From the NCBI GenBank assembly GCA_022571715.1, contig JACZXH010000003.1:1-64000 (forward strand): a stretch of DNA of 64,000 nucleotides. The letters run 5' to 3'. Below, one piece after another: positions 1 to 64,000 of this stretch. This DNA comes from Bacteroidota bacterium (GTDB taxonomy: Bacteria > Bacteroidota > Bacteroidia > Cytophagales > Cyclobacteriaceae). Numbering within the stretch: position 1 is the stretch's first letter; each line of letters starts with the position of its first letter. The position numbers and the translations under genes were made by a program. Below the pieces are notes generated by a model. It was not told the origin of the DNA, made no database searches, and saw nothing but the letters and a program-made list of their open reading frames with translations.

Positions 1-1
1 G

Positions 2-2431
2 CTTTTCACATACCGGGTCCCGTTTCAAATCAATGATAAAGTAAGTACGGGATGCCGTGTGATTGTGCAATTCGGCAGGAAAAAAATCCTGACAGGCATA
101 ATTGCCAACCTGCATACAAAACCTCCGGAAGGGTATGAAGCGAAATATATTCTTGAACTGCTTGATGAATATCCTTCTGTAAATTCTATACAGCTTAATT
201 TTTTTTCCTGGATTGCAGCCTACTACATGTGCACGATTGGCGAAGTGCTGAATGTGGCGTTACCTTCCGGCTTAAAACTGAGTAGTGAATCAAAAGTACA
301 GTTGTTTCCCGGATTCAAAATTGAAGATTCAAATTACCCGTTCACCGATGCGGAAATTGATCTGCTGCAAGCCTTAATCGGGACAGACAACCTTACTTAT
401 GACCTGATAAGCAGCATTACAGGCTTAAAAAATATTTATACCCTGCTCAAATCACTTGTACAGAAAAACAGCATTATCATTTTTGAGGAGATAAAAGAAA
501 AATACCGGCCAAAAAAAGAACGCAGAATCAGGCTGACTTCCGATTTTTCAGCAATCAGTGAATCACTCGAAAGCTTATTTAACACGCTCGAAGCCAAACC
601 CAGGCAAACCGAAGTGCTGCTTTACTATCTGCAGCATATACCCGTTTATTCCAAACCGGAGTTAAATAAAGATGGAATTACCAAAAATGATTTTAAACAG
701 GCAGGTTTGTCGGTATCGTCAGTAAATACCCTGGTGCGAAACGGAGTATTTGAAGAATTTGACTATCTCGTGAGCCGTTTTCCGGAAATTAAAAGCGGAA
801 CAAAAGAAATTGTGTTATCCCGGTTTCAAACCGAAACGAAAAAAGATATTTTGAAATTTTTTGAAACGGGTAAACCTGTATTACTCCACGGAGTTACCGG
901 AAGTGGCAAAACTGAAATTTATATTCAGCTTATTCAGCAAGTACTAGAAAGCGGTAATCAGGCACTCTATCTGCTTCCTGAAATTGCGTTGACCACACAA
1001 ATCGTCACAAGACTCAGAAAGGTTTTTGGAGACCAGATGGGGGTTTATCATTCAAGATTTTCGGATAATGAACGGGTAGAAATCTGGAATGGTGTACTCC
1101 AAGGCAGGTTTTCTTTTATTGTGGGAGTCCGTTCCTCTGTTTTTCTTCCGTTTGATAACCTCGGTTTGATCATCATTGATGAAGAGCACGAAACCTCTTA
1201 CAAGCAAATGGAGCCTGCCCCGCGATACCATGCCCGTGATTCGGCGCTGGTGCTCGCCAGGCTGCACCATGCAAAGGTTTTATTAGGTTCGGCCACCCCC
1301 TCTCTCGAAACCTATTTTAATGTAAAACAAGGCCATTACGAGCTGGTGGAGTTAAAAGAAAGGTATGGAAAAGCTGTCCTACCGGAAATGTTGTTTGCAA
1401 ATACGCGTACCGAAAGGCAAAAGAAAATCATGAAAGGAGATTTTACTTCCTTACTTGTGAAAGCTATCAAAAATTCACTGTCGGAAAACGAACAGGTGAT
1501 CATCTTTCAGAACCGAAGAGGATATGCTCCTTATCTGAATTGTGAAACCTGTGGGTGGATACCCCAGTGTGCGCATTGCAGCGTAAGCCTTACCTACCAC
1601 CTATACAAAAATGAATTAAAATGTCATTACTGCGGATATAATGAAAAAGTTCCGGTTGTCTGTACTTCATGCGGCTCGATGGCGCTTAAAACAAAGAGCT
1701 ATGGCACCGAAAAACTGGAAGAGGACCTGAAGCTGATGTTTCCTGACTGTGTAGTACGCAGAATGGACCTCGATACCACACGCCTGAAATACGGCTATCA
1801 ATCGATTATCGAAGATTTTGAAAAAGGCAATATCGATATTCTGGTTGGAACTCAAATGGTCAGCAAAGGACTCGATTTTAACAAAGTTGCATTAGTAGGA
1901 ATATTCGATGCAGACCGGATGTTGCATTTCCCTGACTTCAGGTCACATGAAAAGACATTTCAGCTTATTACGCAGGTAAGCGGCCGGGCAGGCCGCCGGG
2001 ATAAGAAAGGAAGAGTGATAATTCAAACTTACAACCCCGGGCAGCACGTGCTGCAAATGATTAAAGCGCACGATTACGTTAGTTTTTACCGGATTGAAAT
2101 TGCCGAGCGGGAACGCTATAAATACGCCCCGTTCTACCGGTTAATAAACATTACCCTGAAACATAAAAACCAGGATATTTGCAGACAAGCCGCACAGATG
2201 CATGCGGGAGAATTAATCAATGAATTCGGTACATACCGGATACTAGGCCCTCATGAAGGACTCATTCAAAAAATCAGAAATCTTTATATATGGGTAATCC
2301 TGATCAAACTTGAAAGAAACAAGGTGAACCTGCCAAAAGCCAAAGAAATTATAATGAAAAAATCGCTTGAATTAAAACAGGTAAAGGAGTTTCGGAATAT
2401 CAACCTTATCTTTGATGTTGATCCTTATTGA
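2..2431 (+). CDS. priA: Primosomal protein N' (PriA helicase), 5' truncated by window edge
   Basis: PriA is the 3'-to-5' superfamily 2 DNA helicase that reloads the replisome at stalled forks. The reading frame is open from base 2, ahead of the first ATG-like start, and those codons read as PriA N-terminal domain (FTYRVPF...), so the gene begins outside the window. The Walker A motif GVTGSGKTE is encoded near 890-915 and the DEEH box near 1180. The paired zinc-binding cysteines (CETC, CAHC, CHYC, CTSC) lie between 1540 and 1675. Motif VI (SGRAGR) is near 1978. The C-terminal domain is complete and the stop overlaps the next gene by four bases, suggesting co-transcription. Identification is secure; only the first residues are missing. 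Confidence 0.96.
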   Translation, partial: LFTYRVPFQINDKVSTGCRVIVQFGRKKILTGIIANLHTKPPEGYEAKYILELLDEYPSVNSIQLNFFSWIAAYYMCTIGEVLNVALPSGLKLSSESKVQLFPGFKIEDSNYPFTDAEIDLLQALIGTDNLTYDLISSITGLKNIYTLLKSLVQKNSIIIFEEIKEKYRPKKERRIRLTSDFSAISESLESLFNTLEAKPRQTEVLLYYLQHIPVYSKPELNKDGITKNDFKQAGLSVSSVNTLVRNGVFEEFDYLVSRFPEIKSGTKEIVLSRFQTETKKDILKFFETGKPVLLHGVTGSGKTEIYIQLIQQVLESGNQALYLLPEIALTTQIVTRLRKVFGDQMGVYHSRFSDNERVEIWNGVLQGRFSFIVGVRSSVFLPFDNLGLIIIDEEHETSYKQMEPAPRYHARDSALVLARLHHAKVLLGSATPSLETYFNVKQGHYELVELKERYGKAVLPEMLFANTRTERQKKIMKGDFTSLLVKAIKNSLSENEQVIIFQNRRGYAPYLNCETCGWIPQCAHCSVSLTYHLYKNELKCHYCGYNEKVPVVCTSCGSMALKTKSYGTEKLEEDLKLMFPDCVVRRMDLDTTRLKYGYQSIIEDFEKGNIDILVGTQMVSKGLDFNKVALVGIFDADRMLHFPDFRSHEKTFQLITQVSGRAGRRDKKGRVIIQTYNPGQHVLQMIKAHDYVSFYRIEIAERERYKYAPFYRLINITLKHKNQDICRQAAQMHAGELINEFGTYRILGPHEGLIQKIRNLYIWVILIKLERNKVNLPKAKEIIMKKSLELKQVKEFRNINLIFDVDPY

Positions 2432-2934
2432 TTTTTATAGTGTCTGGTTATACAAGCAGTATTTTCGTTAAAATATTATTACCGGTAATTACGGCGTTTA
2501 TCCTTGTTGGCTGCAGCGATTGTGAAAACTGCGATAGCTTTGATAAAGAGCCCTTTGTAACCTTACAATTTTACAGAAAAGCCGACTTAAGTCAGTCGGT
2601 GGTAGCCATTGCCGAAATAAACCGGTTGGATGCAACCCGTATAACCTACTATCAGGATACCATCAGCGAATACATTTTGCCCTTGTCAATAACAGCAGAC
2701 CTTTCTCCTGTTTTACTCACCTATACCCCGGCGTCAGACTATACACAGGTATTTACAGATAGCTTGATCATAGCCTACAAACGGCATTTTATTACAAATG
2801 AGAAAAAATATGTGGAGGTGATCTGCCAGTTTACGGAAGTGTTGGAATCATCATTTGATTCCGTTTACGTGGTTTGTGCAGACACACTTGGAATTTGTAA
2901 CAGCAATGAAACAATCATTAAAATATATTTTTAG
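2428..2934 (+). CDS. Small lipoprotein, DUF6452-like
   Basis: This protein of about 168 residues has a hydrophobic leader ending in a lipobox (LVGC, Cys29), so it should be a lipoprotein. The mature part is cysteine-rich at its start (CSDCENC) and then beta-strand-like, with two further cysteines near the C-terminus. I recall small Bacteroidota lipoproteins of this type, named DUF6452, preceding a DUF6048 outer-membrane protein; the neighbour here fits, but that name is from memory. The start shown is TTG, overlapping the priA stop; GTG at 2440 is equally possible. It overlaps the next gene by 29 bases. Function is unknown. Confidence 0.7.
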   Translation: MIFIVSGYTSSIFVKILLPVITAFILVGCSDCENCDSFDKEPFVTLQFYRKADLSQSVVAIAEINRLDATRITYYQDTISEYILPLSITADLSPVLLTYTPASDYTQVFTDSLIIAYKRHFITNEKKYVEVICQFTEVLESSFDSVYVVCADTLGICNSNETIIKIYF

Positions 2935-3559
2935 CATACTTCTTACCGTATCGCCATTGCTGGTATCTGGTCAGGCGCTGGACTCTGCAAGGGCAAAATC
3001 GAAGTTCAGCTTCGATTTTGCGTTGGATTATGGAAAGATACTTACCCTTCCTTCAGGTTTTGAAAAGAAAATGGAACTTGCTGCGGGAGTCACGATAAAG
3101 GGTAAGTTACAGTTAATTGGTGAGCTGGGATATGGCAAACTCACTCCTGAAGAGGCTATAAAAAACGGATCGTATGAATCAGCCGGCATTTACTACAGGG
3201 CCGGCTTGGCATATGGAGGGGAAATAATTCCTAAAAACTACCTGTTGCTGGGGCTTATGTACGGTATGAGTGATTTTGAAGACCGTGGCACGGTGATAAT
3301 TCAGAGTGAAGTTTGGGGTGATAACCAGGAACATTTCCATCATCCTGGTCTGACCGCAACCTGGTATGAAATTATTTTGATTTCGGAGCAGGAGATCAAT
3401 GACCGGATATTTCTTGGAAGCAAATTCAGGTTGCGAAATCTCCGAAGTTTCGAAAATGATTATGAGCCGGAGGTGTATTCCATACCAGGATATGGCCGCG
3501 CTTTTGATAAATCCATACCGGCTTTTAACCTGTTTGTCAAATACAGGTTAAAATTATAA
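2906..3559 (+). CDS. Predicted outer-membrane beta-barrel protein, DUF6048-like
   Basis: A protein of about 217 residues with a clear Sec signal peptide (MKQSLKYIFSILLTVSPLLVSGQ) from the ATG at 2906. A longer frame starts at 2855, but it lacks a leader at its N-terminus and would overlap the upstream gene more deeply, so 2906 is preferred. The mature protein has alternating hydrophobic and aromatic strands and many glycines (for example LIGELGYGKL and AGLAYGGEI) and ends in a hydrophobic/aromatic strand, as in small outer-membrane barrels. It overlaps the preceding lipoprotein gene, so the two are probably translationally coupled and may act together at the outer membrane. Function is unknown. 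Confidence 0.7.
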   Translation: MKQSLKYIFSILLTVSPLLVSGQALDSARAKSKFSFDFALDYGKILTLPSGFEKKMELAAGVTIKGKLQLIGELGYGKLTPEEAIKNGSYESAGIYYRAGLAYGGEIIPKNYLLLGLMYGMSDFEDRGTVIIQSEVWGDNQEHFHHPGLTATWYEIILISEQEINDRIFLGSKFRLRNLRSFENDYEPEVYSIPGYGRAFDKSIPAFNLFVKYRLKL

Positions 3560-3792
3560 AACCGGATACCCGATTAACCCGGATTATTCATGATGAAATC
3601 ATGAATGATGATGATAAATAATTGGAATAAATTGATTACCAGTCATTTATGTCAGGATTAATCCCGATAATTGTAAAATTTAGGATGCTCATTTTTGAGT
3701 ATTACATTTTTTTATAAGATAATCTTTCCAAAACACCAATTAGCTGATTATCCGTATTTTACAATTCGTCGGCTCATGACAATTCTGTCAGA

Positions 3793-3813
3793 GTCCGACA
3801 TTTATCGTCGGAC
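3793..3813. repeat. Perfect inverted repeat, 7-bp stem
   Basis: GTCCGAC (3793-3799), a seven-base loop and GTCGGAC (3807-3813) form a perfect stem. It stands nine bases from a second, longer palindrome that abuts the surE stop. Together they make a two-hairpin 3' end for surE. No T-run follows on either strand, so RNA stabilisation or rho-assisted termination is as likely as intrinsic termination. Confidence 0.55.
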
Positions 3814-3821
3814 CCTTCGGG

Positions 3822-3845
3822 CGGAAAATTCATGTGAATTTTCCG
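3822..3845 (-). terminator. 11-bp palindrome directly after surE, possible terminator
   Basis: CGGAAAATTCA and TGAATTTTCCG pair perfectly around a two-base centre (3822-3845). The palindrome ends two bases from the surE stop codon on the reverse strand. It lacks a clean downstream U-tract, so I call it a 3'-end hairpin and not a proven terminator. Confidence 0.45.
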
Positions 3846-3847
3846 GG

Positions 3848-4627
3848 TTAATCGCCTACAATCTCCCACTCATCGTTCAAAATACTGATGGCATGGTGGG
3901 CAGTAAGATCAAAAATACAAGGAACTACCGATACAAAATTATTGGCAATTGCCCATTCGTCGTTATCTTCTCCTTTGTCAAAATTCACGAAATTGCCTGC
4001 CATCCAGAAATACCTTCTCCCGTTCGGGTCAATCCGCTGATCAAACTCCTCCTTCCATTTGGCCTTTGCCTGCCGGCAAATTTTTATACCCCTGATTGAT
4101 TCATTTTGTTTCGGCGGGAAGTTCACATTCAGCGCCACTCCCTTTGGAAGACCCTTATTCAAAACCTGTTTTGCAATTGACTCCACATATTTTTCAACAT
4201 GCGTAAAGTCCGCGTCAGATGAATAGTCACATAATGAAAAGCCAATCGCCGGCATACCCTCGATAGCTGCTTCCAGCGCTGCCGACATGGTACCCGAATA
4301 CAATATGCTTATAGAAGTATTGGCGCCATGATTTATACCGCTTACCACCAGGTTGGGTCTCCGGTCATTTAAAATGTAATGTTTGGCCAGCTTTACACAA
4401 TCTGCAGGCGTGCCACTGCATTTGTATGCCTTCACATCGTCGATCAGGTCTTCTTCCTCAAGCCGCAAGGTTTCATCAATGGTAATGGCATGCCCCATAC
4501 CGGACTGGGGCCGGTCTGGCGCTACTACCACTACTTCTCCTATTTTTTTCATGATATCCACCAGAAAACGAATGCCCCTGGAAGTGATTCCGTCATCATT
4601 GGAAACTAAAATCAATGGTTTACTCAT
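3848..4627 (-). CDS. surE: 5'/3'-nucleotidase SurE
   Basis: SurE is a cytoplasmic metal-dependent nucleoside monophosphate phosphatase linked to survival in stationary phase. The protein starts MSKPLILVSNDDGITSRGI, with the invariant NDDG metal-binding motif. It continues with APDRPQSGMGHAIT, GTPADCVKLA, SGINHGANTSISILYSGTMSAA and the VNFPP motif, all hallmarks of the family. At 259 residues it is of normal length. It is transcribed away from the preceding unknown gene, with a TACCTTTG promoter box only four bases upstream of its ATG, so the message may have almost no leader. Two hairpins follow the stop codon. Confidence 0.97.
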   Translation of the reverse strand: MSKPLILVSNDDGITSRGIRFLVDIMKKIGEVVVVAPDRPQSGMGHAITIDETLRLEEEDLIDDVKAYKCSGTPADCVKLAKHYILNDRRPNLVVSGINHGANTSISILYSGTMSAALEAAIEGMPAIGFSLCDYSSDADFTHVEKYVESIAKQVLNKGLPKGVALNVNFPPKQNESIRGIKICRQAKAKWKEEFDQRIDPNGRRYFWMAGNFVNFDKGEDNDEWAIANNFVSVVPCIFDLTAHHAISILNDEWEIVGD

Positions 4628-4631
4628 GCCA

Positions 4632-4639
4632 CAAAGGTA
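4632..4639 (-). promoter_or_regulatory. TACCTTTG -7 box next to surE start
   Basis: Read on the reverse strand, TACCTTTG exactly matches the Bacteroidota consensus TAnnTTTG and ends four bases before the surE ATG. Transcription would start at or next to the start codon, giving a leaderless or near-leaderless message. No TTG lies at 17-23 bases upstream, so the -33 element is weak. Confidence 0.45.
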
Positions 4640-4710
4640 TCCATTGTAAAAACAAATATTTCTTTTTGCTGAAATAAACTACCCGCTGTATTCAACCAGG
4701 TTAATATTTT

Positions 4711-5322
4711 TCAGCTTTCGATGATACTGTTGTAGTAAGCCGTTATGCGGGCCAGGTCGCCCCGTCGATCCACTTTGAGGTTATGTGTTTTAATATAGGC
4801 TTTGATTTCGCCGGCACGGTCTTTCATAATAACCAGCAGGTCCTTTTTCTTTTCGGTGTAAAAGATCATTTCTCCTTTCGAAGTGAGGAAGAAATAATCG
4901 TAGGTCAGTACTTTACGTGTATAGGTACTTCCCGACCAGTAGTAGTTATTATAATGCGACGACTTCTGTATGATAGACTCGCGCGTTAACAGTGAGAGTT
5001 TACCTTCGTACAATACTTCAAACAAAATGGGTGTTTTATAGCCTTGTGAAACGCTGTAAAGGATGCTGTAAAATTGCCTGTAGGTGTTTACAGTTACATC
5101 AAATATTTCAAAAAAGAGTATTTTTTTTGCCCCGTAGGTTAATATCTGGTTATCAATTTCAAGTTGCACAAGATCTCTGGGCAGATCATACTTTATTTTT
5201 CCATTCAGAGTATCACCATCGGTTAACACCAGTTTGCCGGTATGCCAGAAGTCAGACGGAAATTGCTGGCTCGCAGCAACCGAAGCAAAAGAAAACAACG
5301 CTATCGTTAAAAAATATTTCAA
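4711..5322 (-). CDS. Hypothetical secreted protein
   Basis: This 203-residue protein has a Sec signal peptide ([20 protein letters not shown]) and no lipobox. The mature part opens with a beta-rich segment ([19 protein letters not shown]) of a kind often seen in uncharacterised Bacteroidota periplasmic proteins that carry a short SH3-like or barrel fold. A tyrosine-rich stretch follows (residues about 120-140), then a basic, helical C-terminus. Its start codon overlaps the ribBA stop by four bases, so it is translated as the second gene of a ribBA transcript. No riboflavin-related motif is visible, and I do not recognise a function. Confidence 0.65.
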
Positions 5323-6548
5323 TTCCTCAGGGTTTTAAGAATAGCGTGCCCCATCTTATCACGTTTTGTTTTCAGGTATTTTTCATTGTATTTATTCGGC
5401 GCAATTTCAATAGGTACTTTCTCCACTATTTCCAGTCCATACCCCATTAATCCTGCCCTTTTTTCAGGATTATTCGAGATCAACCGGAGTTTTGTTACCC
5501 CTAAATCCCTTAGGATTTGTGCTCCAACACCATAATCCCGCTGATCCATATCAAATCCGAGTTCAATATTAGCTTCAACAGTATCCAGGCCGTCTTCCTG
5601 AAGTTTATATGCCCTCAGCTTATTTAATAAACCAATTCCCCTACCCTCCTGGTTCATATACAACACAATTCCTTTGCCCTCCTTCTCAACCATTTGCAGG
5701 GCTTTGTGCAATTGTGGCCCGCAATCGCATCGGCACGACCCGAATACATCACCTGTCAGGCAGGATGAATGCACACGTACCAAAATAGGCTCATCTTTTT
5801 CCCATTTGCCTTTAACCAGGGCCATGTGCGTATCTCCCGTACTTGTTTGTGTATAGGCTATCAGGTCAAAATTGCCGTAGGCGGTTGGCATCTGAACCTG
5901 TATCTTCCTTTCAATAAGTGTTTCATTCTCAAGCCGGTATGCAATCAGGTCGGCTATCGAGATAAGCTTCAGGTTGAATGTATCTGATACCACTTTCAGA
6001 TCGGGTAAACGGGCCATGGTTCCATCTTCATTCATAATCTCTACCAGCACTCCTGCCGGATTCATGCCTGCAAGTCTGGCAAGATCAATGGCAGCTTCGG
6101 TATGACCTGTTCTGCGAAGCACACCCATACTCTTTGCTTTAAGTGGGAAAATATGACCCGGCCGTGCCAAATCATCAGGAGTGGTTCCTTGATCTACGAG
6201 CGCCTTTATTGTTTTTGCCCTGTCTTTTGCAGATATTCCCGAAGTGCATCCATGTCCAATTAGATCTACCGAAACCGTAAAAGGGGTATTGTGCATGGCT
6301 GTACTTTTCCCCACCATAAGTTCCAGACCCAGTTCATCACAACGTTCTTCGATAAGGGGTGCACAAATCAAACCCCGGCCATGTTTCGCCATGAAATTAA
6401 CTATTTCAGAGGTGGCCTTTTCGGCGGCGCAAATAAAGTCACCTTCATTTTCACGGTCTTTGTCGTCCACAACTATGACCACTTCACCGTTTTTAATGGC
6501 CTCAATGGCCTCTTCTATGGTACTAAAAATATTATTATTCTTTTCCAT
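5319..6548 (-). CDS. ribBA: Bifunctional riboflavin enzyme RibBA
   Basis: The two domains catalyse the two entry reactions of riboflavin synthesis. Residues 1 to about 205 are 3,4-dihydroxy-2-butanone-4-phosphate synthase ([10 protein letters not shown] acidic motif, [22 protein letters not shown]). Residues from about 206 are GTP cyclohydrolase II, with zinc-binding cysteines in [19 protein letters not shown] and the catalytic [16 protein letters not shown] segment. Both active sites look intact and the 409-residue length is normal. A strong Bacteroidota-type promoter lies 30-60 bases upstream. The hypothetical secreted protein gene follows with a four-base overlap. Confidence 0.98.
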
Positions 6549-6577
6549 TGATATTTATAAGAAAAATCTTTCTGATG

Positions 6578-6610
6578 CAAAGGTAACAAATAGGGAATTA
6601 CTCCTGACAA
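6578..6610 (-). promoter_or_regulatory. Promoter for ribBA (TTG-N22-TACCTTTG)
   Basis: On the reverse strand a TTG (6610-6608) is followed after 22 bases by TACCTTTG (6585-6578), matching the Bacteroidota -33/-7 consensus. It lies just downstream of the dnaG stop, so ribBA can be transcribed independently of dnaG. The predicted leader is about 25 bases long. Confidence 0.6.
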
Positions 6611-6629
6611 GAATCGCAATGAGATATTA

Positions 6630-8555
6630 TTACCCGGAAATAACGATGCCAAGTACGCTCGCAATCTTTTTCTCCGTTTTCTTGAGTTCCATATGAATAA
6701 TCTGATATTTTTGCTGATCATCTTTTGACCCTGCATTTTTAAGCTCGGTAAGATTTTTTCTGATCAGTTTTTTGATATATGCATAATTGAGCCTTTCAAT
6801 ATCAGTATAGGACTTACTGCTTAATATTTCCTCCTCTCGGGGAACCCATATATTATACTTATCTCTCCATTTATTGCTTAACGCATATTTGTCGGTTATC
6901 AGATCAACAATTTCACTTTTCACCTGCTCACTGCCATGTTCGAGAAAGTAACCGGCTTCCATTTCTTCATCTTTGCTAAGTCCGTTTTTGAACATATTGT
7001 AGATTTCTTCATATACGGGTGTAAAGAACTTTACGTCTCCCAACTCATCAAAAAGATACTGATATAAATAAACATTATCTGCAACTTCTTTATATCCGTA
7101 CCTGACCAGAGACCGTATAATTTCTCTTTCTTTTCGACGCAAAACAGCATTTAACCTGTCGCTCACATCCTCCTCCAGCTTTTGACCAATAACCGTATCA
7201 GCCATGATCGGTATTATGGGTGGTCCTGCTGCCGCTGTGCTTTTTCGCCGGGCTTTAAGAATGATCTTATTGAGCTCAGTCATCAATACCGATTCGTCAA
7301 TATCAAGTAAAACTGAAGACTCTTTGATATAAACCGTCCGTTTGATGGGATCCGGAATTTGTGATATGGATTCAACAATATCCCGGATGGTAGCAGCTTT
7401 TTTTACAGGGTCTCCTTTTGCTTCGTTAACAAATAGATTGATCTTAAAAGTGATGAAATCATGGGCGTTCTCTTCCAGGTACTTCCTGAATTCATATCCG
7501 CCCAGCTCTTTTGAATAGCTGTCAGGGTCATGGCCTTCGGGCAATACCACTGCTTTCACATTCTGGCCACCTGCAAGCAACATATCAATACCTCTTAACG
7601 AAGCTTTGATACCTGCAGGATCGCCGTCAAAAAGAACGGTTATATTCTCTGAATAGCGGGATACTAGCCGTATTTGCTCTTCCGTAAGCGAGGTACCCGA
7701 AGATGAAACTACATTTTCGATTCCTACCTGATGCAGCGAAATCACATCTGTGTATCCTTCCACAAGAAAACAATTATCCGCCTTCCGGATAGGCCCTTTT
7801 GCCATATGCACCCCATAAAGTACGTTGCTTTTATGATAGATTTCCGTTTCGGGAGAATTAACGTATTTAGGTTGTTTTGTGTCTTTCTTCAGGGTACGCG
7901 CTCCAAAAGCGATTACTTTGCCTGTCTGATTATAAATGGGGAAAATAACCCTGCCCCGGAACCGGTCGTACACTTTTTCCTCTTTTTTTATGATGAGTCC
8001 GGCTTTTTCGATAATATCCTTACCGAATCCCTGCTTTATAGCAGCCTTATAAAGATCATCCCATGCTTCAAGGCTATACCCTAACTCGAATTTTTCAATT
8101 ATTTCTTCTGTCAAGCCACGGTTTTTGAAATAGGTAAGTCCTACGGACTTTCCTTCATCTGAATTTCTCAGATTACTGATAAAATAGTCCGTTGCATATT
8201 TCAGGATTATAAACAGGCTTTCACGCTCGTTTTGAGCTTTGATGTCCTCCTCAGTAATTTCCCTTTCTTCTATTTCAATACCATATTTGCCTGCCAGATA
8301 CTTCAGCGCCTCCGTATAGCTCAGCCCGTCATATTCCATGATAAAGCTGATGGCATCACCACCCTTTCCTGAACTGAAACATTTATAGATCCCTTTGGAT
8401 GGGACCACAAAGAACGACGGCGTCTTCTCGTCGGTAAACGGACTTAGCGCCTTGTAAGCCTGCCCGGACTTTTTCAGGTTTATAAAGTCGCTGATTACAT
8501 CTACAATGTCTATGCGGCTTTTAATTTCATCAATATTTTTCTGAAGTATTCTCAA
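6630..8555 (-). CDS. dnaG: DNA primase DnaG with degenerate zinc site
   Basis: DnaG makes RNA primers for the replication fork. The 641-residue protein has the N-terminal primase zinc-finger fold (1-100), a catalytic core with TOPRIM motifs (FLVEGYTDVISLHQ and VLFDGDPAGIKASLRGID), and a C-terminal helicase-interaction region. The CX2H...CX2C ligand pattern is broken: residues 38, 41, 59 and 62 read Ser, Thr, Cys and Ser, so zinc is probably not bound. I recall similar losses in other Bacteroidota DnaG proteins, so this is likely a lineage trait and not damage. The start is TTG, chosen because RILQKNIDEIKSRIDIVDVI aligns with the usual DnaG N-terminus. A TATCTTTG box lies about 20 bases upstream. 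Confidence 0.97.
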   Translation of the reverse strand: MRILQKNIDEIKSRIDIVDVISDFINLKKSGQAYKALSPFTDEKTPSFFVVPSKGIYKCFSSGKGGDAISFIMEYDGLSYTEALKYLAGKYGIEIEEREITEEDIKAQNERESLFIILKYATDYFISNLRNSDEGKSVGLTYFKNRGLTEEIIEKFELGYSLEAWDDLYKAAIKQGFGKDIIEKAGLIIKKEEKVYDRFRGRVIFPIYNQTGKVIAFGARTLKKDTKQPKYVNSPETEIYHKSNVLYGVHMAKGPIRKADNCFLVEGYTDVISLHQVGIENVVSSSGTSLTEEQIRLVSRYSENITVLFDGDPAGIKASLRGIDMLLAGGQNVKAVVLPEGHDPDSYSKELGGYEFRKYLEENAHDFITFKINLFVNEAKGDPVKKAATIRDIVESISQIPDPIKRTVYIKESSVLLDIDESVLMTELNKIILKARRKSTAAAGPPIIPIMADTVIGQKLEEDVSDRLNAVLRRKEREIIRSLVRYGYKEVADNVYLYQYLFDELGDVKFFTPVYEEIYNMFKNGLSKDEEMEAGYFLEHGSEQVKSEIVDLITDKYALSNKWRDKYNIWVPREEEILSSKSYTDIERLNYAYIKKLIRKNLTELKNAGSKDDQQKYQIIHMELKKTEKKIASVLGIVISG

Positions 8556-8572
8556 AAGACAGAATTAATCAT

Positions 8573-8580
8573 CAAAGATA
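8573..8580 (-). promoter_or_regulatory. TATCTTTG -7 box upstream of dnaG
   Basis: The reverse strand reads TATCTTTG, a full match to TAnnTTTG, 17 bases before the dnaG TTG start. No clear TTG element is seen at the expected -33 distance. It faces away from the mrp promoter on the other strand. Confidence 0.45.
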
Positions 8581-8676
8581 ATAAAAGGGATTGTATGGTA
8601 ATTCATGTGATGACCTGTCTGTGGGCTGAACAGATAACCATTTATTCCCTGAATTCACATTAGTTAAACATTTACG

Positions 8677-8704
8677 TTGAATCCATTAATACTTGTTAAA
8701 TTTG
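8677..8704 (+). promoter_or_regulatory. Promoter for mrp (TTG-N17-TAAATTTG)
   Basis: TTG at 8677-8679, a 17-base spacer and TAAATTTG at 8697-8704 match the Bacteroidota consensus at both elements. The expected transcription start is near 8710, about 40 bases before the ATG at 8752. The site lies inside the longer possible reading frame that begins at 8677, which argues that the longer start is false. Confidence 0.68.
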
Positions 8705-8751
8705 CAAAAATCTTAAATAATATTTACACTAATCTATGTGTTATATTTAAA

Positions 8752-9849
8752 ATGGCAATAACTGAAAATCAAATTATACAAGCGCTGTCAACTGTACAGG
8801 ATCCTGATCTTAAAAAGGACTTGGTGACACTGAACATGATCCAGGACGTAAAAGTCAATGATAACCTCATCACTTTTACCGTAGAACTTACAACCCCGGC
8901 CTGTCCGCTAAAGGAAATCATTAAAAATGATTGCATAGCCGCCGTTAAAAAGGAGGTAGGTGATACTGTTGAGATAGATGTGAACATAACATCGAATGTA
9001 ACAACCTCGCGAATGAGTGGTGCGTCTTTTCTTCCGGATATAAAAAACATCATTGCGATTGCGTCCGGTAAGGGGGGCGTTGGTAAATCAACTGTGACGG
9101 CCAACCTGGCAGTTTCACTTGCACAAAACGGAGCCTCGGTAGGATTGATAGACGCCGATATATTCGGACCCTCTATGCCTACAATGTTCAATTGTGAAAA
9201 CGAAAAGCCCGCTACTATAGAAAAAGACGGCAAATCCTTTCTTGTGCCTGTTGAGCAATATGGCGTAAAGATCATATCTATTGGCTTTCTGGCACCTCCA
9301 GATAGTGCAATAGTTTGGCGCGGACCTATGGCAAGCAAGGCATTACGTCAGTTTTTTAGTGATACGGACTGGGGTAAGCTGGATTATCTTTTGGTTGACC
9401 TACCTCCGGGAACCAGCGACATCCATCTTACAATGGTTCAGGCCGTGCCTGTTACCGGTGCAGTTATAGTAACCACTCCCCAAAAGGTCTCACTCATCGA
9501 TGCTACCAAAGGGGTGTCTATGTTTCGCCAGGCACAAATCAATGTCCCCATACTTGGATTAATTGAAAACATGTCCTACTTTACACCTGCAGAATTACCT
9601 GAAAATAAGTACTTTATATTCGGGAAAGACGGAGGCAAACAATTATCTGAGAAATTAGATATCCCGTTAATCGGGCAAATACCGCTGATTCAGGCCATAC
9701 GCGAGAGTGGTGATAACGGTTACCCGGCTGTACTAAATGAGGATTTAACAGCAGAAGCATTTAATAAAACCGCCAAATCACTTGCACAACAGGTGGCTAT
9801 CAGAAATGCCACAATGGTAGAAACAAAACCGGTTGAGATGAAAGTTTAA
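8752..9849 (+). CDS. mrp: Mrp/NBP35-family Fe-S cluster carrier ATPase
   Basis: Mrp (ApbC) proteins bind and hand over Fe-S clusters to apoproteins in the cytoplasm. Residues 1-75 form a MIP18/DUF59 domain (VQDPDLKKDLVTLNMIQDV). The P-loop ATPase domain follows with the deviant Walker motif SGKGGVGKST at about residue 102, DADIFGPSMP and DLPPGTSDIHLTM. The usual CxxC cluster-binding pair is absent: the equivalent position reads ENMSYFTPAELPENKYFIF. The ATG at 8752 is chosen over TTG at 8677 because it gives the standard N-terminus and lies downstream of a strong promoter. A NifU-like gene follows, consistent with a shared Fe-S role. Confidence 0.95.
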   Translation: MAITENQIIQALSTVQDPDLKKDLVTLNMIQDVKVNDNLITFTVELTTPACPLKEIIKNDCIAAVKKEVGDTVEIDVNITSNVTTSRMSGASFLPDIKNIIAIASGKGGVGKSTVTANLAVSLAQNGASVGLIDADIFGPSMPTMFNCENEKPATIEKDGKSFLVPVEQYGVKIISIGFLAPPDSAIVWRGPMASKALRQFFSDTDWGKLDYLLVDLPPGTSDIHLTMVQAVPVTGAVIVTTPQKVSLIDATKGVSMFRQAQINVPILGLIENMSYFTPAELPENKYFIFGKDGGKQLSEKLDIPLIGQIPLIQAIRESGDNGYPAVLNEDLTAEAFNKTAKSLAQQVAIRNATMVETKPVEMKV

Positions 9850-9914
9850 TTGATTTATGGTATTACGTTGAAATCCAGAATCCAGTTTTTATTGAATATT
9901 TATAAAAATTAAAA

Positions 9915-10190
9915 ATGAAATCGACAACATCAGCTGCAGATCTTGACAAACGAATCAAAGAAGCAATTGATAGCATTCGTCCCTACCTTGAAGCTGATGG
10001 CGGCGATGTGCGGATTATAAGAGTGAATAAGGAAAAAGTACTTGAAATTGAGTTGTTGGGTTCGTGTGGCACCTGCCCGATGTTGCCAATGACCTTAACT
10101 GCAGGGGTTGAAGAAGCTGTTAAAAGAGTGGCTCCGGAAATTAACGCGGTAATCGTCGTAAATATACCGGAAAAGGAAATTTCTGGTTAA
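9915..10190 (+). CDS. NifU-like Fe-S scaffold protein (C-terminal NifU domain)
   Basis: This 91-residue protein consists of the NifU C-terminal domain alone. Its pattern IRPYLEADGGDVRII...LLGSCGTCPMLPMTL carries the CxxC pair (CGTC) that holds a transient Fe-S cluster. It ends with a helix (GVEEAVKRVAPEI) and a short beta-strand, as in other stand-alone Nfu proteins. It sits 65 bases after mrp on the same strand, and the two probably cooperate in delivering Fe-S clusters. The family assignment is strong; a specific target is not visible. Confidence 0.93.
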   Translation: MKSTTSAADLDKRIKEAIDSIRPYLEADGGDVRIIRVNKEKVLEIELLGSCGTCPMLPMTLTAGVEEAVKRVAPEINAVIVVNIPEKEISG

Positions 10191-10211
10191 GAGAATGAGA
10201 ATGGCAGATGC

Positions 10212-13200
10212 ATGGTTAAACGGGGATTAATAAACAGAAATACATGTAAGTTAGCTTCATTATTGAAAGTTATCATTTTCTTTTTTGCTGTTCTGTATCC
10301 CGGCATTTCTTTAGCTCAGCGAAACTGCGGCACTGTTGAATATAACAAAATCATACTTAATCAGAGACCAGAAAGTATAGATCAGTTTGAGCGGTGGATC
10401 AAAGAAAAAATCGAAGGAAAACAGTTTATAAGTGATTACCCTTATGCCATTTTTGCGCTGAAAGAATCCCTGGTAAAAATACCCGTTGTGATACATGTTA
10501 TACACAACGGAGAGCCCATTGGCGTGGGTACAAACATTTCTGATGCACAGATTATCTCTCAAATTGATGTGCTCAACGAAGATTTCAGGAGATTGAATGC
10601 AGATACAAGCGAAACACAGGATATATTCAAGCCTGTGGCAGCAGATGTGGAGATCGAATTTATGCTGGCCAAACAAGATCCTGAAGGGTTACCCACCACA
10701 GGTATAGTAAGGGTTAAAGGGTCGGAAACGAGCTGGAATTTCGACAATGATACAAAACTGAAAGGGGAAAGCTATTGGCCCGCAGAAGATTATTTGAATA
10801 TCTGGGTGACTACGTTATCGTTTAATCTGCTTGGTTTCGCTTCTTTTCCAATCGCAAATCTGGAGGGGCTTGAAGATCAGGAAACAAACAGGCTGCTTGA
10901 TGGCGTCGTAATCGGATTTGACTATTTTGGTTCGATTGAAAAATATCCGGATGCAAACCTTGACCCTGTTTTTAATTTGGGCAGGACTACTACTCATGAG
11001 ATCGGCCACTTTCTGGGGCTCCGGCATATCTCTGGCGATGGTGGTTGCAGCGTGGATGACTTTGTAACGGATACCCCCAACCAGGATAACCAAAATGAGG
11101 GATGCCCGGTTACGGTACCCGGCATCTGTGAATCCGTGGATTTTGAAATGTTTCAGAATTATTTGGATTATACGGACGACGCCTGCATGAATATTTTTTC
11201 GATGGGGCAAAAAGAAAGGATGCGTATAGTAGTGGAAAGCAGCCCGCGGCGTACGTCGCTCACCACATCACACGCGTTGGAGGATCCGGTGATCTCCGCG
11301 TTTGATCTTGGCATCAGAGAGATCATAAGCCCCGTAAGCGGAATATGTACACCATTCTTCTCCCCTGCGATAAGTATCAGAAACTACGGATCGGAACTTA
11401 TTACACAAGCAACAGTGGAATTGTGGATCAATGATTCGATGATTGAATCACGGGTTGAAATGTTAAGTTTGACTTCTTTGCAGTCGTACATAGTTACATT
11501 TAATACTACTCCTGTGCCACCAGCAGGACTGGCTGAAATTGAATTTCGGATTACATCAGTCAATGGCAAAACCGATGACAATCCCATAAATGATGTTGAA
11601 ATGAATGAGGTATTCGTATCTGAATTCATTGATTTGCCAGTAAACGAAGAATTTAATGCAACACCTGTAGCCTGGGAGATCCGAAACCAGGACGATGGGA
11701 GCACATGGGAACTTGTACAGTGTGTTTCGTGGCAGCCGGATAATCTTGCGATGAAGCTTTCTTTTAGAAATGACCCAAATATAGGCGAAATCGAAATGAT
11801 GATTATGCCTATTATTGATCTTACAGGTATCTCGGAAGCATATTTGCAATTTGATATGGCTTATGCCTATACACCGGGTGCTGACAACGACAGGCTTCAG
11901 GTAGCAATATCCAAAGACTGCGGAATGAATTTTAATTTTGTATTATACGACCGCTCCAGCTCCGGACTGTCAACTACGGATGATACCAAATTCAGTTTTA
12001 CGCCTTCGAACAGGCGTGACTGGAAACGGGAAGTTATTAACCTCAACCTATTCCTTGGCGAATCATCGCTTCAGGTTGCCTTTATCGGAACCAACGGCAA
12101 TGGAAATAACCTTTATATTGACAATGTAGCTATACATGTCAATGCAGTTATGGATGCAGGAATTATAGGTATTGAATCTCCATATCTGGCATTTTGTGCG
12201 GAAAGTATCGCCCCGATTATCAGGGTGGAAAACCTTGGAACAAAAGAAATCAATGAGGTTCTGCTCAGTTACGAGCTAGCCGGTCAGATTACAAGTACCA
12301 AAATTTTCAACAGTCTGGAGTTGAAATCTGGAAATTCGATCAACCTGGTTCTGGATAATATTAATGTGAACAACGGCACCTCCCTACTCACTGTAGATAT
12401 GTCGGTAATGGGAATCATTGATCCATCCCCTGAAAATAATCATATGGTTTTTAGCCTAGTTAATGATTGCCGGGAAGAAACCGTTCCTTTCAGGCAGAAT
12501 TTTGACACAGATACACTTACGGAAACGAACTGGCTTTCAATAAATCCATTTGATGATATTACATGGATGGTTACCAAAACAGGAACGGATGGAAACTCTG
12601 CAGGAATAGAAAACTTTAAGTATAAGAATGCCGGACTTAAAGATTTTCTTGTAAGTCCCGTAATTGATATGACTTCATTGTTTAGAGCCAGTGTGTTTTT
12701 TGATGTGTCGTATGCCTCCGACACGTTACCAGGTGAATACCTCAGGGTGCTAGCCTCCACCGACGACGGCCTGACATATCCCCATTTGCTTTATGAAAAA
12801 TCGGGAGATCAAATAGCCATAAATAGTCCTAGCACCGCCTGGACGCCCGGATCAGATCAGGACTGGGTACATGAATTTATAGATCTGAGTGATTTTGTGG
12901 GTGAAAAAATCAGGCTCGCTTTTGAAGTAACCGGTAACCGCTCAAACAATCTCTTTATCGATGACATCGAATTTTTTAGTGACAACAATCCGGAACCTGT
13001 ACATTTTGAAAACAACATGGTTTTGTATCCTAATCCTGCCAACGGAGCCAATTTTAATATCACCTTCAATCTTCCTGAAAAAGAAAATATAACCATTTTA
13101 ATTTTCGATTCCATGGGCAAGGAAATTTACAGGCGTACCTATCCGAATACACTAAACCAGACCTATCCGTTTGACCTGACAGGCAATCAGGCAGGTATAT

Positions 13201-13262
13201 ACATTCTTAAAACTACCGGGGTCTCATTGAACACTTCGTTACGAATATTTATCAACCCCTGA
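10212..13262 (+). CDS. Secreted M43-type zinc metalloprotease with T9SS sorting domain
   Basis: A 1,016-residue secreted protease. The signal peptide is at residues 1-36 (ending ISLAQ). The catalytic domain has the metzincin zinc motif HEIGHFLGLRH at about residue 262 and a Met-turn in MNIFSMGQKERM, which places it with the pappalysin (M43) family. Two CARDB-like segments alternate with two copies of a jelly-roll module of about 160 residues; the copies share the pattern WK/WVHE...IDL..F.GE..L...F.G...NNL.IDD/N. The last 80 residues are a T9SS type A sorting domain (VLYPNPANG...DSMGKEIYRR...GIYILK). Export across the outer membrane by type IX secretion follows from this. It is 21 bases after the NifU-like gene; that proximity need not mean shared function. 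Confidence 0.92.
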   Translation: MVKRGLINRNTCKLASLLKVIIFFFAVLYPGISLAQRNCGTVEYNKIILNQRPESIDQFERWIKEKIEGKQFISDYPYAIFALKESLVKIPVVIHVIHNGEPIGVGTNISDAQIISQIDVLNEDFRRLNADTSETQDIFKPVAADVEIEFMLAKQDPEGLPTTGIVRVKGSETSWNFDNDTKLKGESYWPAEDYLNIWVTTLSFNLLGFASFPIANLEGLEDQETNRLLDGVVIGFDYFGSIEKYPDANLDPVFNLGRTTTHEIGHFLGLRHISGDGGCSVDDFVTDTPNQDNQNEGCPVTVPGICESVDFEMFQNYLDYTDDACMNIFSMGQKERMRIVVESSPRRTSLTTSHALEDPVISAFDLGIREIISPVSGICTPFFSPAISIRNYGSELITQATVELWINDSMIESRVEMLSLTSLQSYIVTFNTTPVPPAGLAEIEFRITSVNGKTDDNPINDVEMNEVFVSEFIDLPVNEEFNATPVAWEIRNQDDGSTWELVQCVSWQPDNLAMKLSFRNDPNIGEIEMMIMPIIDLTGISEAYLQFDMAYAYTPGADNDRLQVAISKDCGMNFNFVLYDRSSSGLSTTDDTKFSFTPSNRRDWKREVINLNLFLGESSLQVAFIGTNGNGNNLYIDNVAIHVNAVMDAGIIGIESPYLAFCAESIAPIIRVENLGTKEINEVLLSYELAGQITSTKIFNSLELKSGNSINLVLDNINVNNGTSLLTVDMSVMGIIDPSPENNHMVFSLVNDCREETVPFRQNFDTDTLTETNWLSINPFDDITWMVTKTGTDGNSAGIENFKYKNAGLKDFLVSPVIDMTSLFRASVFFDVSYASDTLPGEYLRVLASTDDGLTYPHLLYEKSGDQIAINSPSTAWTPGSDQDWVHEFIDLSDFVGEKIRLAFEVTGNRSNNLFIDDIEFFSDNNPEPVHFENNMVLYPNPANGANFNITFNLPEKENITILIFDSMGKEIYRRTYPNTLNQTYPFDLTGNQAGIYILKTTGVSLNTSLRIFINP

Positions 13263-13286
13263 TCAAAAAACCCCCTGTAAAGCATA

Positions 13287-13294
13287 TATATTTG
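13287..13294 (+). promoter_or_regulatory. TATATTTG -7 box upstream of ddl
   Basis: TATATTTG matches TAnnTTTG and lies 26 bases before the ddl ATG. No TTG is present at 17-23 bases upstream, so this is a one-element match. It would separate ddl transcription from the metalloprotease gene. Confidence 0.4.
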
Positions 13295-13320
13295 TACAGA
13301 ATCATTTCATTTTTCCATAA

Positions 13321-14400
13321 ATGAGGCAGAAAACAAAACTTGCGCTTGTTTACGGCGGAAGATCAGTGGAACACGATGTTTCCGTGATCTCTGCAAGAAA
13401 TATTTTTGAAAATATTGATACAACCAAATTTGAAATTCATCTTTTAGGGATAGATAAATCTGGTAAGTGGTTTCTAATGCCTGATGTTGATAAATCATTC
13501 AATAAAGGGCGCCCCCTCCATATCAATCCAGATACAAAGCAACCCACTTTTATTATTCAATCGGACGGATCGGCGTTTTCGATTGATGTGGCGTTCATAA
13601 TTCTGCACGGAACAGACGGCGAAGACGGCAGCATTCAGGGATTTTTCAATCTTATGCAAATCCCGTTTGTAGGCTCAGGCGTACTTGGGTCTGCTATAGC
13701 TATGGACAAGATCATTGCTAAAAAACTTATGCTACAGGCAAAGATTCCAACGGCAAAACATGCCTTCTTGTATAAAAATGAAAACATTCCGTCTTTCGCA
13801 AATATATCCGATCGGGTAGGAATACCAATGATTGTAAAGCCTGCTAATCAGGGTTCCTCGATTGGCGTCTCAAAGGTCATTTCGGAATATGATTACCATA
13901 AAGCATTAGAGGAAGCCTTTAATTACGATGAATCCATTCTGATTGAAGAATTTATTATTGGCAGGGAACTGGAGTGTTCGGTGATCGGAAATAAAAAACC
14001 GCTTGCGTCTCCTCCCGGCGAGGTGGAATTAAAAAAAGACTATACGATTTATAGTTTCGACGCTAAATATGTTGACGGAGAGGCCGTTTTGCTTCATATC
14101 CCGGCAGAACTTGACGACGATACTGTTGAAAAAATTCAATCTGTGTGCCTGAAAGTGTATAATGTTCTATGTTGCAAAGAATTTGCGCGTGTGGACCTGT
14201 TTCTCAAAAAGAACGGCGAAATCGTTATTAATGAAGTCAATACGCTTCCGGGCTTTACTAATATAAGTATGTTTCCAAAATTGTGCGGGCTTATGGGCAT
14301 TTCTTATCCTGATTTGATAACCAAACTTATAGATATGGCGCTCGAACGAAATCAGGAAATTAAAAAACTTGAAACTAATTTTATATCAGGATTATCTTAG
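13321..14400 (+). CDS. ddl: D-alanine--D-alanine ligase
   Basis: This cytoplasmic ATP-grasp ligase makes the D-Ala-D-Ala dipeptide for peptidoglycan. The N-terminus LALVYGGRSVEHDVSVISARNI is diagnostic. HGTDGEDGSIQGFFNLMQIPFVGSGVLGSAIAMDK and KPANQGSSIGVSK form the substrate and ATP sites. ARVDLFL..NGEIVINEVNTLPGFT carries the metal ligands near the C-terminus. The 359-residue length is normal. The following PASTA protein and the T9SS protein lie on the same strand within 71 bases and with an 11-base overlap respectively, suggesting a cell-envelope operon. Confidence 0.98.
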   Translation: MRQKTKLALVYGGRSVEHDVSVISARNIFENIDTTKFEIHLLGIDKSGKWFLMPDVDKSFNKGRPLHINPDTKQPTFIIQSDGSAFSIDVAFIILHGTDGEDGSIQGFFNLMQIPFVGSGVLGSAIAMDKIIAKKLMLQAKIPTAKHAFLYKNENIPSFANISDRVGIPMIVKPANQGSSIGVSKVISEYDYHKALEEAFNYDESILIEEFIIGRELECSVIGNKKPLASPPGEVELKKDYTIYSFDAKYVDGEAVLLHIPAELDDDTVEKIQSVCLKVYNVLCCKEFARVDLFLKKNGEIVINEVNTLPGFTNISMFPKLCGLMGISYPDLITKLIDMALERNQEIKKLETNFISGLS

Positions 14401-14471
14401 CAGGATGTTTCCCTGTTTAAACAATAAAATTAACGGAGATTTCATTTAAGATAAGAGCACCAATTCAATTC

Positions 14472-15302
14472 ATGAAAATGAAGAAACAGAAATTATTATC
14501 AGCAACATGGCTTTTATTGATTAAGCATATTGCAATTATTTGCGGATTCTTCCTGATTCTGATTCTTTTCTTTTTTTATATCTACCTCCCTTCTATTACC
14601 AACCATGGCGAAACCATCACTGTACCCGATTTGGAAGGAATGTCAATGGAGGCGCTTGACGATTTTATTGTTAAACGAAAACTCAGATACGAAGTAAGCG
14701 ATTCATCATATTCTTCAAGTTACCCTCCACTTACGGTTTTAAGTCATTTTCCTGCTGCGGGGGCATATGTGAAAGTAAACCGGAAGATATATCTAACGAT
14801 AAACAGCTTTATACCTCCTGCAACTAAAATGCCTGACCTGATAGACCGGTCATTGAGAAATGCAGAATTAGAGTTGAGAAGCTATGAGCTGGAGCGGGGA
14901 AAGATAATTCTTAAGCCCAGTCCATTCGAAAATGCCGTACTTGAACAATTATACCAGGGAGATTCCATAAAACCAGGTACTAAAATACCGAAAGGATCCG
15001 TTATTGATTTGGTGGTAGGTGACGGATATGGCAGACGGCAATTTATTCTACCGGGTTTTCATGGCATGCCACTGGACGAGGTGCTCATTTCTCTGAAGGG
15101 AATGGATCTTCGACTGGGAAGCATAATTAGTGAAGATAGAATGGAAAATAATGAGGGCTTTGTTTACAAACAAATACCTCCCGAAGGGAGTTTGGTAAAA
15201 GTTGGTGAGCCGATTGATTTGTGGGTTGTGCCTTCTGATTCATTGTTAAATATAATGTTACGTTCGGATAGCTTACGCATTAATAATACAGATGACCATT
15301 AA
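14472..15302 (+). CDS. PASTA-domain membrane protein
   Basis: One N-terminal transmembrane helix (about residues 15-40) is followed by three PASTA domains outside the membrane. They begin near ITVPDLEGMSMEALDDFI, ATKMPDLIDRSLRNAELEL and QFILPGFHGMPLDEVLISL. PASTA domains in other bacteria bind muropeptides or unlinked peptidoglycan, usually fused to kinases or penicillin-binding proteins. Here there is no kinase or transpeptidase domain. Placement right after ddl supports a role in the cell wall. Its last 11 bases overlap the next gene, indicating translational coupling. ATG at 14478 is an equally good start. Confidence 0.9.
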   Translation: MKMKKQKLLSATWLLLIKHIAIICGFFLILILFFFYIYLPSITNHGETITVPDLEGMSMEALDDFIVKRKLRYEVSDSSYSSSYPPLTVLSHFPAAGAYVKVNRKIYLTINSFIPPATKMPDLIDRSLRNAELELRSYELERGKIILKPSPFENAVLEQLYQGDSIKPGTKIPKGSVIDLVVGDGYGRRQFILPGFHGMPLDEVLISLKGMDLRLGSIISEDRMENNEGFVYKQIPPEGSLVKVGEPIDLWVVPSDSLLNIMLRSDSLRINNTDDH

Positions 15303-17154
15303 CCGGGCAATAATCAGTTATATATTTTTGGTATGTTCGGCATACAGTACCGAATTGTTTGGTCAGCTTATTGAGTTTCCGATCAGCAGGCCGACGAACG
15401 TACAATTCCGGCTAAAAACTGATACAATTCCTATAAATTTACCCTTGTGGGACGACTTCAGCACTTCAGTTATAACGCCAGATACGGCTTACTGGGTTTC
15501 CAATACAGGAGTATTTATCAGCCCCGGCATCGGTATAAGGCCGCCTACATTGAATGTGGCAACCCTCGACGGATGGGATGCTGCGGGCAATCATTACAGC
15601 CAGGACCCGCTTGCTACTGGCAAAACAGACAGCCTCGTTTCACGTCCGATCGACCTCACGTTGGTGCCTGTTTCGCTTAGAAATACAGTTTTTTTAAGCT
15701 TCTTTTATCAAAAAGGAGGACTTGGTGATTTCCCTGGCGATTCAGACTCACTCATTTTACAGTTCAGTAAACCTGACGGAGAATGGGAGACAGTCTGGCC
15801 GCTTCCGGGCGAACCTGTAAGCGATCTTACCGACTTTTTCACACAGAAATTCATTCAGGTTACCAGTGCGTTTTTCTGGAATAAATTTCAATTTAAATTC
15901 CAGGCATACGGCAGGCAATCCGGACCATTCGATGTCTGGCACCTCGATTATATTTATCTCGACAAACGAAGGTCATCTAACATCGGAATAAATTATCTTG
16001 ACCGAGCTTTTACTTCCGTTCCCACATCGATCCTGAAACCATACACAGCCATCCCGATAGTGCATTTTTTCTCGGATGCTATGAATCTTCTTGATTCTTC
16101 TTCGGTAGGGTTTACAAATCTCGAAAGCCAGGTACAACCCATTAAATATTCGGCCATCGTATATAATACTTTTACAGGCAATCCTATAGACTCTCTGGTA
16201 TTTGACAGCACTTTTCTTGCATTAAGGTATCCGCTCGGAAACAAGACACTGCTTTCGGGTGTGCTTGATCCGGATAAATTCGATGAAACGGAAGACTCCT
16301 TATACCTTGAAACCAGGTATTTTATGGATACCGGCGATACCTTTCTGATTGATTCCATCTTTAATAATGGACAAGACACAGCTTTTGTCCGGTCGATAGA
16401 TCTCAGGGTAAACGATACTACCCGGGTCTTTACTGTTCTGGATGACTATTATGCCTACGATGACGGAACAGCCGAGTTTGGCGCAGGAATTAACCAGATC
16501 AACGGACGGCTCGTTTGTCGGTTTATTTCAATCCGCCCCGGAATAATTGAATCCGTTGACATCAATTTTCAAAACATTGGTCAACTATTTGCAGGTACTC
16601 CCATTGAATTAATTGTATTGAAGGATTTGAAAGATCTTGAATCATCAGTTCTTGGTTCGGTGGCAGGTTCAGTTCAGATAGCCGACAACCTCGACGGTTT
16701 TATAAACTTTACGTTTGGCAAAACCATTTTTGTGATAGATACCTTCTACATTGGTTTCAGCCAGACTTCCAATGATTTTTTAGCGGTTGGACTTGATAAA
16801 AATACCGACAATAGTAATAAAATCTATTTCAATGTAGCAGGTGATTGGATACAAAACACGGAAGTCAAAGGAAGTTTAATGATACGGCCAATATTCACCA
16901 GTGAAATCGTGAATGGGATCAATATCACAAAAACGAATCCCGAAGTACATGTTTACCCCAATCCCACTACCGGTACCCTTCGCTTTGACAAAATGCCCCA
17001 GGTTATCCTGTTATTTGATTTAAGTGGTAAATTAATAAACGTATCTGTCCATGATAAAATGATTGATCTGACGCCTCTCCCGCCTTCAATTTATATTTTG
17101 CTGATCAAATACCAAAACAAATGGGAACAGCATAAGATCATTCTCACAAAATAA
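15292..17154 (+). CDS. Secreted protein with T9SS type A sorting domain
   Basis: A 620-residue protein with a signal peptide (cleavage near STELFGQ) and a C-terminal type IX sorting domain (EVHVYPNPTTGTLRF...VILLFDLSGKL...PPSIYILLIKY). The middle is beta-rich. One segment (LFLSFFYQKGGLGDFPGDSDSLILQFSKPDGEW) resembles the jelly-roll modules of the metalloprotease at 10.2-13.3 kb. No catalytic motif is visible. The short overlap with the PASTA gene implies coupled expression, and the product should be displayed on or released from the cell surface. Function is unknown. Confidence 0.8.
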   Translation: MTINRAIISYIFLVCSAYSTELFGQLIEFPISRPTNVQFRLKTDTIPINLPLWDDFSTSVITPDTAYWVSNTGVFISPGIGIRPPTLNVATLDGWDAAGNHYSQDPLATGKTDSLVSRPIDLTLVPVSLRNTVFLSFFYQKGGLGDFPGDSDSLILQFSKPDGEWETVWPLPGEPVSDLTDFFTQKFIQVTSAFFWNKFQFKFQAYGRQSGPFDVWHLDYIYLDKRRSSNIGINYLDRAFTSVPTSILKPYTAIPIVHFFSDAMNLLDSSSVGFTNLESQVQPIKYSAIVYNTFTGNPIDSLVFDSTFLALRYPLGNKTLLSGVLDPDKFDETEDSLYLETRYFMDTGDTFLIDSIFNNGQDTAFVRSIDLRVNDTTRVFTVLDDYYAYDDGTAEFGAGINQINGRLVCRFISIRPGIIESVDINFQNIGQLFAGTPIELIVLKDLKDLESSVLGSVAGSVQIADNLDGFINFTFGKTIFVIDTFYIGFSQTSNDFLAVGLDKNTDNSNKIYFNVAGDWIQNTEVKGSLMIRPIFTSEIVNGINITKTNPEVHVYPNPTTGTLRFDKMPQVILLFDLSGKLINVSVHDKMIDLTPLPPSIYILLIKYQNKWEQHKIILTK

Positions 17155-17171
17155 GCTAATGTTTCAGGAAA

Positions 17172-18434
17172 TTATACGCCAGTAATTATTAGTGGCGCCG
17201 GACTGAAACAAATGATAAACACAATCAAGGCTATCCAGCCAAGCACCTGACGATTAACATCAAGTGGCTCTTCAATTTGAGCAGCCGGATAGTCAATACC
17301 AATAAACCGGCCAATAATAAAGGCGAACAAGAGCCACCCGTGATACCCTTCAATTTCAGGAAAAAACTGGAGAGTAAAGAATTGGGTTGCAAATATCCCT
17401 ACTGCCCACAATAGCCGAGTCATTTTACTCCCCACCAGTTTTGCAAACATATAATACAGGAAAAAAATGTATAGAGGGATATATATAAGGTATCCGGTAA
17501 CATCCGGCCCTCCTGGAGTTTCAAAGGGGCTTATCAGTCCCAACCCCGAATAATAAACAAGAGCAATGAAAAATACCCTCGATATAATAGCATGGTTTTT
17601 GGAACCAAATAGCCCATATATAACATGCCCACCATCCAGCTGTCCAATAGGTAGCAAATTCAATGCGGTAAAAAACAAAGCAAGAAATCCGGCCAGAAGC
17701 CAGGGGTAGTGCATGATTTCGAAATCATTAGGTATCCGGTCCTTATGCAATTCAGGAACAATGTTATTTTTAAAAAAACCAAAAAGTAAGGTACTCCCAA
17801 TGGCAATATTTGGAAGATCCGGGGAGAACCGAATGGTATCAGGGAGATATTTGGCGTATTCCGGATTGTATTTTTCCACATCCGTTTTTAGAACAAATGT
17901 ATCCTGTGTATAAATGTACTTATCGAAATCGGTTCCGAAAACCTCGTATTCAGGATGAATGCTGTAAATATGTTCTTTAGGTGGAAGATGCGTGAATCCA
18001 TACAATAACACTATCAGGGCCATGACAAAACCTGCAAGCGGGCCTGCAATTCCAATGTCAAAATTCTGTATCCCGGATTTTACCTTTTCTCTGATGCGAA
18101 TAAATGCTCCGAAAGTACCAATGCTTGGTAAAAGGATGAATCCTGTCCAGAAGGGAATGTAAAAGGGCAGGCTTACCTTTACTTTATGATGTCCGGCTGT
18201 AAAATAATGGCCAAATTCGTGTGCGGTAAGGATAGCCAGAAAGGGGATCGAAAACTCAAAGCCCCCGATAAACTCCCGCCAGCCCATCGGCCATGAGCCA
18301 AATACAAATGATCTCCCATATATCCATTCGGAACCTGCCAGCGTCGTGGTCAACAGCGTTACTAGAAAAAGGATAACATGGGTCCTCTTCCGGTCTTTAC
18401 CAACAATGCTCTTATCAGGTTTTTTCGGCTCCAT
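17172..18434 (-). CDS. Site-2 protease family (M50) membrane metalloprotease
   Basis: The protein has six or more predicted membrane segments and the intramembrane zinc-protease motif HEFGHY (His72, Glu73, His76), with the distal ligand motif LLPIGQLDGGHV further on. A soluble insert of about 80 residues interrupts the membrane core (near residues 155-225). M50 enzymes cleave transmembrane anchors of anti-sigma factors or other regulators. No PDZ domain is evident, unlike RseP. The start codon overlaps the HAD gene stop by one base (TAATG), so the two are translated together. The substrate cannot be inferred from context. Confidence 0.88.
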   Translation of the reverse strand: MEPKKPDKSIVGKDRKRTHVILFLVTLLTTTLAGSEWIYGRSFVFGSWPMGWREFIGGFEFSIPFLAILTAHEFGHYFTAGHHKVKVSLPFYIPFWTGFILLPSIGTFGAFIRIREKVKSGIQNFDIGIAGPLAGFVMALIVLLYGFTHLPPKEHIYSIHPEYEVFGTDFDKYIYTQDTFVLKTDVEKYNPEYAKYLPDTIRFSPDLPNIAIGSTLLFGFFKNNIVPELHKDRIPNDFEIMHYPWLLAGFLALFFTALNLLPIGQLDGGHVIYGLFGSKNHAIISRVFFIALVYYSGLGLISPFETPGGPDVTGYLIYIPLYIFFLYYMFAKLVGSKMTRLLWAVGIFATQFFTLQFFPEIEGYHGWLLFAFIIGRFIGIDYPAAQIEEPLDVNRQVLGWIALIVFIICFSPAPLIITGV

Positions 18435-19096
18435 TAAAGCATAAATATGTTACAGATATCATCTCCCTGTATCACTTCCCAGGTTGCCAACCCCGTCTTT
18501 TCTGCTCCTTTGAGGTTTACCGGGTTATCATCGAGAAATACGGTTTCTGAAGGGTTCAGATCATTTTGTTGAATTACAAATTCATAAATATCGGTATTGG
18601 GTTTTCGCATATGTATCAGGTGCGAGTAGTAGGCATTTTCAAACAGGTCATCAATTTCATATTTTCCTGTTGTTTGGTGTACAACTTCCGATACTTTTCG
18701 CATGTGGATTATGTTTGTATTGCTGAGAAGAAAAATTCTGTGGGTCTCAGATAATTTTTTTAACATTTCAATTCTTGCTAATGGTATGTCAAGAACGAGC
18801 GCGTTCCAGGCATCGAACAACTGCGAATCAGAAACGGTATCAAGTTTAATCTCCAGGATCTCCCGGAGCCCGGTGCAAAATGTTTCTTCATCCACGCGTC
18901 CCATTTCAAAATCATGAAATAGCGTGCTTTCTATTATTCGAGGAGTTAAATCCTTGCGATATGAAGGGCTCAATTCCTTAAATGCATCAATTGTAAGCTG
19001 GACGTCAATGTTGAGGATTACTCCGCCGAAATCAAAAATAATAGTAGGATAATCTGTTGGCTTCACGCTTTGTTGATCTTGTGAATTAACCGGCAA
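18434..19096 (-). CDS. HAD-superfamily (HAD-IA) phosphatase
   Basis: The haloacid dehalogenase fold is shown by motif I (IIFDFGGVILNID, nucleophile in DFGG), motif II (LLSNTN), and motif III/IV (KPNTDIYEFVI...VFLDDNPVNLKGAEKTG). The helical cap between motifs I and II matches the HAD-IA subclass of YihX-like sugar phosphatases. Substrate is not determinable here. The start shown is TTG; GTG at 19066 (giving VKPTDYPTIIFDF) is equally plausible because the family usually starts only a few residues before motif I. It is the first gene of a two-gene unit with the M50 protease. Confidence 0.88.
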   Translation of the reverse strand: MPVNSQDQQSVKPTDYPTIIFDFGGVILNIDVQLTIDAFKELSPSYRKDLTPRIIESTLFHDFEMGRVDEETFCTGLREILEIKLDTVSDSQLFDAWNALVLDIPLARIEMLKKLSETHRIFLLSNTNIIHMRKVSEVVHQTTGKYEIDDLFENAYYSHLIHMRKPNTDIYEFVIQQNDLNPSETVFLDDNPVNLKGAEKTGLATWEVIQGDDICNIFML

Positions 19097-19166
19097 ATAT
19101 CTAAGTTTGCATTCCCTTTTTCAAGTGTATTTGGGATAATCCCGGAAATGTTTCAAAAGAGATCGT

Positions 19167-19184
19167 TCCCGATAGCTATCGGGA
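19167..19184. repeat. 18-bp perfect palindrome TCCCGATAGCTATCGGGA
   Basis: The sequence is its own reverse complement over 18 bases (19167-19184), between the HAD gene start and the tRNA. I recall this same palindrome as frequent in Bacteroidota intergenic DNA, so it may be a dispersed repeat. Only one copy was noticed in this window. No U-tract follows it. Confidence 0.6.
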
Positions 19185-19284
19185 CAGTTGGTTGCCTGGC
19201 GTACTGAATGGTACACTCCGGTAAGGAGAGTTTGACATTCGGAACCTTCGTTACCTAAGCGAAGTAAAATAAGTTGGCCGTTTT

Positions 19285-19358
19285 GGGCCCATAGCTCAGT
19301 TGGTTAGAGCACCTGACTCATAATCAGGTGGCCGAAGGTTCGAGTCCTTCTGGGCCCA
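19285..19358 (+). tRNA. tRNA with CAT anticodon (elongator Met or lysidine-type Ile2)
   Basis: A complete cloverleaf of 74 bases is visible. The acceptor arms GGGCCCA and TGGGCCC pair fully. The D arm is GCTCAGTTGGTTAGAGC, the anticodon arm CCTGACTCATAATCAGG carries CAT, and the T arm is GAAGGTTCGAGTCCTTC. The discriminator base is A and the CCA tail is not encoded. CAT anticodons serve initiator Met, elongator Met and Ile2 (after lysidine modification). The paired first acceptor base rules out a typical initiator. Elongator Met and Ile2 cannot be separated by eye. It is the only RNA gene of known class in the window. Confidence 0.95.
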
Positions 19359-19369
19359 CATTGATAATC

Positions 19370-19397
19370 AAGGAGTTACATTAATTTGTGACTGCTT
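19370..19397 (+). repeat. Imperfect hairpin 11 bases after the tRNA
   Basis: Arms AAGGAGTTACA and TGTGACTGCTT pair over 11 positions with one mismatch and one wobble around a six-base loop. Only a poor T-run follows, so termination of the tRNA is possible but not clear. A tRNA 3' end followed by an inverted repeat also resembles tyrosine-recombinase attachment sites. Confidence 0.4.
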
Positions 19398-19507
19398 ATT
19401 GTTCTGTATTTTATATAGTAATTTACATAGTATATGCGAGTTTATATTGATTTTAAACGCTTCTAGTCTTTGAGCCATATGGTCTAAGCATTGATCTAAT
19501 GTTTAAT

Positions 19508-19552
19508 ATCTCTAATTTTTAGAGATTTCATTTCTACTAAATTTCTACTAAA
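19508..19552. repeat. Palindrome plus tandem 11-bp direct repeats
   Basis: ATCTCTAA and TTAGAGAT (19508-19515 and 19519-19526) form a perfect 8-bp inverted repeat with a three-base spacer. Five bases later TTTCTACTAAA occurs twice head-to-tail (19531-19541 and 19542-19552). There is no gene here. The arrangement resembles recombinase or integrase binding sites, but no integrase is present. It sits between the tRNA and an interrupted small reading frame, which would fit the scar of a lost insertion. Confidence 0.5.
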
Positions 19553-19575
19553 ATCCACCTATTACCATAAGGTTC

Positions 19576-19761
19576 TTACCACGGGACGAGCCACTCTTTC
19601 ACCTCTAAAGTTATTGTATTAGAGGCAACCTGTGCCAGAACCTGATCGGCCTTGTTTATCTTTTCATCAGAATAAGTGATTAGGAAAATCGCAATTAATA
19701 GAATCGTGACTGCGCGAATGTAATTCGGAAAATTTTTATTTAGTGAGATCGATTTTTACAT
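19576..19761 (-). pseudogene. Small membrane-protein reading frame interrupted at codon 2
   Basis: The reverse strand from the ATG at 19761 reads Met, stop (TAA), then 59 uninterrupted codons to a TAA at 19576. The open part encodes KSISLNKNFPNYIRAVTILL and continues as one hydrophobic helix, then a polar tail ending KEWLVPW. The composition looks protein-like, with a basic N-terminus and one membrane span. An AAA-to-TAA change at codon 2 would explain the stop. No other plausible start codon was found, so the gene is probably dead, or it is a chance frame. I do not recognise the family. Confidence 0.35.
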
Positions 19762-19825
19762 TAATTAAATGTACATAATCTATTGGTTTCGCGGTGATAT
19801 GGTCACTATCCAAGTGGGGAGTACT

Positions 19826-20770
19826 TTATTTGGAAAATTGAACCTTGTCCGTCCTCTTCAAGGGCGCGATGGCGATCCTTTTGATCTTCGACCTCCTTAA
19901 AACAGTGAGTAGAACATGTTTACCGATAGTGTCGGCATTGAGTCTGCGGAAAAGGTCGTTGGAGTTTTGCAGGTCCTCACCTTCAAACTGTACGATGATA
20001 TCCCCCTTCTGCAGGTCGGAAATTGCAGCCGGTGATTTCTTTTCTATGTCCACCACCAGCAATCCCTGGTGTGTCTCCAACTTGTGGAAATTTATGATCC
20101 TCACATTCAGTTTGATCTCCTGGAGCATGATACCCAAAAATCCCTTTTCTATTTTTCCTTCCCGGATCAAAGTGCCACCGATATCCTTGGCCATATTGAT
20201 ATTGACCGAAAAACTCAATCCCTGGGCGGGACGTATGGTCGCCGTATTTATACCAATCACCTCTCCGGAGGTATTTATTAGCGGCCCCCCTGAGTTACCC
20301 GGATTAAGAGCGGCATCGGACTGAATAACATTGTCAATCATGCGGCCATTCTGCGCGTGCAGCGTGCGGCCCATAGCGCTGATAACGCCGGAGGTTACCG
20401 AGTGCTGGTAGCCGTACGGGTTTCCGATAGCCAGTACGAACTGGCCAATCCGCAGGTCATCAGAATTGCCCAGTTTTGCAACAGAAAATCCCGTGGAGTA
20501 GATCTTGATCACAGCAATATCTGTGTCGGGGTCCTGGCCAATGATATGGCCTTCTTCTTCGGCGCCGTTCAACAGGGTGACTTTAATTTTTTCTGCCCCG
20601 TTCACCACATGACTGTTGGTAAAAATGTAACCGTCGGAGGAAAATATGAACCCGGATCCCTCACCAGCAGGAGCCAGCCGGACTCGTTGTTTTTTAAACA
20701 CATTGATCTTGACAACTGCATTTTTTACAACTTCTACTGCATTTATAATAATGTCTGATATCGCGTCCAT
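19826..20770 (-). CDS. S1C (HtrA/Deg-like) serine protease lacking a signal peptide
   Basis: A trypsin-like serine protease domain holds an intact triad: His54 in FTNSHVV, Asp84 in DPDTDIAV, and Ser160 in NPGNSGGPL. A single PDZ domain follows (GLLVVDIEKKSPAAISDLQKGDII). At 314 residues it is short for DegP and has one PDZ. Unlike periplasmic DegP/DegS, the N-terminus (MDAISDIIINAVEVVKNAVV) is amphipathic and has no signal peptide or anchor, so it may be cytoplasmic. No other start giving a leader is seen. It stands alone, flanked by gene debris on both sides. Confidence 0.92.
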   Translation of the reverse strand: MDAISDIIINAVEVVKNAVVKINVFKKQRVRLAPAGEGSGFIFSSDGYIFTNSHVVNGAEKIKVTLLNGAEEEGHIIGQDPDTDIAVIKIYSTGFSVAKLGNSDDLRIGQFVLAIGNPYGYQHSVTSGVISAMGRTLHAQNGRMIDNVIQSDAALNPGNSGGPLINTSGEVIGINTATIRPAQGLSFSVNINMAKDIGGTLIREGKIEKGFLGIMLQEIKLNVRIINFHKLETHQGLLVVDIEKKSPAAISDLQKGDIIVQFEGEDLQNSNDLFRRLNADTIGKHVLLTVLRRSKIKRIAIAPLKRTDKVQFSK

Positions 20771-20912
20771 ACCTATAGTTGCATAAAAACAATGCCAACA
20801 ACAACGCAGAGGTGAATTGCTGACAGGTTGGCAGAATCACGGACCAAATATCAATGTCTTCGAATGCTTGTCTTTGATTAATTTCGAAACTTTAAAATAA
20901 CCACTGTTTCCC

Positions 20913-21176
20913 TCACCAAACTACTTTTGATCCTCCTTTTAATTCATCGGGTAATGAATCTAAATCGATCTGCATAATGTTTTGTTTCAATTCATAGAAG
21001 AAATACTTTCTGTCGGGAGATAAGGTTGGTGTTAATTCCCATTCGTTCGGAGCGGTAATATTATCTAATTTTCTTGTTGTCCATCCATTATCATTACTAA
21101 AGGAGATGTAAAGATCATAATATGTGGTGAAAATGAGTCCGGTTATAGCAGGGCAAACTTTATAATGGATAAATAT
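20913..21176 (-). pseudogene. C-terminal remnant of a PD40/TolB-like beta-propeller protein
   Basis: The reverse strand is open for 87 codons with no start codon. It contains YDLYISFSNDNGWTTRKLDN, then APNEWELTPTLSPDRKYFFY, the pattern of WD40-like/PD40 propeller blades (D-L-Y-I-S-F...W...L..N...T...SPDGKYFFF). It ends in a plausible C-terminus before a TGA at 20913. Upstream in the same frame there are two stops and no clear continuation, so the N-terminal part is gone or mutated. The gap 21177-21381 beyond it holds no gene I can support. Confidence 0.6.
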
Positions 21177-21381
21177 TCATTTGATTGTCAGGTCACAATC
21201 TGCTATCTACATGGTTGCGGGAGATCCGGAAAATGAACCAGAACTTATGTTCCCTCTCCTTCCATCTGCAATAAACCATACAACGGATTTCCTGTAGTAT
21301 ATCCATTTATTACTAATTACGAAAATGATGAGACCATTATGTTGTCACAAGAAATTAAACCTTATCAAAAATTCCGATTGT

Positions 21382-22059
21382 TCAGTTTGTCTCTCTTATT
21401 CTTTTTACAATTCCCAATGCGAGCGACGCACGTTCTTCCAATAATCCGTAATCTCCGGAATCAATAATTTCCTTTGTAATGAGTTGTGCACCCATTCCCA
21501 CGCAGTGTACGCCTGCTTCAAACCAATCCCTTAGATTTTCTTCCGTTGGCTTAACTCCGCCAGTTGGCATGATAAATGTCCACGGGAGTGGGCCCAGTAC
21601 GGCTTTTACAAATGCGGGACCGCCTACCTGCGAACCGGGAAATATCTTCACCACTTCAGCACCAAGTTCTTCCGCATTTGAAATCTCCGTAATAGAGCCG
21701 CATCCGGGCGACCAACTGATCTTACGCCGGTTGCATACTTTCGCAATTTCTGCATTGAGCACAGGAGAAACGATAAAATTTGCCCCAAGTTGCATATAAA
21801 TAACGGCCGTAGGCGCATCAAGGACCGTCCCCACACCCATAATCAAGTCAGGCATCTCTGCAGTAGCGTACTTATTCAGTTCACTGAACACTTCGTGAGC
21901 AAAATCGCCCCGGTTAGTAAACTCAAATACGCGTATTCCACCACGGTAACACGCCTCCGCAACCTTTTTACATACCTCTATATCTCCATGATAAAAAACA
22001 GGTACAATTCCTGTTTCCTTCATTTTGGTTACCACTTCAATTCTTGAAAATCGTGCCAT
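21382..22059 (-). CDS. eda: KDPG/KHG aldolase
   Basis: This enzyme splits 2-keto-3-deoxy-6-phosphogluconate into pyruvate and glyceraldehyde-3-phosphate. The 225-residue protein has the family pattern VFEFTNRGDFAHEVF (catalytic Glu region), MGVGTVLDAPTA, GANFIVSPVLN, a Schiff-base lysine in VVKIFPGSQ, and PTGGVKPTEENLRDWFEAG for phosphate binding. It lies 16 bases after the kinase gene and is the last gene of the uxaA-kdgK-eda unit, completing the pathway from altronate. Activity on 4-hydroxy-2-oxoglutarate is possible, as in related enzymes. Confidence 0.95.
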   Translation of the reverse strand: MARFSRIEVVTKMKETGIVPVFYHGDIEVCKKVAEACYRGGIRVFEFTNRGDFAHEVFSELNKYATAEMPDLIMGVGTVLDAPTAVIYMQLGANFIVSPVLNAEIAKVCNRRKISWSPGCGSITEISNAEELGAEVVKIFPGSQVGGPAFVKAVLGPLPWTFIMPTGGVKPTEENLRDWFEAGVHCVGMGAQLITKEIIDSGDYGLLEERASLALGIVKRIRETN

Positions 22060-22075
22060 GTATGTTAGTTAAATT

Positions 22076-23107
22076 TTATCTTGACACCCTCCCTGAGGTA
22101 TCTCCGCTCAATAATTTTTCAACTTCCGCTACGGTCACAAGGTTAAAATCACCTTTAATGGTGTGTTTCAGACACGATGCCGCCACCGCAAAGTTTAATG
22201 CTTTCTGATCATCTCCGGAAAAAGCATGCAATCCGTAAATAAGACCGCCCATAAATGCGTCGCCGCCTCCTACCCGGTCAACAATGTGGGTTATCTGATA
22301 CACAGGTGCCTGATACAGTTCAGTTCCGTCCCATAAAACTCCCGACCAGGTGTTATGGTTTGCATTCACTGAACCACGTAGGGTAATGATCACCTTTTTA
22401 GCCCGGGGGAAACGTGTCATAAGCTGACTGACTACCGTTTGATACGATACCCCATCCACTTCACCCCCTTTCCCATCCAGACCTTCGGCGTGAATGCCAA
22501 ATACCTTTTCGGCATCTTCCTCATTTCCCAGAATTATATCGGATCTTTCCACCATGCCGGCCATGATTTCCTCTGCGGTTTTACCCCAATTCCACAGGTT
22601 TTTCCTGTAGTTCAGGTCTGTAGAAACAGTTATTCCCTTTTCATTTGCTTTTTTAATTGCGTCCATGCAAACATTTGCAGCTTCTTCCGACACTGCAGGT
22701 GTTATTCCCGACCAATGAAACCAGTCGGCTCCCTCAAACACGCTGTCCCAGTTAATCATTCCCATCTGTATTTCTGCAAACGCAGAATTATTCCGGTCAT
22801 ATACCACCTTACTGCCTCTGCTAACTGCTCCTGTTTCCAGAAAATATATTCCAACCCGGTCGCCCCCTCTCACGATATCGTCAATATTCACAGAGTGATT
22901 GCGTAACATAGCAACAGCCATATTGCCAATATCATTTTCAGGCAATCTCGTTACAAAATGCACATCCATACCGTAGTTTGCCAACGAAACGGCTACATTG
23001 GCTTCGCCCCCTCCGAATGTTGCATCAAAGCTATGCGCTTGCGAAAATCGCAGGTAATCAGGTGTTGCAAGACGCAGCATGATTTCACCAAATGTAATTA
23101 CTTTCAT
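22076..23107 (-). CDS. kdgK: PfkB-family sugar kinase, 2-keto-3-deoxygluconate kinase
   Basis: A ribokinase-type kinase of 343 residues. The N-terminus has FGEIMLRLATPD and FGGGEANVAVSLANYG, typical of KDG kinases. The C-terminal catalytic motif is VDRVGGGDAFMGGLIYGL, with the catalytic Asp in GGGD. Its likely reaction is ATP-dependent phosphorylation of 2-keto-3-deoxygluconate to KDPG. The specificity rests mostly on context: it sits between altronate dehydratase, which makes KDG, and KDPG aldolase, which consumes the product. PfkB kinases for other sugars share these motifs. Confidence 0.92.
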   Translation of the reverse strand: MKVITFGEIMLRLATPDYLRFSQAHSFDATFGGGEANVAVSLANYGMDVHFVTRLPENDIGNMAVAMLRNHSVNIDDIVRGGDRVGIYFLETGAVSRGSKVVYDRNNSAFAEIQMGMINWDSVFEGADWFHWSGITPAVSEEAANVCMDAIKKANEKGITVSTDLNYRKNLWNWGKTAEEIMAGMVERSDIILGNEEDAEKVFGIHAEGLDGKGGEVDGVSYQTVVSQLMTRFPRAKKVIITLRGSVNANHNTWSGVLWDGTELYQAPVYQITHIVDRVGGGDAFMGGLIYGLHAFSGDDQKALNFAVAASCLKHTIKGDFNLVTVAEVEKLLSGDTSGRVSR

Positions 23108-23203
23108 ATTTGCAATGTATTAAAAATCATTGAGTGTAATTAGTTATGTTCCACACGCCGGTTGTAATGTTTGATCTGAATAAAGACCAAAGGTCTGTCA
23201 AAT

Positions 23204-24853
23204 TTAAAGTGAAATACCTCTTTTCCAGGGAATGAAGTCATCCTGACTCAACTGCATAGCGCGGGTTGTTGCCCTCCCACTTGCCACCTCAATCAAATAC
23301 TCCAATATCTCCTCCCCCTTCTGCTCAATAGTATCTGTGCCTGTAACAATTGAACCGGTGTCAATATCGATAATATCCGGCATACGTTCAAATAGGACTG
23401 AATTGCTTGAAATTTTAATGGTAGGCGCAACCGGATTGCCGGTAGGTGTTCCCAGCCCGGTTGAAAATAAGATCATGTTAGCCCCTGAGCCTGCCAGCGC
23501 CGTGGTTGATTCCACATCATTCCCGGGGGTGCATAACAGATTTAGTCCTTGTGTAGTCGCCTGTTCCGTATAATCAAGTACCGCCGTTACCGGTGAGGTC
23601 CCTCCTTTTCTGGCAGCCCCAGCTGATTTCATGGCGTCTGTTATTAATCCATCTTTAATATTGCCCGGCGATGGATTTGCTTCGAATCCGGCGCCTGATT
23701 CCAGGGCTAACCGGCCATACGTTTTCATTAAACCTAAAAATTTTTCTGCAACCTTTTTACTTACACACCGGTTGATCAGTTCCTGCTCTACTCCATGCAA
23801 TTCCGGAAATTCAGACAGCAGCACTTTTCCTCCCAATGCAACCACTAAATCGGATGCGTATCCGATGGAAGGATTAGCAGAAATACCCGAAAAACCATCT
23901 GAACCTCCGCACTCCACTCCAATCACAAGCTTACTTAACGGGGCAAGCGTGCGATGTGTTTTGTCCGCTTCTATCAGGCCTCTAAATGTCTTTTTTACAA
24001 CTTCTTCAATGAAATTTGTCTCCGAATTATATTGTTGTTGCCCAAGTATATACAGCGGTTTATTATCTGCTCCATACTTTTGCAAATACAATTCAAGATT
24101 CCGTACTTCCGCATTTTGACACCCCAGGCTTAAAACCGTAGCTCCGGCCACATTCGGGTTTGCAATGTATCCGGCAAGTAAAGCACATAATGCTTCCGCA
24201 TCCCGGCGGCTACCACCACATCCGGCGTCATGGGTAAGAAATTTAATACCGTCAACATGGGGAAACACCTTATTTTTGTGATCATTAATTCCTGACTGTT
24301 CCAATAAGGCGTTATCGATTTCTGAAACCGGTGCACCCCCCTGATATAGATCAATTAAAGGTTGAATGTTCAGTTTGCTTTTGGAATAATTGCGGTCGTA
24401 TCCCAACTCCTTTTCCAGAACTTCCCGGATCACCTCAATATTCCGGTTTTCACAAAACACAAGTGGAATCACGAGCCAGTAATTGGCTGTACCCACACTA
24501 CCTCCGTGCCGATGGTAGCCCAAAAAAGTTTTATCCTTCCATTTAGCTATGTCAGGAGCGATCCATGTTTCACTAACCTCCTGGTATGCAACATCTTGTG
24601 CATAGTGTACTATATTTCGTGTGGTAATTGCCTGTCCGCAGGCAATGTCCTCAATTGCTTTTCCTATGCCTGATCCATACATAATTATGATATCACCGGT
24701 ATGTAAATCCCGGCCAACAAATTTATGTTTTGCAGCAATATCCTGCGTTATATTTACATTTTGTCCGGACCATGAAATGATTTCGCCAGCTTTAAGGTCT
24801 TGCAACGCTACGAGCACATTGTCATCAGGATGTACTTTCAAAACGTTTTGCAT
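23204..24853 (-). CDS. uxaA: Altronate dehydratase (UxaA family)
   Basis: Altronate dehydratase converts D-altronate to 2-keto-3-deoxygluconate in galacturonate breakdown. The 549-residue protein combines the N-terminal SAF-like domain (DDNVLVALQDLKAGEIISW) with the large dehydratase domain. The latter includes FLGYHRHGGSVGTANYW, THDAGCGGSRRDAEALC, LGCQNAEV and GVECGGSDGFSGISANPSIG with its conserved cysteines. Downstream are kdgK (96 bases away) and eda. Upstream in the same direction is only a degraded permease tail, so a dedicated transporter may have been lost from this operon. D-galactarate and related sugar-acid dehydratases share the fold. Confidence 0.93.
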   Translation of the reverse strand: MQNVLKVHPDDNVLVALQDLKAGEIISWSGQNVNITQDIAAKHKFVGRDLHTGDIIIMYGSGIGKAIEDIACGQAITTRNIVHYAQDVAYQEVSETWIAPDIAKWKDKTFLGYHRHGGSVGTANYWLVIPLVFCENRNIEVIREVLEKELGYDRNYSKSKLNIQPLIDLYQGGAPVSEIDNALLEQSGINDHKNKVFPHVDGIKFLTHDAGCGGSRRDAEALCALLAGYIANPNVAGATVLSLGCQNAEVRNLELYLQKYGADNKPLYILGQQQYNSETNFIEEVVKKTFRGLIEADKTHRTLAPLSKLVIGVECGGSDGFSGISANPSIGYASDLVVALGGKVLLSEFPELHGVEQELINRCVSKKVAEKFLGLMKTYGRLALESGAGFEANPSPGNIKDGLITDAMKSAGAARKGGTSPVTAVLDYTEQATTQGLNLLCTPGNDVESTTALAGSGANMILFSTGLGTPTGNPVAPTIKISSNSVLFERMPDIIDIDTGSIVTGTDTIEQKGEEILEYLIEVASGRATTRAMQLSQDDFIPWKRGISL

Positions 24854-24894
24854 GGTTGTATTCTATTCTTCGGGCAAGTTAGCAGTAAAAATCC

Positions 24895-25092
24895 TTATCC
24901 AAATATCCCATAAATGATTAAAACGATGATTAATCCTGTCAATCCGTAAAAAAGCATTGACATCGCCTGGCTGCGCAAAGTGGTTTTCACATCCATATCC
25001 GAAAACTGAGCTACAACCCAGAAATTGAGTATGGGCTGACTCCAAGCCGATACCTGTTTAATCGGTAAGGTGTTCTTTCCCGTTACGAATAT
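24895..25092 (-). pseudogene. C-terminal remnant of a membrane permease, GntP-like
   Basis: Reverse-strand bases 25092-24895 form 65 open codons with no start codon. They read as a polar segment (QPILNFWVVAQFSDMDVKTT), then LRSQAMSMLFYGLTG and a closing hydrophobic helix. This matches what I remember of the tail of gluconate:proton symporters (GntP family), where FW is followed by a short loop, a TL(K/R)S motif and a final helix. It lies 41 bases before uxaA and 38 bases after the sulfatase gene on the same strand, the place where a sugar-acid permease would be expected. The rest of the gene is missing. The family name is an inference. Confidence 0.5.
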
Positions 25093-25130
25093 CTACAACC
25101 TGGGATAAATATTCAAAAAGTACAAATTCA

Positions 25131-26717
25131 TCAGTCTTGCAATGATAACGTATCGCCATATACATCTCTCAGCCGTTTAAGCTCCCCTTCTAATTCATGT
25201 TGGATCGCGGCATACGCAACATCACCAAACAAATTATTCATCTCATCCGGGTCAATTTCCAGATCAAACAATTCCCATGCATCAATGTCATTATAAAAAT
25301 GAATGAGTTTGTACTTTTCTGTGCGTACGCCATAGTGCCTTTTTACATAATGCCAGCCATGTGGATACTCGTAGTAATGATAGTAAAGTGATTTTCTCCA
25401 GTTGTCGTTCTCTCCATTCACCAGTTTGCGCCACGACAGTCCCTGCATTTCATCCGGAATTTCTACACCAGCATAATCCAGAAATGTTGGCGCCAGATCC
25501 AGATTCAACACCATCTCATCAATCTCTCTTCTACCCAGTACTTCGCCTGGTATTCTTACGATCAAAGGAGTTCGCAGCGACTCCTCGTACATAAACCGTT
25601 TGTCATACCAGCCATGCTCCCCCAGGTAAAACCCCTGATCTGAAGTATATACTACAATGGTGCTGTCTGCCTGGTTGTTCTCATCCAGCCAATCAAGTAT
25701 TTGTCCCACACTTTCATCCACCGAAGCAATACTGCGTAAGTAATCCTGCATATACCGTTGGTACTTCCATTCCAGTAATTCCTTACCAGTCAAATTTGCT
25801 TCCATAAATTTCTTTCCAACTTCGTCGTAATTGGCATTCCACAATTTCCGTTGTTCAGGAGTTAGCCGAGACAATTGCTTATCCATTGCATCTATTGGAA
25901 CACGCCAATTCACCGGGCCTCCACCGGTACCAGTCTCTTCTTCGAGGTATTTGGCCCGTAATTTTAAATCCGTTGACAAAAACATGTCCTCAATTCGCAT
26001 ATCTTGCTCACGTGCCGCCATGGAACGTGTACTGTAGTCGTCAAAAAATGTGGAAGGAAGAGGAATTTCTTCATTCTTAAAAAGTTCGAAATATTTTGGC
26101 TCGGGCATCCAGTTGCGGTGTGGCGCCTTATGGTGTACAAGCATAACGAAAGGTTTGCCGTCTCCCCGCTTTTCCAACTGGCTAAGTGCAAGCTCAGTGA
26201 TAACAGAGGTGGTATAACCTTCTAAAATCAGCGTATCACCATTCTCAACCATTCTGGGATTATAATAAGATCCCTGTCCGATTAGAATATTATAGTGATC
26301 AAATCCCTGCGGTTCAGACTTCAGGTGCCATTTACCAATCAATGACGTATGGTAGCCAGACTTGCGGAGCAGTTTTATCCAGGTAAGCTGATCACCGTCA
26401 AACCGATCGCGGTTGTCACGCAATCCGTTCAGGTGACTGTACTTACCTGTAAGCATTGTTGCCCGGCTGGGTGCACAGATGGAATTAGTCACAAAGCTAT
26501 TGCGAAAAAGTACCCCTTCTTCTGCCAACCTGTCAATGTTTGGTGTACTAATAAGTTCATGGGTATAAGCGCTGATGGCCCGCTGTGCATGATCATCACT
26601 CATGATGAATATAATATTAGGTCTGTATTGCGCTTGTTCCTGTTTTTGGGGACGGTCACAGCCTATTAATACGATCAACGATATTGCGGTGATTTTAAAT
26701 AATTTGCTCATATACAA
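25131..26717 (-). CDS. Lipoprotein sulfatase (formylglycine-type)
   Basis: This 528-residue protein has a lipoprotein leader (LIVLIGC, Cys20) and the type I sulfatase domain. PNIIFIMSDDHAQRA holds metal-binding aspartates. Cys81 in NSICAPSRATMLTGKYSH is the C-x-P-S-R site converted to formylglycine. YTSDQGFYLGEHGWYDKRFMYEESLRTPLIVR completes the active site. It is probably an exported enzyme acting on sulfated glycans. The neighbouring hexuronate genes suggest sulfated uronic-acid polysaccharides as a source, but this is inference. The maturase needed for formylglycine is not in the window. ATG at 26711 is an alternative start. Confidence 0.95.
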   Translation of the reverse strand: MYMSKLFKITAISLIVLIGCDRPQKQEQAQYRPNIIFIMSDDHAQRAISAYTHELISTPNIDRLAEEGVLFRNSFVTNSICAPSRATMLTGKYSHLNGLRDNRDRFDGDQLTWIKLLRKSGYHTSLIGKWHLKSEPQGFDHYNILIGQGSYYNPRMVENGDTLILEGYTTSVITELALSQLEKRGDGKPFVMLVHHKAPHRNWMPEPKYFELFKNEEIPLPSTFFDDYSTRSMAAREQDMRIEDMFLSTDLKLRAKYLEEETGTGGGPVNWRVPIDAMDKQLSRLTPEQRKLWNANYDEVGKKFMEANLTGKELLEWKYQRYMQDYLRSIASVDESVGQILDWLDENNQADSTIVVYTSDQGFYLGEHGWYDKRFMYEESLRTPLIVRIPGEVLGRREIDEMVLNLDLAPTFLDYAGVEIPDEMQGLSWRKLVNGENDNWRKSLYYHYYEYPHGWHYVKRHYGVRTEKYKLIHFYNDIDAWELFDLEIDPDEMNNLFGDVAYAAIQHELEGELKRLRDVYGDTLSLQD

Positions 26718-26792
26718 AACATTTTTATGGATTTACTCATTTAAATTGACAATTTAGTCATTAATTTATTTTCTCCCACAGTAATTTATAGA

Positions 26793-28223
26793 ATGGAAAA
26801 CATACGCTCCATGTTAGATACAAGTCAGGATGAAATTCAAAAAATATTTAAAATACAGCAGCAAAGGCAATATGATATCGGAAGATCTACAGCTGCAGAA
26901 CGAATAGCTAAATTGAAGCGATTTCATCAGGCTATCACCGATAATACTTCACAAATCAGGCAGGCACTGTACGACGACTTCAGAAAACACCCAAGTGAAA
27001 CCGATCTGACTGAGATATATTGCATTACAGGAGAATTAAAACATGCCATAAGGCATCTCAAAAAATGGATGAGGCCTAAAAGAGTGGCTACTCCTATCGC
27101 CCTTTTAGGATCAGGTTCATATATACACTATGAGCCAAAAGGAGTGGTACTTATCATTGCTCCCTGGAATTTCCCGCTAAATCTTACATTAGGACCCCTG
27201 GTATCTGCAATTGCAGCTGGCAACTGTGCGATGGTAAAACCTTCGGAACTTACTCTACACACCTCACACATCATGAAAAAAATGATCGAATCACTGTTCA
27301 GCCCTGATGAAATTGCCATTGTGGAAGGGGGCGTGGATACATCGCAGACCCTGCTAACATTGCCATTCAATCATATCTTTTTTACAGGTTCACCTGCTAT
27401 TGGCAAAATAGTGATGAAGGCTGCATCAAAGCACCTTGCGTCCGTAACGCTCGAACTTGGTGGTAAATCACCTACGATCGTAGATGAAACTGCATCGGTT
27501 TCAACAGCAGCACGCCGTATTGCCTGGGGAAAATTTGTCAATAACGGGCAAACATGTATTGCTCCGGATTATCTGTTTGTACATAATAAAATTAAAGATG
27601 CATTTACTGAACAGTTACAGAAAACCCTTGAAGAATTGTACAGTACAGAACCGGAAAAATCAGAATCCTATTGCAGGATGGTAAACAACCGCCATTTTAG
27701 CCGCGTTAAATCATATGTGGATGAAGCCGTATCAAATGGCGCAAAAATAATCTCAGGGGGTATTTTTGAAAATAATCAAAACTATATAGCCCCAACACTC
27801 CTCACCGATGTCAAACCTGATTCAGCACTCATGCAGGAAGAAATATTCGGGCCCGTATTGCCCATAAATACCTACGAAGATCTGGATGAACCACTTAAGG
27901 TTATCCGGTCACGAGAAATACCACTTGCCTTATACATATATAGTAACAGCCGCAAAAATATTAAAAAGATTATACGGGATACACGTGCCGGTGGTACGGT
28001 TATAAATCATTCTGTGGTACACTTTTATCAAAACAATCTCCCTTTCGGCGGGTCAAATAATAGCGGAATTGGTAAGAGTCACGGTTTTTTTGGTTTTCAG
28101 GCATTTTCAAATGCCCGCGGAATCATGAAGCAAGAACTCCCTTTCAGTGGTATTGACTTAATGATGCCGCCCTATACCGAACTGAAAAAGAAACTTATTA
28201 ATTTCTCGATAAAATGGTTTTGA
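26793..28223 (+). CDS. Aldehyde dehydrogenase, class 3-like
   Basis: This NAD(P)-dependent enzyme of 476 residues oxidises aldehydes to acids. Motifs include GVVLIIAPWNFPLNLTLGPL, FFTGSPAIGKIVMKAA, the catalytic Glu in TLELGGKSPTIVD, and the catalytic Cys in FVNNGQTCIAPDYLFV. The end (LPFGGSNNSGIGKSHGFFGF) and overall length fit the short class 3/fatty-aldehyde group, which often handles medium- or long-chain aldehydes. It stands alone on the plus strand, divergent from the sulfatase with 75 bases between. No strong promoter match was found. Confidence 0.94.
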   Translation: MENIRSMLDTSQDEIQKIFKIQQQRQYDIGRSTAAERIAKLKRFHQAITDNTSQIRQALYDDFRKHPSETDLTEIYCITGELKHAIRHLKKWMRPKRVATPIALLGSGSYIHYEPKGVVLIIAPWNFPLNLTLGPLVSAIAAGNCAMVKPSELTLHTSHIMKKMIESLFSPDEIAIVEGGVDTSQTLLTLPFNHIFFTGSPAIGKIVMKAASKHLASVTLELGGKSPTIVDETASVSTAARRIAWGKFVNNGQTCIAPDYLFVHNKIKDAFTEQLQKTLEELYSTEPEKSESYCRMVNNRHFSRVKSYVDEAVSNGAKIISGGIFENNQNYIAPTLLTDVKPDSALMQEEIFGPVLPINTYEDLDEPLKVIRSREIPLALYIYSNSRKNIKKIIRDTRAGGTVINHSVVHFYQNNLPFGGSNNSGIGKSHGFFGFQAFSNARGIMKQELPFSGIDLMMPPYTELKKKLINFSIKWF

Positions 28224-28442
28224 GAATATAGACTAAGACAATGTATGCATTTATAGATTCTTTGCACCTTTATTTCATTTTAATTCTGTAAGCGGTCACT
28301 TCTGTCCTTCTTTACAAAGGAGTATATACACCGAACATAAATAATTGCAAGTAACTATGATCTTTTTACCCTATTATATGATCATTTAAATTCATGATTT
28401 TAGCTATTGTTAGCGATCTTAGTACTTGTTTATAATGCCAGT

Positions 28443-30071
28443 ATGAAAATATTGATCAGACTTATCATATTCTCTTCTGTTTTGACATCCTTCAGTTTGT
28501 TTGCACAGGTAAATTTTGAATCATCCAACATTCCGATCGTGGTAATTGATACGCAGGGAAAAACCATTGTTGATGAGCCAAAGATCACAGCCACCATGGG
28601 AATCATTGACAATGGGCCGGGTCTCCGGAATTCCATTAGCGACAGTTTTAATGATTATGACGGATTCATCGGTATTGAATATCGCGGCTCATCCTCACAA
28701 TTTCTGTTTCCTAAAAAGTCATTCGGTATCGAAACGAGGGATGAATTTGGAGAGAATTTGAATGTTTCAGTACTTGGGATGCCTGAAGAAAACGACTGGG
28801 TGCTTTATGGACCCTACAGCGATAAGTCAATGATACGTAATCTACTGACTTTCGAACTGGGTAGAAGCCTCGGAAGATATGCATCCAGAACAAGGCTCGT
28901 GGAGCTTGTGTTAAATGATGAATACTGGGGTGTGTATGTGTATATGGAAAAGGTTAAGCGTGATAAAAACCGCGTCGATATAAGTAAACTGACTGAAGAT
29001 GAGGTAAGTGGTGATGATCTGACCGGCGGTTACATTATCAAAATTGATAAATTCGACGGAAGCAATAGCGGTGGAGGATGGGCTTCGCCTTACCCTCCAG
29101 TAGGCAGGCAAAGAAATGAACAGGTGATCTTTTTTCAGTTTGACTATCCGAAAACCCGGAATATTGTGGATGCGCAACGGGAATATATTAAAAAATATGT
29201 GACGGATTTCGAAAATGCCTTATATGGTCCGGATTTCAGAGACCCTGAACTAGGATATAAACAATATATTAATTTAGATTCATTTGTAGATTTCCTCATT
29301 ATGATGGAAGTCACGCGAAATGTGGACGCCTACCGTCTAAGTTCTTTTTTTTATAAAGATAAAAACAGCAATGGTGGTAAAATTACATTGGGGCCCATAT
29401 GGGATTTTAACCTGGCATTTGGCAATGCCAACTACTGCAATGGGTGGCTCACCAACGGATGGGCATGGGATTTTAACTCAATTTGTCCAGGCGATTTCTG
29501 GCTCAACCCATTTTGGTGGGACCGGCTGATGGAAGATGAGGCCTTCACTTCCCGGCTCATTAGCCGGTGGACAGGACTTCGTTCAGGTCCTTTTAAAACA
29601 GAAACGATTATCAATTACATTGATTCGGTTGCGAGCGTGCTTGATGAAGCGCAACAACGTAATTACGAGCGGTGGAATATATTGGGTCAACCTATCTGGC
29701 CAAATTACTTTATAGGTATCACCTATATTTCTGAAATCGAACATTTGAAAAACTGGGTTATCAATAGAATGGAATGGCTTGACACCAACTTACTTCTAAC
29801 AACCAGCATTTCGAAAACCGGATACGAGGTAGTCCGGCCGGTCATAAAACCAAATCCTTTTTCAGACCATATCTCGTTTGAATTATCTGAAAATTTTAGT
29901 ATTCATTTTTTTAATGCACATGGCCAGGAAATCTTCCGAACCAATCAAGTCAATGGTAATTTTGTTTGGAAGGGCCAGAATGCTAACGGCACCCCCCTTC
30001 CTGCGGGATTGTATTTTTACAACCTGTTTACAAAAAATAACCAAATAAATGGTCGTATCATAAAACGCTAA
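28443..30071 (+). CDS. CotH-family secreted protein with T9SS sorting domain
   Basis: CotH proteins are atypical kinase-fold proteins; Bacillus CotH phosphorylates spore-coat proteins. The CotH domain is visible as EYRGSSSQFLFPKKSFGIE, NDWVLYGPYSDKSMIRNLLTF, LVLNDEYWGVYVYMEKVKR, GGYIIKIDK and GPIWDFNLAFGNANY. The signal peptide is MKILIRLIIFSSVLTSFSLFAQ from the ATG at 28443, preferred to a longer frame at 28407 that has no leader ahead of it. The C-terminus has a T9SS-type sorting domain (IKPNPFSDHISFEL...AHGQEIFR...PAGLYFYNL). The product should be secreted by type IX. Its substrate is unknown. Confidence 0.9.
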   Translation: MKILIRLIIFSSVLTSFSLFAQVNFESSNIPIVVIDTQGKTIVDEPKITATMGIIDNGPGLRNSISDSFNDYDGFIGIEYRGSSSQFLFPKKSFGIETRDEFGENLNVSVLGMPEENDWVLYGPYSDKSMIRNLLTFELGRSLGRYASRTRLVELVLNDEYWGVYVYMEKVKRDKNRVDISKLTEDEVSGDDLTGGYIIKIDKFDGSNSGGGWASPYPPVGRQRNEQVIFFQFDYPKTRNIVDAQREYIKKYVTDFENALYGPDFRDPELGYKQYINLDSFVDFLIMMEVTRNVDAYRLSSFFYKDKNSNGGKITLGPIWDFNLAFGNANYCNGWLTNGWAWDFNSICPGDFWLNPFWWDRLMEDEAFTSRLISRWTGLRSGPFKTETIINYIDSVASVLDEAQQRNYERWNILGQPIWPNYFIGITYISEIEHLKNWVINRMEWLDTNLLLTTSISKTGYEVVRPVIKPNPFSDHISFELSENFSIHFFNAHGQEIFRTNQVNGNFVWKGQNANGTPLPAGLYFYNLFTKNNQINGRIIKR

Positions 30072-30149
30072 CGCAACACATTTCCGTATTATTTTTCCTG
30101 CATTAGGACAATTATTCCCATTTTGGTACTTATCTGAATGTGTAATGTT

Positions 30150-30316
30150 CGTAAACAAGCTGAAAACACCTATTTCGGCTTTTGGCCCGGCTTTGGCTTT
30201 ATATACTGTAGAAGTTATTTAAGAAATCCAACCCGATTAATTGTTTGTGGGGTTGTGGGTTGGATAGCCAGAGCGTGGGTAATTAAAAAATCCTTTTTTG
30301 CGCTCTGGTTTTTTTA
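30150..30316 (+). ncRNA. Candidate structured small RNA ending in an intrinsic terminator
   Basis: A 400-base gap holds three successive hairpins on the plus strand. The first pairs 30158-30165 with 30173-30180 (one wobble). The second pairs 30226-30234 with 30257-30265 (nine perfect base pairs). The third pairs 30268-30275 with 30301-30308 (eight perfect base pairs) and is followed by seven Ts. A TTTG at 30122 and TAATGTTC at 30142 could form a weak promoter. The 63-codon frame across it looks accidental. The element could instead be the long 3' UTR of the CotH gene. It does not match an RNA class I can name. Confidence 0.4.
30268..30315 (+). terminator. Intrinsic terminator
   Basis: CCAGAGCG (30268-30275) pairs with CGCTCTGG (30301-30308). 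The 25-base loop can itself form an A6/T6 stem. Seven Ts follow at 30309-30315. It ends either the CotH transcript or a separate small RNA. Confidence 0.75.
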
Positions 30317-30472
30317 TAAGCGAATTTAGCTAAACTCAGGAACGCTGAAGCTGAAAATTTTGACAACCGATCATTCCGGTAAATAGAATTGCGAAATGAC
30401 AGAAGTCACCCGTTTTTGCTTTAATTCTGTTTTAACAAATGTATCCTTAAAGATTCCAACCGGCATCTTAAG

Positions 30473-30868
30473 TCATTTGAATGCGGAATGAATTTTAACG
30501 CTAATATCAGAAAGTTCTTCCTGAGTAGGAGATAGTTTTGGCCTGGTAAAATTTAAGTCATCCATGGTACTTATGGGCACTAAATGGATGTGAGCATGCG
30601 GTACCTCAAGGCCAATTACAGCCACCCCGATCCTGTTACATTCAACAACTGATTTAATAGCCCTGGCTACTCGTTTACAAAATATATGTAATCCGGCAAG
30701 CAGGTTATCATCAAGGTCAAATATATAATCAATCTCATTTTTGGGCACAACCAGGGTATGCCCCAATACGAGCGGATTAATATCCAGAAAGGCTAAATAG
30801 TCTTCGTCTTCAGCCACAATATGGCCGGGAATCTCCCTGTTTATGATTTTTGTAAATATGGATGCCAT
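30473..30868 (-). CDS. HIT-family nucleotide hydrolase
   Basis: A 131-residue histidine-triad protein. It shows the family pattern FTKIINREIPGHIVAEDEDYLAFLDI at the N-terminus, VLGHTLVVPK, and the catalytic triad in PHAHIHLVP (H-x-H-x-H). HIT proteins hydrolyse AMP-linked or dinucleotide substrates. The start codon overlaps the greA stop by one base (TGATG), so it is co-translated with greA. This greA-HIT pairing is one I recall from other Bacteroidota genomes. The physiological substrate is not evident. Confidence 0.95.
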   Translation of the reverse strand: MASIFTKIINREIPGHIVAEDEDYLAFLDINPLVLGHTLVVPKNEIDYIFDLDDNLLAGLHIFCKRVARAIKSVVECNRIGVAVIGLEVPHAHIHLVPISTMDDLNFTRPKLSPTQEELSDISVKIHSAFK

Positions 30869-31341
30869 CAGATTTCAATATTAATAATTTTAAATTCGAT
30901 TTTACCTCCTGGTGTTGATATTTGGGCTTTATCTCCCTTCTTTTTACCAAGTAACCCGCTTCCAATAGGTGATTGTACCGAAATTTTCCCGGCTTTCAGA
31001 TCAGCTTCTTCTTCTGCAACAAGTGTATAAGTTATCGTAGCGCTGTTTTGCATATTTTTAATGGTAACTTTTGATAATATCGATACTTTCGAGGTATCGA
31101 TGGATGTTTCATCGATTACACGTGCGTTTCCTACAATATGATTAAGTTTGGCGATTCTGGCTTCCAGGTGACCCTGTGCATCTTTTGCCGCATCATATTC
31201 TGCATTTTCACTTAGATCACCTTTATCACGAGCATCGGCGATTTGTCTTGCAATCTCTGCTCTACCTTTGGACTGAAGCTCACGAAGCTCGTTTTTGATC
31301 CTGTCCAATCCTTCCTTTGTGTAGTACGACACCTTAGCCAT
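30868..31341 (-). CDS. greA: Transcription elongation factor GreA
   Basis: GreA rescues backtracked RNA polymerase by stimulating transcript cleavage. The protein begins MAKVSYYTKEGLDRIKNELR and has the coiled-coil finger (DARDKGDLSENAEYDAAKDAQG), with the acidic tip DLSENAEYD, then the C-terminal FKBP-like domain ending SPIGSGLLGKKKGD. The ATG at 31341 gives the normal length of about 157 residues. An earlier in-frame ATG at 31380 falls inside a leader hairpin and would add an unusual hydrophobic extension. A strong promoter and a terminator-like leader hairpin lie upstream, suggesting attenuation. Confidence 0.97.
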   Translation of the reverse strand: MAKVSYYTKEGLDRIKNELRELQSKGRAEIARQIADARDKGDLSENAEYDAAKDAQGHLEARIAKLNHIVGNARVIDETSIDTSKVSILSKVTIKNMQNSATITYTLVAEEEADLKAGKISVQSPIGSGLLGKKKGDKAQISTPGGKIEFKIINIEI

Positions 31342-31361
31342 AATCAACAGTGCTATGCTTA

Positions 31362-31395
31362 GAAATAAAAAACGGTTCATGAGATATGAAACCGT
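31362..31395 (-). terminator. Terminator-like hairpin in the greA leader
   Basis: On the reverse strand ACGGTTTCAT (31395-31386) pairs with ATGAACCGT (31380-31372), nine base pairs with one bulged T and a five-base loop. TTTTTTATTT follows. The hairpin lies between the greA promoter (31431-31460) and the ATG at 31341, so transcripts could end before the gene. Escherichia coli greA has a comparable leader terminator that yields the GraL RNAs. Confidence 0.65.
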
Positions 31396-31430
31396 CAGAT
31401 TTTAAACCGCATTATATTATTAGCGGATTG

Positions 31431-31460
31431 CAAAAGTAAAGTGAATTTTCTGATGTTCAA
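31431..31460 (-). promoter_or_regulatory. Promoter for greA-HIT (TTTTG-N19-TACTTTTG)
   Basis: On the reverse strand TTTTG ends at 31458, followed by a 19-base spacer and TACTTTTG at 31438-31431. Both elements and the spacing fit the Bacteroidota consensus. It is the best promoter match in the window, and predicts a leader of roughly 80 bases. Confidence 0.72.
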
Positions 31461-31465
31461 AATAC

Positions 31466-32290
31466 TTAACCCACCAATTCCGGTATAAGGGATAAAACTT
31501 TTTCCTGGATTTCTCTATCAAATTTAGTCAGGTAAAGCGATTTGGCTTGCGATAATTGCTCGATCGTCAGTCCCTCTGCGCCTCGAAAATCCGCTTTATA
31601 AAGGTTGGCATTTTTAAACTCGGCGCCGGTCAAATGACAGTTTCTCATGTCTGCCTCCATTAAATAAGCATTTTCAAAGTTTGCTTTTATTAAAAATGTG
31701 TTCTTGAAATATGCCTTGATCAGATATGAATCCTTGAAGTTGGCACCACTGGCAAAAGCTCCTTCAAAAGTAGCATTATTCAGGTTTGAATTTTCGAAAT
31801 TAGTCTGGTTCAACCTTGTGTCGCTCAAATCTGCTCCCGTCAATACAGCACTTGAAATATTCGCTAAATTCATATTGGATCCTTTCAAGCATATTTCGGA
31901 TAAATTCGTTTTCGATAGATAACAATTAACAAGGTTGATCTCGTATATCTTGCTCCTGTTAAGCCTTTTAATGTTTCCAACGGTACGGAAGGCTGCCTCC
32001 TCTGACTCCCACATCCGGAAATCGTCAATTTCATCTTTGTATGATCTTATCAGTTGCCTTGTGCGTCCTCTATCATTCAGCCAGTAGATTAGAATACCAA
32101 TGATAGCTATGTCGAAAATCATTCCGTGGGCCTCCTGAAGTATACCACTTAAAAAATTGTGATCAGCCGATATATAAAATGGCAAACTTACAGTTACCAC
32201 CAGCCCTAATACAACCCCGAGTACAATGGTGTTTGTAAGAATAGGTTTTTCTAAAATATTTTCAATCCGTTTTCCGAAATTCAGTTTCAA
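31466..32290 (-). CDS. Pentapeptide-repeat membrane protein
   Basis: A 274-residue protein with two predicted membrane helices near residues 18-35 and 50-70. A linker follows, then about 20 pentapeptide repeats (A(D/N)LxX type: SKTNLSEICLKGSNMNLANI, ANFENAYLMEADMRNCHLTG). Such repeats form a right-handed quadrilateral helix used for protein binding. The start is TTG because no in-frame ATG follows the nearest upstream stop. No enzymatic domain is visible. It lies between greA and a dehydrogenase gene on the same strand, without clear functional linkage. Confidence 0.85.
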   Translation of the reverse strand: MKLNFGKRIENILEKPILTNTIVLGVVLGLVVTVSLPFYISADHNFLSGILQEAHGMIFDIAIIGILIYWLNDRGRTRQLIRSYKDEIDDFRMWESEEAAFRTVGNIKRLNRSKIYEINLVNCYLSKTNLSEICLKGSNMNLANISSAVLTGADLSDTRLNQTNFENSNLNNATFEGAFASGANFKDSYLIKAYFKNTFLIKANFENAYLMEADMRNCHLTGAEFKNANLYKADFRGAEGLTIEQLSQAKSLYLTKFDREIQEKVLSLIPELVG

Positions 32291-32340
32291 ATCATCAAAT
32301 ATTCAACATGAAACAAATAAACAAGGTTAAGTTAATAAAT

Positions 32341-33273
32341 TCAACTTAAGTTCGCTATAATTTTCTTGCTCAAAACTTTACTGATCTTCTCGTAAGACTC
32401 GTAAGACCATCCGCCAACATGAGGAGTTAACAGTGTTTTATCAGAACCAATAAGATATTCAAAACAACGATTTTGTTCAATATTTAGCATTTCAAGCTTT
32501 TCACATTCGAGCACATCAAGTGCAGCACCCATTAATTTACCACTCTTCAATCCATAAACAACCGATTTCATTGGAACAACCTCGCCACGCGATGTATTTA
32601 GTAAAAAGAAACATTTTTTAAACCTGTCGATATACGGCTCATCCACCATCCAACGGGTTTCATCCGTCAGGGGTACATGTAAACTCAGTATATCAGCCTG
32701 ATCAAATACTTCATCCATACTTACCGCCCTGCATTTAACATTCCCAAATCCTGTTTTGTATTTATCGAAAGCAATCACCCGGCATCCGAACCCCTGCAGT
32801 CGTGTTGCAAACGCACTTCCCATATTTCCATATCCAACTATTCCGACAATTTTGCCCTGCAGTTCATAACCCCTGTTATTTTCTCTCTCCCAGATCTTAG
32901 CCCGTACCTGTCTGTCAGCCACATGGATTTTGTTCATCAATGCAAGCAACATACCTACGGTATGATCACCCACAGCATCGCGGTTTGCCTCGGGAGAATT
33001 TACAATTATTATGTTTTTTGACCGGATACAATCCACGTCTAATATATCGAGGCCCGATCCGGCTCGTGCAATAATTTTGAGGCATTTTCCTTTTTCAATG
33101 ATTTTGCAGTCAATTCTTGTTTTACCTCGTACAACAAGAATCTCATATGCCTCTACTACCTTTAAGATTTCTTCCCTTGTAATATTGGGCATGTAATCAA
33201 CAATAACTCCTTCATTCTCCAGATTTTTAATAATAACCTCCTGAATGCTATCAATAATCAAACACCGGTACAT
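32341..33273 (-). CDS. D-isomer specific 2-hydroxyacid dehydrogenase
   Basis: A 310-residue NAD-dependent oxidoreductase. The Rossmann motif is GIVGYGNMGSAFATRL, preceded by VNSPEANRDAVGDHTVGMLLAL. Catalytic residues appear in LNTSRGEVV (Arg region) and LTPHVGGWSYES (His). The pattern is closest to 3-phosphoglycerate dehydrogenase, but the protein lacks the C-terminal ACT domain of SerA and the usual serC neighbour. Alternatives are glyoxylate/hydroxypyruvate or lactate-type enzymes. It is 26 bases downstream of mgtE and may share its transcript. Confidence 0.88.
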   Translation of the reverse strand: MYRCLIIDSIQEVIIKNLENEGVIVDYMPNITREEILKVVEAYEILVVRGKTRIDCKIIEKGKCLKIIARAGSGLDILDVDCIRSKNIIIVNSPEANRDAVGDHTVGMLLALMNKIHVADRQVRAKIWERENNRGYELQGKIVGIVGYGNMGSAFATRLQGFGCRVIAFDKYKTGFGNVKCRAVSMDEVFDQADILSLHVPLTDETRWMVDEPYIDRFKKCFFLLNTSRGEVVPMKSVVYGLKSGKLMGAALDVLECEKLEMLNIEQNRCFEYLIGSDKTLLTPHVGGWSYESYEKISKVLSKKIIANLS

Positions 33274-33298
33274 CTGTCTTGAATTATTATTAAATATT

Positions 33299-34663
33299 TT
33301 AGGTATAGAGAAAATGAATAATGGTGAAATAAATGCCGAGACCTACCAGGTCATTGGCTGTTGTGATAAAAGGGCCCGAAGCAAGTGCCGGGTTTATCCC
33401 TGCTTTCTCCAGAATAAGCGGAATTAATGTACCAAGAAAGGATGCGATTACTACTACGGAAAATAACGCCACTGAAACCACCATTGAAAGCTGAAGATCT
33501 CTGTCATTGATAATCATCACAAATACAAACACCAGGATCGCAAGTAATATGCCATTCAATATAGCAACCTGAAATACCTTAATCATTTTATGAAAAAGGT
33601 CTTCATCAAATGCTGAAGGATTAGCCAGGCTTTGCACGACTAATGTAGAAGACTGGATCCCAACATTTCCACCGGTAGCTGTGATAAGCGGTATAAAAAA
33701 TGCGATAGCTGCAATCTGCCGGATATCGGCCTCGAAAATCCCGATAAATCGCGCGCCGAGCAAACCTCCTGCCAGTCCGATGATCAACCAGGGTAGCCTT
33801 GCCCGCGACAACATCCATATACTGTCATCTTCTTCTACATCCTCAGAAATTCCCGACATAAGTTGTCTTTCCTCTTCGGCCTGCTCCGTGATTACATCAA
33901 CAATGTCGTCAATAGTGATTCTTCCAAGCAATTGTCCCTGAACATTAAGTACAGGCACGGCTTCCAGGTCATACTTTGCCATTAAAGCTGCAACCTCTTC
34001 TTCGGGCATGTAGGTAGGTACCGATTTGATACCTTCTTCGTAGATATTGCTTATTTTACGCGTATCGGTTGTAAGAATGATCTCTTTCAGTGAAACCCGT
34101 CCTAATAAAACATCCTGGTCATCGACGACATATACCGAATATATCTTCTGAACATTTTCGGCCTGTCTTCTTATTTCTTCAATGGTTTGAATCACTGTCC
34201 AGTTTATATTTGCCTTTATAAGCTCTTTGGCCATTAATCCACCTGCACAGTCTTCGTCGTAACGTAGCAGGTCCAGAATGTTCTTTACTTTTTCTTCGTT
34301 TTTAATATGTGGAATAACCTCTTCCCTGGCTTTTGCCGGTAGTTCATTTAGTATATCTACTGCATCATCAGAATCCAGATGATCCAGATACCTTGCGATT
34401 TCTTCAGGGCTGAATATTTTCAGAAATTTTATTCGGATTTCGGTATCAAGGTCATTAATAACATCAGCACATAACTCTTCATCAAGCTGATTGAGTATAA
34501 ACTTCGAATTTTCTGCATCAAACTCTTCGAGTAATTCCGACACATCGGTGTGATTGGCGTCCTGGAGGCTTTCTTTTATAAACGCATTATCGTTGCGCTC
34601 CACAGCCTCTTTTAACGTCTGAAGATAGTTCTTGCTTAATTGAAATTGTGTTATTTGTTCCAC
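33299..34663 (-). CDS. mgtE: Magnesium transporter MgtE
   Basis: MgtE is a Mg2+-gated channel of the inner membrane. The 454-residue protein has the N-terminal superhelical domain (residues about 20-130), two CBS domains (near IYSVYVVDDQDVLLGRVSLK and AVPVLNVQGQLLGRITIDDI), a connecting helix and five C-terminal membrane helices. The pore region shows FFIPLITATGGNVGIQSSTLVVQ and GPFITTANDLVGLGIYF. Domain order and length are typical. Its start overlaps the rsmA stop by 13 bases, so the two are translationally coupled. Confidence 0.97.
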   Translation of the reverse strand: MEQITQFQLSKNYLQTLKEAVERNDNAFIKESLQDANHTDVSELLEEFDAENSKFILNQLDEELCADVINDLDTEIRIKFLKIFSPEEIARYLDHLDSDDAVDILNELPAKAREEVIPHIKNEEKVKNILDLLRYDEDCAGGLMAKELIKANINWTVIQTIEEIRRQAENVQKIYSVYVVDDQDVLLGRVSLKEIILTTDTRKISNIYEEGIKSVPTYMPEEEVAALMAKYDLEAVPVLNVQGQLLGRITIDDIVDVITEQAEEERQLMSGISEDVEEDDSIWMLSRARLPWLIIGLAGGLLGARFIGIFEADIRQIAAIAFFIPLITATGGNVGIQSSTLVVQSLANPSAFDEDLFHKMIKVFQVAILNGILLAILVFVFVMIINDRDLQLSMVVSVALFSVVVIASFLGTLIPLILEKAGINPALASGPFITTANDLVGLGIYFTIIHFLYT

Positions 34664-35430
34664 GCCTGTTGTATTTTGCCGGTCAGGTAAACAAAGTCAT
34701 CTACATGCAGTGCTTCTGCCCTTTTGTCAAGTAATGGATCATCGTTTACTACGTTGGGCAAATTTATTGGTTTTAAGGCGTTACGCAATGTTTTTCTCCT
34801 GTTTTGAAACCCTTGTTTTACAATTCTAAAGAAAAGGTTTTCGTCACAGTCCAAATGTTTTATACGATTACGTTTCATTCTAATTACCGCTGACTCCACT
34901 TTAGGAGGAGGATAAAACGAATCAGGCTTTACAGTAAATAAATATTCCATATCAAAATAAGCCTGAAGCAACACACTTAATTTTCCATATATTTTTGAGC
35001 CCGGACCTGTAGTGATGCGTTGTGCTACCTCCTTCTGGATCATACACACTACCTGAAGTACCTTATCACGGTTATCGAGTATTTTAAAAAATATTTGAGA
35101 AGAAATATTATAGGGTAGATTTCCGATTACCGAAAACGACTGATCAAATAATGCATCGATATTCAGTTTCAGAAAGTCCCCTTCAATAATCCGGTCGGAG
35201 AGTTTAGGATAATTTTCTATAAGAAAAGCAACAGCATCCCTGTCCAGTTCCACTACTTTCAGATTTACAGGTTTGTCCAATAGCAAGCTTGTCAATACAC
35301 CTGTACCGGGTCCGATCTCTACAACAGGGGCATTAGGGCTGGTTATCTCCAATGCATTCACAATATCAGCTGCGATTTGTCGGTTGGTAAGAAAATGCTG
35401 TCCCAGGAATTTTTTTGGTCTTACCCTCAT
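34651..35430 (-). CDS. rsmA: 16S rRNA dimethyladenosine transferase RsmA
   Basis: RsmA (KsgA) dimethylates two adjacent adenines near the 3' end of 16S rRNA. The start MRVRPKKFLGQHFL is canonical. SAM motif I is VVEIGPGTGVLTSLLL and the catalytic motif is GNLPYNISSQIFFKIL. The C-terminus holds QGFQNRRKTLRNALKP. The ATG at 35430 is preferred to the longer frame at 35469, giving about 259 residues. It is divergent from pdxA with 56 bases between, and overlaps mgtE. Confidence 0.97.
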   Translation of the reverse strand: MRVRPKKFLGQHFLTNRQIAADIVNALEITSPNAPVVEIGPGTGVLTSLLLDKPVNLKVVELDRDAVAFLIENYPKLSDRIIEGDFLKLNIDALFDQSFSVIGNLPYNISSQIFFKILDNRDKVLQVVCMIQKEVAQRITTGPGSKIYGKLSVLLQAYFDMEYLFTVKPDSFYPPPKVESAVIRMKRNRIKHLDCDENLFFRIVKQGFQNRRKTLRNALKPINLPNVVNDDPLLDKRAEALHVDDFVYLTGKIQQAWNK

Positions 35431-35486
35431 GTCAGCTCTTATGCTTAAAAGAATTAAATTGCACCTCAAATAATAAGGTATTATTT

Positions 35487-36542
35487 ATGGATTCCAATAT
35501 ATCCGGAAAGATAGGAGGCAATAAGCCTGTAATTGGCATTACGATTGGGGATATTAATGGCATAGGACCCGAAATAATCATAAAATCACTACTTGACAAC
35601 AGGGTTCTGAATCATCTGATACCTGTAATTTACGGATCTACCAAAACGCTCTCATATTACAGAAAATCATTGGATCTCTACGATTTTAATTTTACTCCTG
35701 TAAAAGATGATGGCATATATAGTTCTAAAAGAGTAAATGTAGTCAATTGCTGGGAGGATGTGGTAGAAATAAAGACAGGTGAAGTAACAATTGCGGCCGG
35801 CGAGTGCTCACGGGTGGCGCTTGAAAAAGTAGCCGAAGCACTTAAACAACATGTAATTGACGCAGTTGTTACTGCCCCGATTAATAAATCAAATATATAT
35901 TCAGATAAATTTCAATTCAAAGGCCAGACGGAATTTTTTGACTCAAAATTCGGACAGGGCAACAGCATGATGATGATGGTGAGTGAAAATCTTAAAATAG
36001 GTTTAGTAACTGACCATATTCCTCTGAGTGAAGTTGCCGGAGCAATCACAGAAAACAGGCTGGCATTGAAACTAAGTAAATTCGAGCAATCTTTAAAGCT
36101 TGATTTCGGCATAAGTAAGCCTAAAATCGCCGTACTGGGTCTGAATCCGCATGCCGGCGAAGAAGGATTGATTGGAAGCGAAGAAAAAGATATTTTAATA
36201 CCGGTAATTAAAGACTTTAAAAATAAGGGTAAACTTGTCTATGGACCATATCCATCTGATGGTTTCTTTGGAAACATGCAATTCAAACAATATGATGGAA
36301 TTTTATGCATGTATCACGACCAGGGTTTGATTCCATTCAAGAGCCTTTCTTTCGATACAGGGGTAAATTTTACTGCTGGAATCAACATTGTGCGAACAAG
36401 TCCTGACCATGGTACGGCTAACTCAATAGCTGGAAAAAACCTGGCTTCCGAAAAATCCATGCGCGAAGCACTGTTTCTGGCCTGCGATATTGTGAAAAAG
36501 CGTAAAGAAGAACTCGTCCAAAAAGTAACAGATTTCTCTTAA
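35487..36542 (+). CDS. pdxA: 4-hydroxythreonine-4-phosphate dehydrogenase PdxA
   Basis: PdxA acts in the DXP-dependent route to pyridoxal 5'-phosphate. The N-terminus KPVIGITIGDINGIGPEII is diagnostic (usually GDPAGIGPE). Metal-binding and active-site regions follow: VTAPINKSNI, GLVTDHIPLSEV, LGLNPHAGEEGLIGSEE and MYHDQGLIPFKSLSFDTGVN. The ATG at 35487 gives about 351 residues. A longer frame from 35415 would run into rsmA and adds residues unlike the family. No second pathway gene is adjacent. Confidence 0.96.
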   Translation: MDSNISGKIGGNKPVIGITIGDINGIGPEIIIKSLLDNRVLNHLIPVIYGSTKTLSYYRKSLDLYDFNFTPVKDDGIYSSKRVNVVNCWEDVVEIKTGEVTIAAGECSRVALEKVAEALKQHVIDAVVTAPINKSNIYSDKFQFKGQTEFFDSKFGQGNSMMMMVSENLKIGLVTDHIPLSEVAGAITENRLALKLSKFEQSLKLDFGISKPKIAVLGLNPHAGEEGLIGSEEKDILIPVIKDFKNKGKLVYGPYPSDGFFGNMQFKQYDGILCMYHDQGLIPFKSLSFDTGVNFTAGINIVRTSPDHGTANSIAGKNLASEKSMREALFLACDIVKKRKEELVQKVTDFS

Positions 36543-36579
36543 AGAGATCACTTTTTTTCAATAATTCCATAGTTATTAT

Positions 36580-36587
36580 TAGCTTTG
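36580..36587 (+). promoter_or_regulatory. TAGCTTTG -7 box for the DUF177-rpmF-fabH cluster
   Basis: TAGCTTTG matches TAnnTTTG and lies 23 bases before the GTG start of the DUF177 gene. The -33 position is T-rich without a clear TTG. It would drive the first genes of the cluster that runs on to accC. Confidence 0.5.
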
Positions 36588-36610
36588 CGCACTTTATCTG
36601 GTGGTAAGTA

Positions 36611-37165
36611 GTGGAAGCATTAAAAAAATACAAAATTGATTTATACAATCTTTCACAAGGAGAGCGTGAATATAATTTTGAATTTACCGATGACCTTTTC
36701 ACTCATTATGGAAACAGCATAATTAAGAAAGGTTCCGGAAATATAAAAATAACGACTACGAAGTCAGAAACGTTACTTGAACTTGGTTTTACTATTACAG
36801 GAAATATTGAACTTGTTTGCGACCGAAGCCTTGATCTTTTCAATTTCCCGATCAGCATTCGTAAAAAACTAATCATGAAATTCGGGGATGAGGAGGATGC
36901 AGGATACACCGGTACTGACATAACGTATATTCCATTGAAATCGGAATCGATAAATGTAGGGCAGTTAATTTACGAGTTTGTGGGACTGGAAGTTCCCATA
37001 AGAAAATTACATCCCAGGTATGCAGATCAAGTTGACGCTAATAGCGATGATGAACTTATTTACTCCTCGTCACAAACAGCGGAAGAGCGTGAAAAGAGCG
37101 TAGAGAAAATTGACCCCAGGTGGGACAAATTACAACAGTTACTAAGTGATAATAAAAAAATATAA
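36611..37165 (+). CDS. DUF177 (YceD-like) protein
   Basis: A 184-residue protein of the YceD/DUF177 family, which is almost always next to rpmF; plant and bacterial members are linked to 23S rRNA accumulation. The central pattern [21 protein letters not shown] matches the core, though only one cysteine of the usual C-x-R-C pair remains. The acidic segment ending in [11 protein letters not shown] is the family C-terminal part. GTG is the start, supported by a promoter box just upstream. It lies two bases before rpmF. Confidence 0.9.
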
Positions 37166-37167
37166 AA

Positions 37168-37359
37168 ATGGCACATCCAAAACGTAAAACGTCAAAGTCG
37201 AGACGAGATAAAAGGAGAACACATTATAAAAGTTTAGCTCCCAATCTTGTGATATGCCCGACCACAGGTGAAGCACATCTTCCACACAGAGCATTCTGGC
37301 ATGAAGGCAAACTATACTACAAGGGAAAGGTAATAATGGAAAAGGAAGTACTTGTATAA
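37168..37359 (+). CDS. rpmF: 50S ribosomal protein L32
   Basis: This 63-residue ribosomal protein begins [21 protein letters not shown], the standard basic N-terminus. The usual zinc ribbon CxxC...C is replaced by [15 protein letters not shown] with a single cysteine, so this is a zinc-independent L32. The same variant is common in Bacteroidota as I recall. It sits between DUF177 and fabH. plsX, often found here in other phyla, is absent. Confidence 0.96.
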
Positions 37360-37571
37360 TATTAATAGTAATAAATTACGCTCCTGGGGGTGAAAAAATT
37401 GTTGACTACAATAATTCCTTTCCAAACTTCAGATTTAATTGAAGTTAAAGTTGAAGACAGACTTGCAACTATCAATTCATTAGACCTGGTCAGTGCTACC
37501 TTCCGACTCCAAAATTATTCACACATTTTGATCCCATTTCATTCGTTTTCACTTAATATCATAACAAATCT

Positions 37572-38570
37572 ATGAGTAAGATCAGAGCAATGATCACCGG
37601 TGTAGGTGGTTATGTACCAGATTATGTCCTGACAAACCATGAGTTGGAAACTATGATTGATACTAGCGACGAATGGATTACTACACGAACAGGTATTGAA
37701 GAACGCCGGATTTTAAAAGGCGAGGGAAAAGGCACCTCTGTAATGGCCATAGAAGCGGTAAAGGAACTACTGGTTAAAACGAGTACAAATCCTGAAGAAA
37801 TCGATTTGTTGATTTGTGCCACAGTGACCCCTGATAGGGTTTTTCCTGCAACCGCCAACATAATTGCCACTAACGTGGGAGCTGTAAATGCATTCGGTTT
37901 CGATGTGGAAGCGGCATGCTCCGGGTTTATTTATTCACTAAGTACAGGTTCGCAGTTTATCGAAACCGGTAAGTATAAAAAGGTGATTATAGTTGGCGCT
38001 GATAAAATGAGCTCCATTATCAACTATACGGACCGTACCACATGCATTCTTTTTGGCGATGGTGCCGGAGCCGTTCTGCTCGAACCCACCAATGAAGAAT
38101 ACGGTATTATGGATTTTATTCATAAATCTGACGGATCCGGTGTTGAATACCTTCATATGAAATCCGGAGGAAGCCAGAGCCCTGCCTCACACAGAACTGT
38201 GGATGCTAAAGAGCATTTTGTGTTTCAGGAAGGTGTAGCTGTATTCAAGTTTGCTGTTACCAATATGGCTGATTATGCCGCTGAAGTGATGAAGCGCAAC
38301 AACCTAACTGCCAATGATATAGCATGGCTGGTACCCCATCAGGCCAATAAACGAATACTCGATGCCACTGCACGGCGCATGGGCATCGAAGATAATAAAG
38401 TGATGATGAACATTCAAAAGTACGGAAATACAACAGGAGGCACCATTCCATTATGCTTATGGGACTTTGAATCGAAGCTAAAAAAAGGCGATAATATCAT
38501 CTTGGCTGCATTTGGAGGTGGATTCACTTGGGGTTCGGTGTATATTAAATGGGCCTATGATGGCAAATAA
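37572..38570 (+). CDS. fabH: Beta-ketoacyl-ACP synthase III FabH
   Basis: FabH condenses acetyl-CoA with malonyl-ACP to start fatty-acid synthesis. The 332-residue protein has the catalytic Cys in [12 protein letters not shown] (about residue 115), His in [11 protein letters not shown], and Asn in [13 protein letters not shown]. The N-terminal segment [16 protein letters not shown] is typical. The 212-base gap from rpmF holds no gene or clear promoter. Downstream are efp, accB and accC, so acetyl-CoA carboxylase subunits that supply malonyl-CoA are encoded nearby. Confidence 0.97.
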
Positions 38571-38610
38571 ATAAGTATTCACTAAATTAGAATTAAATTA
38601 AGTATTAACA

Positions 38611-39174
38611 GTGGCTACAACAGCAGATTTCAGAAATGGTCTTTGTATTGAATACAACAATGACCTCTATACAATCGTGGAGTTCCAACATGTGAAGCCA
38701 GGAAAGGGACCGGCTTTTGTCCGGACCAAACTTAAGAACCTGAAATCAGGCAGAGTGATCGAAAACACCTTTTCGGCAGGTCATAAAATAACCACTGCGA
38801 GGGTTGAAAGAAGGCCACACCAGTTTTTATACAAAGATGATCTGGGCTACCATTTTATGGACAGCAACAATTACGAACAAATGAATATTCCGGAAGATCT
38901 AATAACCGGCCTGCAGTTTCTGAAAGATGGCCAGGATGTTGAAATACTTTATCATGCCGAAACGGAAACAGCCTTGAGTTGCGAACTTCCTGCACATGTA
39001 GAGCTTCTGGTTACATACACCGAACCAGGCCTGAGAGGCGATACCGCTACCAATGCTACTAAACAGGCCACACTGGAAACAGGTGCAGAAATACAGGTAC
39101 CATTATTTATCGAACAGGATACCATGATAAGGGTAGATACCCGTGACAATAGCTATGTTGAGAGAGTTAAATAA
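38611..39174 (+). CDS. efp: Translation elongation factor P
   Basis: EF-P relieves ribosome stalling at proline stretches. The 187-residue protein has the three OB/KOW domains. The tip loop reads [19 protein letters not shown], with a lysine (in PGKGPA) at the position modified in many species. The C-terminal motif [22 protein letters not shown] is diagnostic. The start is GTG. It lies between fabH and accB, 21 bases before accB, as I recall for many Bacteroidota. Confidence 0.97.
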
Positions 39175-39194
39175 AAAAAAAGCATACCCGGATT

Positions 39195-39683
39195 ATGAAA
39201 ACTAAAGAAATCAGGGACCTGATAGACTTCATATCAAAATCAGGGCTCAATGAAGTAAATATTGAAACCGATGAACTAAAACTTTCGGTAAAAAGAAATG
39301 CTGACGTTCAAACACAAATCATTGGATCAGGGGCTGTAAATCCAGAAGTTGTACATGTCGATAATGCTAATCCATCCGTACCTTCCATTCCTGCTGCAAA
39401 ACCGGAAGAGGATATTACTCCCGGCGAAGAGCAAACCAATAAATATGCTGAAATCAAGTCACCAATGATCGGTACATTTTATCGTTCGTCTAATCCGGAA
39501 TCAGATTCATTCATAAAAGTGGGTGATACCGTCAGCAGCGGGCAAACCGTTTGTATAATCGAAGCGATGAAATTATTTAATGAAATTGAAGCTGAAATAA
39601 GCGGCACTATTATTAAGGTGCTTGTAGAAGACGCCTCGCCGGTAGAGTATGACCAGCCGCTATTCCTGGTTGATCCGGCTTAA
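39195..39683 (+). CDS. accB: Biotin carboxyl carrier protein of acetyl-CoA carboxylase
   Basis: AccB carries the biotin that shuttles CO2 between biotin carboxylase and carboxyltransferase. The 162-residue protein has an N-terminal segment ([21 protein letters not shown]), a flexible Pro/Ala-rich linker at about 60-85, and the biotinyl domain with the biotinylated Lys in [14 protein letters not shown]. It precedes accC by 32 bases. Together they form the biotin carboxylase half of the enzyme. The carboxyltransferase genes are not in the window. Confidence 0.97.
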
Positions 39684-39715
39684 TTATTTCTTTCAACGTA
39701 AAATCCGCTTTCAAC

Positions 39716-41065
39716 GTGTTTAAAAAGATTTTAATAGCCAATCGGGGTGAAATAGCCCTGAGAATTATCAGAACGTGTCGTGAAATGGACATAAAAACGG
39801 TGGCTGTATATTCAACCGCTGACCAGGATAGCCTGCACGTCAAGTTCGCTGATGAAGCTATTTGCATCGGCGCCCCGCCTAGCAAGGAATCGTATCTGAA
39901 TATACCCAGTGTTATAACCGCTGCTGAAATCACAAATGCCGACGCCATTCATCCCGGTTACGGATTTCTGTCAGAAAATGCTGAATTTTCGCAAGTATGT
40001 GAAGATTACGACATTAAATTTATTGGGCCAAGCTCTGAAATGATTAATCAGATGGGCGATAAAATCACTGCCAAATCAACCATGATAAAAGCCGGTGTAC
40101 CCACTATCCCAGGATCGGAAGAGCTCCTTGATTCGGTGAAAGAAGGTAAAATACAAGCCAAAAATGTCGGCTATCCGGTTATGATCAAAGCAACAGCCGG
40201 AGGCGGTGGTAAAGGCATGCGTATCATTGAAAAAGAAGAAGATTTTCAAAAACTATGGGATGACTGCCGGCAGGAATCACTTGCTGCTTTTGGTAATAAT
40301 GGTATGTATATGGAAAAATACATCCTCGAACCCCGGCATGTTGAATTCCAGATCATGGGTGACAAGTATGGACGCGTTTGCCACTTGTCAGAAAGAGATT
40401 GTACCGTGCAACGCAGGCATCAGAAACTCTTGGAAGAAACACCTTCGCCTGTTATGACTACAAAATTGAGAGATAAAATGGGAGAAGCAGCCATTAAAGC
40501 CGGTAAAGCAATCGGGTATGAAGGAGCCGGTACGGTGGAATTTCTGGTTGATAAAAACACTGATTTCTATTTTATGGAAATGAACACGCGTATTCAGGTT
40601 GAGCATCCCATTACGGAAGAAGTAACTGATTTTGACCTGATCAAAGAACAGATTAAAGTGGCGGCAGGAATAGAAATATCGGGTATAAACTACTTCCCAA
40701 GAATGCATGCTATGGAATGCAGGATAAATGCTGAAGATCCTTCAAAAGGGTTCAGGCCCTGTCCCGGAAAAATCACCAACCTGCATCTTCCTGGCGGACT
40801 CGGGGTACGGGTAGATACACATGTGTATGCAGGTTATACCATCCCTCCCAATTATGATTCGATGATCGCCAAACTTATTGTAACAGGCCAAACCAGGGAA
40901 GAAGTTGTTGTGAGAATGAAGCGGGCACTGGAAGAGTTTGTCATAGAAGGTATCCCTACAACCATTCCGTTCCATATCAAACTAATGGAAAACAAAGTAT
41001 TTAAATCAGGCAAATTTACAACCGCATTTTTAGATGATTTCGACTTCTCAGACCTGGCTAACTAA
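39716..41065 (+). CDS. accC: Biotin carboxylase subunit of acetyl-CoA carboxylase
   Basis: AccC carboxylates biotin on AccB using ATP and bicarbonate. The start is GTG, giving [20 protein letters not shown], the expected N-terminus. The ATP-grasp glycine loop is [32 protein letters not shown] and [17 protein letters not shown] provide active-site residues. At 449 residues it is the free subunit, not a fused pyruvate or propionyl carboxylase. Its stop is 14 bases from that of the convergent ROK gene. Confidence 0.97.
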
Positions 41066-41079
41066 CTACTAAAAGCCTG

Positions 41080-41997
41080 TCAGGGGTGACTCGCCGTCAA
41101 AAATGCCGCCCCAAATACTCCTGCACTGTCTCCTAACACCGGTTTTTTTATTATGGTATGAAAATTTGTATTGAAAACATACTTTTCTGTTTCTTTTACG
41201 CCTTCTGTATATAATATCCCGAGGTTGCCTACACCACCACCAATCACAATAATATCAGGATCTAAAATATTTACAATGCAGGAAAGGCCCAAACCAAAAA
41301 AGTGAATGAGCCTTTTCATTGTTTCGATTGCAACATGGTCAGTACCTTCTTCATATCTTTCAGCTATTTCTTTGAGTTTTCGTTTACTTCCTGTACTCTG
41401 TTCATAATATTTTTCGAGGGCACTTCCCGAAATCAATGTTTCCACACAACCGGTTTTGCCACAGTAGCAACTGCCACCACTGACATCCAGAAAATTGTGG
41501 CCCCATTCACCTGCAATTCCATGCCTGCCATTAATAACGTTACCATCCACCACCACGCCTCCGCCAACGCCAGTACCAATAATTACACCAAAAACTACTT
41601 TTGCATCAGGGCAGTATTTGGGTATGGCACCCATCTTTGTCTCTGCCAGAGCAAAACAGTTGGCGTCGTTAGCAATGATTACAGGTATGTGCAAAACGTC
41701 CTCAATATCTTTTTTAAAAGGCATACCATTCAGGATTATAGAATTGCTATTTTTTAACATGCCGGTGTCCGGATCAATGGAACCCGGGGTTCCCATACCC
41801 AACCGTTCAGGCCTGATTCCTGCCTTATCCGATGTCTGTTCTATCAGTGTTTTAATCTGCGACAAAACATGGTTATATCCCTTAGTAGCTTCGGTGGGAA
41901 TTCTTTCGCGAATAATCACTCTGTGATCAGCCGCGGCATCAAGAACCACGCATTCCGCTTTGGTCCCGCCCAGATCTATACCCCATAGATATTCCAT
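41080..41997 (-). CDS. ROK-family sugar kinase
   Basis: This 305-residue protein has the ROK pattern: ATP-binding GIDLGGTKAECVVLD at the N-terminus, catalytic ANDANCFALAE, GVIIGTGVGGGVVVDG, and the zinc motif CYCGKTGCVETLISG. There is no N-terminal helix-turn-helix, so it is a kinase and not a repressor. The likely substrate is glucose, N-acetylglucosamine or a related hexose; the sequence alone does not decide. It is convergent with accC and follows a degraded membrane-protein fragment. Confidence 0.9.
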   Translation of the reverse strand: MEYLWGIDLGGTKAECVVLDAAADHRVIIRERIPTEATKGYNHVLSQIKTLIEQTSDKAGIRPERLGMGTPGSIDPDTGMLKNSNSIILNGMPFKKDIEDVLHIPVIIANDANCFALAETKMGAIPKYCPDAKVVFGVIIGTGVGGGVVVDGNVINGRHGIAGEWGHNFLDVSGGSCYCGKTGCVETLISGSALEKYYEQSTGSKRKLKEIAERYEEGTDHVAIETMKRLIHFFGLGLSCIVNILDPDIIVIGGGVGNLGILYTEGVKETEKYVFNTNFHTIIKKPVLGDSAGVFGAAFLTASHP

Positions 41998-42003
41998 ATT
42001 AAA

Positions 42004-42210
42004 TCAACGATTTACGTATGTTTGGAAAGGTGAAAAATACAATAAATCCGAATAAATATATACCGGAACATTCCACCGGCTGAAACTTTCTAAAAGGAAG
42101 GTCCTGGCCACCATACCAATAAAAACAATAACGCCTACCGAACCTATCAGCATTAAAACCTTATGGCCGCGTCTATCATTAAAAAGTGCTTTCCCCTCAT
42201 GCGTATACTG
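42004..42210 (-). pseudogene. Remnant of a polytopic membrane protein (C-terminal part)
   Basis: The reverse strand is open for 68 codons without a start codon. It begins QYTHEGKALFNDRRGHKVLM, runs into one strong hydrophobic helix, and ends in an aromatic tail at a TGA seven bases before the ROK ATG. The same frame continues upstream past a single TGA (42211-42213) with another 30 plausible residues (ending NNIPAREKQ), reaching into the end of the neighbouring FG-GAP gene. One Trp-to-stop change would reconcile the two parts. The pattern suggests a transporter C-terminus. I do not recognise the family. Confidence 0.4.
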
Positions 42211-42274
42211 TCATTGTTTTTCACGCGCAGGAATATTATTTCCGGAACTTGTTTTCAATCGTAAGGACTCACGG

Positions 42275-45200
42275 TTATCTCCATGCAGTTTTATTCCTGA
42301 CTGTTTTGCCGGAAATGAAGTGATTTATTTTTCCCATTCCTTTCAGCCATAAGATAGAATCATTATTTCTGGCAACCATTATCAGCTCATTTCCCTGAAA
42401 ATTCAGTGATTTTATTCTTCTTGCATTTCCCTTCAATGAAAGGCCAATTTCATGATTAGAAAGTATTTGATAACCACTGGACTGCCAGGCAAGCATCGAC
42501 CCCCGATCGGCAGAGTAACGGCCTTCCTGTATGGAAGATGCATAAAAATTGCCGACAGAAAGTATATCTGCAAATCCATCATCATTTAAATCTGAGACAA
42601 GAAAATCTTGTAAAAAGCTGATTTGCATGGCTGTGGGCAGTGGCTCAAAATGAAACCCACTACCATCATTGATAAATACCCCCGACCTCAATTCATGTAT
42701 GGTCAATTTTCTGGCTCGTGAAAGACCATCACCCAAAATTTCCTTTAGGGAAGCTTCAGCGTAAGCCATATTTGTGGAAAACTTTTGACCGATTGACGGG
42801 ATCTGCTTCTCCAAGACATCTCTTGAGACAAATATGGATTCCTCACCATTTGGGTTGAACGTCATGACAGGGTCCAGTCTCCCATTTTGATCGAAATCGT
42901 CGAGATATAAATTTAATGTCCGTCCCGGTGTGGTTTTGAGTTTGGAGTTGAGACCCAGGTTTCCAATCAGCAGATCTTGATCACCATCGCCATCATAGTC
43001 CACAGATTGAATAGTCTTCCACCAACCGGAGCTATTAGGTATTCTGTTTTCTTTAAACTCTTTTCCATCCGTGGATAAAATCAATACGTCCATCCATTCC
43101 CCTACTAACACCAGATCTTTTTCACCACTCCCTTTCAGGTCAATCCATGCCGCATCATTGATCATTCCCAGTGTACCATTATGAGGGAGGTATCGGGATA
43201 CATCGATAAAGGATCTGCCTGCATCATTTTTTAATAAATAACTTTGTGGGGCGAGGCCGTAATTCCAGGGCACGACCAGGCTACCCAAAAAAAGATCTTC
43301 CCAGCCATCAGCGTCGAAATCGTGAATAGCGACACAGGACCCTGTTTGATAAACCCCCTCAAATACTCCGGGGAGTTTTGAGAATGACCCAGCACCGTCA
43401 TTTAAATACAATCGAGGTTGACGATTTGGCGAATTACCCAGAAACTCATTACCGCCACTTACCACTATCAAGTCCATATCGCCGTCATTATCAAAATCAA
43501 AGAAGGCTGCATCCACATCCTCCTGCAATTTATCCTGAATCAGGGCTGGTTGTGCAGACAGTCTAAAACCTCCCTCATATTGCAAATAAATACGGCCCTC
43601 CTGATGTTTTGCACCACCAATATAGAAATCATCCCAACCATCGCCATTTATATCCGCTACAGCTAGGGCGGGACCTTCTGTAGAGTGCATATGCGGTATT
43701 AAAGGTTCCCGATTAAACTCTATGAATGTGTTTTCCTGATGAATATAATCTACACCCAGTTCCTCATTTGAAATCGAGGTAAAAAGCGTATACCCTAAAT
43801 TTTTGTTCTTCCTGAATTTTAGCTCTTCCTTCTGAACCAACTTCATAAACTGATCGGCCTCTACATTAAAAAGGACCGTATCGCCTCCGCCAGGCCAAAT
43901 TATACGCATCGAATCAATGGATTCGGCTTTTCCAAGTCCAATATGTATTCTCGGATCAACAGAAGACTTAAAGCCACGAACGGGGAACAACTCAAAAAAC
44001 TGATATTCCTCCTGATAAAACACCTCAATCTTTGCTCCAATAGCTTTTGTATTGCTCCCTGCCCCCGCTAACTCCAATACCAGGAAATGGCGAGTGGTGT
44101 CACTGTTAATTTTGTTTTCTTTTATCACGGCCGGACCATCCAGGTTATTCAATATCAGATCAAGGTCACCGTCATTGTCCAGATCGCTATAAGCAATGCC
44201 GTTAGTAATTCGATCAGAGGCAACACCCCAATCCATCGATAAATCCTGGAAGGTCCAATCTTTATTATTTCGGAAAAAATAGTTTGAAACTTTACCACCC
44301 GGCATCTTTCTTATCAAAACCGAGTCAGGGATATCAGGATTGTTTTTTATACCCTTCCTTTCAATGAACTCCAGATAGTCCATATCGTTTGGTCGTCCTT
44401 GAATGCCATTGGAGATAAAGAGGTCTTTCCAGCCGTCGTTGTCAAAATCAGCAAACAACGGTGACCAACTCCAGTCCGAAGCATGCACTCCGGCCATCAT
44501 GGCAATATCGGAGAATGTTCCATCTCCACGATTAAGCTGAAGCGTATTACGCCTGTATTGAGCCATATATCCGTAAGAAAGCTTCATACGGAAAATTTCC
44601 TTTGGATCGTCACCTACCGTACTTTTCCTTACCACTTCATCTTCCGGTAGCATATCCAGGGTAATGATATCAACAAAACCATCATTATTGAAGTCAGCCA
44701 GATCACTTCCCATCGACGATAGACTGGTGTAGTCAGCCATGTCAGAGAAGACTTCACTGAAAGTCCCATCCTGATTATTGAGGTACAAATAATCATTCTC
44801 CATAAAGTCGTTGGAGATAAAAATATCGGTGAAGCCATCCTTATTTATATCGCTTAGACCAATTCCCAATCCGTAGCCTATTTGTGACCGGTAGATGCCG
44901 GATGATGATGAGATATCGGTAAAATAATTATCATCGTTCCTGTATATTCTGTCTCCTGCAAGTGAATCAATCTCCAGCCGCAAAGTGGCGTCACCAAACG
45001 AGCGTTGGGTGTGAACGGAATGATTGAGGAGGTAAACATCCAGATCCCCATCATTGTCCATATCAAAAAAAGCAGCTTGTGTCGAAAAACCAACAAAGTC
45101 AAGATTATATTTTGCCGCCTCTTCTCTGAAAGTCATATCACCTTGATTAATATATAGCTCATTCTTTCCAGTCACCCCTTTATAGTCTCCTAACCTGCAT

Positions 45201-45598
45201 AGATATATATCAAGTAGTCCATCTCCATTTACATCGGCCATCGACACTCCGGTTTTCCAACGTCCTGGAGACTTCACGCCTGCAGATTCAGAAATGTCCT
45301 TAAATTTCAATCCGCCTTGATTAAGAAATAAAGCGTTGTCACCCTCATTTGAAACCAGATAAATATCACTCAGACCATCATTATTGATATCTCCGACAGC
45401 CACACCTGCACCATCATAATAGTACAAGTAGTCTATGATGTTGAATTCCTCAGAGTTGCTCAACTTATTAGTGAAATCCAACCCTGTTTCTTCGACGGTC
45501 AGGTCGTTGAAAAGCTTCTCATTCGAGGAGGGTTGGCATGACAGGCTATATACGCTGATAAAAAGTAGATAAAGATATTTGTAAAAAGTTTGGTTCAT
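42275..45598 (-). CDS. FG-GAP/VCBS repeat, ASPIC-UnbV lipoprotein 1 of 3
   Basis: A 1,107-residue lipoprotein (lipobox ending Cys21). Its N-terminal half is made of FG-GAP/VCBS beta-propeller repeats with calcium-loop motifs such as DINNDGLSDIYLV and DMDNDGDLDVYLL. An ASPIC/UnbV domain lies at about 500-570 (PVRGFKSSVDPRIHIGLG, then IIWPGG). A second set of FG-GAP repeats follows to the end. No catalytic motif is seen. It is the most diverged of three tandem paralogs and the last of the run. The start is 11 bases after the preceding paralog. Calcium-dependent binding at the cell surface is likely but inferred. Confidence 0.9.
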   Translation of the reverse strand: MNQTFYKYLYLLFISVYSLSCQPSSNEKLFNDLTVEETGLDFTNKLSNSEEFNIIDYLYYYDGAGVAVGDINNDGLSDIYLVSNEGDNALFLNQGGLKFKDISESAGVKSPGRWKTGVSMADVNGDGLLDIYLCRLGDYKGVTGKNELYINQGDMTFREEAAKYNLDFVGFSTQAAFFDMDNDGDLDVYLLNHSVHTQRSFGDATLRLEIDSLAGDRIYRNDDNYFTDISSSSGIYRSQIGYGLGIGLSDINKDGFTDIFISNDFMENDYLYLNNQDGTFSEVFSDMADYTSLSSMGSDLADFNNDGFVDIITLDMLPEDEVVRKSTVGDDPKEIFRMKLSYGYMAQYRRNTLQLNRGDGTFSDIAMMAGVHASDWSWSPLFADFDNDGWKDLFISNGIQGRPNDMDYLEFIERKGIKNNPDIPDSVLIRKMPGGKVSNYFFRNNKDWTFQDLSMDWGVASDRITNGIAYSDLDNDGDLDLILNNLDGPAVIKENKINSDTTRHFLVLELAGAGSNTKAIGAKIEVFYQEEYQFFELFPVRGFKSSVDPRIHIGLGKAESIDSMRIIWPGGGDTVLFNVEADQFMKLVQKEELKFRKNKNLGYTLFTSISNEELGVDYIHQENTFIEFNREPLIPHMHSTEGPALAVADINGDGWDDFYIGGAKHQEGRIYLQYEGGFRLSAQPALIQDKLQEDVDAAFFDFDNDGDMDLIVVSGGNEFLGNSPNRQPRLYLNDGAGSFSKLPGVFEGVYQTGSCVAIHDFDADGWEDLFLGSLVVPWNYGLAPQSYLLKNDAGRSFIDVSRYLPHNGTLGMINDAAWIDLKGSGEKDLVLVGEWMDVLILSTDGKEFKENRIPNSSGWWKTIQSVDYDGDGDQDLLIGNLGLNSKLKTTPGRTLNLYLDDFDQNGRLDPVMTFNPNGEESIFVSRDVLEKQIPSIGQKFSTNMAYAEASLKEILGDGLSRARKLTIHELRSGVFINDGSGFHFEPLPTAMQISFLQDFLVSDLNDDGFADILSVGNFYASSIQEGRYSADRGSMLAWQSSGYQILSNHEIGLSLKGNARRIKSLNFQGNELIMVARNNDSILWLKGMGKINHFISGKTVRNKTAWR

Positions 45599-45609
45599 CC
45601 CTTTCCTTG

Positions 45610-48600
45610 TTACTCGAAGGTTTTGCGAAATACCTGGGCATAATCATTGTTATTAACCACGATGATTCTATCCCCGGCCAGTGTCGATACTTTACGGATC
45701 TCTCGCACCTGCCTGTCCATTTTTAATCCTGATTCAACAATTGGCATCAGTCTGAAACCACCCTTTCCATCACCCAATAATAAGGAGCCATAACTGGCGT
45801 CATACCTTCCCATTTCAGGCTTTGAATCATACATATTACCACCAAACAGAATGTCAGGAATCTCATCACCGTTATAGTCTCCAACAGAAATGGCATAGGT
45901 ATTGGAAAGTTGAACTTGCATCGGTAATTCGATTTTCGAAAAAGTGAGATCACCATTACTCATATAAACTGAAGTGGCCAGATCATAGGTTTTCAATAAA
46001 GTAGCATTCTTAAGTTCCTGTGGAGTGAATACATCGGTTATTTGCTGGTCACTATAGTCCTCGTAGCGTGGATACTTTTTGTTAATATGAGGCATTTGAC
46101 CAGCCAGGTCATGCTTGAGTGGCAATGGATATAGTCTGTCATCTTCATATTGACAAATAATTTGCTCCGTAGTACCGTTTCTATCGAAGTCTTTCACATA
46201 CATGTGCAAAGGTCTTTCCTCGGAAGCTTTGAACCGGCTATTTAAGCCGTGGTTTCCGGCAATGATATCTGGAAAACCATCTCCATTCAAATCGGCAGTT
46301 TCGACTACATTCCACCAACCATTAGAATTGGGAATAAGGCCATCAAAATATTCGAATTTACCATTTTCGTTTATGAATATCGAAATCGGCATCCATTCAC
46401 CAACAACTACCAAATCCAGATCATTATCATTATCCAGATCGGTCCACTTGGCGTCGGTGATCATGCCAATATTCTGCAACTTGGGTGCGATATCCGATGC
46501 AATATTGGTGAAGACACCGGTTCCATCATTCTCCAGGATATATCCATTATTGGGCTCGCCATAAAAAAATGGCCTCAATCGAATTCCGACAAAAAGATCG
46601 ATATCCCCATCCCCGTCGAAATCGGCAGGTTCGACTACTGAAGAGCTTTCAAATCTCTTTGCCGGAAGAGTTTGTCGGACCAGAGTGAACTCAAAATTTC
46701 CATGGCCGAAATATAGGCGATCATTCATTTCAGACGCTGATGGGTAGAACTCATTGCCTCCACTGGCAACATAAAGATCAAGGTTTCCATCGCCGTTAGC
46801 ATCAAACAATGCACAGTCGACATCCTCAGAAATTTTGGTTCTGTCAAATACCTTCACTTCAACTTTTTCAAAATTCCCCTGTATAGTCTGACCATATACC
46901 TCTCCTCGGAATCCTGCCGCTCCACCAATAAACAGGTCGTCCAAACCATCGTTATTTATGTCTCCCAGGCACAAACAAGGTCCCTGGGATGAAAGCATCT
47001 GGAAAATAAGCTTGTCACGATTAAAATCCGTAAATTTATTTTCGGTATGTTTTGCTGGAAAACTGGTAGAATCCATCTCTACAAATAAGCTCAAACCCGG
47101 TACATTATCTATTGAGTTCGTTATTATTCCATCTGACTCATGCAGGATTAACTCCTGATCTGCCGCCACATCTAGCAGTTGGGTAACTTTGCCGGAAGGC
47201 CATATAACCTCAATGCTATCCACCCTGGAAATTTTGCCAATACCAATCAGGGGTCGATGGTCAATAGTGGATTGAAAACCCCGCGTGGGCAGATGCTCAA
47301 TCATAAACTTATTGTCACCAGCAAATACTATTATCCGCGTACCAAGTGCATTGGTATTTTTCCCTTCGCCATGCAGGATAAATCTCAAATAATGGTTTTC
47401 AGGATAGAATTTCTCCGTCTGGTTTTCGAAAAGGAAAAAAGGCATATTGGTGTTATTGATGACAAGATCCAGATCCCCGTCATTGTCCAGGTCGCCATAG
47501 GCAGCACCATTTGAAAAACTCACCGCACTCAATCCAAGATCCTCGGACAAGTTTGTAAAAGTCAGGTCACCGTTATTTACATAACCATGATTAGAAACAG
47601 GCACACTTGGTATATAGCTGATAAGGGTTTCATAATCCACTCTCCCTCCAGCCGTAATTCTCGTGGAAACCTCATCCTGAGTGACAAACTGAAGGAAATC
47701 TTGATTTGTTAAATCCTGGTAAATTCCGTTAGCAACGAATATATCCTTCAATCCATCATTTTGAAAATCAAATATGAGGGCTGCCCAGCTCCAATCACTG
47801 GCTTCCACCCGTGCATATCGTCCGATTTCGCTAAACGTGTTATCCCCGTTGTTGTATTGGAGGGTATTTCGGGTAAACTGGTGCCAGTAGCCATTGATTA
47901 CACTTTGTCTATACCGCTCCCAGGAATCGAAGGTAGTTACCGTTTTAATTCTTTCATTTTCATTTGGTAGCATATCAGTAACAAATATTTCCAGATATCC
48001 GTCGTTATTAAGGTCTGCCATATCAGCTCCCATAGATGCAGCACTAACGGATTTAATTTGTTCGATGAGTTTTTCATCAAAGCCACCCTTTTGATTGTTG
48101 ATGTACAGATAATCCCGTTCAAAGAAGTCGTTAGAAATATAAATATCAAGCCAACCATCATTGTTTACATCACCTACAGTTACTCCCATACCAAATCCTA
48201 TCTCACTACCATAGATTCCGGCTTCTTTACTTACATCTATAAACCTGCCTCCTTCATTTTTAAAGAGCTTATCCCCTCCGAGAAAGTCCCTTGTTGGTCG
48301 TTGATTGGCGGTAAGATTAAAACTTCCTATGGCCTTATAGGAATTGTTGAGAAGATACATGTCGAGGTCCCCATCTTTATCATAATCAAAAAAGGAGGAA
48401 TGTATCGAAAATCCACGCTCAGCCAAACCATATTCTTCAGCCTTTTCATCAAAGGTGCCATCACCATTATTGATAAATAACTCATTTTGCTTATTGTCAC
48501 CTTTTACCTCACCTGAGTTGCATACATAAATATCGGGCCAGCCGTCACCATTTACATCGGCCACAGTTACACCGGTGCTCCATGCATGTGTACCTCCGAC

Positions 48601-48909
48601 GCCGGTAGTTTCGGTAACATCTTCAAATTCAAAATTACCCTTGTTAAGGTATAGCTTATTAGGTGCCATATTGGCCACCAAATAAATATCCAAAAGACCA
48701 TCCTTATTAAAATCTATCAATCCTACTCCACCCCCATTATAATAATTCCGATACTTGAAAATGTTAAAGTCCGGGTCAAAAATCAAGTCATTGGAAAATT
48801 CAATATTGGAATGAGCCGGATCGATGAGCTTAAACAATCTTTCCTCCTTCTTTCCGCAGGAACTAACCATCAGTGCCAACAGCAGGTATTGAAACTTTAA
48901 TTTTCTCAT
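45610..48909 (-). CDS. FG-GAP/VCBS repeat, ASPIC-UnbV lipoprotein 2 of 3
   Basis: A 1,099-residue lipoprotein (leader MRKLKFQYLLLALMVSSCG, Cys18) with the same layout as its neighbours: propeller repeats, an ASPIC/UnbV domain at about 503-573 (PTRGFQSTIDHRPLIGIG and VIWPSG), then more propeller repeats. It is closer to paralog 3 than to paralog 1; both share GRYA.VEA.DWSWAALIFD..NDGLKDIFV.NGIY. Calcium-type loops such as DYDKDGDLDMYLL recur. It lies eight bases after the small lipoprotein gene and ends 11 bases before paralog 1, so all are likely on one transcript. Function unknown. Confidence 0.9.
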   Translation of the reverse strand: MRKLKFQYLLLALMVSSCGKKEERLFKLIDPAHSNIEFSNDLIFDPDFNIFKYRNYYNGGGVGLIDFNKDGLLDIYLVANMAPNKLYLNKGNFEFEDVTETTGVGGTHAWSTGVTVADVNGDGWPDIYVCNSGEVKGDNKQNELFINNGDGTFDEKAEEYGLAERGFSIHSSFFDYDKDGDLDMYLLNNSYKAIGSFNLTANQRPTRDFLGGDKLFKNEGGRFIDVSKEAGIYGSEIGFGMGVTVGDVNNDGWLDIYISNDFFERDYLYINNQKGGFDEKLIEQIKSVSAASMGADMADLNNDGYLEIFVTDMLPNENERIKTVTTFDSWERYRQSVINGYWHQFTRNTLQYNNGDNTFSEIGRYARVEASDWSWAALIFDFQNDGLKDIFVANGIYQDLTNQDFLQFVTQDEVSTRITAGGRVDYETLISYIPSVPVSNHGYVNNGDLTFTNLSEDLGLSAVSFSNGAAYGDLDNDGDLDLVINNTNMPFFLFENQTEKFYPENHYLRFILHGEGKNTNALGTRIIVFAGDNKFMIEHLPTRGFQSTIDHRPLIGIGKISRVDSIEVIWPSGKVTQLLDVAADQELILHESDGIITNSIDNVPGLSLFVEMDSTSFPAKHTENKFTDFNRDKLIFQMLSSQGPCLCLGDINNDGLDDLFIGGAAGFRGEVYGQTIQGNFEKVEVKVFDRTKISEDVDCALFDANGDGNLDLYVASGGNEFYPSASEMNDRLYFGHGNFEFTLVRQTLPAKRFESSSVVEPADFDGDGDIDLFVGIRLRPFFYGEPNNGYILENDGTGVFTNIASDIAPKLQNIGMITDAKWTDLDNDNDLDLVVVGEWMPISIFINENGKFEYFDGLIPNSNGWWNVVETADLNGDGFPDIIAGNHGLNSRFKASEERPLHMYVKDFDRNGTTEQIICQYEDDRLYPLPLKHDLAGQMPHINKKYPRYEDYSDQQITDVFTPQELKNATLLKTYDLATSVYMSNGDLTFSKIELPMQVQLSNTYAISVGDYNGDEIPDILFGGNMYDSKPEMGRYDASYGSLLLGDGKGGFRLMPIVESGLKMDRQVREIRKVSTLAGDRIIVVNNNDYAQVFRKTFE

Positions 48910-48917
48910 CGCCGGAA

Positions 48918-49496
48918 TTAAGGATTTTTGAAATAGAATAGATCAGAATATAATGCCACCACAATTCTATCATTATTTATGAAAATGTCGATCATTCTGT
49001 TTCCATCTATTTTGTAGAGATGTTTTTTGCCGTCCTTCACCTGTGTAAAAGGCTCGTTACCGCCGTACCATTCCATGAGAATTGCAGTGAGCATCTCAAA
49101 TAATTTGTCTGACTGTAAATGCTTATTCCATGGAGCCCATCCATAATAATAAAAGCTAGTATTGTACCTGTGTATAATCTTTCCTTCTTGCATATCCGGA
49201 TAAAAGTTGAAGGCTATTGGGTTATCAAGACTATCTTTGAAAAAATACTGCACCGACATATTTTCAGGCCCCTCTTTGACAATTCCCTGTTTGTTTAATT
49301 TCCAGCAATGATCGTAGAACTCCTGTAATTCCATTCCCATGTAAACTCCAAGAAACAGCGAATCATATCTTACTCCTCTTGCCAATTCCTTTTCAATTGC
49401 TGAATTCAATTTGTCTGCTGATTCGCATCCTGAAATGGCAAAAAGTGTCATACTGATCAATAAAATCGACCAATTACTTCTCTCCATCATACTCAA
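48918..49496 (-). CDS. Small unknown lipoprotein within the FG-GAP run
   Basis: A 192-residue lipoprotein (leader ending ISGC, Cys24). The mature part begins with a charged helix (ADKLNSAIEKELARGVRYDS), then GVYMGMELQEFYDHCWKLNK, an aromatic-rich central region (YNTSFYYYGWAPWNKHL) and a beta-rich end. I do not recognise the family. Its start overlaps the end of FG-GAP paralog 3 by 23 bases and it ends eight bases before paralog 2, so it is co-expressed with both. It may be a dedicated partner of these lipoproteins. ATG at 49490 or 49487 would also serve. Confidence 0.75.
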   Translation of the reverse strand: MSMMERSNWSILLISMTLFAISGCESADKLNSAIEKELARGVRYDSLFLGVYMGMELQEFYDHCWKLNKQGIVKEGPENMSVQYFFKDSLDNPIAFNFYPDMQEGKIIHRYNTSFYYYGWAPWNKHLQSDKLFEMLTAILMEWYGGNEPFTQVKDGKKHLYKIDGNRMIDIFINNDRIVVALYSDLFYFKNP

Positions 49497-52400
49497 TCAA
49501 ATAAAATTCCATATTATTTCTTGTAAATAACACAATCTTTTTCTTATCAATAATAATCTCTTCAATGTCACGAATATCACCATCAATTCTAATTCCACTC
49601 TTTATGGCAGGAACAAATTTAAAATCACCATTTTCCTGTCCCTGGAAAAGGGCTCCAAAACCGGCTTGATAAGTCCCCACCTCTGGTTTTGATTCAGAAA
49701 AATTACCACCCAAAATAATGTCCATATAGCCATCCCCGTTAAAGTCATCCATATAAATGGCGTAGGTTGGCGATAATTGGGCATGGATCGGCAATTCATG
49801 GAAAGTCAAAATCCCACCATTATTCATATAGATACCAGTAGCCAGGTTGTATGCCGAAAGCGTATGATCTTCGTTTCGTGGCTCCTGGGGGAAAACATCA
49901 TCGGTTGTGGCCCATTTGTAATCATTAAATCTTGGGTATCGTTGTCTTATTGCTGGTAATTGCATGGATAGATCCTTCAACTGTACAAACGGATACCACT
50001 CGTCGCCACTATTCATCGAGATTATCTGTTCGAAGGTACCATTGTTATCGAAATCATTCACCAGAAGTCTTATGGGTGCTTCCATTGACGCCATAAAGCG
50101 AGAATTCAGGCCATGGTTGCCTACAATCAGTTCATCTTTCCCATCATTATTAATATCAGCTGCCTTAATAACGTTATACCAACCATTTGAATTTTCTAAT
50201 TCCCATTGGTGGCTGACATCGTTTAACCGGCCATTTTTAATAGAAAATACGGTTATTGGCATCCAGCGGCCAACTACTACCAACTCCGGGCTATCATCAT
50301 CATTTAAATCTGCCAGGGTGGCATCCGTCACCATCCCAATCCGATTTAAAGCGGGTGCCTTTTGATCTGTTACATTCTTATAGATACCAAACCCATTGTT
50401 CTCCAGTAAATAAGAATTAGCGGGGATTCCATAATAAAAAGGAACCGATCGTCCTCCAATAAATAAGTCCAGGTCTCCATCATTGTCCATGTCAAAAGGA
50501 ACAACCACACTTGTCGACTCAAAGCCCTTGTCAGGTAATCTTTGTTCGGATTTATCAAATTTTCCTTTTCCGTTGCCAAAATACAATCGGTCGTTTAACC
50601 AAACGGAAAATGAACTAAACTCACTGCTACCTGATGTAACATAAAGATCGAGATTGCCATCCCCATTAGCATCGAAAAATTCGCAGTCCAGATCTTCACT
50701 TTGGTTATCCATTTCAAAACTTTTACTAGAAGAACGAAAAGTTCCCCCTTCTGCCTGTATGAAAAGTTTTCCTGATTGGCCAATGGCTCCTCCCACATAG
50801 AAATCATCCATCCCATCATTGTTGATATCTCCTTTGCAGACACAAGGGCCTTCTGTTGAATTCATATGAAACAAAAGACGATTCGTATTAAAATCGACAT
50901 AATCGTTTTCAACATGCCGAAATGCCAGGGAATCATTTGTATAATGATTAAAAAGTTGAGGACCAGGTTTTGCAACTTCTGATTTGACCAATTGACCATC
51001 AGCTTCATTTAATTCCAAGAGTTGATTTATCCCTACATTAAACAAAGTAGTTATCCTGTCATTTGGCCAAATAACAATGAGGCTATCGATTACGTCATTC
51101 TCACCCAGGCCAAATACCATTTTGTAATCAACAGTAGATTCAAAACCCCGCATTGGGTTTTGTGCCTGGTAAATGATCTCATCACCGATGTACAGTCGAA
51201 TTTTTGTACCAATAGCCATGGTATTTGCACCCTGCCCTTTTAGCTTCATTGCAAGGTAATTTCGTTCCGGCAGAACTTGTCTCGACCGATTTTCGTAAAT
51301 CGTTGAGTGCATATTCACATTATTCACAACAATATCCAAATCTCCATCATTATCCAGATCACCATAAGCTGAGCCGCTCGAAAAAGTAGGCTCACCCATA
51401 CCCCAGACATCGGCTTTATTTGTAAAAGTTAAATTCCCGTTGTTTTTGAATATATAATTAGGAATAGGTTCCGATGGCATCATATCGATCATATATTTGA
51501 TCGCATTCTTATTTGTTTGAATAATACCTCGGACCCTGGCAGGATCAGCCATGAAGCTTAAGTAATCCAGGTCAAGGAGGTCCTTGTAAATACCATTGGA
51601 AACAAAAATGTCTTTTAGTCCATCATTGTCCATATCAAAAATTAATGCTGCCCAACTCCAGTCCGTAGCTTCGACTCCCGCGTATCTGCCGATCTCACTG
51701 AAAGTACCGTCGCCATTATTGAGCTGCAGTACATTACGTCCGAACTGGTTAAAATAGCCTTTACTTTGGGCACGCTTTTGTTCAATCCAGGTTTCAAAAA
51801 ATGCCTTTGTTACCAGCCGGTCCCTCCTTTCAGGCAACATTTCCGTAACGAAATACTCGGGGTATCCATCATTGTTTATATCAGCCAAATCTGCTCCCAT
51901 GGAACCCATTGAGATCTCCTTTACATAATCCTCCAGCTGGTCTTTAAAGGTACCGTCCTGCTGATTGATGTATAAATAATCCTTCTCGAAAAAATCGTTG
52001 GAGATATAAATATCAGGCCAGTTATCGCCATTTATATCACCGACCATGGCACCCAGACCAAATCCAATTTCACTGGAATATATGCCTGACGCCAGGGTGA
52101 CATCATTGAAGTAACCGTTATCATTCCTGAATAATTTATTGCCCCCAAGAGTATCCGGCTGCAGTCGCTGGTCCTTTACCATTTCGAATGCCCCGATTGA
52201 TTTGATTGAGTTGTTTAGGAGATAACAATCAAGATCACCATCCTTATCGTAATCAAAAAAAACCGCATGAACTGATAACCCTATGTTATCCAGACCATAC
52301 TCTTTGGCCATTTCGGTAAATGTAAGGTCTCCATTATTGATAAAGAGTTCATTATATCTTTTTTCACCACCGGGAGGACCCGATTTGCAAACATATATGT

Positions 52401-52785
52401 CGAGGAATCCATCAGCATTGATATCTACCATACTTACACCTGTACTCCAGACATCATTACTTTCAAGGTTTGAACTAATAGTTATGTCCTCGAATTTCAA
52501 ATTACCTTTATTCAAATAAAGTTTATTGGAGACCATGTTCCCACAAAAAAATATGTCTGCAAGCCCGTCATTGTTAATATCGCCAATGGCTACACCACCT
52601 CCGTTATAAAAATTTTTAAATGTATAGGGATTCAGTTGTTCGGAATATTCAAGTGAATTTATAAAATCAATACCCGAACTCTCTGATGAAAGAGGCACGA
52701 ATAATTCAACCTCATTTGCTGGATCTGTACAAGATGCAAAAAAATTAAATCCTAACACACAAATGGTCAAGAATACATCCCTCAT
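49474..52785 (-). CDS. FG-GAP/VCBS repeat, ASPIC-UnbV lipoprotein 3 of 3
   Basis: A lipoprotein of about 1,103 residues from the ATG at 52785 (MRDVFLTICVLGFNFFASC, Cys19). A longer frame from 52851 exists but its extra codons run through a perfect terminator stem, and the shorter start gives the same length and leader type as the two paralogs. The layout is FG-GAP repeats, an ASPIC/UnbV domain at about 508-573 (PMRGFESTVDYKMVFGLG and VIWPND), then FG-GAP repeats. It is the first of the three paralogs after SusCD. Expression may depend on read-through of the terminator between susD and this gene, unless a separate promoter exists. Confidence 0.9.
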   Translation of the reverse strand: MRDVFLTICVLGFNFFASCTDPANEVELFVPLSSESSGIDFINSLEYSEQLNPYTFKNFYNGGGVAIGDINNDGLADIFFCGNMVSNKLYLNKGNLKFEDITISSNLESNDVWSTGVSMVDINADGFLDIYVCKSGPPGGEKRYNELFINNGDLTFTEMAKEYGLDNIGLSVHAVFFDYDKDGDLDCYLLNNSIKSIGAFEMVKDQRLQPDTLGGNKLFRNDNGYFNDVTLASGIYSSEIGFGLGAMVGDINGDNWPDIYISNDFFEKDYLYINQQDGTFKDQLEDYVKEISMGSMGADLADINNDGYPEYFVTEMLPERRDRLVTKAFFETWIEQKRAQSKGYFNQFGRNVLQLNNGDGTFSEIGRYAGVEATDWSWAALIFDMDNDGLKDIFVSNGIYKDLLDLDYLSFMADPARVRGIIQTNKNAIKYMIDMMPSEPIPNYIFKNNGNLTFTNKADVWGMGEPTFSSGSAYGDLDNDGDLDIVVNNVNMHSTIYENRSRQVLPERNYLAMKLKGQGANTMAIGTKIRLYIGDEIIYQAQNPMRGFESTVDYKMVFGLGENDVIDSLIVIWPNDRITTLFNVGINQLLELNEADGQLVKSEVAKPGPQLFNHYTNDSLAFRHVENDYVDFNTNRLLFHMNSTEGPCVCKGDINNDGMDDFYVGGAIGQSGKLFIQAEGGTFRSSSKSFEMDNQSEDLDCEFFDANGDGNLDLYVTSGSSEFSSFSVWLNDRLYFGNGKGKFDKSEQRLPDKGFESTSVVVPFDMDNDGDLDLFIGGRSVPFYYGIPANSYLLENNGFGIYKNVTDQKAPALNRIGMVTDATLADLNDDDSPELVVVGRWMPITVFSIKNGRLNDVSHQWELENSNGWYNVIKAADINNDGKDELIVGNHGLNSRFMASMEAPIRLLVNDFDNNGTFEQIISMNSGDEWYPFVQLKDLSMQLPAIRQRYPRFNDYKWATTDDVFPQEPRNEDHTLSAYNLATGIYMNNGGILTFHELPIHAQLSPTYAIYMDDFNGDGYMDIILGGNFSESKPEVGTYQAGFGALFQGQENGDFKFVPAIKSGIRIDGDIRDIEEIIIDKKKIVLFTRNNMEFYLIEYDGEK

Positions 52786-52825
52786 AGCCAGCAGTAATAT
52801 ACAGGTGCAATCATAGACTAATGCC

Positions 52826-52859
52826 AATAAAAAAGCAAGTGACAGAATCACTTGCTTTT
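52826..52859 (-). terminator. Intrinsic terminator between susD and the FG-GAP genes
   Basis: On the reverse strand AAAAGCAAGTGA and TCACTTGCTTTT pair over 12 perfect bases (52859-52848 with 52842-52831) around a five-base loop, followed by a short T-run. It begins 27 bases after the susD stop and ends upstream of the FG-GAP start at 52785. It would set a high SusCD to FG-GAP expression ratio. Confidence 0.8.
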
Positions 52860-52885
52860 CTATATTAAAAGTTGATTAACTTATT

Positions 52886-54529
52886 CTAAAACCCAGGGTT
52901 CTGCTTCAATGCAGAACTCGCATCAAGTTGTACCTGGGGAATTGGGAATATTAAGAATTTCTCTGAAGAAACATTTTTCTCCCACCATGCTTCTCCCCAC
53001 TTACCAAATCTGATCTGATCCTGCCTTCGGGTCATTTCTGCAAACATTTCACGACCACGCTCATCAAACAAGTTATCTGCTGTGAGAGATGCAAAGGGAT
53101 CCACACCGGCACGAGCCCTTATTTGATTTACAAGATCCAGGGCCATTCCATCGCCAGGGTTCATTCTCCAAAGTGCCTCAGCTTTTGTAAGCATGATATC
53201 AGCCAGACGGAAAATAACAAAATCATTTGATGCATCTGGAGTACCACCTATTTCATACTGATACTTACCAATTCTGACACCACCTTGTCTCCAGCCATTA
53301 GGATGGACCGTGTTGTTTTGAGGAGTAAAATTAAGGCGGGTTCCATCCGGATCCGGATCCGCTGCATTTTCTTCTGTTTCAAAGGCAGGATCTTCTGTAG
53401 GAGTTCCGTCAGCATTAAACTGAGGACCTACAAGGAAGTTAGAAAGTCGTGAATCCAGTGTTCCGATATCATTTTTTACTTGGTCATTTGCTGGATCAAA
53501 ATTTGCCAGTCCAGTCCAAACCGGCCCCTGTGGTCCTGGGTTCGTAACAGGATCTACATAAGAGTTATAGAATTCCTCCACAACCGCGTATCCGTTCCAG
53601 GGCTGGAAGGTAAATTTAAAAGTGCCCTGACTCGCATAGTGCAAAGTCATAGGAGCCCATATAAACCCACCCGCAAATACCTTGTCATAAGGGATTACAA
53701 AGATATTTTCAGTTGAACCAGAGTTCTCTATTGCAAAGATATCCTTGTAGCTATTATCCAGCGCGAAGCCAAAGCCCATAGTTGCGTCAGCTGCAGCTAT
53801 AACGTCACTCCATCTGGCAGTACCTGTAAATACTTCCGCGTTAAGGTAAAGCTTACTTTTCAACGCGTAGGCAGCCGCCTGGTTCATTCTTCCATAGGCG
53901 CCACCCCCAGTGGAAGCATTGAGAAGTGGAATGATCTCGTTCAATTCACTTTCAATAAAGTTGAATACTTCACGTCGACCGGTATCAAAGTCAGAATTAT
54001 TTGCTGGAGGCTCGGTATCCGTAAAATCAATGGACAAAGGCACATTACCAAATGCATCCAATGCCCAGTAATACCAAAGTGCTCTGACTGCCCTTAACTC
54101 TGCAATAAAGGCTGCAGCGTCTTCATTACCTGCTGCCTCCAATTCTTCAAATTGGAATATCAGTCGGTTGGTGGTACCGATACCCCCATAAAGTACGCCC
54201 CATGCATTGTTAAAAAATCCATTATCAGGAGTATATTCGTGTCGATGAATGTCGATCAATACACCACCATCATACCAATCACCACCTTTAGTGGTAACGA
54301 CCATTTCATCACTGGCCAATTCGCTGACGGACCAAACATTTGCATGGCCTCCAATCGGTGCTAACGAGGAATATGCTTGCCCTAATGCCGCAATAAATTC
54401 CTCTTCTGTCTGGAAAAAATTGTCAGCAGTAACCTCGCTGAACAACTCCTCCTCCAAATCCGTACATGCTGGGACAACGAACAGCATCCCTAATGCGAAT
54501 ACAGAAAATTTCTTGAGTATATTTTTCAT
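52886..54529 (-). CDS. SusD/RagB-family outer-membrane lipoprotein
   Basis: SusD-like proteins are the substrate-capturing lids of SusCD importers. The 547-residue protein has a lipoprotein leader (LFVVPACTDLEEELF) and the family pattern ADNFFQTEEEFIAALGQAYSSL, IAELRAVRALWYYWALDAFGNVPL, AAYALKSKLYLNAEVFTG, FRLADIMLTKAEALWRM and DERGREMFAEMTRRQDQIRFG. The TPR-like helical fold should bind glycan or peptide ligands. It lies 21 bases downstream of susC. The partner genes do not reveal the ligand. Confidence 0.97.
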   Translation of the reverse strand: MKNILKKFSVFALGMLFVVPACTDLEEELFSEVTADNFFQTEEEFIAALGQAYSSLAPIGGHANVWSVSELASDEMVVTTKGGDWYDGGVLIDIHRHEYTPDNGFFNNAWGVLYGGIGTTNRLIFQFEELEAAGNEDAAAFIAELRAVRALWYYWALDAFGNVPLSIDFTDTEPPANNSDFDTGRREVFNFIESELNEIIPLLNASTGGGAYGRMNQAAAYALKSKLYLNAEVFTGTARWSDVIAAADATMGFGFALDNSYKDIFAIENSGSTENIFVIPYDKVFAGGFIWAPMTLHYASQGTFKFTFQPWNGYAVVEEFYNSYVDPVTNPGPQGPVWTGLANFDPANDQVKNDIGTLDSRLSNFLVGPQFNADGTPTEDPAFETEENAADPDPDGTRLNFTPQNNTVHPNGWRQGGVRIGKYQYEIGGTPDASNDFVIFRLADIMLTKAEALWRMNPGDGMALDLVNQIRARAGVDPFASLTADNLFDERGREMFAEMTRRQDQIRFGKWGEAWWEKNVSSEKFLIFPIPQVQLDASSALKQNPGF

Positions 54530-54550
54530 TTTTTAAATTGTTTATATAAA

Positions 54551-57532
54551 TTAAAATCCGAGAGATAAACCAATTGTATATATCTTCGAAGTGAAATATG
54601 TATTTCTTCTTTCAACACCCGGTGCCAATGAATCATCAGGGTCACCAAAGTTTTCTCCAGTATCAACATATCTTACTTCGGGATCGATCCCAGTGTAATT
54701 TGTTATTGTAAATAAATTCTGGCCTGCAAAATATAGTCTAATATTACTAAACGACTGACTGTTGGACATGTCGAAGTTGTAGCCTATAGATGCGTTATCC
54801 AACTTTAAGAAGCTGGCATTCTCGACATGAGAACTGTTCACAACCGCCTTGGTGATGGCCGGATCAAAAGCATCCGTATTGACTATGTTCCAGCTACCAA
54901 CAGTAGTTGACTCCAGGTTTTCATAGAATCCTCTGTAACTGTTAAGTAAGTCATGCCCGAAAGCACCTCTGAAGAACAGGTTCAGATCCCAACCTCCACC
55001 AAAAGAGAAGGAGTTATACCATCCTATGGTTAAATCAGGCAAACCGTTACCGATTACAGTTCTGTCATCATCGCAATTACAGAATGTACCATCACCGTCG
55101 AGGTCTTCAAACTGAGGAGTTCCATCAGCGTTTACACCAATCTTAATAGGGCCCCAAAGATCACCAAGAGGCTCACCTTCTTTTACTCTTACAGTTTCAG
55201 TATCGTTCTGTCCCGGAGACCCGAAGTTGGCCCTGTATAGCACTCCACCTTCTCCGAAGGAAAGATCACCCGAAGTCAAACTTTCAATAGTTGTGTTAAA
55301 AGTCGAAAAGTTCAGTCCGGTCGTGTACGTCATATTTGGATTGTTGATTGCACTCCATTCAACCGCAAATTCAAAACCACTGCTTTTCAACTCCCCGATA
55401 TTAACATCTGTAGTCCTGAATAAATTTGGAGGAATAGGTACGTTTACCGGAAGGATCATGTCTGTAATTGTCCGAACATAGTAGTCAAGAGTACCACTAA
55501 GTCTACCATCCATCATTACAAAGTCCAATCCGACATCCACTTCATCCTTTGTTTCCCATGCCAGATCCGGATTAGCATTACTTACAGGCCCGTAACTGGG
55601 AACGTATGCGCCATCAAAAAAGAAATTACCCGAAGGTCCAAATCTTTGAAGTGAAATATAAGATGACCCCGGAATTGCTCCTGTTCGACCATAACTCACT
55701 CTCAATTTTAAATCATCAAATCCACCAATGCTGGCCAGATTAGTTATGTTAACACCCCCACTAACTGCCGGGAAAAGCCCCCATTTATTATTCTCACCAA
55801 ATCGGGAGGATCCTTCCTGACGAGCACTTGCTGACAAGAACCACACATTGTTAAAGTTCAAGTTAACTCTTCCGAAATAGGCTATTAACCGGTGAGAATT
55901 TGCAAAACTAAATACACTACCAAGACCATTATCAAAATCTTGAGCAGCAGACATGTTGTGATAAGTGAATGCATCAGTCAGGAATTGGCCTCCAGCCATT
56001 CCAAATCCCTCGGCAAAGAAATCCTGGAAAGAATATCCTACTAATACGGCAATAGTTGTGTTACCGGTACTCCCATCCCAATTCAAGGTGGATTCAAATA
56101 GTTCATTCGTACGTTGCACAGTTGATACCTCTGCATTTCCGCTGTTAGCGCTACCACTTCCAAATTTGCCCGTTGAGGGGAAAAACTGGCCTCTCAATTC
56201 ATTTTCATGTTGTTGTGAATAAGAAAGTCCGAATCTCAAACCATCAATAAGATCTATGAAGTCGTATTCAAATCGTAATTGTCCAACAGTTCTGATATCA
56301 GTTCCTTCATTTATACTTTGCTCGGCAATAGATAGCGGATTCCAATAATCAAAAACATCTCTTTCCGCATATCCACCAATATCAGTCAGACCAGTAGTTC
56401 CGTCGAAAAAAACGGGCAATGTGGGATTAGATAATATCGCATATCTAAAGACATCTTTGAATCCAAACTGGGCATCTTTCGTAGTTGTGACCAAATTTAA
56501 TATGAATGTAGCTTTATCATTTAACCCTTTCTGAGACAGATTCAGTCGTCCGTTAATCTGAGTGAAACCGGAATTAATGGCCATACCCCGAACATCCCGG
56601 TAATTCACAGAGGCTCGGAAAGTGGTACTACTTGTTCCGCCGGACATGGAAATATTATGAATTTGCGAAATTCCCGTCTGAGTTACCTCATCAAGCCAGT
56701 CGGTTTCAGACCCCAGGTCAACGGCCCCAGGCTGCGATTTGTACTCAGCAGCGGTCATAAAGCTCATGGTACGATCCACATTATCGAAGGATACCGAGCC
56801 ATTGTAATCCACTATTGTCCTCCCTGCTTTACCTGTTTTGGTTGTAATCAGGATCACCCCGCTGGAACCCCGGGTTCCGTAAATCGCGGCTGCAGAACCA
56901 TCCTTCAAGATATCCATAGATGCGATGTCGGCAGGATCCACTGAGCTAAGCGAAGCGCCAATTATACCATCAATCACTATGAGTGGTTCCTGATTGGCAC
57001 CAAAAGTAGAAACTCCCCGAAGACGAATGATGTAATCATCATTGGGGTCTCCACCGGGTTTGGTAATGGTTAATCCAGCCACCTTACCTTGTATAAGCTG
57101 TGCAGGATTATTGACCATACCCCTGTTAAAATCTTCTTCCTTGATACTTGCAATGGCACTGGTTATCTCTTTCTTCTCTTGTGTACCATATCCCGTAACA
57201 ACAATCTCAGAGAGAGTTGTGATGTCAACTGCCAGGACTATATCAATAACCGATTGCGACCCAATAGTCACTTCCTGAGTTACATATCCAATGAAAGAAA
57301 ACACCAGAACAGCATTATCTGGTGCTGTTACTGTGAACTTACCTTCAAAATCGGTTACGGTACCTGACGTTGTTCCCTTTATTAAAATGTTCACACCCGG
57401 CAAACCCTCGCCATCATCAGCGGAAGTTATCCGTCCTGAAACCGTTTTTTCCTGTGCAACAGCCTGAAGCGACCAAGCCATAGCAAGCGGAATTAACAGA
57501 ATCCGAATCAATTTTCTGTAGTAGTTTTTCAT
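54551..57532 (-). CDS. SusC/RagA-family TonB-dependent outer-membrane transporter
   Basis: This 993-residue protein is the outer-membrane channel of a SusCD import pair. The order is a signal peptide (to about residue 27, ending QAVAQ), a carboxypeptidase-D-like regulatory domain (VSGRITSADDGEGLPGVNIL), the SusC signature LSEIVVTGYGTQEKKEITSA, a plug domain (RLRGVSTFGANQEPLIVIDG) and a large beta-barrel ending with an aromatic-rich strand (FTSKIYTIGLSLGF). A near-consensus promoter and a palindrome lie directly upstream. It is the first gene of the accessory run reaching to 42.3 kb. No sigma/anti-sigma pair is adjacent. Confidence 0.97.
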   Translation of the reverse strand: MKNYYRKLIRILLIPLAMAWSLQAVAQEKTVSGRITSADDGEGLPGVNILIKGTTSGTVTDFEGKFTVTAPDNAVLVFSFIGYVTQEVTIGSQSVIDIVLAVDITTLSEIVVTGYGTQEKKEITSAIASIKEEDFNRGMVNNPAQLIQGKVAGLTITKPGGDPNDDYIIRLRGVSTFGANQEPLIVIDGIIGASLSSVDPADIASMDILKDGSAAAIYGTRGSSGVILITTKTGKAGRTIVDYNGSVSFDNVDRTMSFMTAAEYKSQPGAVDLGSETDWLDEVTQTGISQIHNISMSGGTSSTTFRASVNYRDVRGMAINSGFTQINGRLNLSQKGLNDKATFILNLVTTTKDAQFGFKDVFRYAILSNPTLPVFFDGTTGLTDIGGYAERDVFDYWNPLSIAEQSINEGTDIRTVGQLRFEYDFIDLIDGLRFGLSYSQQHENELRGQFFPSTGKFGSGSANSGNAEVSTVQRTNELFESTLNWDGSTGNTTIAVLVGYSFQDFFAEGFGMAGGQFLTDAFTYHNMSAAQDFDNGLGSVFSFANSHRLIAYFGRVNLNFNNVWFLSASARQEGSSRFGENNKWGLFPAVSGGVNITNLASIGGFDDLKLRVSYGRTGAIPGSSYISLQRFGPSGNFFFDGAYVPSYGPVSNANPDLAWETKDEVDVGLDFVMMDGRLSGTLDYYVRTITDMILPVNVPIPPNLFRTTDVNIGELKSSGFEFAVEWSAINNPNMTYTTGLNFSTFNTTIESLTSGDLSFGEGGVLYRANFGSPGQNDTETVRVKEGEPLGDLWGPIKIGVNADGTPQFEDLDGDGTFCNCDDDRTVIGNGLPDLTIGWYNSFSFGGGWDLNLFFRGAFGHDLLNSYRGFYENLESTTVGSWNIVNTDAFDPAITKAVVNSSHVENASFLKLDNASIGYNFDMSNSQSFSNIRLYFAGQNLFTITNYTGIDPEVRYVDTGENFGDPDDSLAPGVERRNTYFTSKIYTIGLSLGF

Positions 57533-57546
57533 AAAAGTACTTTTAT
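57531..57546. repeat. 16-bp palindrome overlapping the susC start
   Basis: ATAAAAGTACTTTTAT is a perfect palindrome whose edge covers part of the susC start codon. In RNA it could fold over the ribosome-binding region; in DNA it could be a repressor site. Nothing else distinguishes the two. Confidence 0.5.
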
Positions 57547-57585
57547 AGTTGGTAATGATTAATGATAATTGATTTTAATTAATTC

Positions 57586-57614
57586 TAAATGTACAATTTA
57601 ATTTCATATAACAA
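57586..57614 (-). promoter_or_regulatory. Possible promoter for susC (TTG-N18-TACATTTA)
   Basis: On the reverse strand TTG (57614-57612), 18 bases, then TACATTTA (57593-57586) deviates from TAnnTTTG only in its last base. It would give a leader of about 45 bases containing the palindrome at the susC start. Confidence 0.4.
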
Positions 57615-58343
57615 TATAATTATTTTATGATTATTCAGATAAATTTATCTATACCTAATCACTTATTCCGTCCGGTCTGATTATTAATCTATCTAATATT
57701 TTAGGTGTTTAATTAACTTTTAGGTATTTAATTAGCTTGTAATAAAAAACCTAGGCTATCTTTCTGGCTGAAGGAACCAATTGGTTAGGGTTTAATTTGG
57801 GGATTAATATTTGAATCACTGTATTTCTGTTGCCTGTTGTGAAACGTCATTCCAACAGAAAAACCGTACATACTTTTCGCTTATGGCAGGGGCATCGGGC
57901 TTATTTTATATCTCAATATATATCATAAAAATATATCGTAAAAATCCAAACCTTCTTATAATCTCCATGCCAGATATTGGAATTGCCCGGGCTTGTATTA
58001 TTTCCATGCCTTACTCATTTCCTACAAATGCACTTGCATCAAATAATTATGAGTATTTATATGAGCATCCTTACTTAATTTTTTTGTTGTAATGCCGCAG
58101 ATTACCGATGCAGGCATATTTTGGTCACTTGTGGGAAGTGTTTTGGTGGAAAAGCAATATTTGCTCTTGTTTTAGGTTAAGTTTCTATGTTTATTGCACC
58201 ATTACTTGTACGCTTTGTGAATGACACCGATGCAAAATAATCATAATGATTTATGCATTTCCTGATCGGAATTTTAATACTTAATTTTAAAGGATGTAAA
58301 AATTGATTAAACTTGGGAAACCAAAATTTAAGCTAGTGTTATT
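57615..58343. other. AT-rich intergenic region without a supported gene
   Basis: The 730 bases between the susC promoter and the next gene hold no reading frame I can support. A 93-codon frame at 57811-58092 has no signal peptide, domain motif or good start and its residues look random. TAATTTTA near 58282-58289 is a weak -7-like box for the downstream lipoprotein gene. Regulatory binding sites for the divergent susC gene may lie here, but none is recognisable. Confidence 0.5.
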
Positions 58344-59237
58344 ATGAAAAAGTATGTCATACAATTATTGATGTTTGCCCTGATTACAGGGATTGTAGCC
58401 TGTAATTCTAAAAAACAGGAAGAAGGAGCTGAATCTGATGAATTTGATGCTGCCCAGGAGCAATCTGCAAATGTTGCAAGTAGCGTAGAAAGTGTAATAT
58501 ATAATATTCCGCCTCCGGCTGAAATTCCATGGCTTCTTGAAACTACAGGTGCTGAATTCAATGAGAGTTTAATAAATCCACATACTGAAGTGGATAAGTA
58601 TATGACCACTTTCGATGTCGCAGCAATGAATCTGGGTGTGTATGCCGCAGACCTCGGGTATCTCAGCTCATATGAAAAAACCCAGGGAGCTTTAAACTAT
58701 CTAAACGCAATGAAGAAACTGGCTGATTTCATAGGGGCAACGACTGCATATGACGTTACCATGCTCCAAAGGTTTGAACAAAATCTCGGCTCAAGAGATT
58801 CACTTGAGCATATCATTAATCAAGGTATTGAAGCCGCCGACCAGTTATTGAAAGATGATGACCGGTTACAGCTTGCAGCACTATTAACCATTGGTAGTTT
58901 TATTGAAGGACTTTACATATCAACACAACTTATCGAACGTTATCCGGAAACCTTGCTCTCAGAAGAAGCCCGTTTTACCATACTGACACCATTGATTCGT
59001 GTAGTATTTGATCAGCGCAATTCTCTGAATGACCTGCAGAAGTTAGCTAACACAGTTACACAAGAAGGAAAAATAGCTGAAGTAACCAACGAACTTGAGG
59101 AACTAAAGGACATCTATGCCAGCCTGAATATTGAAGAAAAACTTGCAGAGAATAGGGGCAACGAATTATTGAATGATGAAACACTCAACAAAATCGGCGA
59201 AAAAGTGGCCCAAATAAGAAATGGCATTGTAGAATAA
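58344..59237 (+). CDS. Hypothetical lipoprotein, helical
   Basis: A 297-residue lipoprotein (leader MKKYVIQLLMFALITGIVAC, Cys20), followed by an acidic linker rich in Glu, Ser and Asp. The rest is predicted mostly helical, with segments such as AMNLGVYAADLGYLSSYEKT and LAALLTIGSFIEGLYISTQL. I recall comparable uncharacterised lipoproteins in Bacteroidota, without function. The final region is coiled-coil-like (EVTNELEELKDIYASLNIEE). An intrinsic terminator follows 27 bases after the stop, so it is mostly transcribed apart from the ABC gene downstream. Confidence 0.75.
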   Translation: MKKYVIQLLMFALITGIVACNSKKQEEGAESDEFDAAQEQSANVASSVESVIYNIPPPAEIPWLLETTGAEFNESLINPHTEVDKYMTTFDVAAMNLGVYAADLGYLSSYEKTQGALNYLNAMKKLADFIGATTAYDVTMLQRFEQNLGSRDSLEHIINQGIEAADQLLKDDDRLQLAALLTIGSFIEGLYISTQLIERYPETLLSEEARFTILTPLIRVVFDQRNSLNDLQKLANTVTQEGKIAEVTNELEELKDIYASLNIEEKLAENRGNELLNDETLNKIGEKVAQIRNGIVE

Positions 59238-59263
59238 GCATTATCATGTAATTCCTTTAAATT

Positions 59264-59296
59264 GGGGTTGGAAATGTATTTTCCAATCCCTTTTTT
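59264..59296 (+). terminator. Intrinsic terminator
   Basis: GGGGTTGGAAA (59264-59274) pairs with TTTCCAATCCC (59280-59290) over 11 positions with one G-T wobble around a five-base loop. Six Ts follow. It stands between the lipoprotein gene and the ABC transporter gene. Confidence 0.85.
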
Positions 59297-59317
59297 ATAG
59301 CTGATTAAAATTAATCC

Positions 59318-62300
59318 ATGAGTGAATCATTACTAAAAGCCATACTTGATCTTTTTATCCTGATTATCAAAGAAGATAACATTAGCGAATCCGAACGGGA
59401 TAAAGTGATGGAATTCCTGAATCAGCACCTAAGTCAAAAAAATGTTCAGATGTATCTGGAGTATTTTGATAAAATGGGCGTTGAAGTCATTGCCAGAGAT
59501 GCAACTGATACAAAAGAATTGCAGGAACTGCTGCTGCTATGTAAAAAGATCAATGTCGAACTCACGAAAAAGCAAAAAACAGTATTACTGAAGGAGTTGA
59601 TTGAACTGATACTCGCCGACAATATTATTACACAAAAAGAAGATGACCTGGTAAGAGCTATTGCTAAAGCGATTCATATCGACGAATCCGAAATCAATGA
59701 ATTGAAGATATTCATAGCAGGCAGAAGCCCCGGCGACATGAAAGGTGAGAAATTCATTGTCCTTATTGACAATTCAGATATATTGTCCAGCGATGTAAAT
59801 TTTCAGATCCGTGAAGGGCTCGATGGATGTATTTGTTTTATTCATGTTGAAAGTAGCGACAGTTACTTCCTGAAATACTTCGGAAGTGCAGAACTCCTGC
59901 TTAACAACATTATTCTTATACCCGGTCAAATCAAAGTTTTTCCAGCCGGGTCGGCTATACGTGGTCAGAGAATGGAGCCGGTTTATTACAGCGACATTGT
60001 ATCAGTCTTTCTGAAAAATCCAACTGAAAACCCTATCTCATTTGAAGCATCCAACATCTATTTTAAATTTCCTAATGGAAATCTCGGGCTCAGAGACATT
60101 AATATTTCAGAGAAATCAGGCAGGCTTGTTGGCCTTATGGGGGCCAGCGGGGCAGGCAAGTCCACATTATTGAATGTACTTAATGGCGTTGAGATACCAA
60201 CAGAAGGGATCGTCCGGATTAATGGTATTGATATTCACCGTGAAAAAGAAAAAACGAAAGGTATTATTGGTTTTGTACCCCAGGATGACTTGTTGATTGA
60301 AGATCTGACGGTTTATCAAAACTTATATTACGCAGGCAAACTTTGCTTCAAAGACTTATCAGAAGATGAGCTGGATAAGCTTGTAAATAAAACACTCCTG
60401 AATCTTGGTTTAACGGAAACGAAATACCTGAAAGTAGGATCACCGCTTGAAAAAACAATCAGCGGGGGACAGAGAAAGCGATTGAATATCGGGCTCGAAT
60501 TACTTCGTGAACCGGGTGTCCTGTTTGTCGATGAGCCCACTTCGGGCTTATCCTCCCGCGATTCGGAAAATATAATGGATCTCCTAAAAGAGCTCTCATT
60601 TAAAGGAAAACTCATCTTTGTGGTTATTCATCAGCCTTCATCCGACATTTTCAAATTGTTTGACAGGCTCATAATTCTTGATGTTGGCGGGTATCAGATT
60701 TTTTATGGCAACCCCGTGGAATCGGTCGTATATTTCAAAGAACTGATCAATCTAATCAATAAAGATGAAAGCCAGTGTGAACTTTGTGGAAATGTAAACC
60801 CGGAGCAGATTTTTAATATCATCGAAACCCGGGTGGTTGACGAATACGGCAGAATTACCAAGGATCGTAAAATTCCACCCGAACAATGGAACCGGAAATT
60901 TGTAGAACGCCAACAGCTAGAGAAAATTGAAGTTGTAGATAGAAAACCTCCCTCTTCTTTAAACATTCCAGGAAAATTCATCCAGTTTCTTGTGTTTCTG
61001 AAAAGAGATTTTCTCTCAAAAGTGAGCAACCGTCAGTATATGATTATCAACTTTGCTGAAGCGCCACTGCTGGCATTTCTGCTTGCCTTCATTGTCCGCT
61101 ATTATTCGGGTGATATGGCGATCTCTGCAGGGTATATGTTTTCAAAAAATGAAAATATTCCTTCCTATATTTTTATGAGTATTATCGTAGCACTGTTTAT
61201 GGGTTTGACCGTAAGTGCAGAAGAAATATTCAAAGACCGGAAAATTCTAAAACGAGAACAATTCCTGAACCTGAGCAAAGGAAGCTACCTGATGTCGAAA
61301 GTTGTACTTTTATTAATCCTGTCAGCCATTCAGACCATACTCTTTGTGCTGGTCGGAAACAGTATTTTAGAAATTAAAGGTATGTTTCTTCCCTATTGGG
61401 CTATTCTTTTTTCCTGCTCCTTTTTTGCAAATATGTTAGGGTTAAATATCTCCTCCGCATTCAATTCTGCCGTTACGATTTATATTCTCATTCCAATTCT
61501 GCTCATTCCACAGCTTTTACTTTCGGGTGTTGTTGTTAAATTTGACAAGCTTAACCCCAGGCTAAGCAATGAAGCCGTTGTACCACTAGTAGGCGATCTT
61601 ATGGTGTCGAGATGGGCAATGGAAGCTACCATGGTTGCACAGTTTAAAGACAATAAATTCGAAAAAATACTTTTTGATACAGATAAAAAAATTACCGACG
61701 CCAGATATAAAAAACTCTATTACCTGCCAAAACTCTACTCCAAGCTGGATTACTGCTTTAACCATTTGGGCAACTCCGATACCAGTGATAATAGCAATAT
61801 GGCTTATAACCTGGGGGTTCTTCGAAATGAAATAAAAAAAGAACTCAAGATCATAGGTAATAATAAATTCCCTGATGTCGATACGTTATATCCCAAAACA
61901 TTCAATGCGGATGTTTTTGAAACCACTCAAAAATTTCTGGATGCGTTGAAGACGTATTATACATCTAAATACAACAAGGCAGTTGCAGAAAAGGATGCGA
62001 TCCTGAGAAAAATATCCGGAGATCCGGAGATGAAAAGACAGTTTAAAATTCTCAGAGAGACCTATAGTAATGAAAGTGTATCAAATATTGTAAAAAACAT
62101 TGCCGAGCAATACCGTATTGTTGAACGAGACGGACGTCTGATACGCAAACTAAGTCCAGTGTATATGACGCCGGTCGATCCGGCCAACATGTTTGATTTC
62201 AGAACACAATTTTATGTTGCTGAAAAGTATTTTGCAGGAAAATTTATCCCTACTCCTGTATTTAATATTGTATTTATCTGGCTAATGAGCATCATTTTGT

Positions 62301-62356
62301 ATGCGACACTTTATTTCGACATACTTCGCAAAATCGTTAACTGGAAGCGTACCTGA
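59318..62356 (+). CDS. ABC transporter, TerB-like/ATPase/ABC2-permease fusion
   Basis: A 1,012-residue fusion. Residues 1-115 are helical and TerB-like (two repeats, the first LLKAILDLFILIIKEDNISE, each with acidic EDNIS/ADNIIT motifs). Residues about 145-240 are beta-rich. The ABCG-type ATPase at about 245-480 has Walker A GASGAGKST, Q-loop PQDDLLIED, signature SGGQRKR and Walker B VLFVDEPTSGL. An ABC2-type membrane domain begins near 570, and a soluble loop of nearly 200 residues precedes the last membrane helix. The layout of one ATPase and one permease per chain suggests a dimeric half-transporter exporter. The substrate is unknown. Confidence 0.88.
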   Translation: MSESLLKAILDLFILIIKEDNISESERDKVMEFLNQHLSQKNVQMYLEYFDKMGVEVIARDATDTKELQELLLLCKKINVELTKKQKTVLLKELIELILADNIITQKEDDLVRAIAKAIHIDESEINELKIFIAGRSPGDMKGEKFIVLIDNSDILSSDVNFQIREGLDGCICFIHVESSDSYFLKYFGSAELLLNNIILIPGQIKVFPAGSAIRGQRMEPVYYSDIVSVFLKNPTENPISFEASNIYFKFPNGNLGLRDINISEKSGRLVGLMGASGAGKSTLLNVLNGVEIPTEGIVRINGIDIHREKEKTKGIIGFVPQDDLLIEDLTVYQNLYYAGKLCFKDLSEDELDKLVNKTLLNLGLTETKYLKVGSPLEKTISGGQRKRLNIGLELLREPGVLFVDEPTSGLSSRDSENIMDLLKELSFKGKLIFVVIHQPSSDIFKLFDRLIILDVGGYQIFYGNPVESVVYFKELINLINKDESQCELCGNVNPEQIFNIIETRVVDEYGRITKDRKIPPEQWNRKFVERQQLEKIEVVDRKPPSSLNIPGKFIQFLVFLKRDFLSKVSNRQYMIINFAEAPLLAFLLAFIVRYYSGDMAISAGYMFSKNENIPSYIFMSIIVALFMGLTVSAEEIFKDRKILKREQFLNLSKGSYLMSKVVLLLILSAIQTILFVLVGNSILEIKGMFLPYWAILFSCSFFANMLGLNISSAFNSAVTIYILIPILLIPQLLLSGVVVKFDKLNPRLSNEAVVPLVGDLMVSRWAMEATMVAQFKDNKFEKILFDTDKKITDARYKKLYYLPKLYSKLDYCFNHLGNSDTSDNSNMAYNLGVLRNEIKKELKIIGNNKFPDVDTLYPKTFNADVFETTQKFLDALKTYYTSKYNKAVAEKDAILRKISGDPEMKRQFKILRETYSNESVSNIVKNIAEQYRIVERDGRLIRKLSPVYMTPVDPANMFDFRTQFYVAEKYFAGKFIPTPVFNIVFIWLMSIILYATLYFDILRKIVNWKRT

Positions 62357-62499
62357 TTTTATTGTAAATGTTTCGGAAATTATTATAATGAATACTGACC
62401 GGGAAAGAAATATTAATAATGAACAATAAATAATATTTACGCATTCATTAATTTACGTATTGATCATTTCCACTAAAATAACAGCAAATCCATTTTAAA

Positions 62500-64000
62500 A
62501 TGAAACATACGATGAAAAAAAATCTATTTTGCCTTGTCCTTATACTGTTATATGGTATCAGTTTTCCAGTTACTGCCCAGAAAAAAGTCCTAAGTCACAA
62601 CGATTATGATTTATGGCAACGCATAAGCGGAAGTAATATAAGCCGCGATGGAAATTGGATCAGTTATTACCTGAACCCGGTTGGTGAAGGCGATCCAACC
62701 CTGTTGATCAAAGACAGCAAAGGCAATGAAATACTGCGACAAAAACGGGGTAGCAGTCCGATGATCACCTTTGACTCCAAAAACGTAATATTTAAAATCA
62801 GACCTGCAATCGAAGAAGTGAAAGAGCTTAAAAGAGTCAAAACAAAGAAAGATAATCTGCCTAAAGATACACTTGCTATCTATAGTTTTTCAAAAAAGGT
62901 ATTGGTGAAAATACCACGCGTAAAAAGTCATAAAATCCCTGAAAAATGGGCCGGATGGATAGCCTATCAACCGGAGCCTGAAAAATCAGAAAAAAAAGAA
63001 AATGGTGGAAATGAAGTGGAAGAGGAAGAGGAAAACAAAAAAGTAAAGTCCAAAAAAGAAAAAAAAGAGAATAAAGATAATGGCTTTAAACTGATAGTTA
63101 GAAACCTGACAACAGCCAAACAGGATACATTCAGGTTTGTAACCGATTATGTCTTTGCCAAAGAAGGGAAAAAGCTGGCATTTGTAACTACCGGAAATGA
63201 TTCTACGTTCCAGTCCGGGGTGTATGTATATGATTTTGAGCTGGAAACACTTATACCCGCCTTCAGGTCAAAAGGAAAATACAGTCAGATCGCCTGGGAT
63301 GAGAAAGGCAGCCAGATGGCTTTTATTGCCGACCTCGATACCACGAAGGTACAAATACGGCCATTTGGGTTATATTACTGGAATACCACTCTTGACAGCG
63401 CGAAAGCGCTTGCCCAGCAAGGCAACGCATCCATAACGGAAAACTGGGTAATCAGTGAACATCAAAAACCTTATTTTTCAAAAGACGGATCAAAGCTGTT
63501 TTTCGGCACCGCGCCCGAACCAATTGTACAAGACACCACATTGTTGCCTGAAGAAATAGTGAATGTAGAGATCTGGAGTTATACCGATGGCCGGTTACAT
63601 ACGCAGCAGAAAGTGGAAAAGGAAGACGACCTGAAAAAGTCATACCTGACCGTAGTACATACACCTGATTTATCAATCATGCAATTGGGAAACGAGCAGA
63701 TAGAAACGGTGAGACCTGGTAATGAAGGCAATGCCGGTATAGCGCTTGGCACAGACCGTACACCTTACCAGCAGTTGATTTCATGGGAAGGCTACCCATA
63801 TTATTCTGATTATTATGTGATTGACATGAATTCAGGCCGGTCTGAGAAGTTTGCAACAAAAGTGAGGGGTAATCCTTCATTATCACCTTCCGCAAAATAT
63901 GTGTACTGGTACAATTATATTGACAGCGCCTGGTTTTCATACGCCGTTGAAAGTAAAAGGATATTTCAAATCACCGACAATAATACCGTGCCTTTCTTTT
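62500..64000 (+). CDS. S9-family peptidase (prolyl-oligopeptidase type), 3' truncated
   Basis: The frame is open from the ATG at 62500 to the window edge (about 500 codons seen). The signal peptide is MKHTMKKNLFCLVLILLYGI, ending near PVTAQ; ATG at 62512 is an alternative start. The visible part is the N-terminal beta-propeller (WQRISGSNISRDGNWISYYL, VVHTPDLSI, SLSPSAKYVYWY), as in Bacteroidota S9 peptidases. A highly charged Glu/Lys insertion lies at about residues 160-190. The catalytic alpha/beta-hydrolase domain would be beyond the edge, so the family call rests on the propeller and the charged insertion alone. Confidence 0.75.
   Translation, partial: MKHTMKKNLFCLVLILLYGISFPVTAQKKVLSHNDYDLWQRISGSNISRDGNWISYYLNPVGEGDPTLLIKDSKGNEILRQKRGSSPMITFDSKNVIFKIRPAIEEVKELKRVKTKKDNLPKDTLAIYSFSKKVLVKIPRVKSHKIPEKWAGWIAYQPEPEKSEKKENGGNEVEEEEENKKVKSKKEKKENKDNGFKLIVRNLTTAKQDTFRFVTDYVFAKEGKKLAFVTTGNDSTFQSGVYVYDFELETLIPAFRSKGKYSQIAWDEKGSQMAFIADLDTTKVQIRPFGLYYWNTTLDSAKALAQQGNASITENWVISEHQKPYFSKDGSKLFFGTAPEPIVQDTTLLPEEIVNVEIWSYTDGRLHTQQKVEKEDDLKKSYLTVVHTPDLSIMQLGNEQIETVRPGNEGNAGIALGTDRTPYQQLISWEGYPYYSDYYVIDMNSGRSEKFATKVRGNPSLSPSAKYVYWYNYIDSAWFSYAVESKRIFQITDNNTVPFF

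Follow-up and report, generated by a model that had tools for sequence, protein, structure and literature searches.

We assign a rough probability of 55% to the reading that a Bacteroidota operon, in which a SusCD importer is followed by propeller lipoproteins predicted to bind calcium, is a saccharide-uptake operon in which those lipoproteins act as surface accessory proteins. SusCD pairs are the main nutrient gates of Bacteroidota, and the glycosidases next to them are the usual reason for interpreting them as glycan loci. The locus described here represents a widespread class of SusCD loci with other conserved partners: three propeller lipoproteins, each distinct from the others, and a small lipoprotein whose family has no name. 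Positional orthology points to a defined set of subunits, and a porter-kinase tail in the genus suggests a first candidate substrate class.

The locus lies in a 64,000-nucleotide stretch, hereafter the window (G000:C135:1-64000), of a 3.47-Mb genome assembled in 136 contigs and 95% complete. By ORF coordinates, the order on the minus strand is SusC, SusD, UnbV-A, the small lipoprotein, UnbV-B and UnbV-C, tightly spaced, with two further sugar-related features downstream:

54551..57532, minus strand: SusC/RagA-type TonB-dependent outer-membrane importer, 993 aa
52886..54529, minus strand: SusD/RagB lipoprotein, 547 aa (PF07980; lipobox by eye)
49474..52785, minus strand: UnbV-A, lipoprotein of two FG-GAP propellers flanking a UnbV_ASPIC domain, 1103 aa from ATG
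48918..49496, minus strand: small lipoprotein, unnamed family, 192 aa from TTG (190 aa from ATG at 49490)
45610..48909, minus strand: UnbV-B, layout as UnbV-A, 1099 aa
42275..45598, minus strand: UnbV-C, layout as UnbV-A, 1107 aa
42013..42186, minus strand: decayed remnant of a sugar-porter MFS transporter gene, recognized by similarity to the transporter of a sister species (G001)
41080..41997, minus strand: ROK-family sugar kinase, 305 aa (PF00480, E 2.8e-69)

The initial annotation had described SusCD followed by three UnbV genes on one strand, and the ORFs lie where it put them, with the FG-GAP and ASPIC domains confirmed by Pfam. It had placed the small lipoprotein after the array, when in fact the gene lies inside it, between UnbV-A and UnbV-B. 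The reported gaps of 8-11 bases or overlaps hold from UnbV-A onward but not upstream, where SusC and SusD are separated by 21 bases and SusD and the UnbV-A ATG by 100 bases; an alternative GTG start in the ORF list would extend UnbV-A to 1125 aa. For SusC, the TIGR04056 score is 681 bits (cut-off 368); a Pfam search shows plug and barrel domains (PF07715, PF00593) as well as an N-terminal domain, and the nearest solved structures are those of SusC homologs, among them 8aa4_A (E 1.2e-91). SusD scores 93.7 bits against PF07980 (cut-off 23.1; E 2.1e-26), also exceeds the cut-off for PF14322, and matches the SusD structures 3jys and 3ck7. By eye, all five operon proteins other than SusC have a lipobox, the cysteine of which is invariant in alignments of the UnbV proteins and of the small lipoprotein (33 rows). 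Pfam detected no carbohydrate-active enzyme, and no glycosidase, among the operon proteins. The operon may extend beyond UnbV-C into the ROK kinase gene on the same strand, or the transcript may end within the 277-base gap ahead of that gene; scans for promoters and terminators near the operon found nothing clearly exceeding chance. Divergent from SusC, at 58344-62356 on the plus strand, are an ORF for a 297-aa lipoprotein-like protein matching no Pfam family and then one for a 1012-aa ABC transporter-TerB fusion. The genome contains seven UnbV_ASPIC matches and one PF07980 SusD; the SusCD pair is nonetheless not unique, as a second SusC/SusD-like pair (PF12771) is found on contig G000:C28.

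All three UnbV proteins exceed the cut-offs for PF13517, PF01839 and PF07593, with FG-GAP repeats in both halves and a single UnbV_ASPIC domain (E 2.5e-19, 1.7e-17 and 3e-16). The shared layout and the range of 1,099-1,107 residues previously given agree with our measurements. The ASPIC domain, previously put at about residues 505-573, begins some 15 residues later, at 519-584 in UnbV-C, 521-587 in UnbV-B and 546-612 in the 1125-aa form of UnbV-A. The copies had been interpreted as a triplication. Their pairwise identity is 39-50%, indicating that the duplication is old, and positional orthologs are present in other genomes, so a recent local triplication can be set aside. UnbV-C is 90% identical to its positional counterpart in a sister species.

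Placing 258 UnbV proteins on a FastTree phylogeny (branches judged by FastTree support values, position labels taken from loci bearing the small lipoprotein) showed that the A, B and C labels require 4 changes, compared to a possible minimum of 2. One branch contains 37 of the 38 A genes and 2 others, and another contains 42 of the 45 B genes and 3 others. The UnbV-A lineage occurs almost only ahead of the small lipoprotein. These relationships identify UnbV-A and UnbV-B as ancient subunits whose positional orthologs recur in several classes, within cassettes that include the small lipoprotein. Genes in the third position are split and mixed on the tree, and the best branch holds 15 of 31, which does not support a single clean lineage.

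The predicted structure of UnbV-B (pLDDT 91.3, pTM 0.91) suggests a CRTAC1-like half joined to a second propeller. Residues 22-593 align to murine CRTAC1 (PDB 9etn) with Z 37 and rmsd 2.5 (460 residues). Among solved structures CRTAC1 ranks first, and a profile match to it has E 8.9e-24. Residues 605-1097 form a second beta-propeller in the model, for which the top alignment is LGI1 (Z 31.9). UnbV-A and UnbV-C probably have the same architecture, given their 40-50% identity. The calcium-type motif D-x-[DNS]-x-[DNS]-G occurs 12 times in UnbV-A, 11 times in UnbV-B and 13 times in UnbV-C, consistent with calcium binding by these proteins.

The small lipoprotein has no Pfam match at E 0.01 and no NCBIfam match over any cut-off. 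Its predicted model is good (pLDDT 89), and comparison with solved structures gave no Foldseek match at E 0.001 and no sequence match. The best VIA-align score is a weak Z of 6.6, and the leading candidates, Rhs-immunity, DUF4309 and DcrB folds at Z 6-6.6, are too weak to name. An independent search of 59 relatives recovered the gene at 24 places in 18 genomes, the window being one of these places. Among the 23 others, 18 are beside UnbV, 4 follow SusCD with no UnbV in view (a contig end is close in 2 of the 4), and the last has neither neighbour. In a phylum-wide draw of 395 genomes, 27 carry the small lipoprotein, and UnbV adjoins it in 20 of 20 loci examined, including 2 in which the small ORF itself is missing from the pruned ORF set; about half of these 20 have the complete SusC-SusD-UnbV-lipoprotein order. 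In total, UnbV adjoins 38 of the 43 independently recovered copies. Two loci of a single contig (L145 and L146, G027:C7) have SusC, SusD and the small lipoprotein with no UnbV, and the second of these continues with a GH127 gene.

The pairing of UnbV arrays with SusCD, on which the initial annotation staked its proposal, recurs among relatives. We sampled 40 stretches, comprising the best long-frame UnbV match of most ranked genomes and some further matches, together with four others, a sample biased toward high-scoring matches and in which several genomes are represented repeatedly. SusD lies within three genes upstream in 31 of these 44 arrays, is absent in 11, and 2 are too close to an edge, giving 31 of 42 decidable arrays. 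The rarity of SusCD that the initial annotation had named as grounds for refutation is therefore not seen in this sample. The short gaps also recur, with medians of 18 bases between SusC and SusD, 95 between SusD and UnbV, -4 between UnbV and the small lipoprotein, 0 between the small lipoprotein and UnbV, and 0 between adjacent UnbV genes. The cassette ranges over Cytophagia, Flavobacteriia, Saprospiria, Bacteroidia-labelled metagenome-assembled genomes and one Balneolota genome. Bearers of the order SusC-SusD-UnbV-lipoprotein-UnbV-UnbV include Algoriphagus or Belliella strains (L055, L064, L087, L094). The description of a new system in the window was therefore too narrow, as the arrangement is found across the phylum and beyond it in that one genome. 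SusCD is not obligatory, since one family (f56; L176, L177 and L178) combines the small lipoprotein with a shorter UnbV in an array without a SusCD pair. In these three loci an UnbV of 611-633 aa is followed by the small lipoprotein and then by two long UnbV proteins; this arrangement is possibly an older or a reduced form. One UnbV open frame elsewhere (L127, G035:C2) is about 2200 aa, double the usual length.

The sister species G001 did not lose SusCD, as might be supposed from its array: SusC (81% identical) and SusD are on a separate contig that ends within an UnbV-A gene. Directly upstream of UnbV-A in the array contig (L013 13960-15308) are two ORFs that we take to be an interrupted IS110-type transposase, and this element may be the reason for the contig break between SusD and UnbV-A. 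The SusCD contig (L160, G001:C100) has nucleotide identity to the window of approximately 68-89% over SusC and SusD and 98-100% over its right end inside UnbV-A. Its UnbV-A protein piece is 99% identical to that of the window, compared to 79% for the other G001 UnbV-A copy over the same piece. Either recent recombination or a chimeric contig could account for this jump.

Evidence for a substrate class comes from the genes downstream of the array. In G001 the array is followed on one strand by an MFS gene, whose product scores 365 bits against the sugar-porter model (cut-off 237.8), and then by a ROK kinase gene. In a second sister species (G002), an UnbV gene, an MFS gene (91% identical to that of G001) and a ROK kinase gene occur in close succession. 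The UnbV-sugar porter-ROK order is therefore intact in two sister species, compared to an intact ROK kinase and a porter remnant in the window. The remnant is 60% identical to residues 300-358 of the intact G001 transporter (tblastn E 5e-16; nucleotide match 80%). Decay of the symporter gene leaves the window's species with an interrupted route to the kinase. The closest NCBIfam match of the window's ROK kinase is fructokinase, under the cut-off.

Carbohydrate enzymes are also found near the arrays of cousins. Genes following the cassettes of other genera include trehalase and an MFS transporter (L102), three GH127 genes (L082), GH32 (L122), GH65 (L050), a 3-keto-disaccharide hydrolase (L144), a sulfatase (L140) and a glycerol-phosphate-oxidase-like gene (L044); these were chosen as the next genes in line and serve as examples, not as a count. 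An enrichment of glycosidases on the operon side was considered and dropped, as comparison of 115 operon-side neighbours with 115 other neighbours of the same loci gave no clear excess: sugar genes occur on both sides, FecR and sigma genes on the operon side, and LacI on the opposite side. The earlier statement that no gene is present to name the substrate was too strong in view of the porter-kinase tail and the carbohydrate enzymes near the arrays of cousins.

Because genes for a sugar transporter and a sugar kinase follow the array in the genus, we consider it probable that the array is uncharacterized surface equipment for sugar uptake. By family membership, the ligand would be imported by SusC with its SusD lid on TonB energy. 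UnbV-A, UnbV-B and UnbV-C would stand on the cell surface, held by lipid anchors, and together with the small lipoprotein could constitute a layer of accessory proteins, whether to catch the ligand, to position it or to make the importer stiffer. Gene order in the genus suggests that the imported sugar would then pass through the sugar-porter symporter, after which the ROK kinase would phosphorylate it. The initial annotation had proposed a capture apparatus beside the importer, and a capture or accessory role is the most economical interpretation of UnbV arrays that accompany SusCD. Both the contact of the UnbV proteins and small lipoprotein with SusCD and the saccharide nature of the ligand are inferred. 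Several observations weigh against the saccharide-uptake reading: the lack of a glycosidase in the operon, the decayed porter gene, the gap ahead of the ROK kinase gene, the variation in array-side enzymes between cousins with no clear glycosidase excess, and the family f56 arrays without a SusCD pair. The core of UnbV-A, small lipoprotein and UnbV-B is kept where the enzymes differ, which suggests that it probably has a general job and that specificity resides elsewhere. A bolder proposal, which we advance tentatively and hold to be clearly less likely than the saccharide-uptake reading, is that UnbV-A and UnbV-B assemble with the small lipoprotein, and with UnbV-C, into a single large extracellular machine of ancient origin. 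This machine would dock on SusCD importers with many different specificities throughout Bacteroidota, as an undescribed general accessory complex that is often coupled to a vanadium haloperoxidase.

The UnbV proteins might instead be adhesins or matrix proteins that hold particles, cells or surfaces through calcium-dependent propellers, with SusCD feeding on the catch. Integrin alpha chains share FG-GAP repeats, a match seen here at the sequence level, FG-GAP is listed among adhesion domains in a marine Bacteroidetes genome paper (PMC2668756), and the arrays without SusCD noted above fit such a function. We nevertheless regard it as unlikely, given that tight packing with SusCD and a conserved order of paralogs around the small lipoprotein suggest subunits of one apparatus. 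If the UnbV proteins were enzymes, with either propeller or both cleaving or isomerizing the ligand at the surface, the glycosidase-free operon of the window would be accounted for. The second propeller of UnbV-B aligns to that of aldos-2-ulose dehydratase (Z 28.6), and H621 and E623 are invariant and lie outside the repeat calcium motifs, but non-catalytic propellers score equally or higher, with LGI1 first, and ordinary glycosidases are found beside the array in cousins. Catalysis by the propellers thus seems quite improbable.

The coupling to a haloperoxidase arises from sequence clustering, which identified a lipoprotein of about 448 aa near the array in 33 of the loci sampled. Its best solved match is the Zobellia vanadium iodoperoxidase (4cit/4usz; E 6e-162, full length), and in 33 aligned members six of seven active-site positions are invariant, with a single exception among the 33 at the seventh. 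Of 57 strong relatives, at least 29 have a listed UnbV gene no more than 6.5 kb away. These observations raise the prospect that the array serves halide or oxidant chemistry, capturing or handling halogenated or oxidized organic matter, the more so as the haloperoxidase gene is next in line in many cousins. In Arenibacter strain C-21, which has at least five such haloperoxidase genes, iodine uptake requires calcium (PMC5064120). Still, we found no haloperoxidase gene in the window's genome, where the whole array is kept, and other arrays also lack one. The enzyme was accordingly rejected as part of the window's system, and we give this function of the array little credence.

A literature search on UnbV, UnbV with SusD, and FG-GAP with SusD, with most subscription journals outside its coverage, returned no description of the arrangement. 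Several known systems resemble parts of it. In the SusCD utilisomes of gut Bacteroidetes (PMC7618045), a SusC barrel and SusD lid are likewise joined by co-encoded surface lipoproteins; those are glycan-binding proteins and glycosidases, whereas in the window their place is taken by CRTAC1-like double propellers together with the small lipoprotein. The SusCDE system of Flavobacterium johnsoniae (Fjoh_0403-0405) also adds to SusCD an extra surface lipoprotein with an unrelated structure and no assigned function; the text of the paper does not mention FG-GAP (PMC12611786). The Zobellia vanadium iodoperoxidase has a close relative after many related arrays but not in the window's genome. CRTAC1 is similar to the first half of UnbV-B; the bacterial proteins are longer by a second propeller and have a predicted lipid anchor. 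Finally, like a polysaccharide utilisation locus (PUL), the locus combines SusCD with nearby sugar genes, but in an operon that has no carbohydrate-active enzyme of its own.
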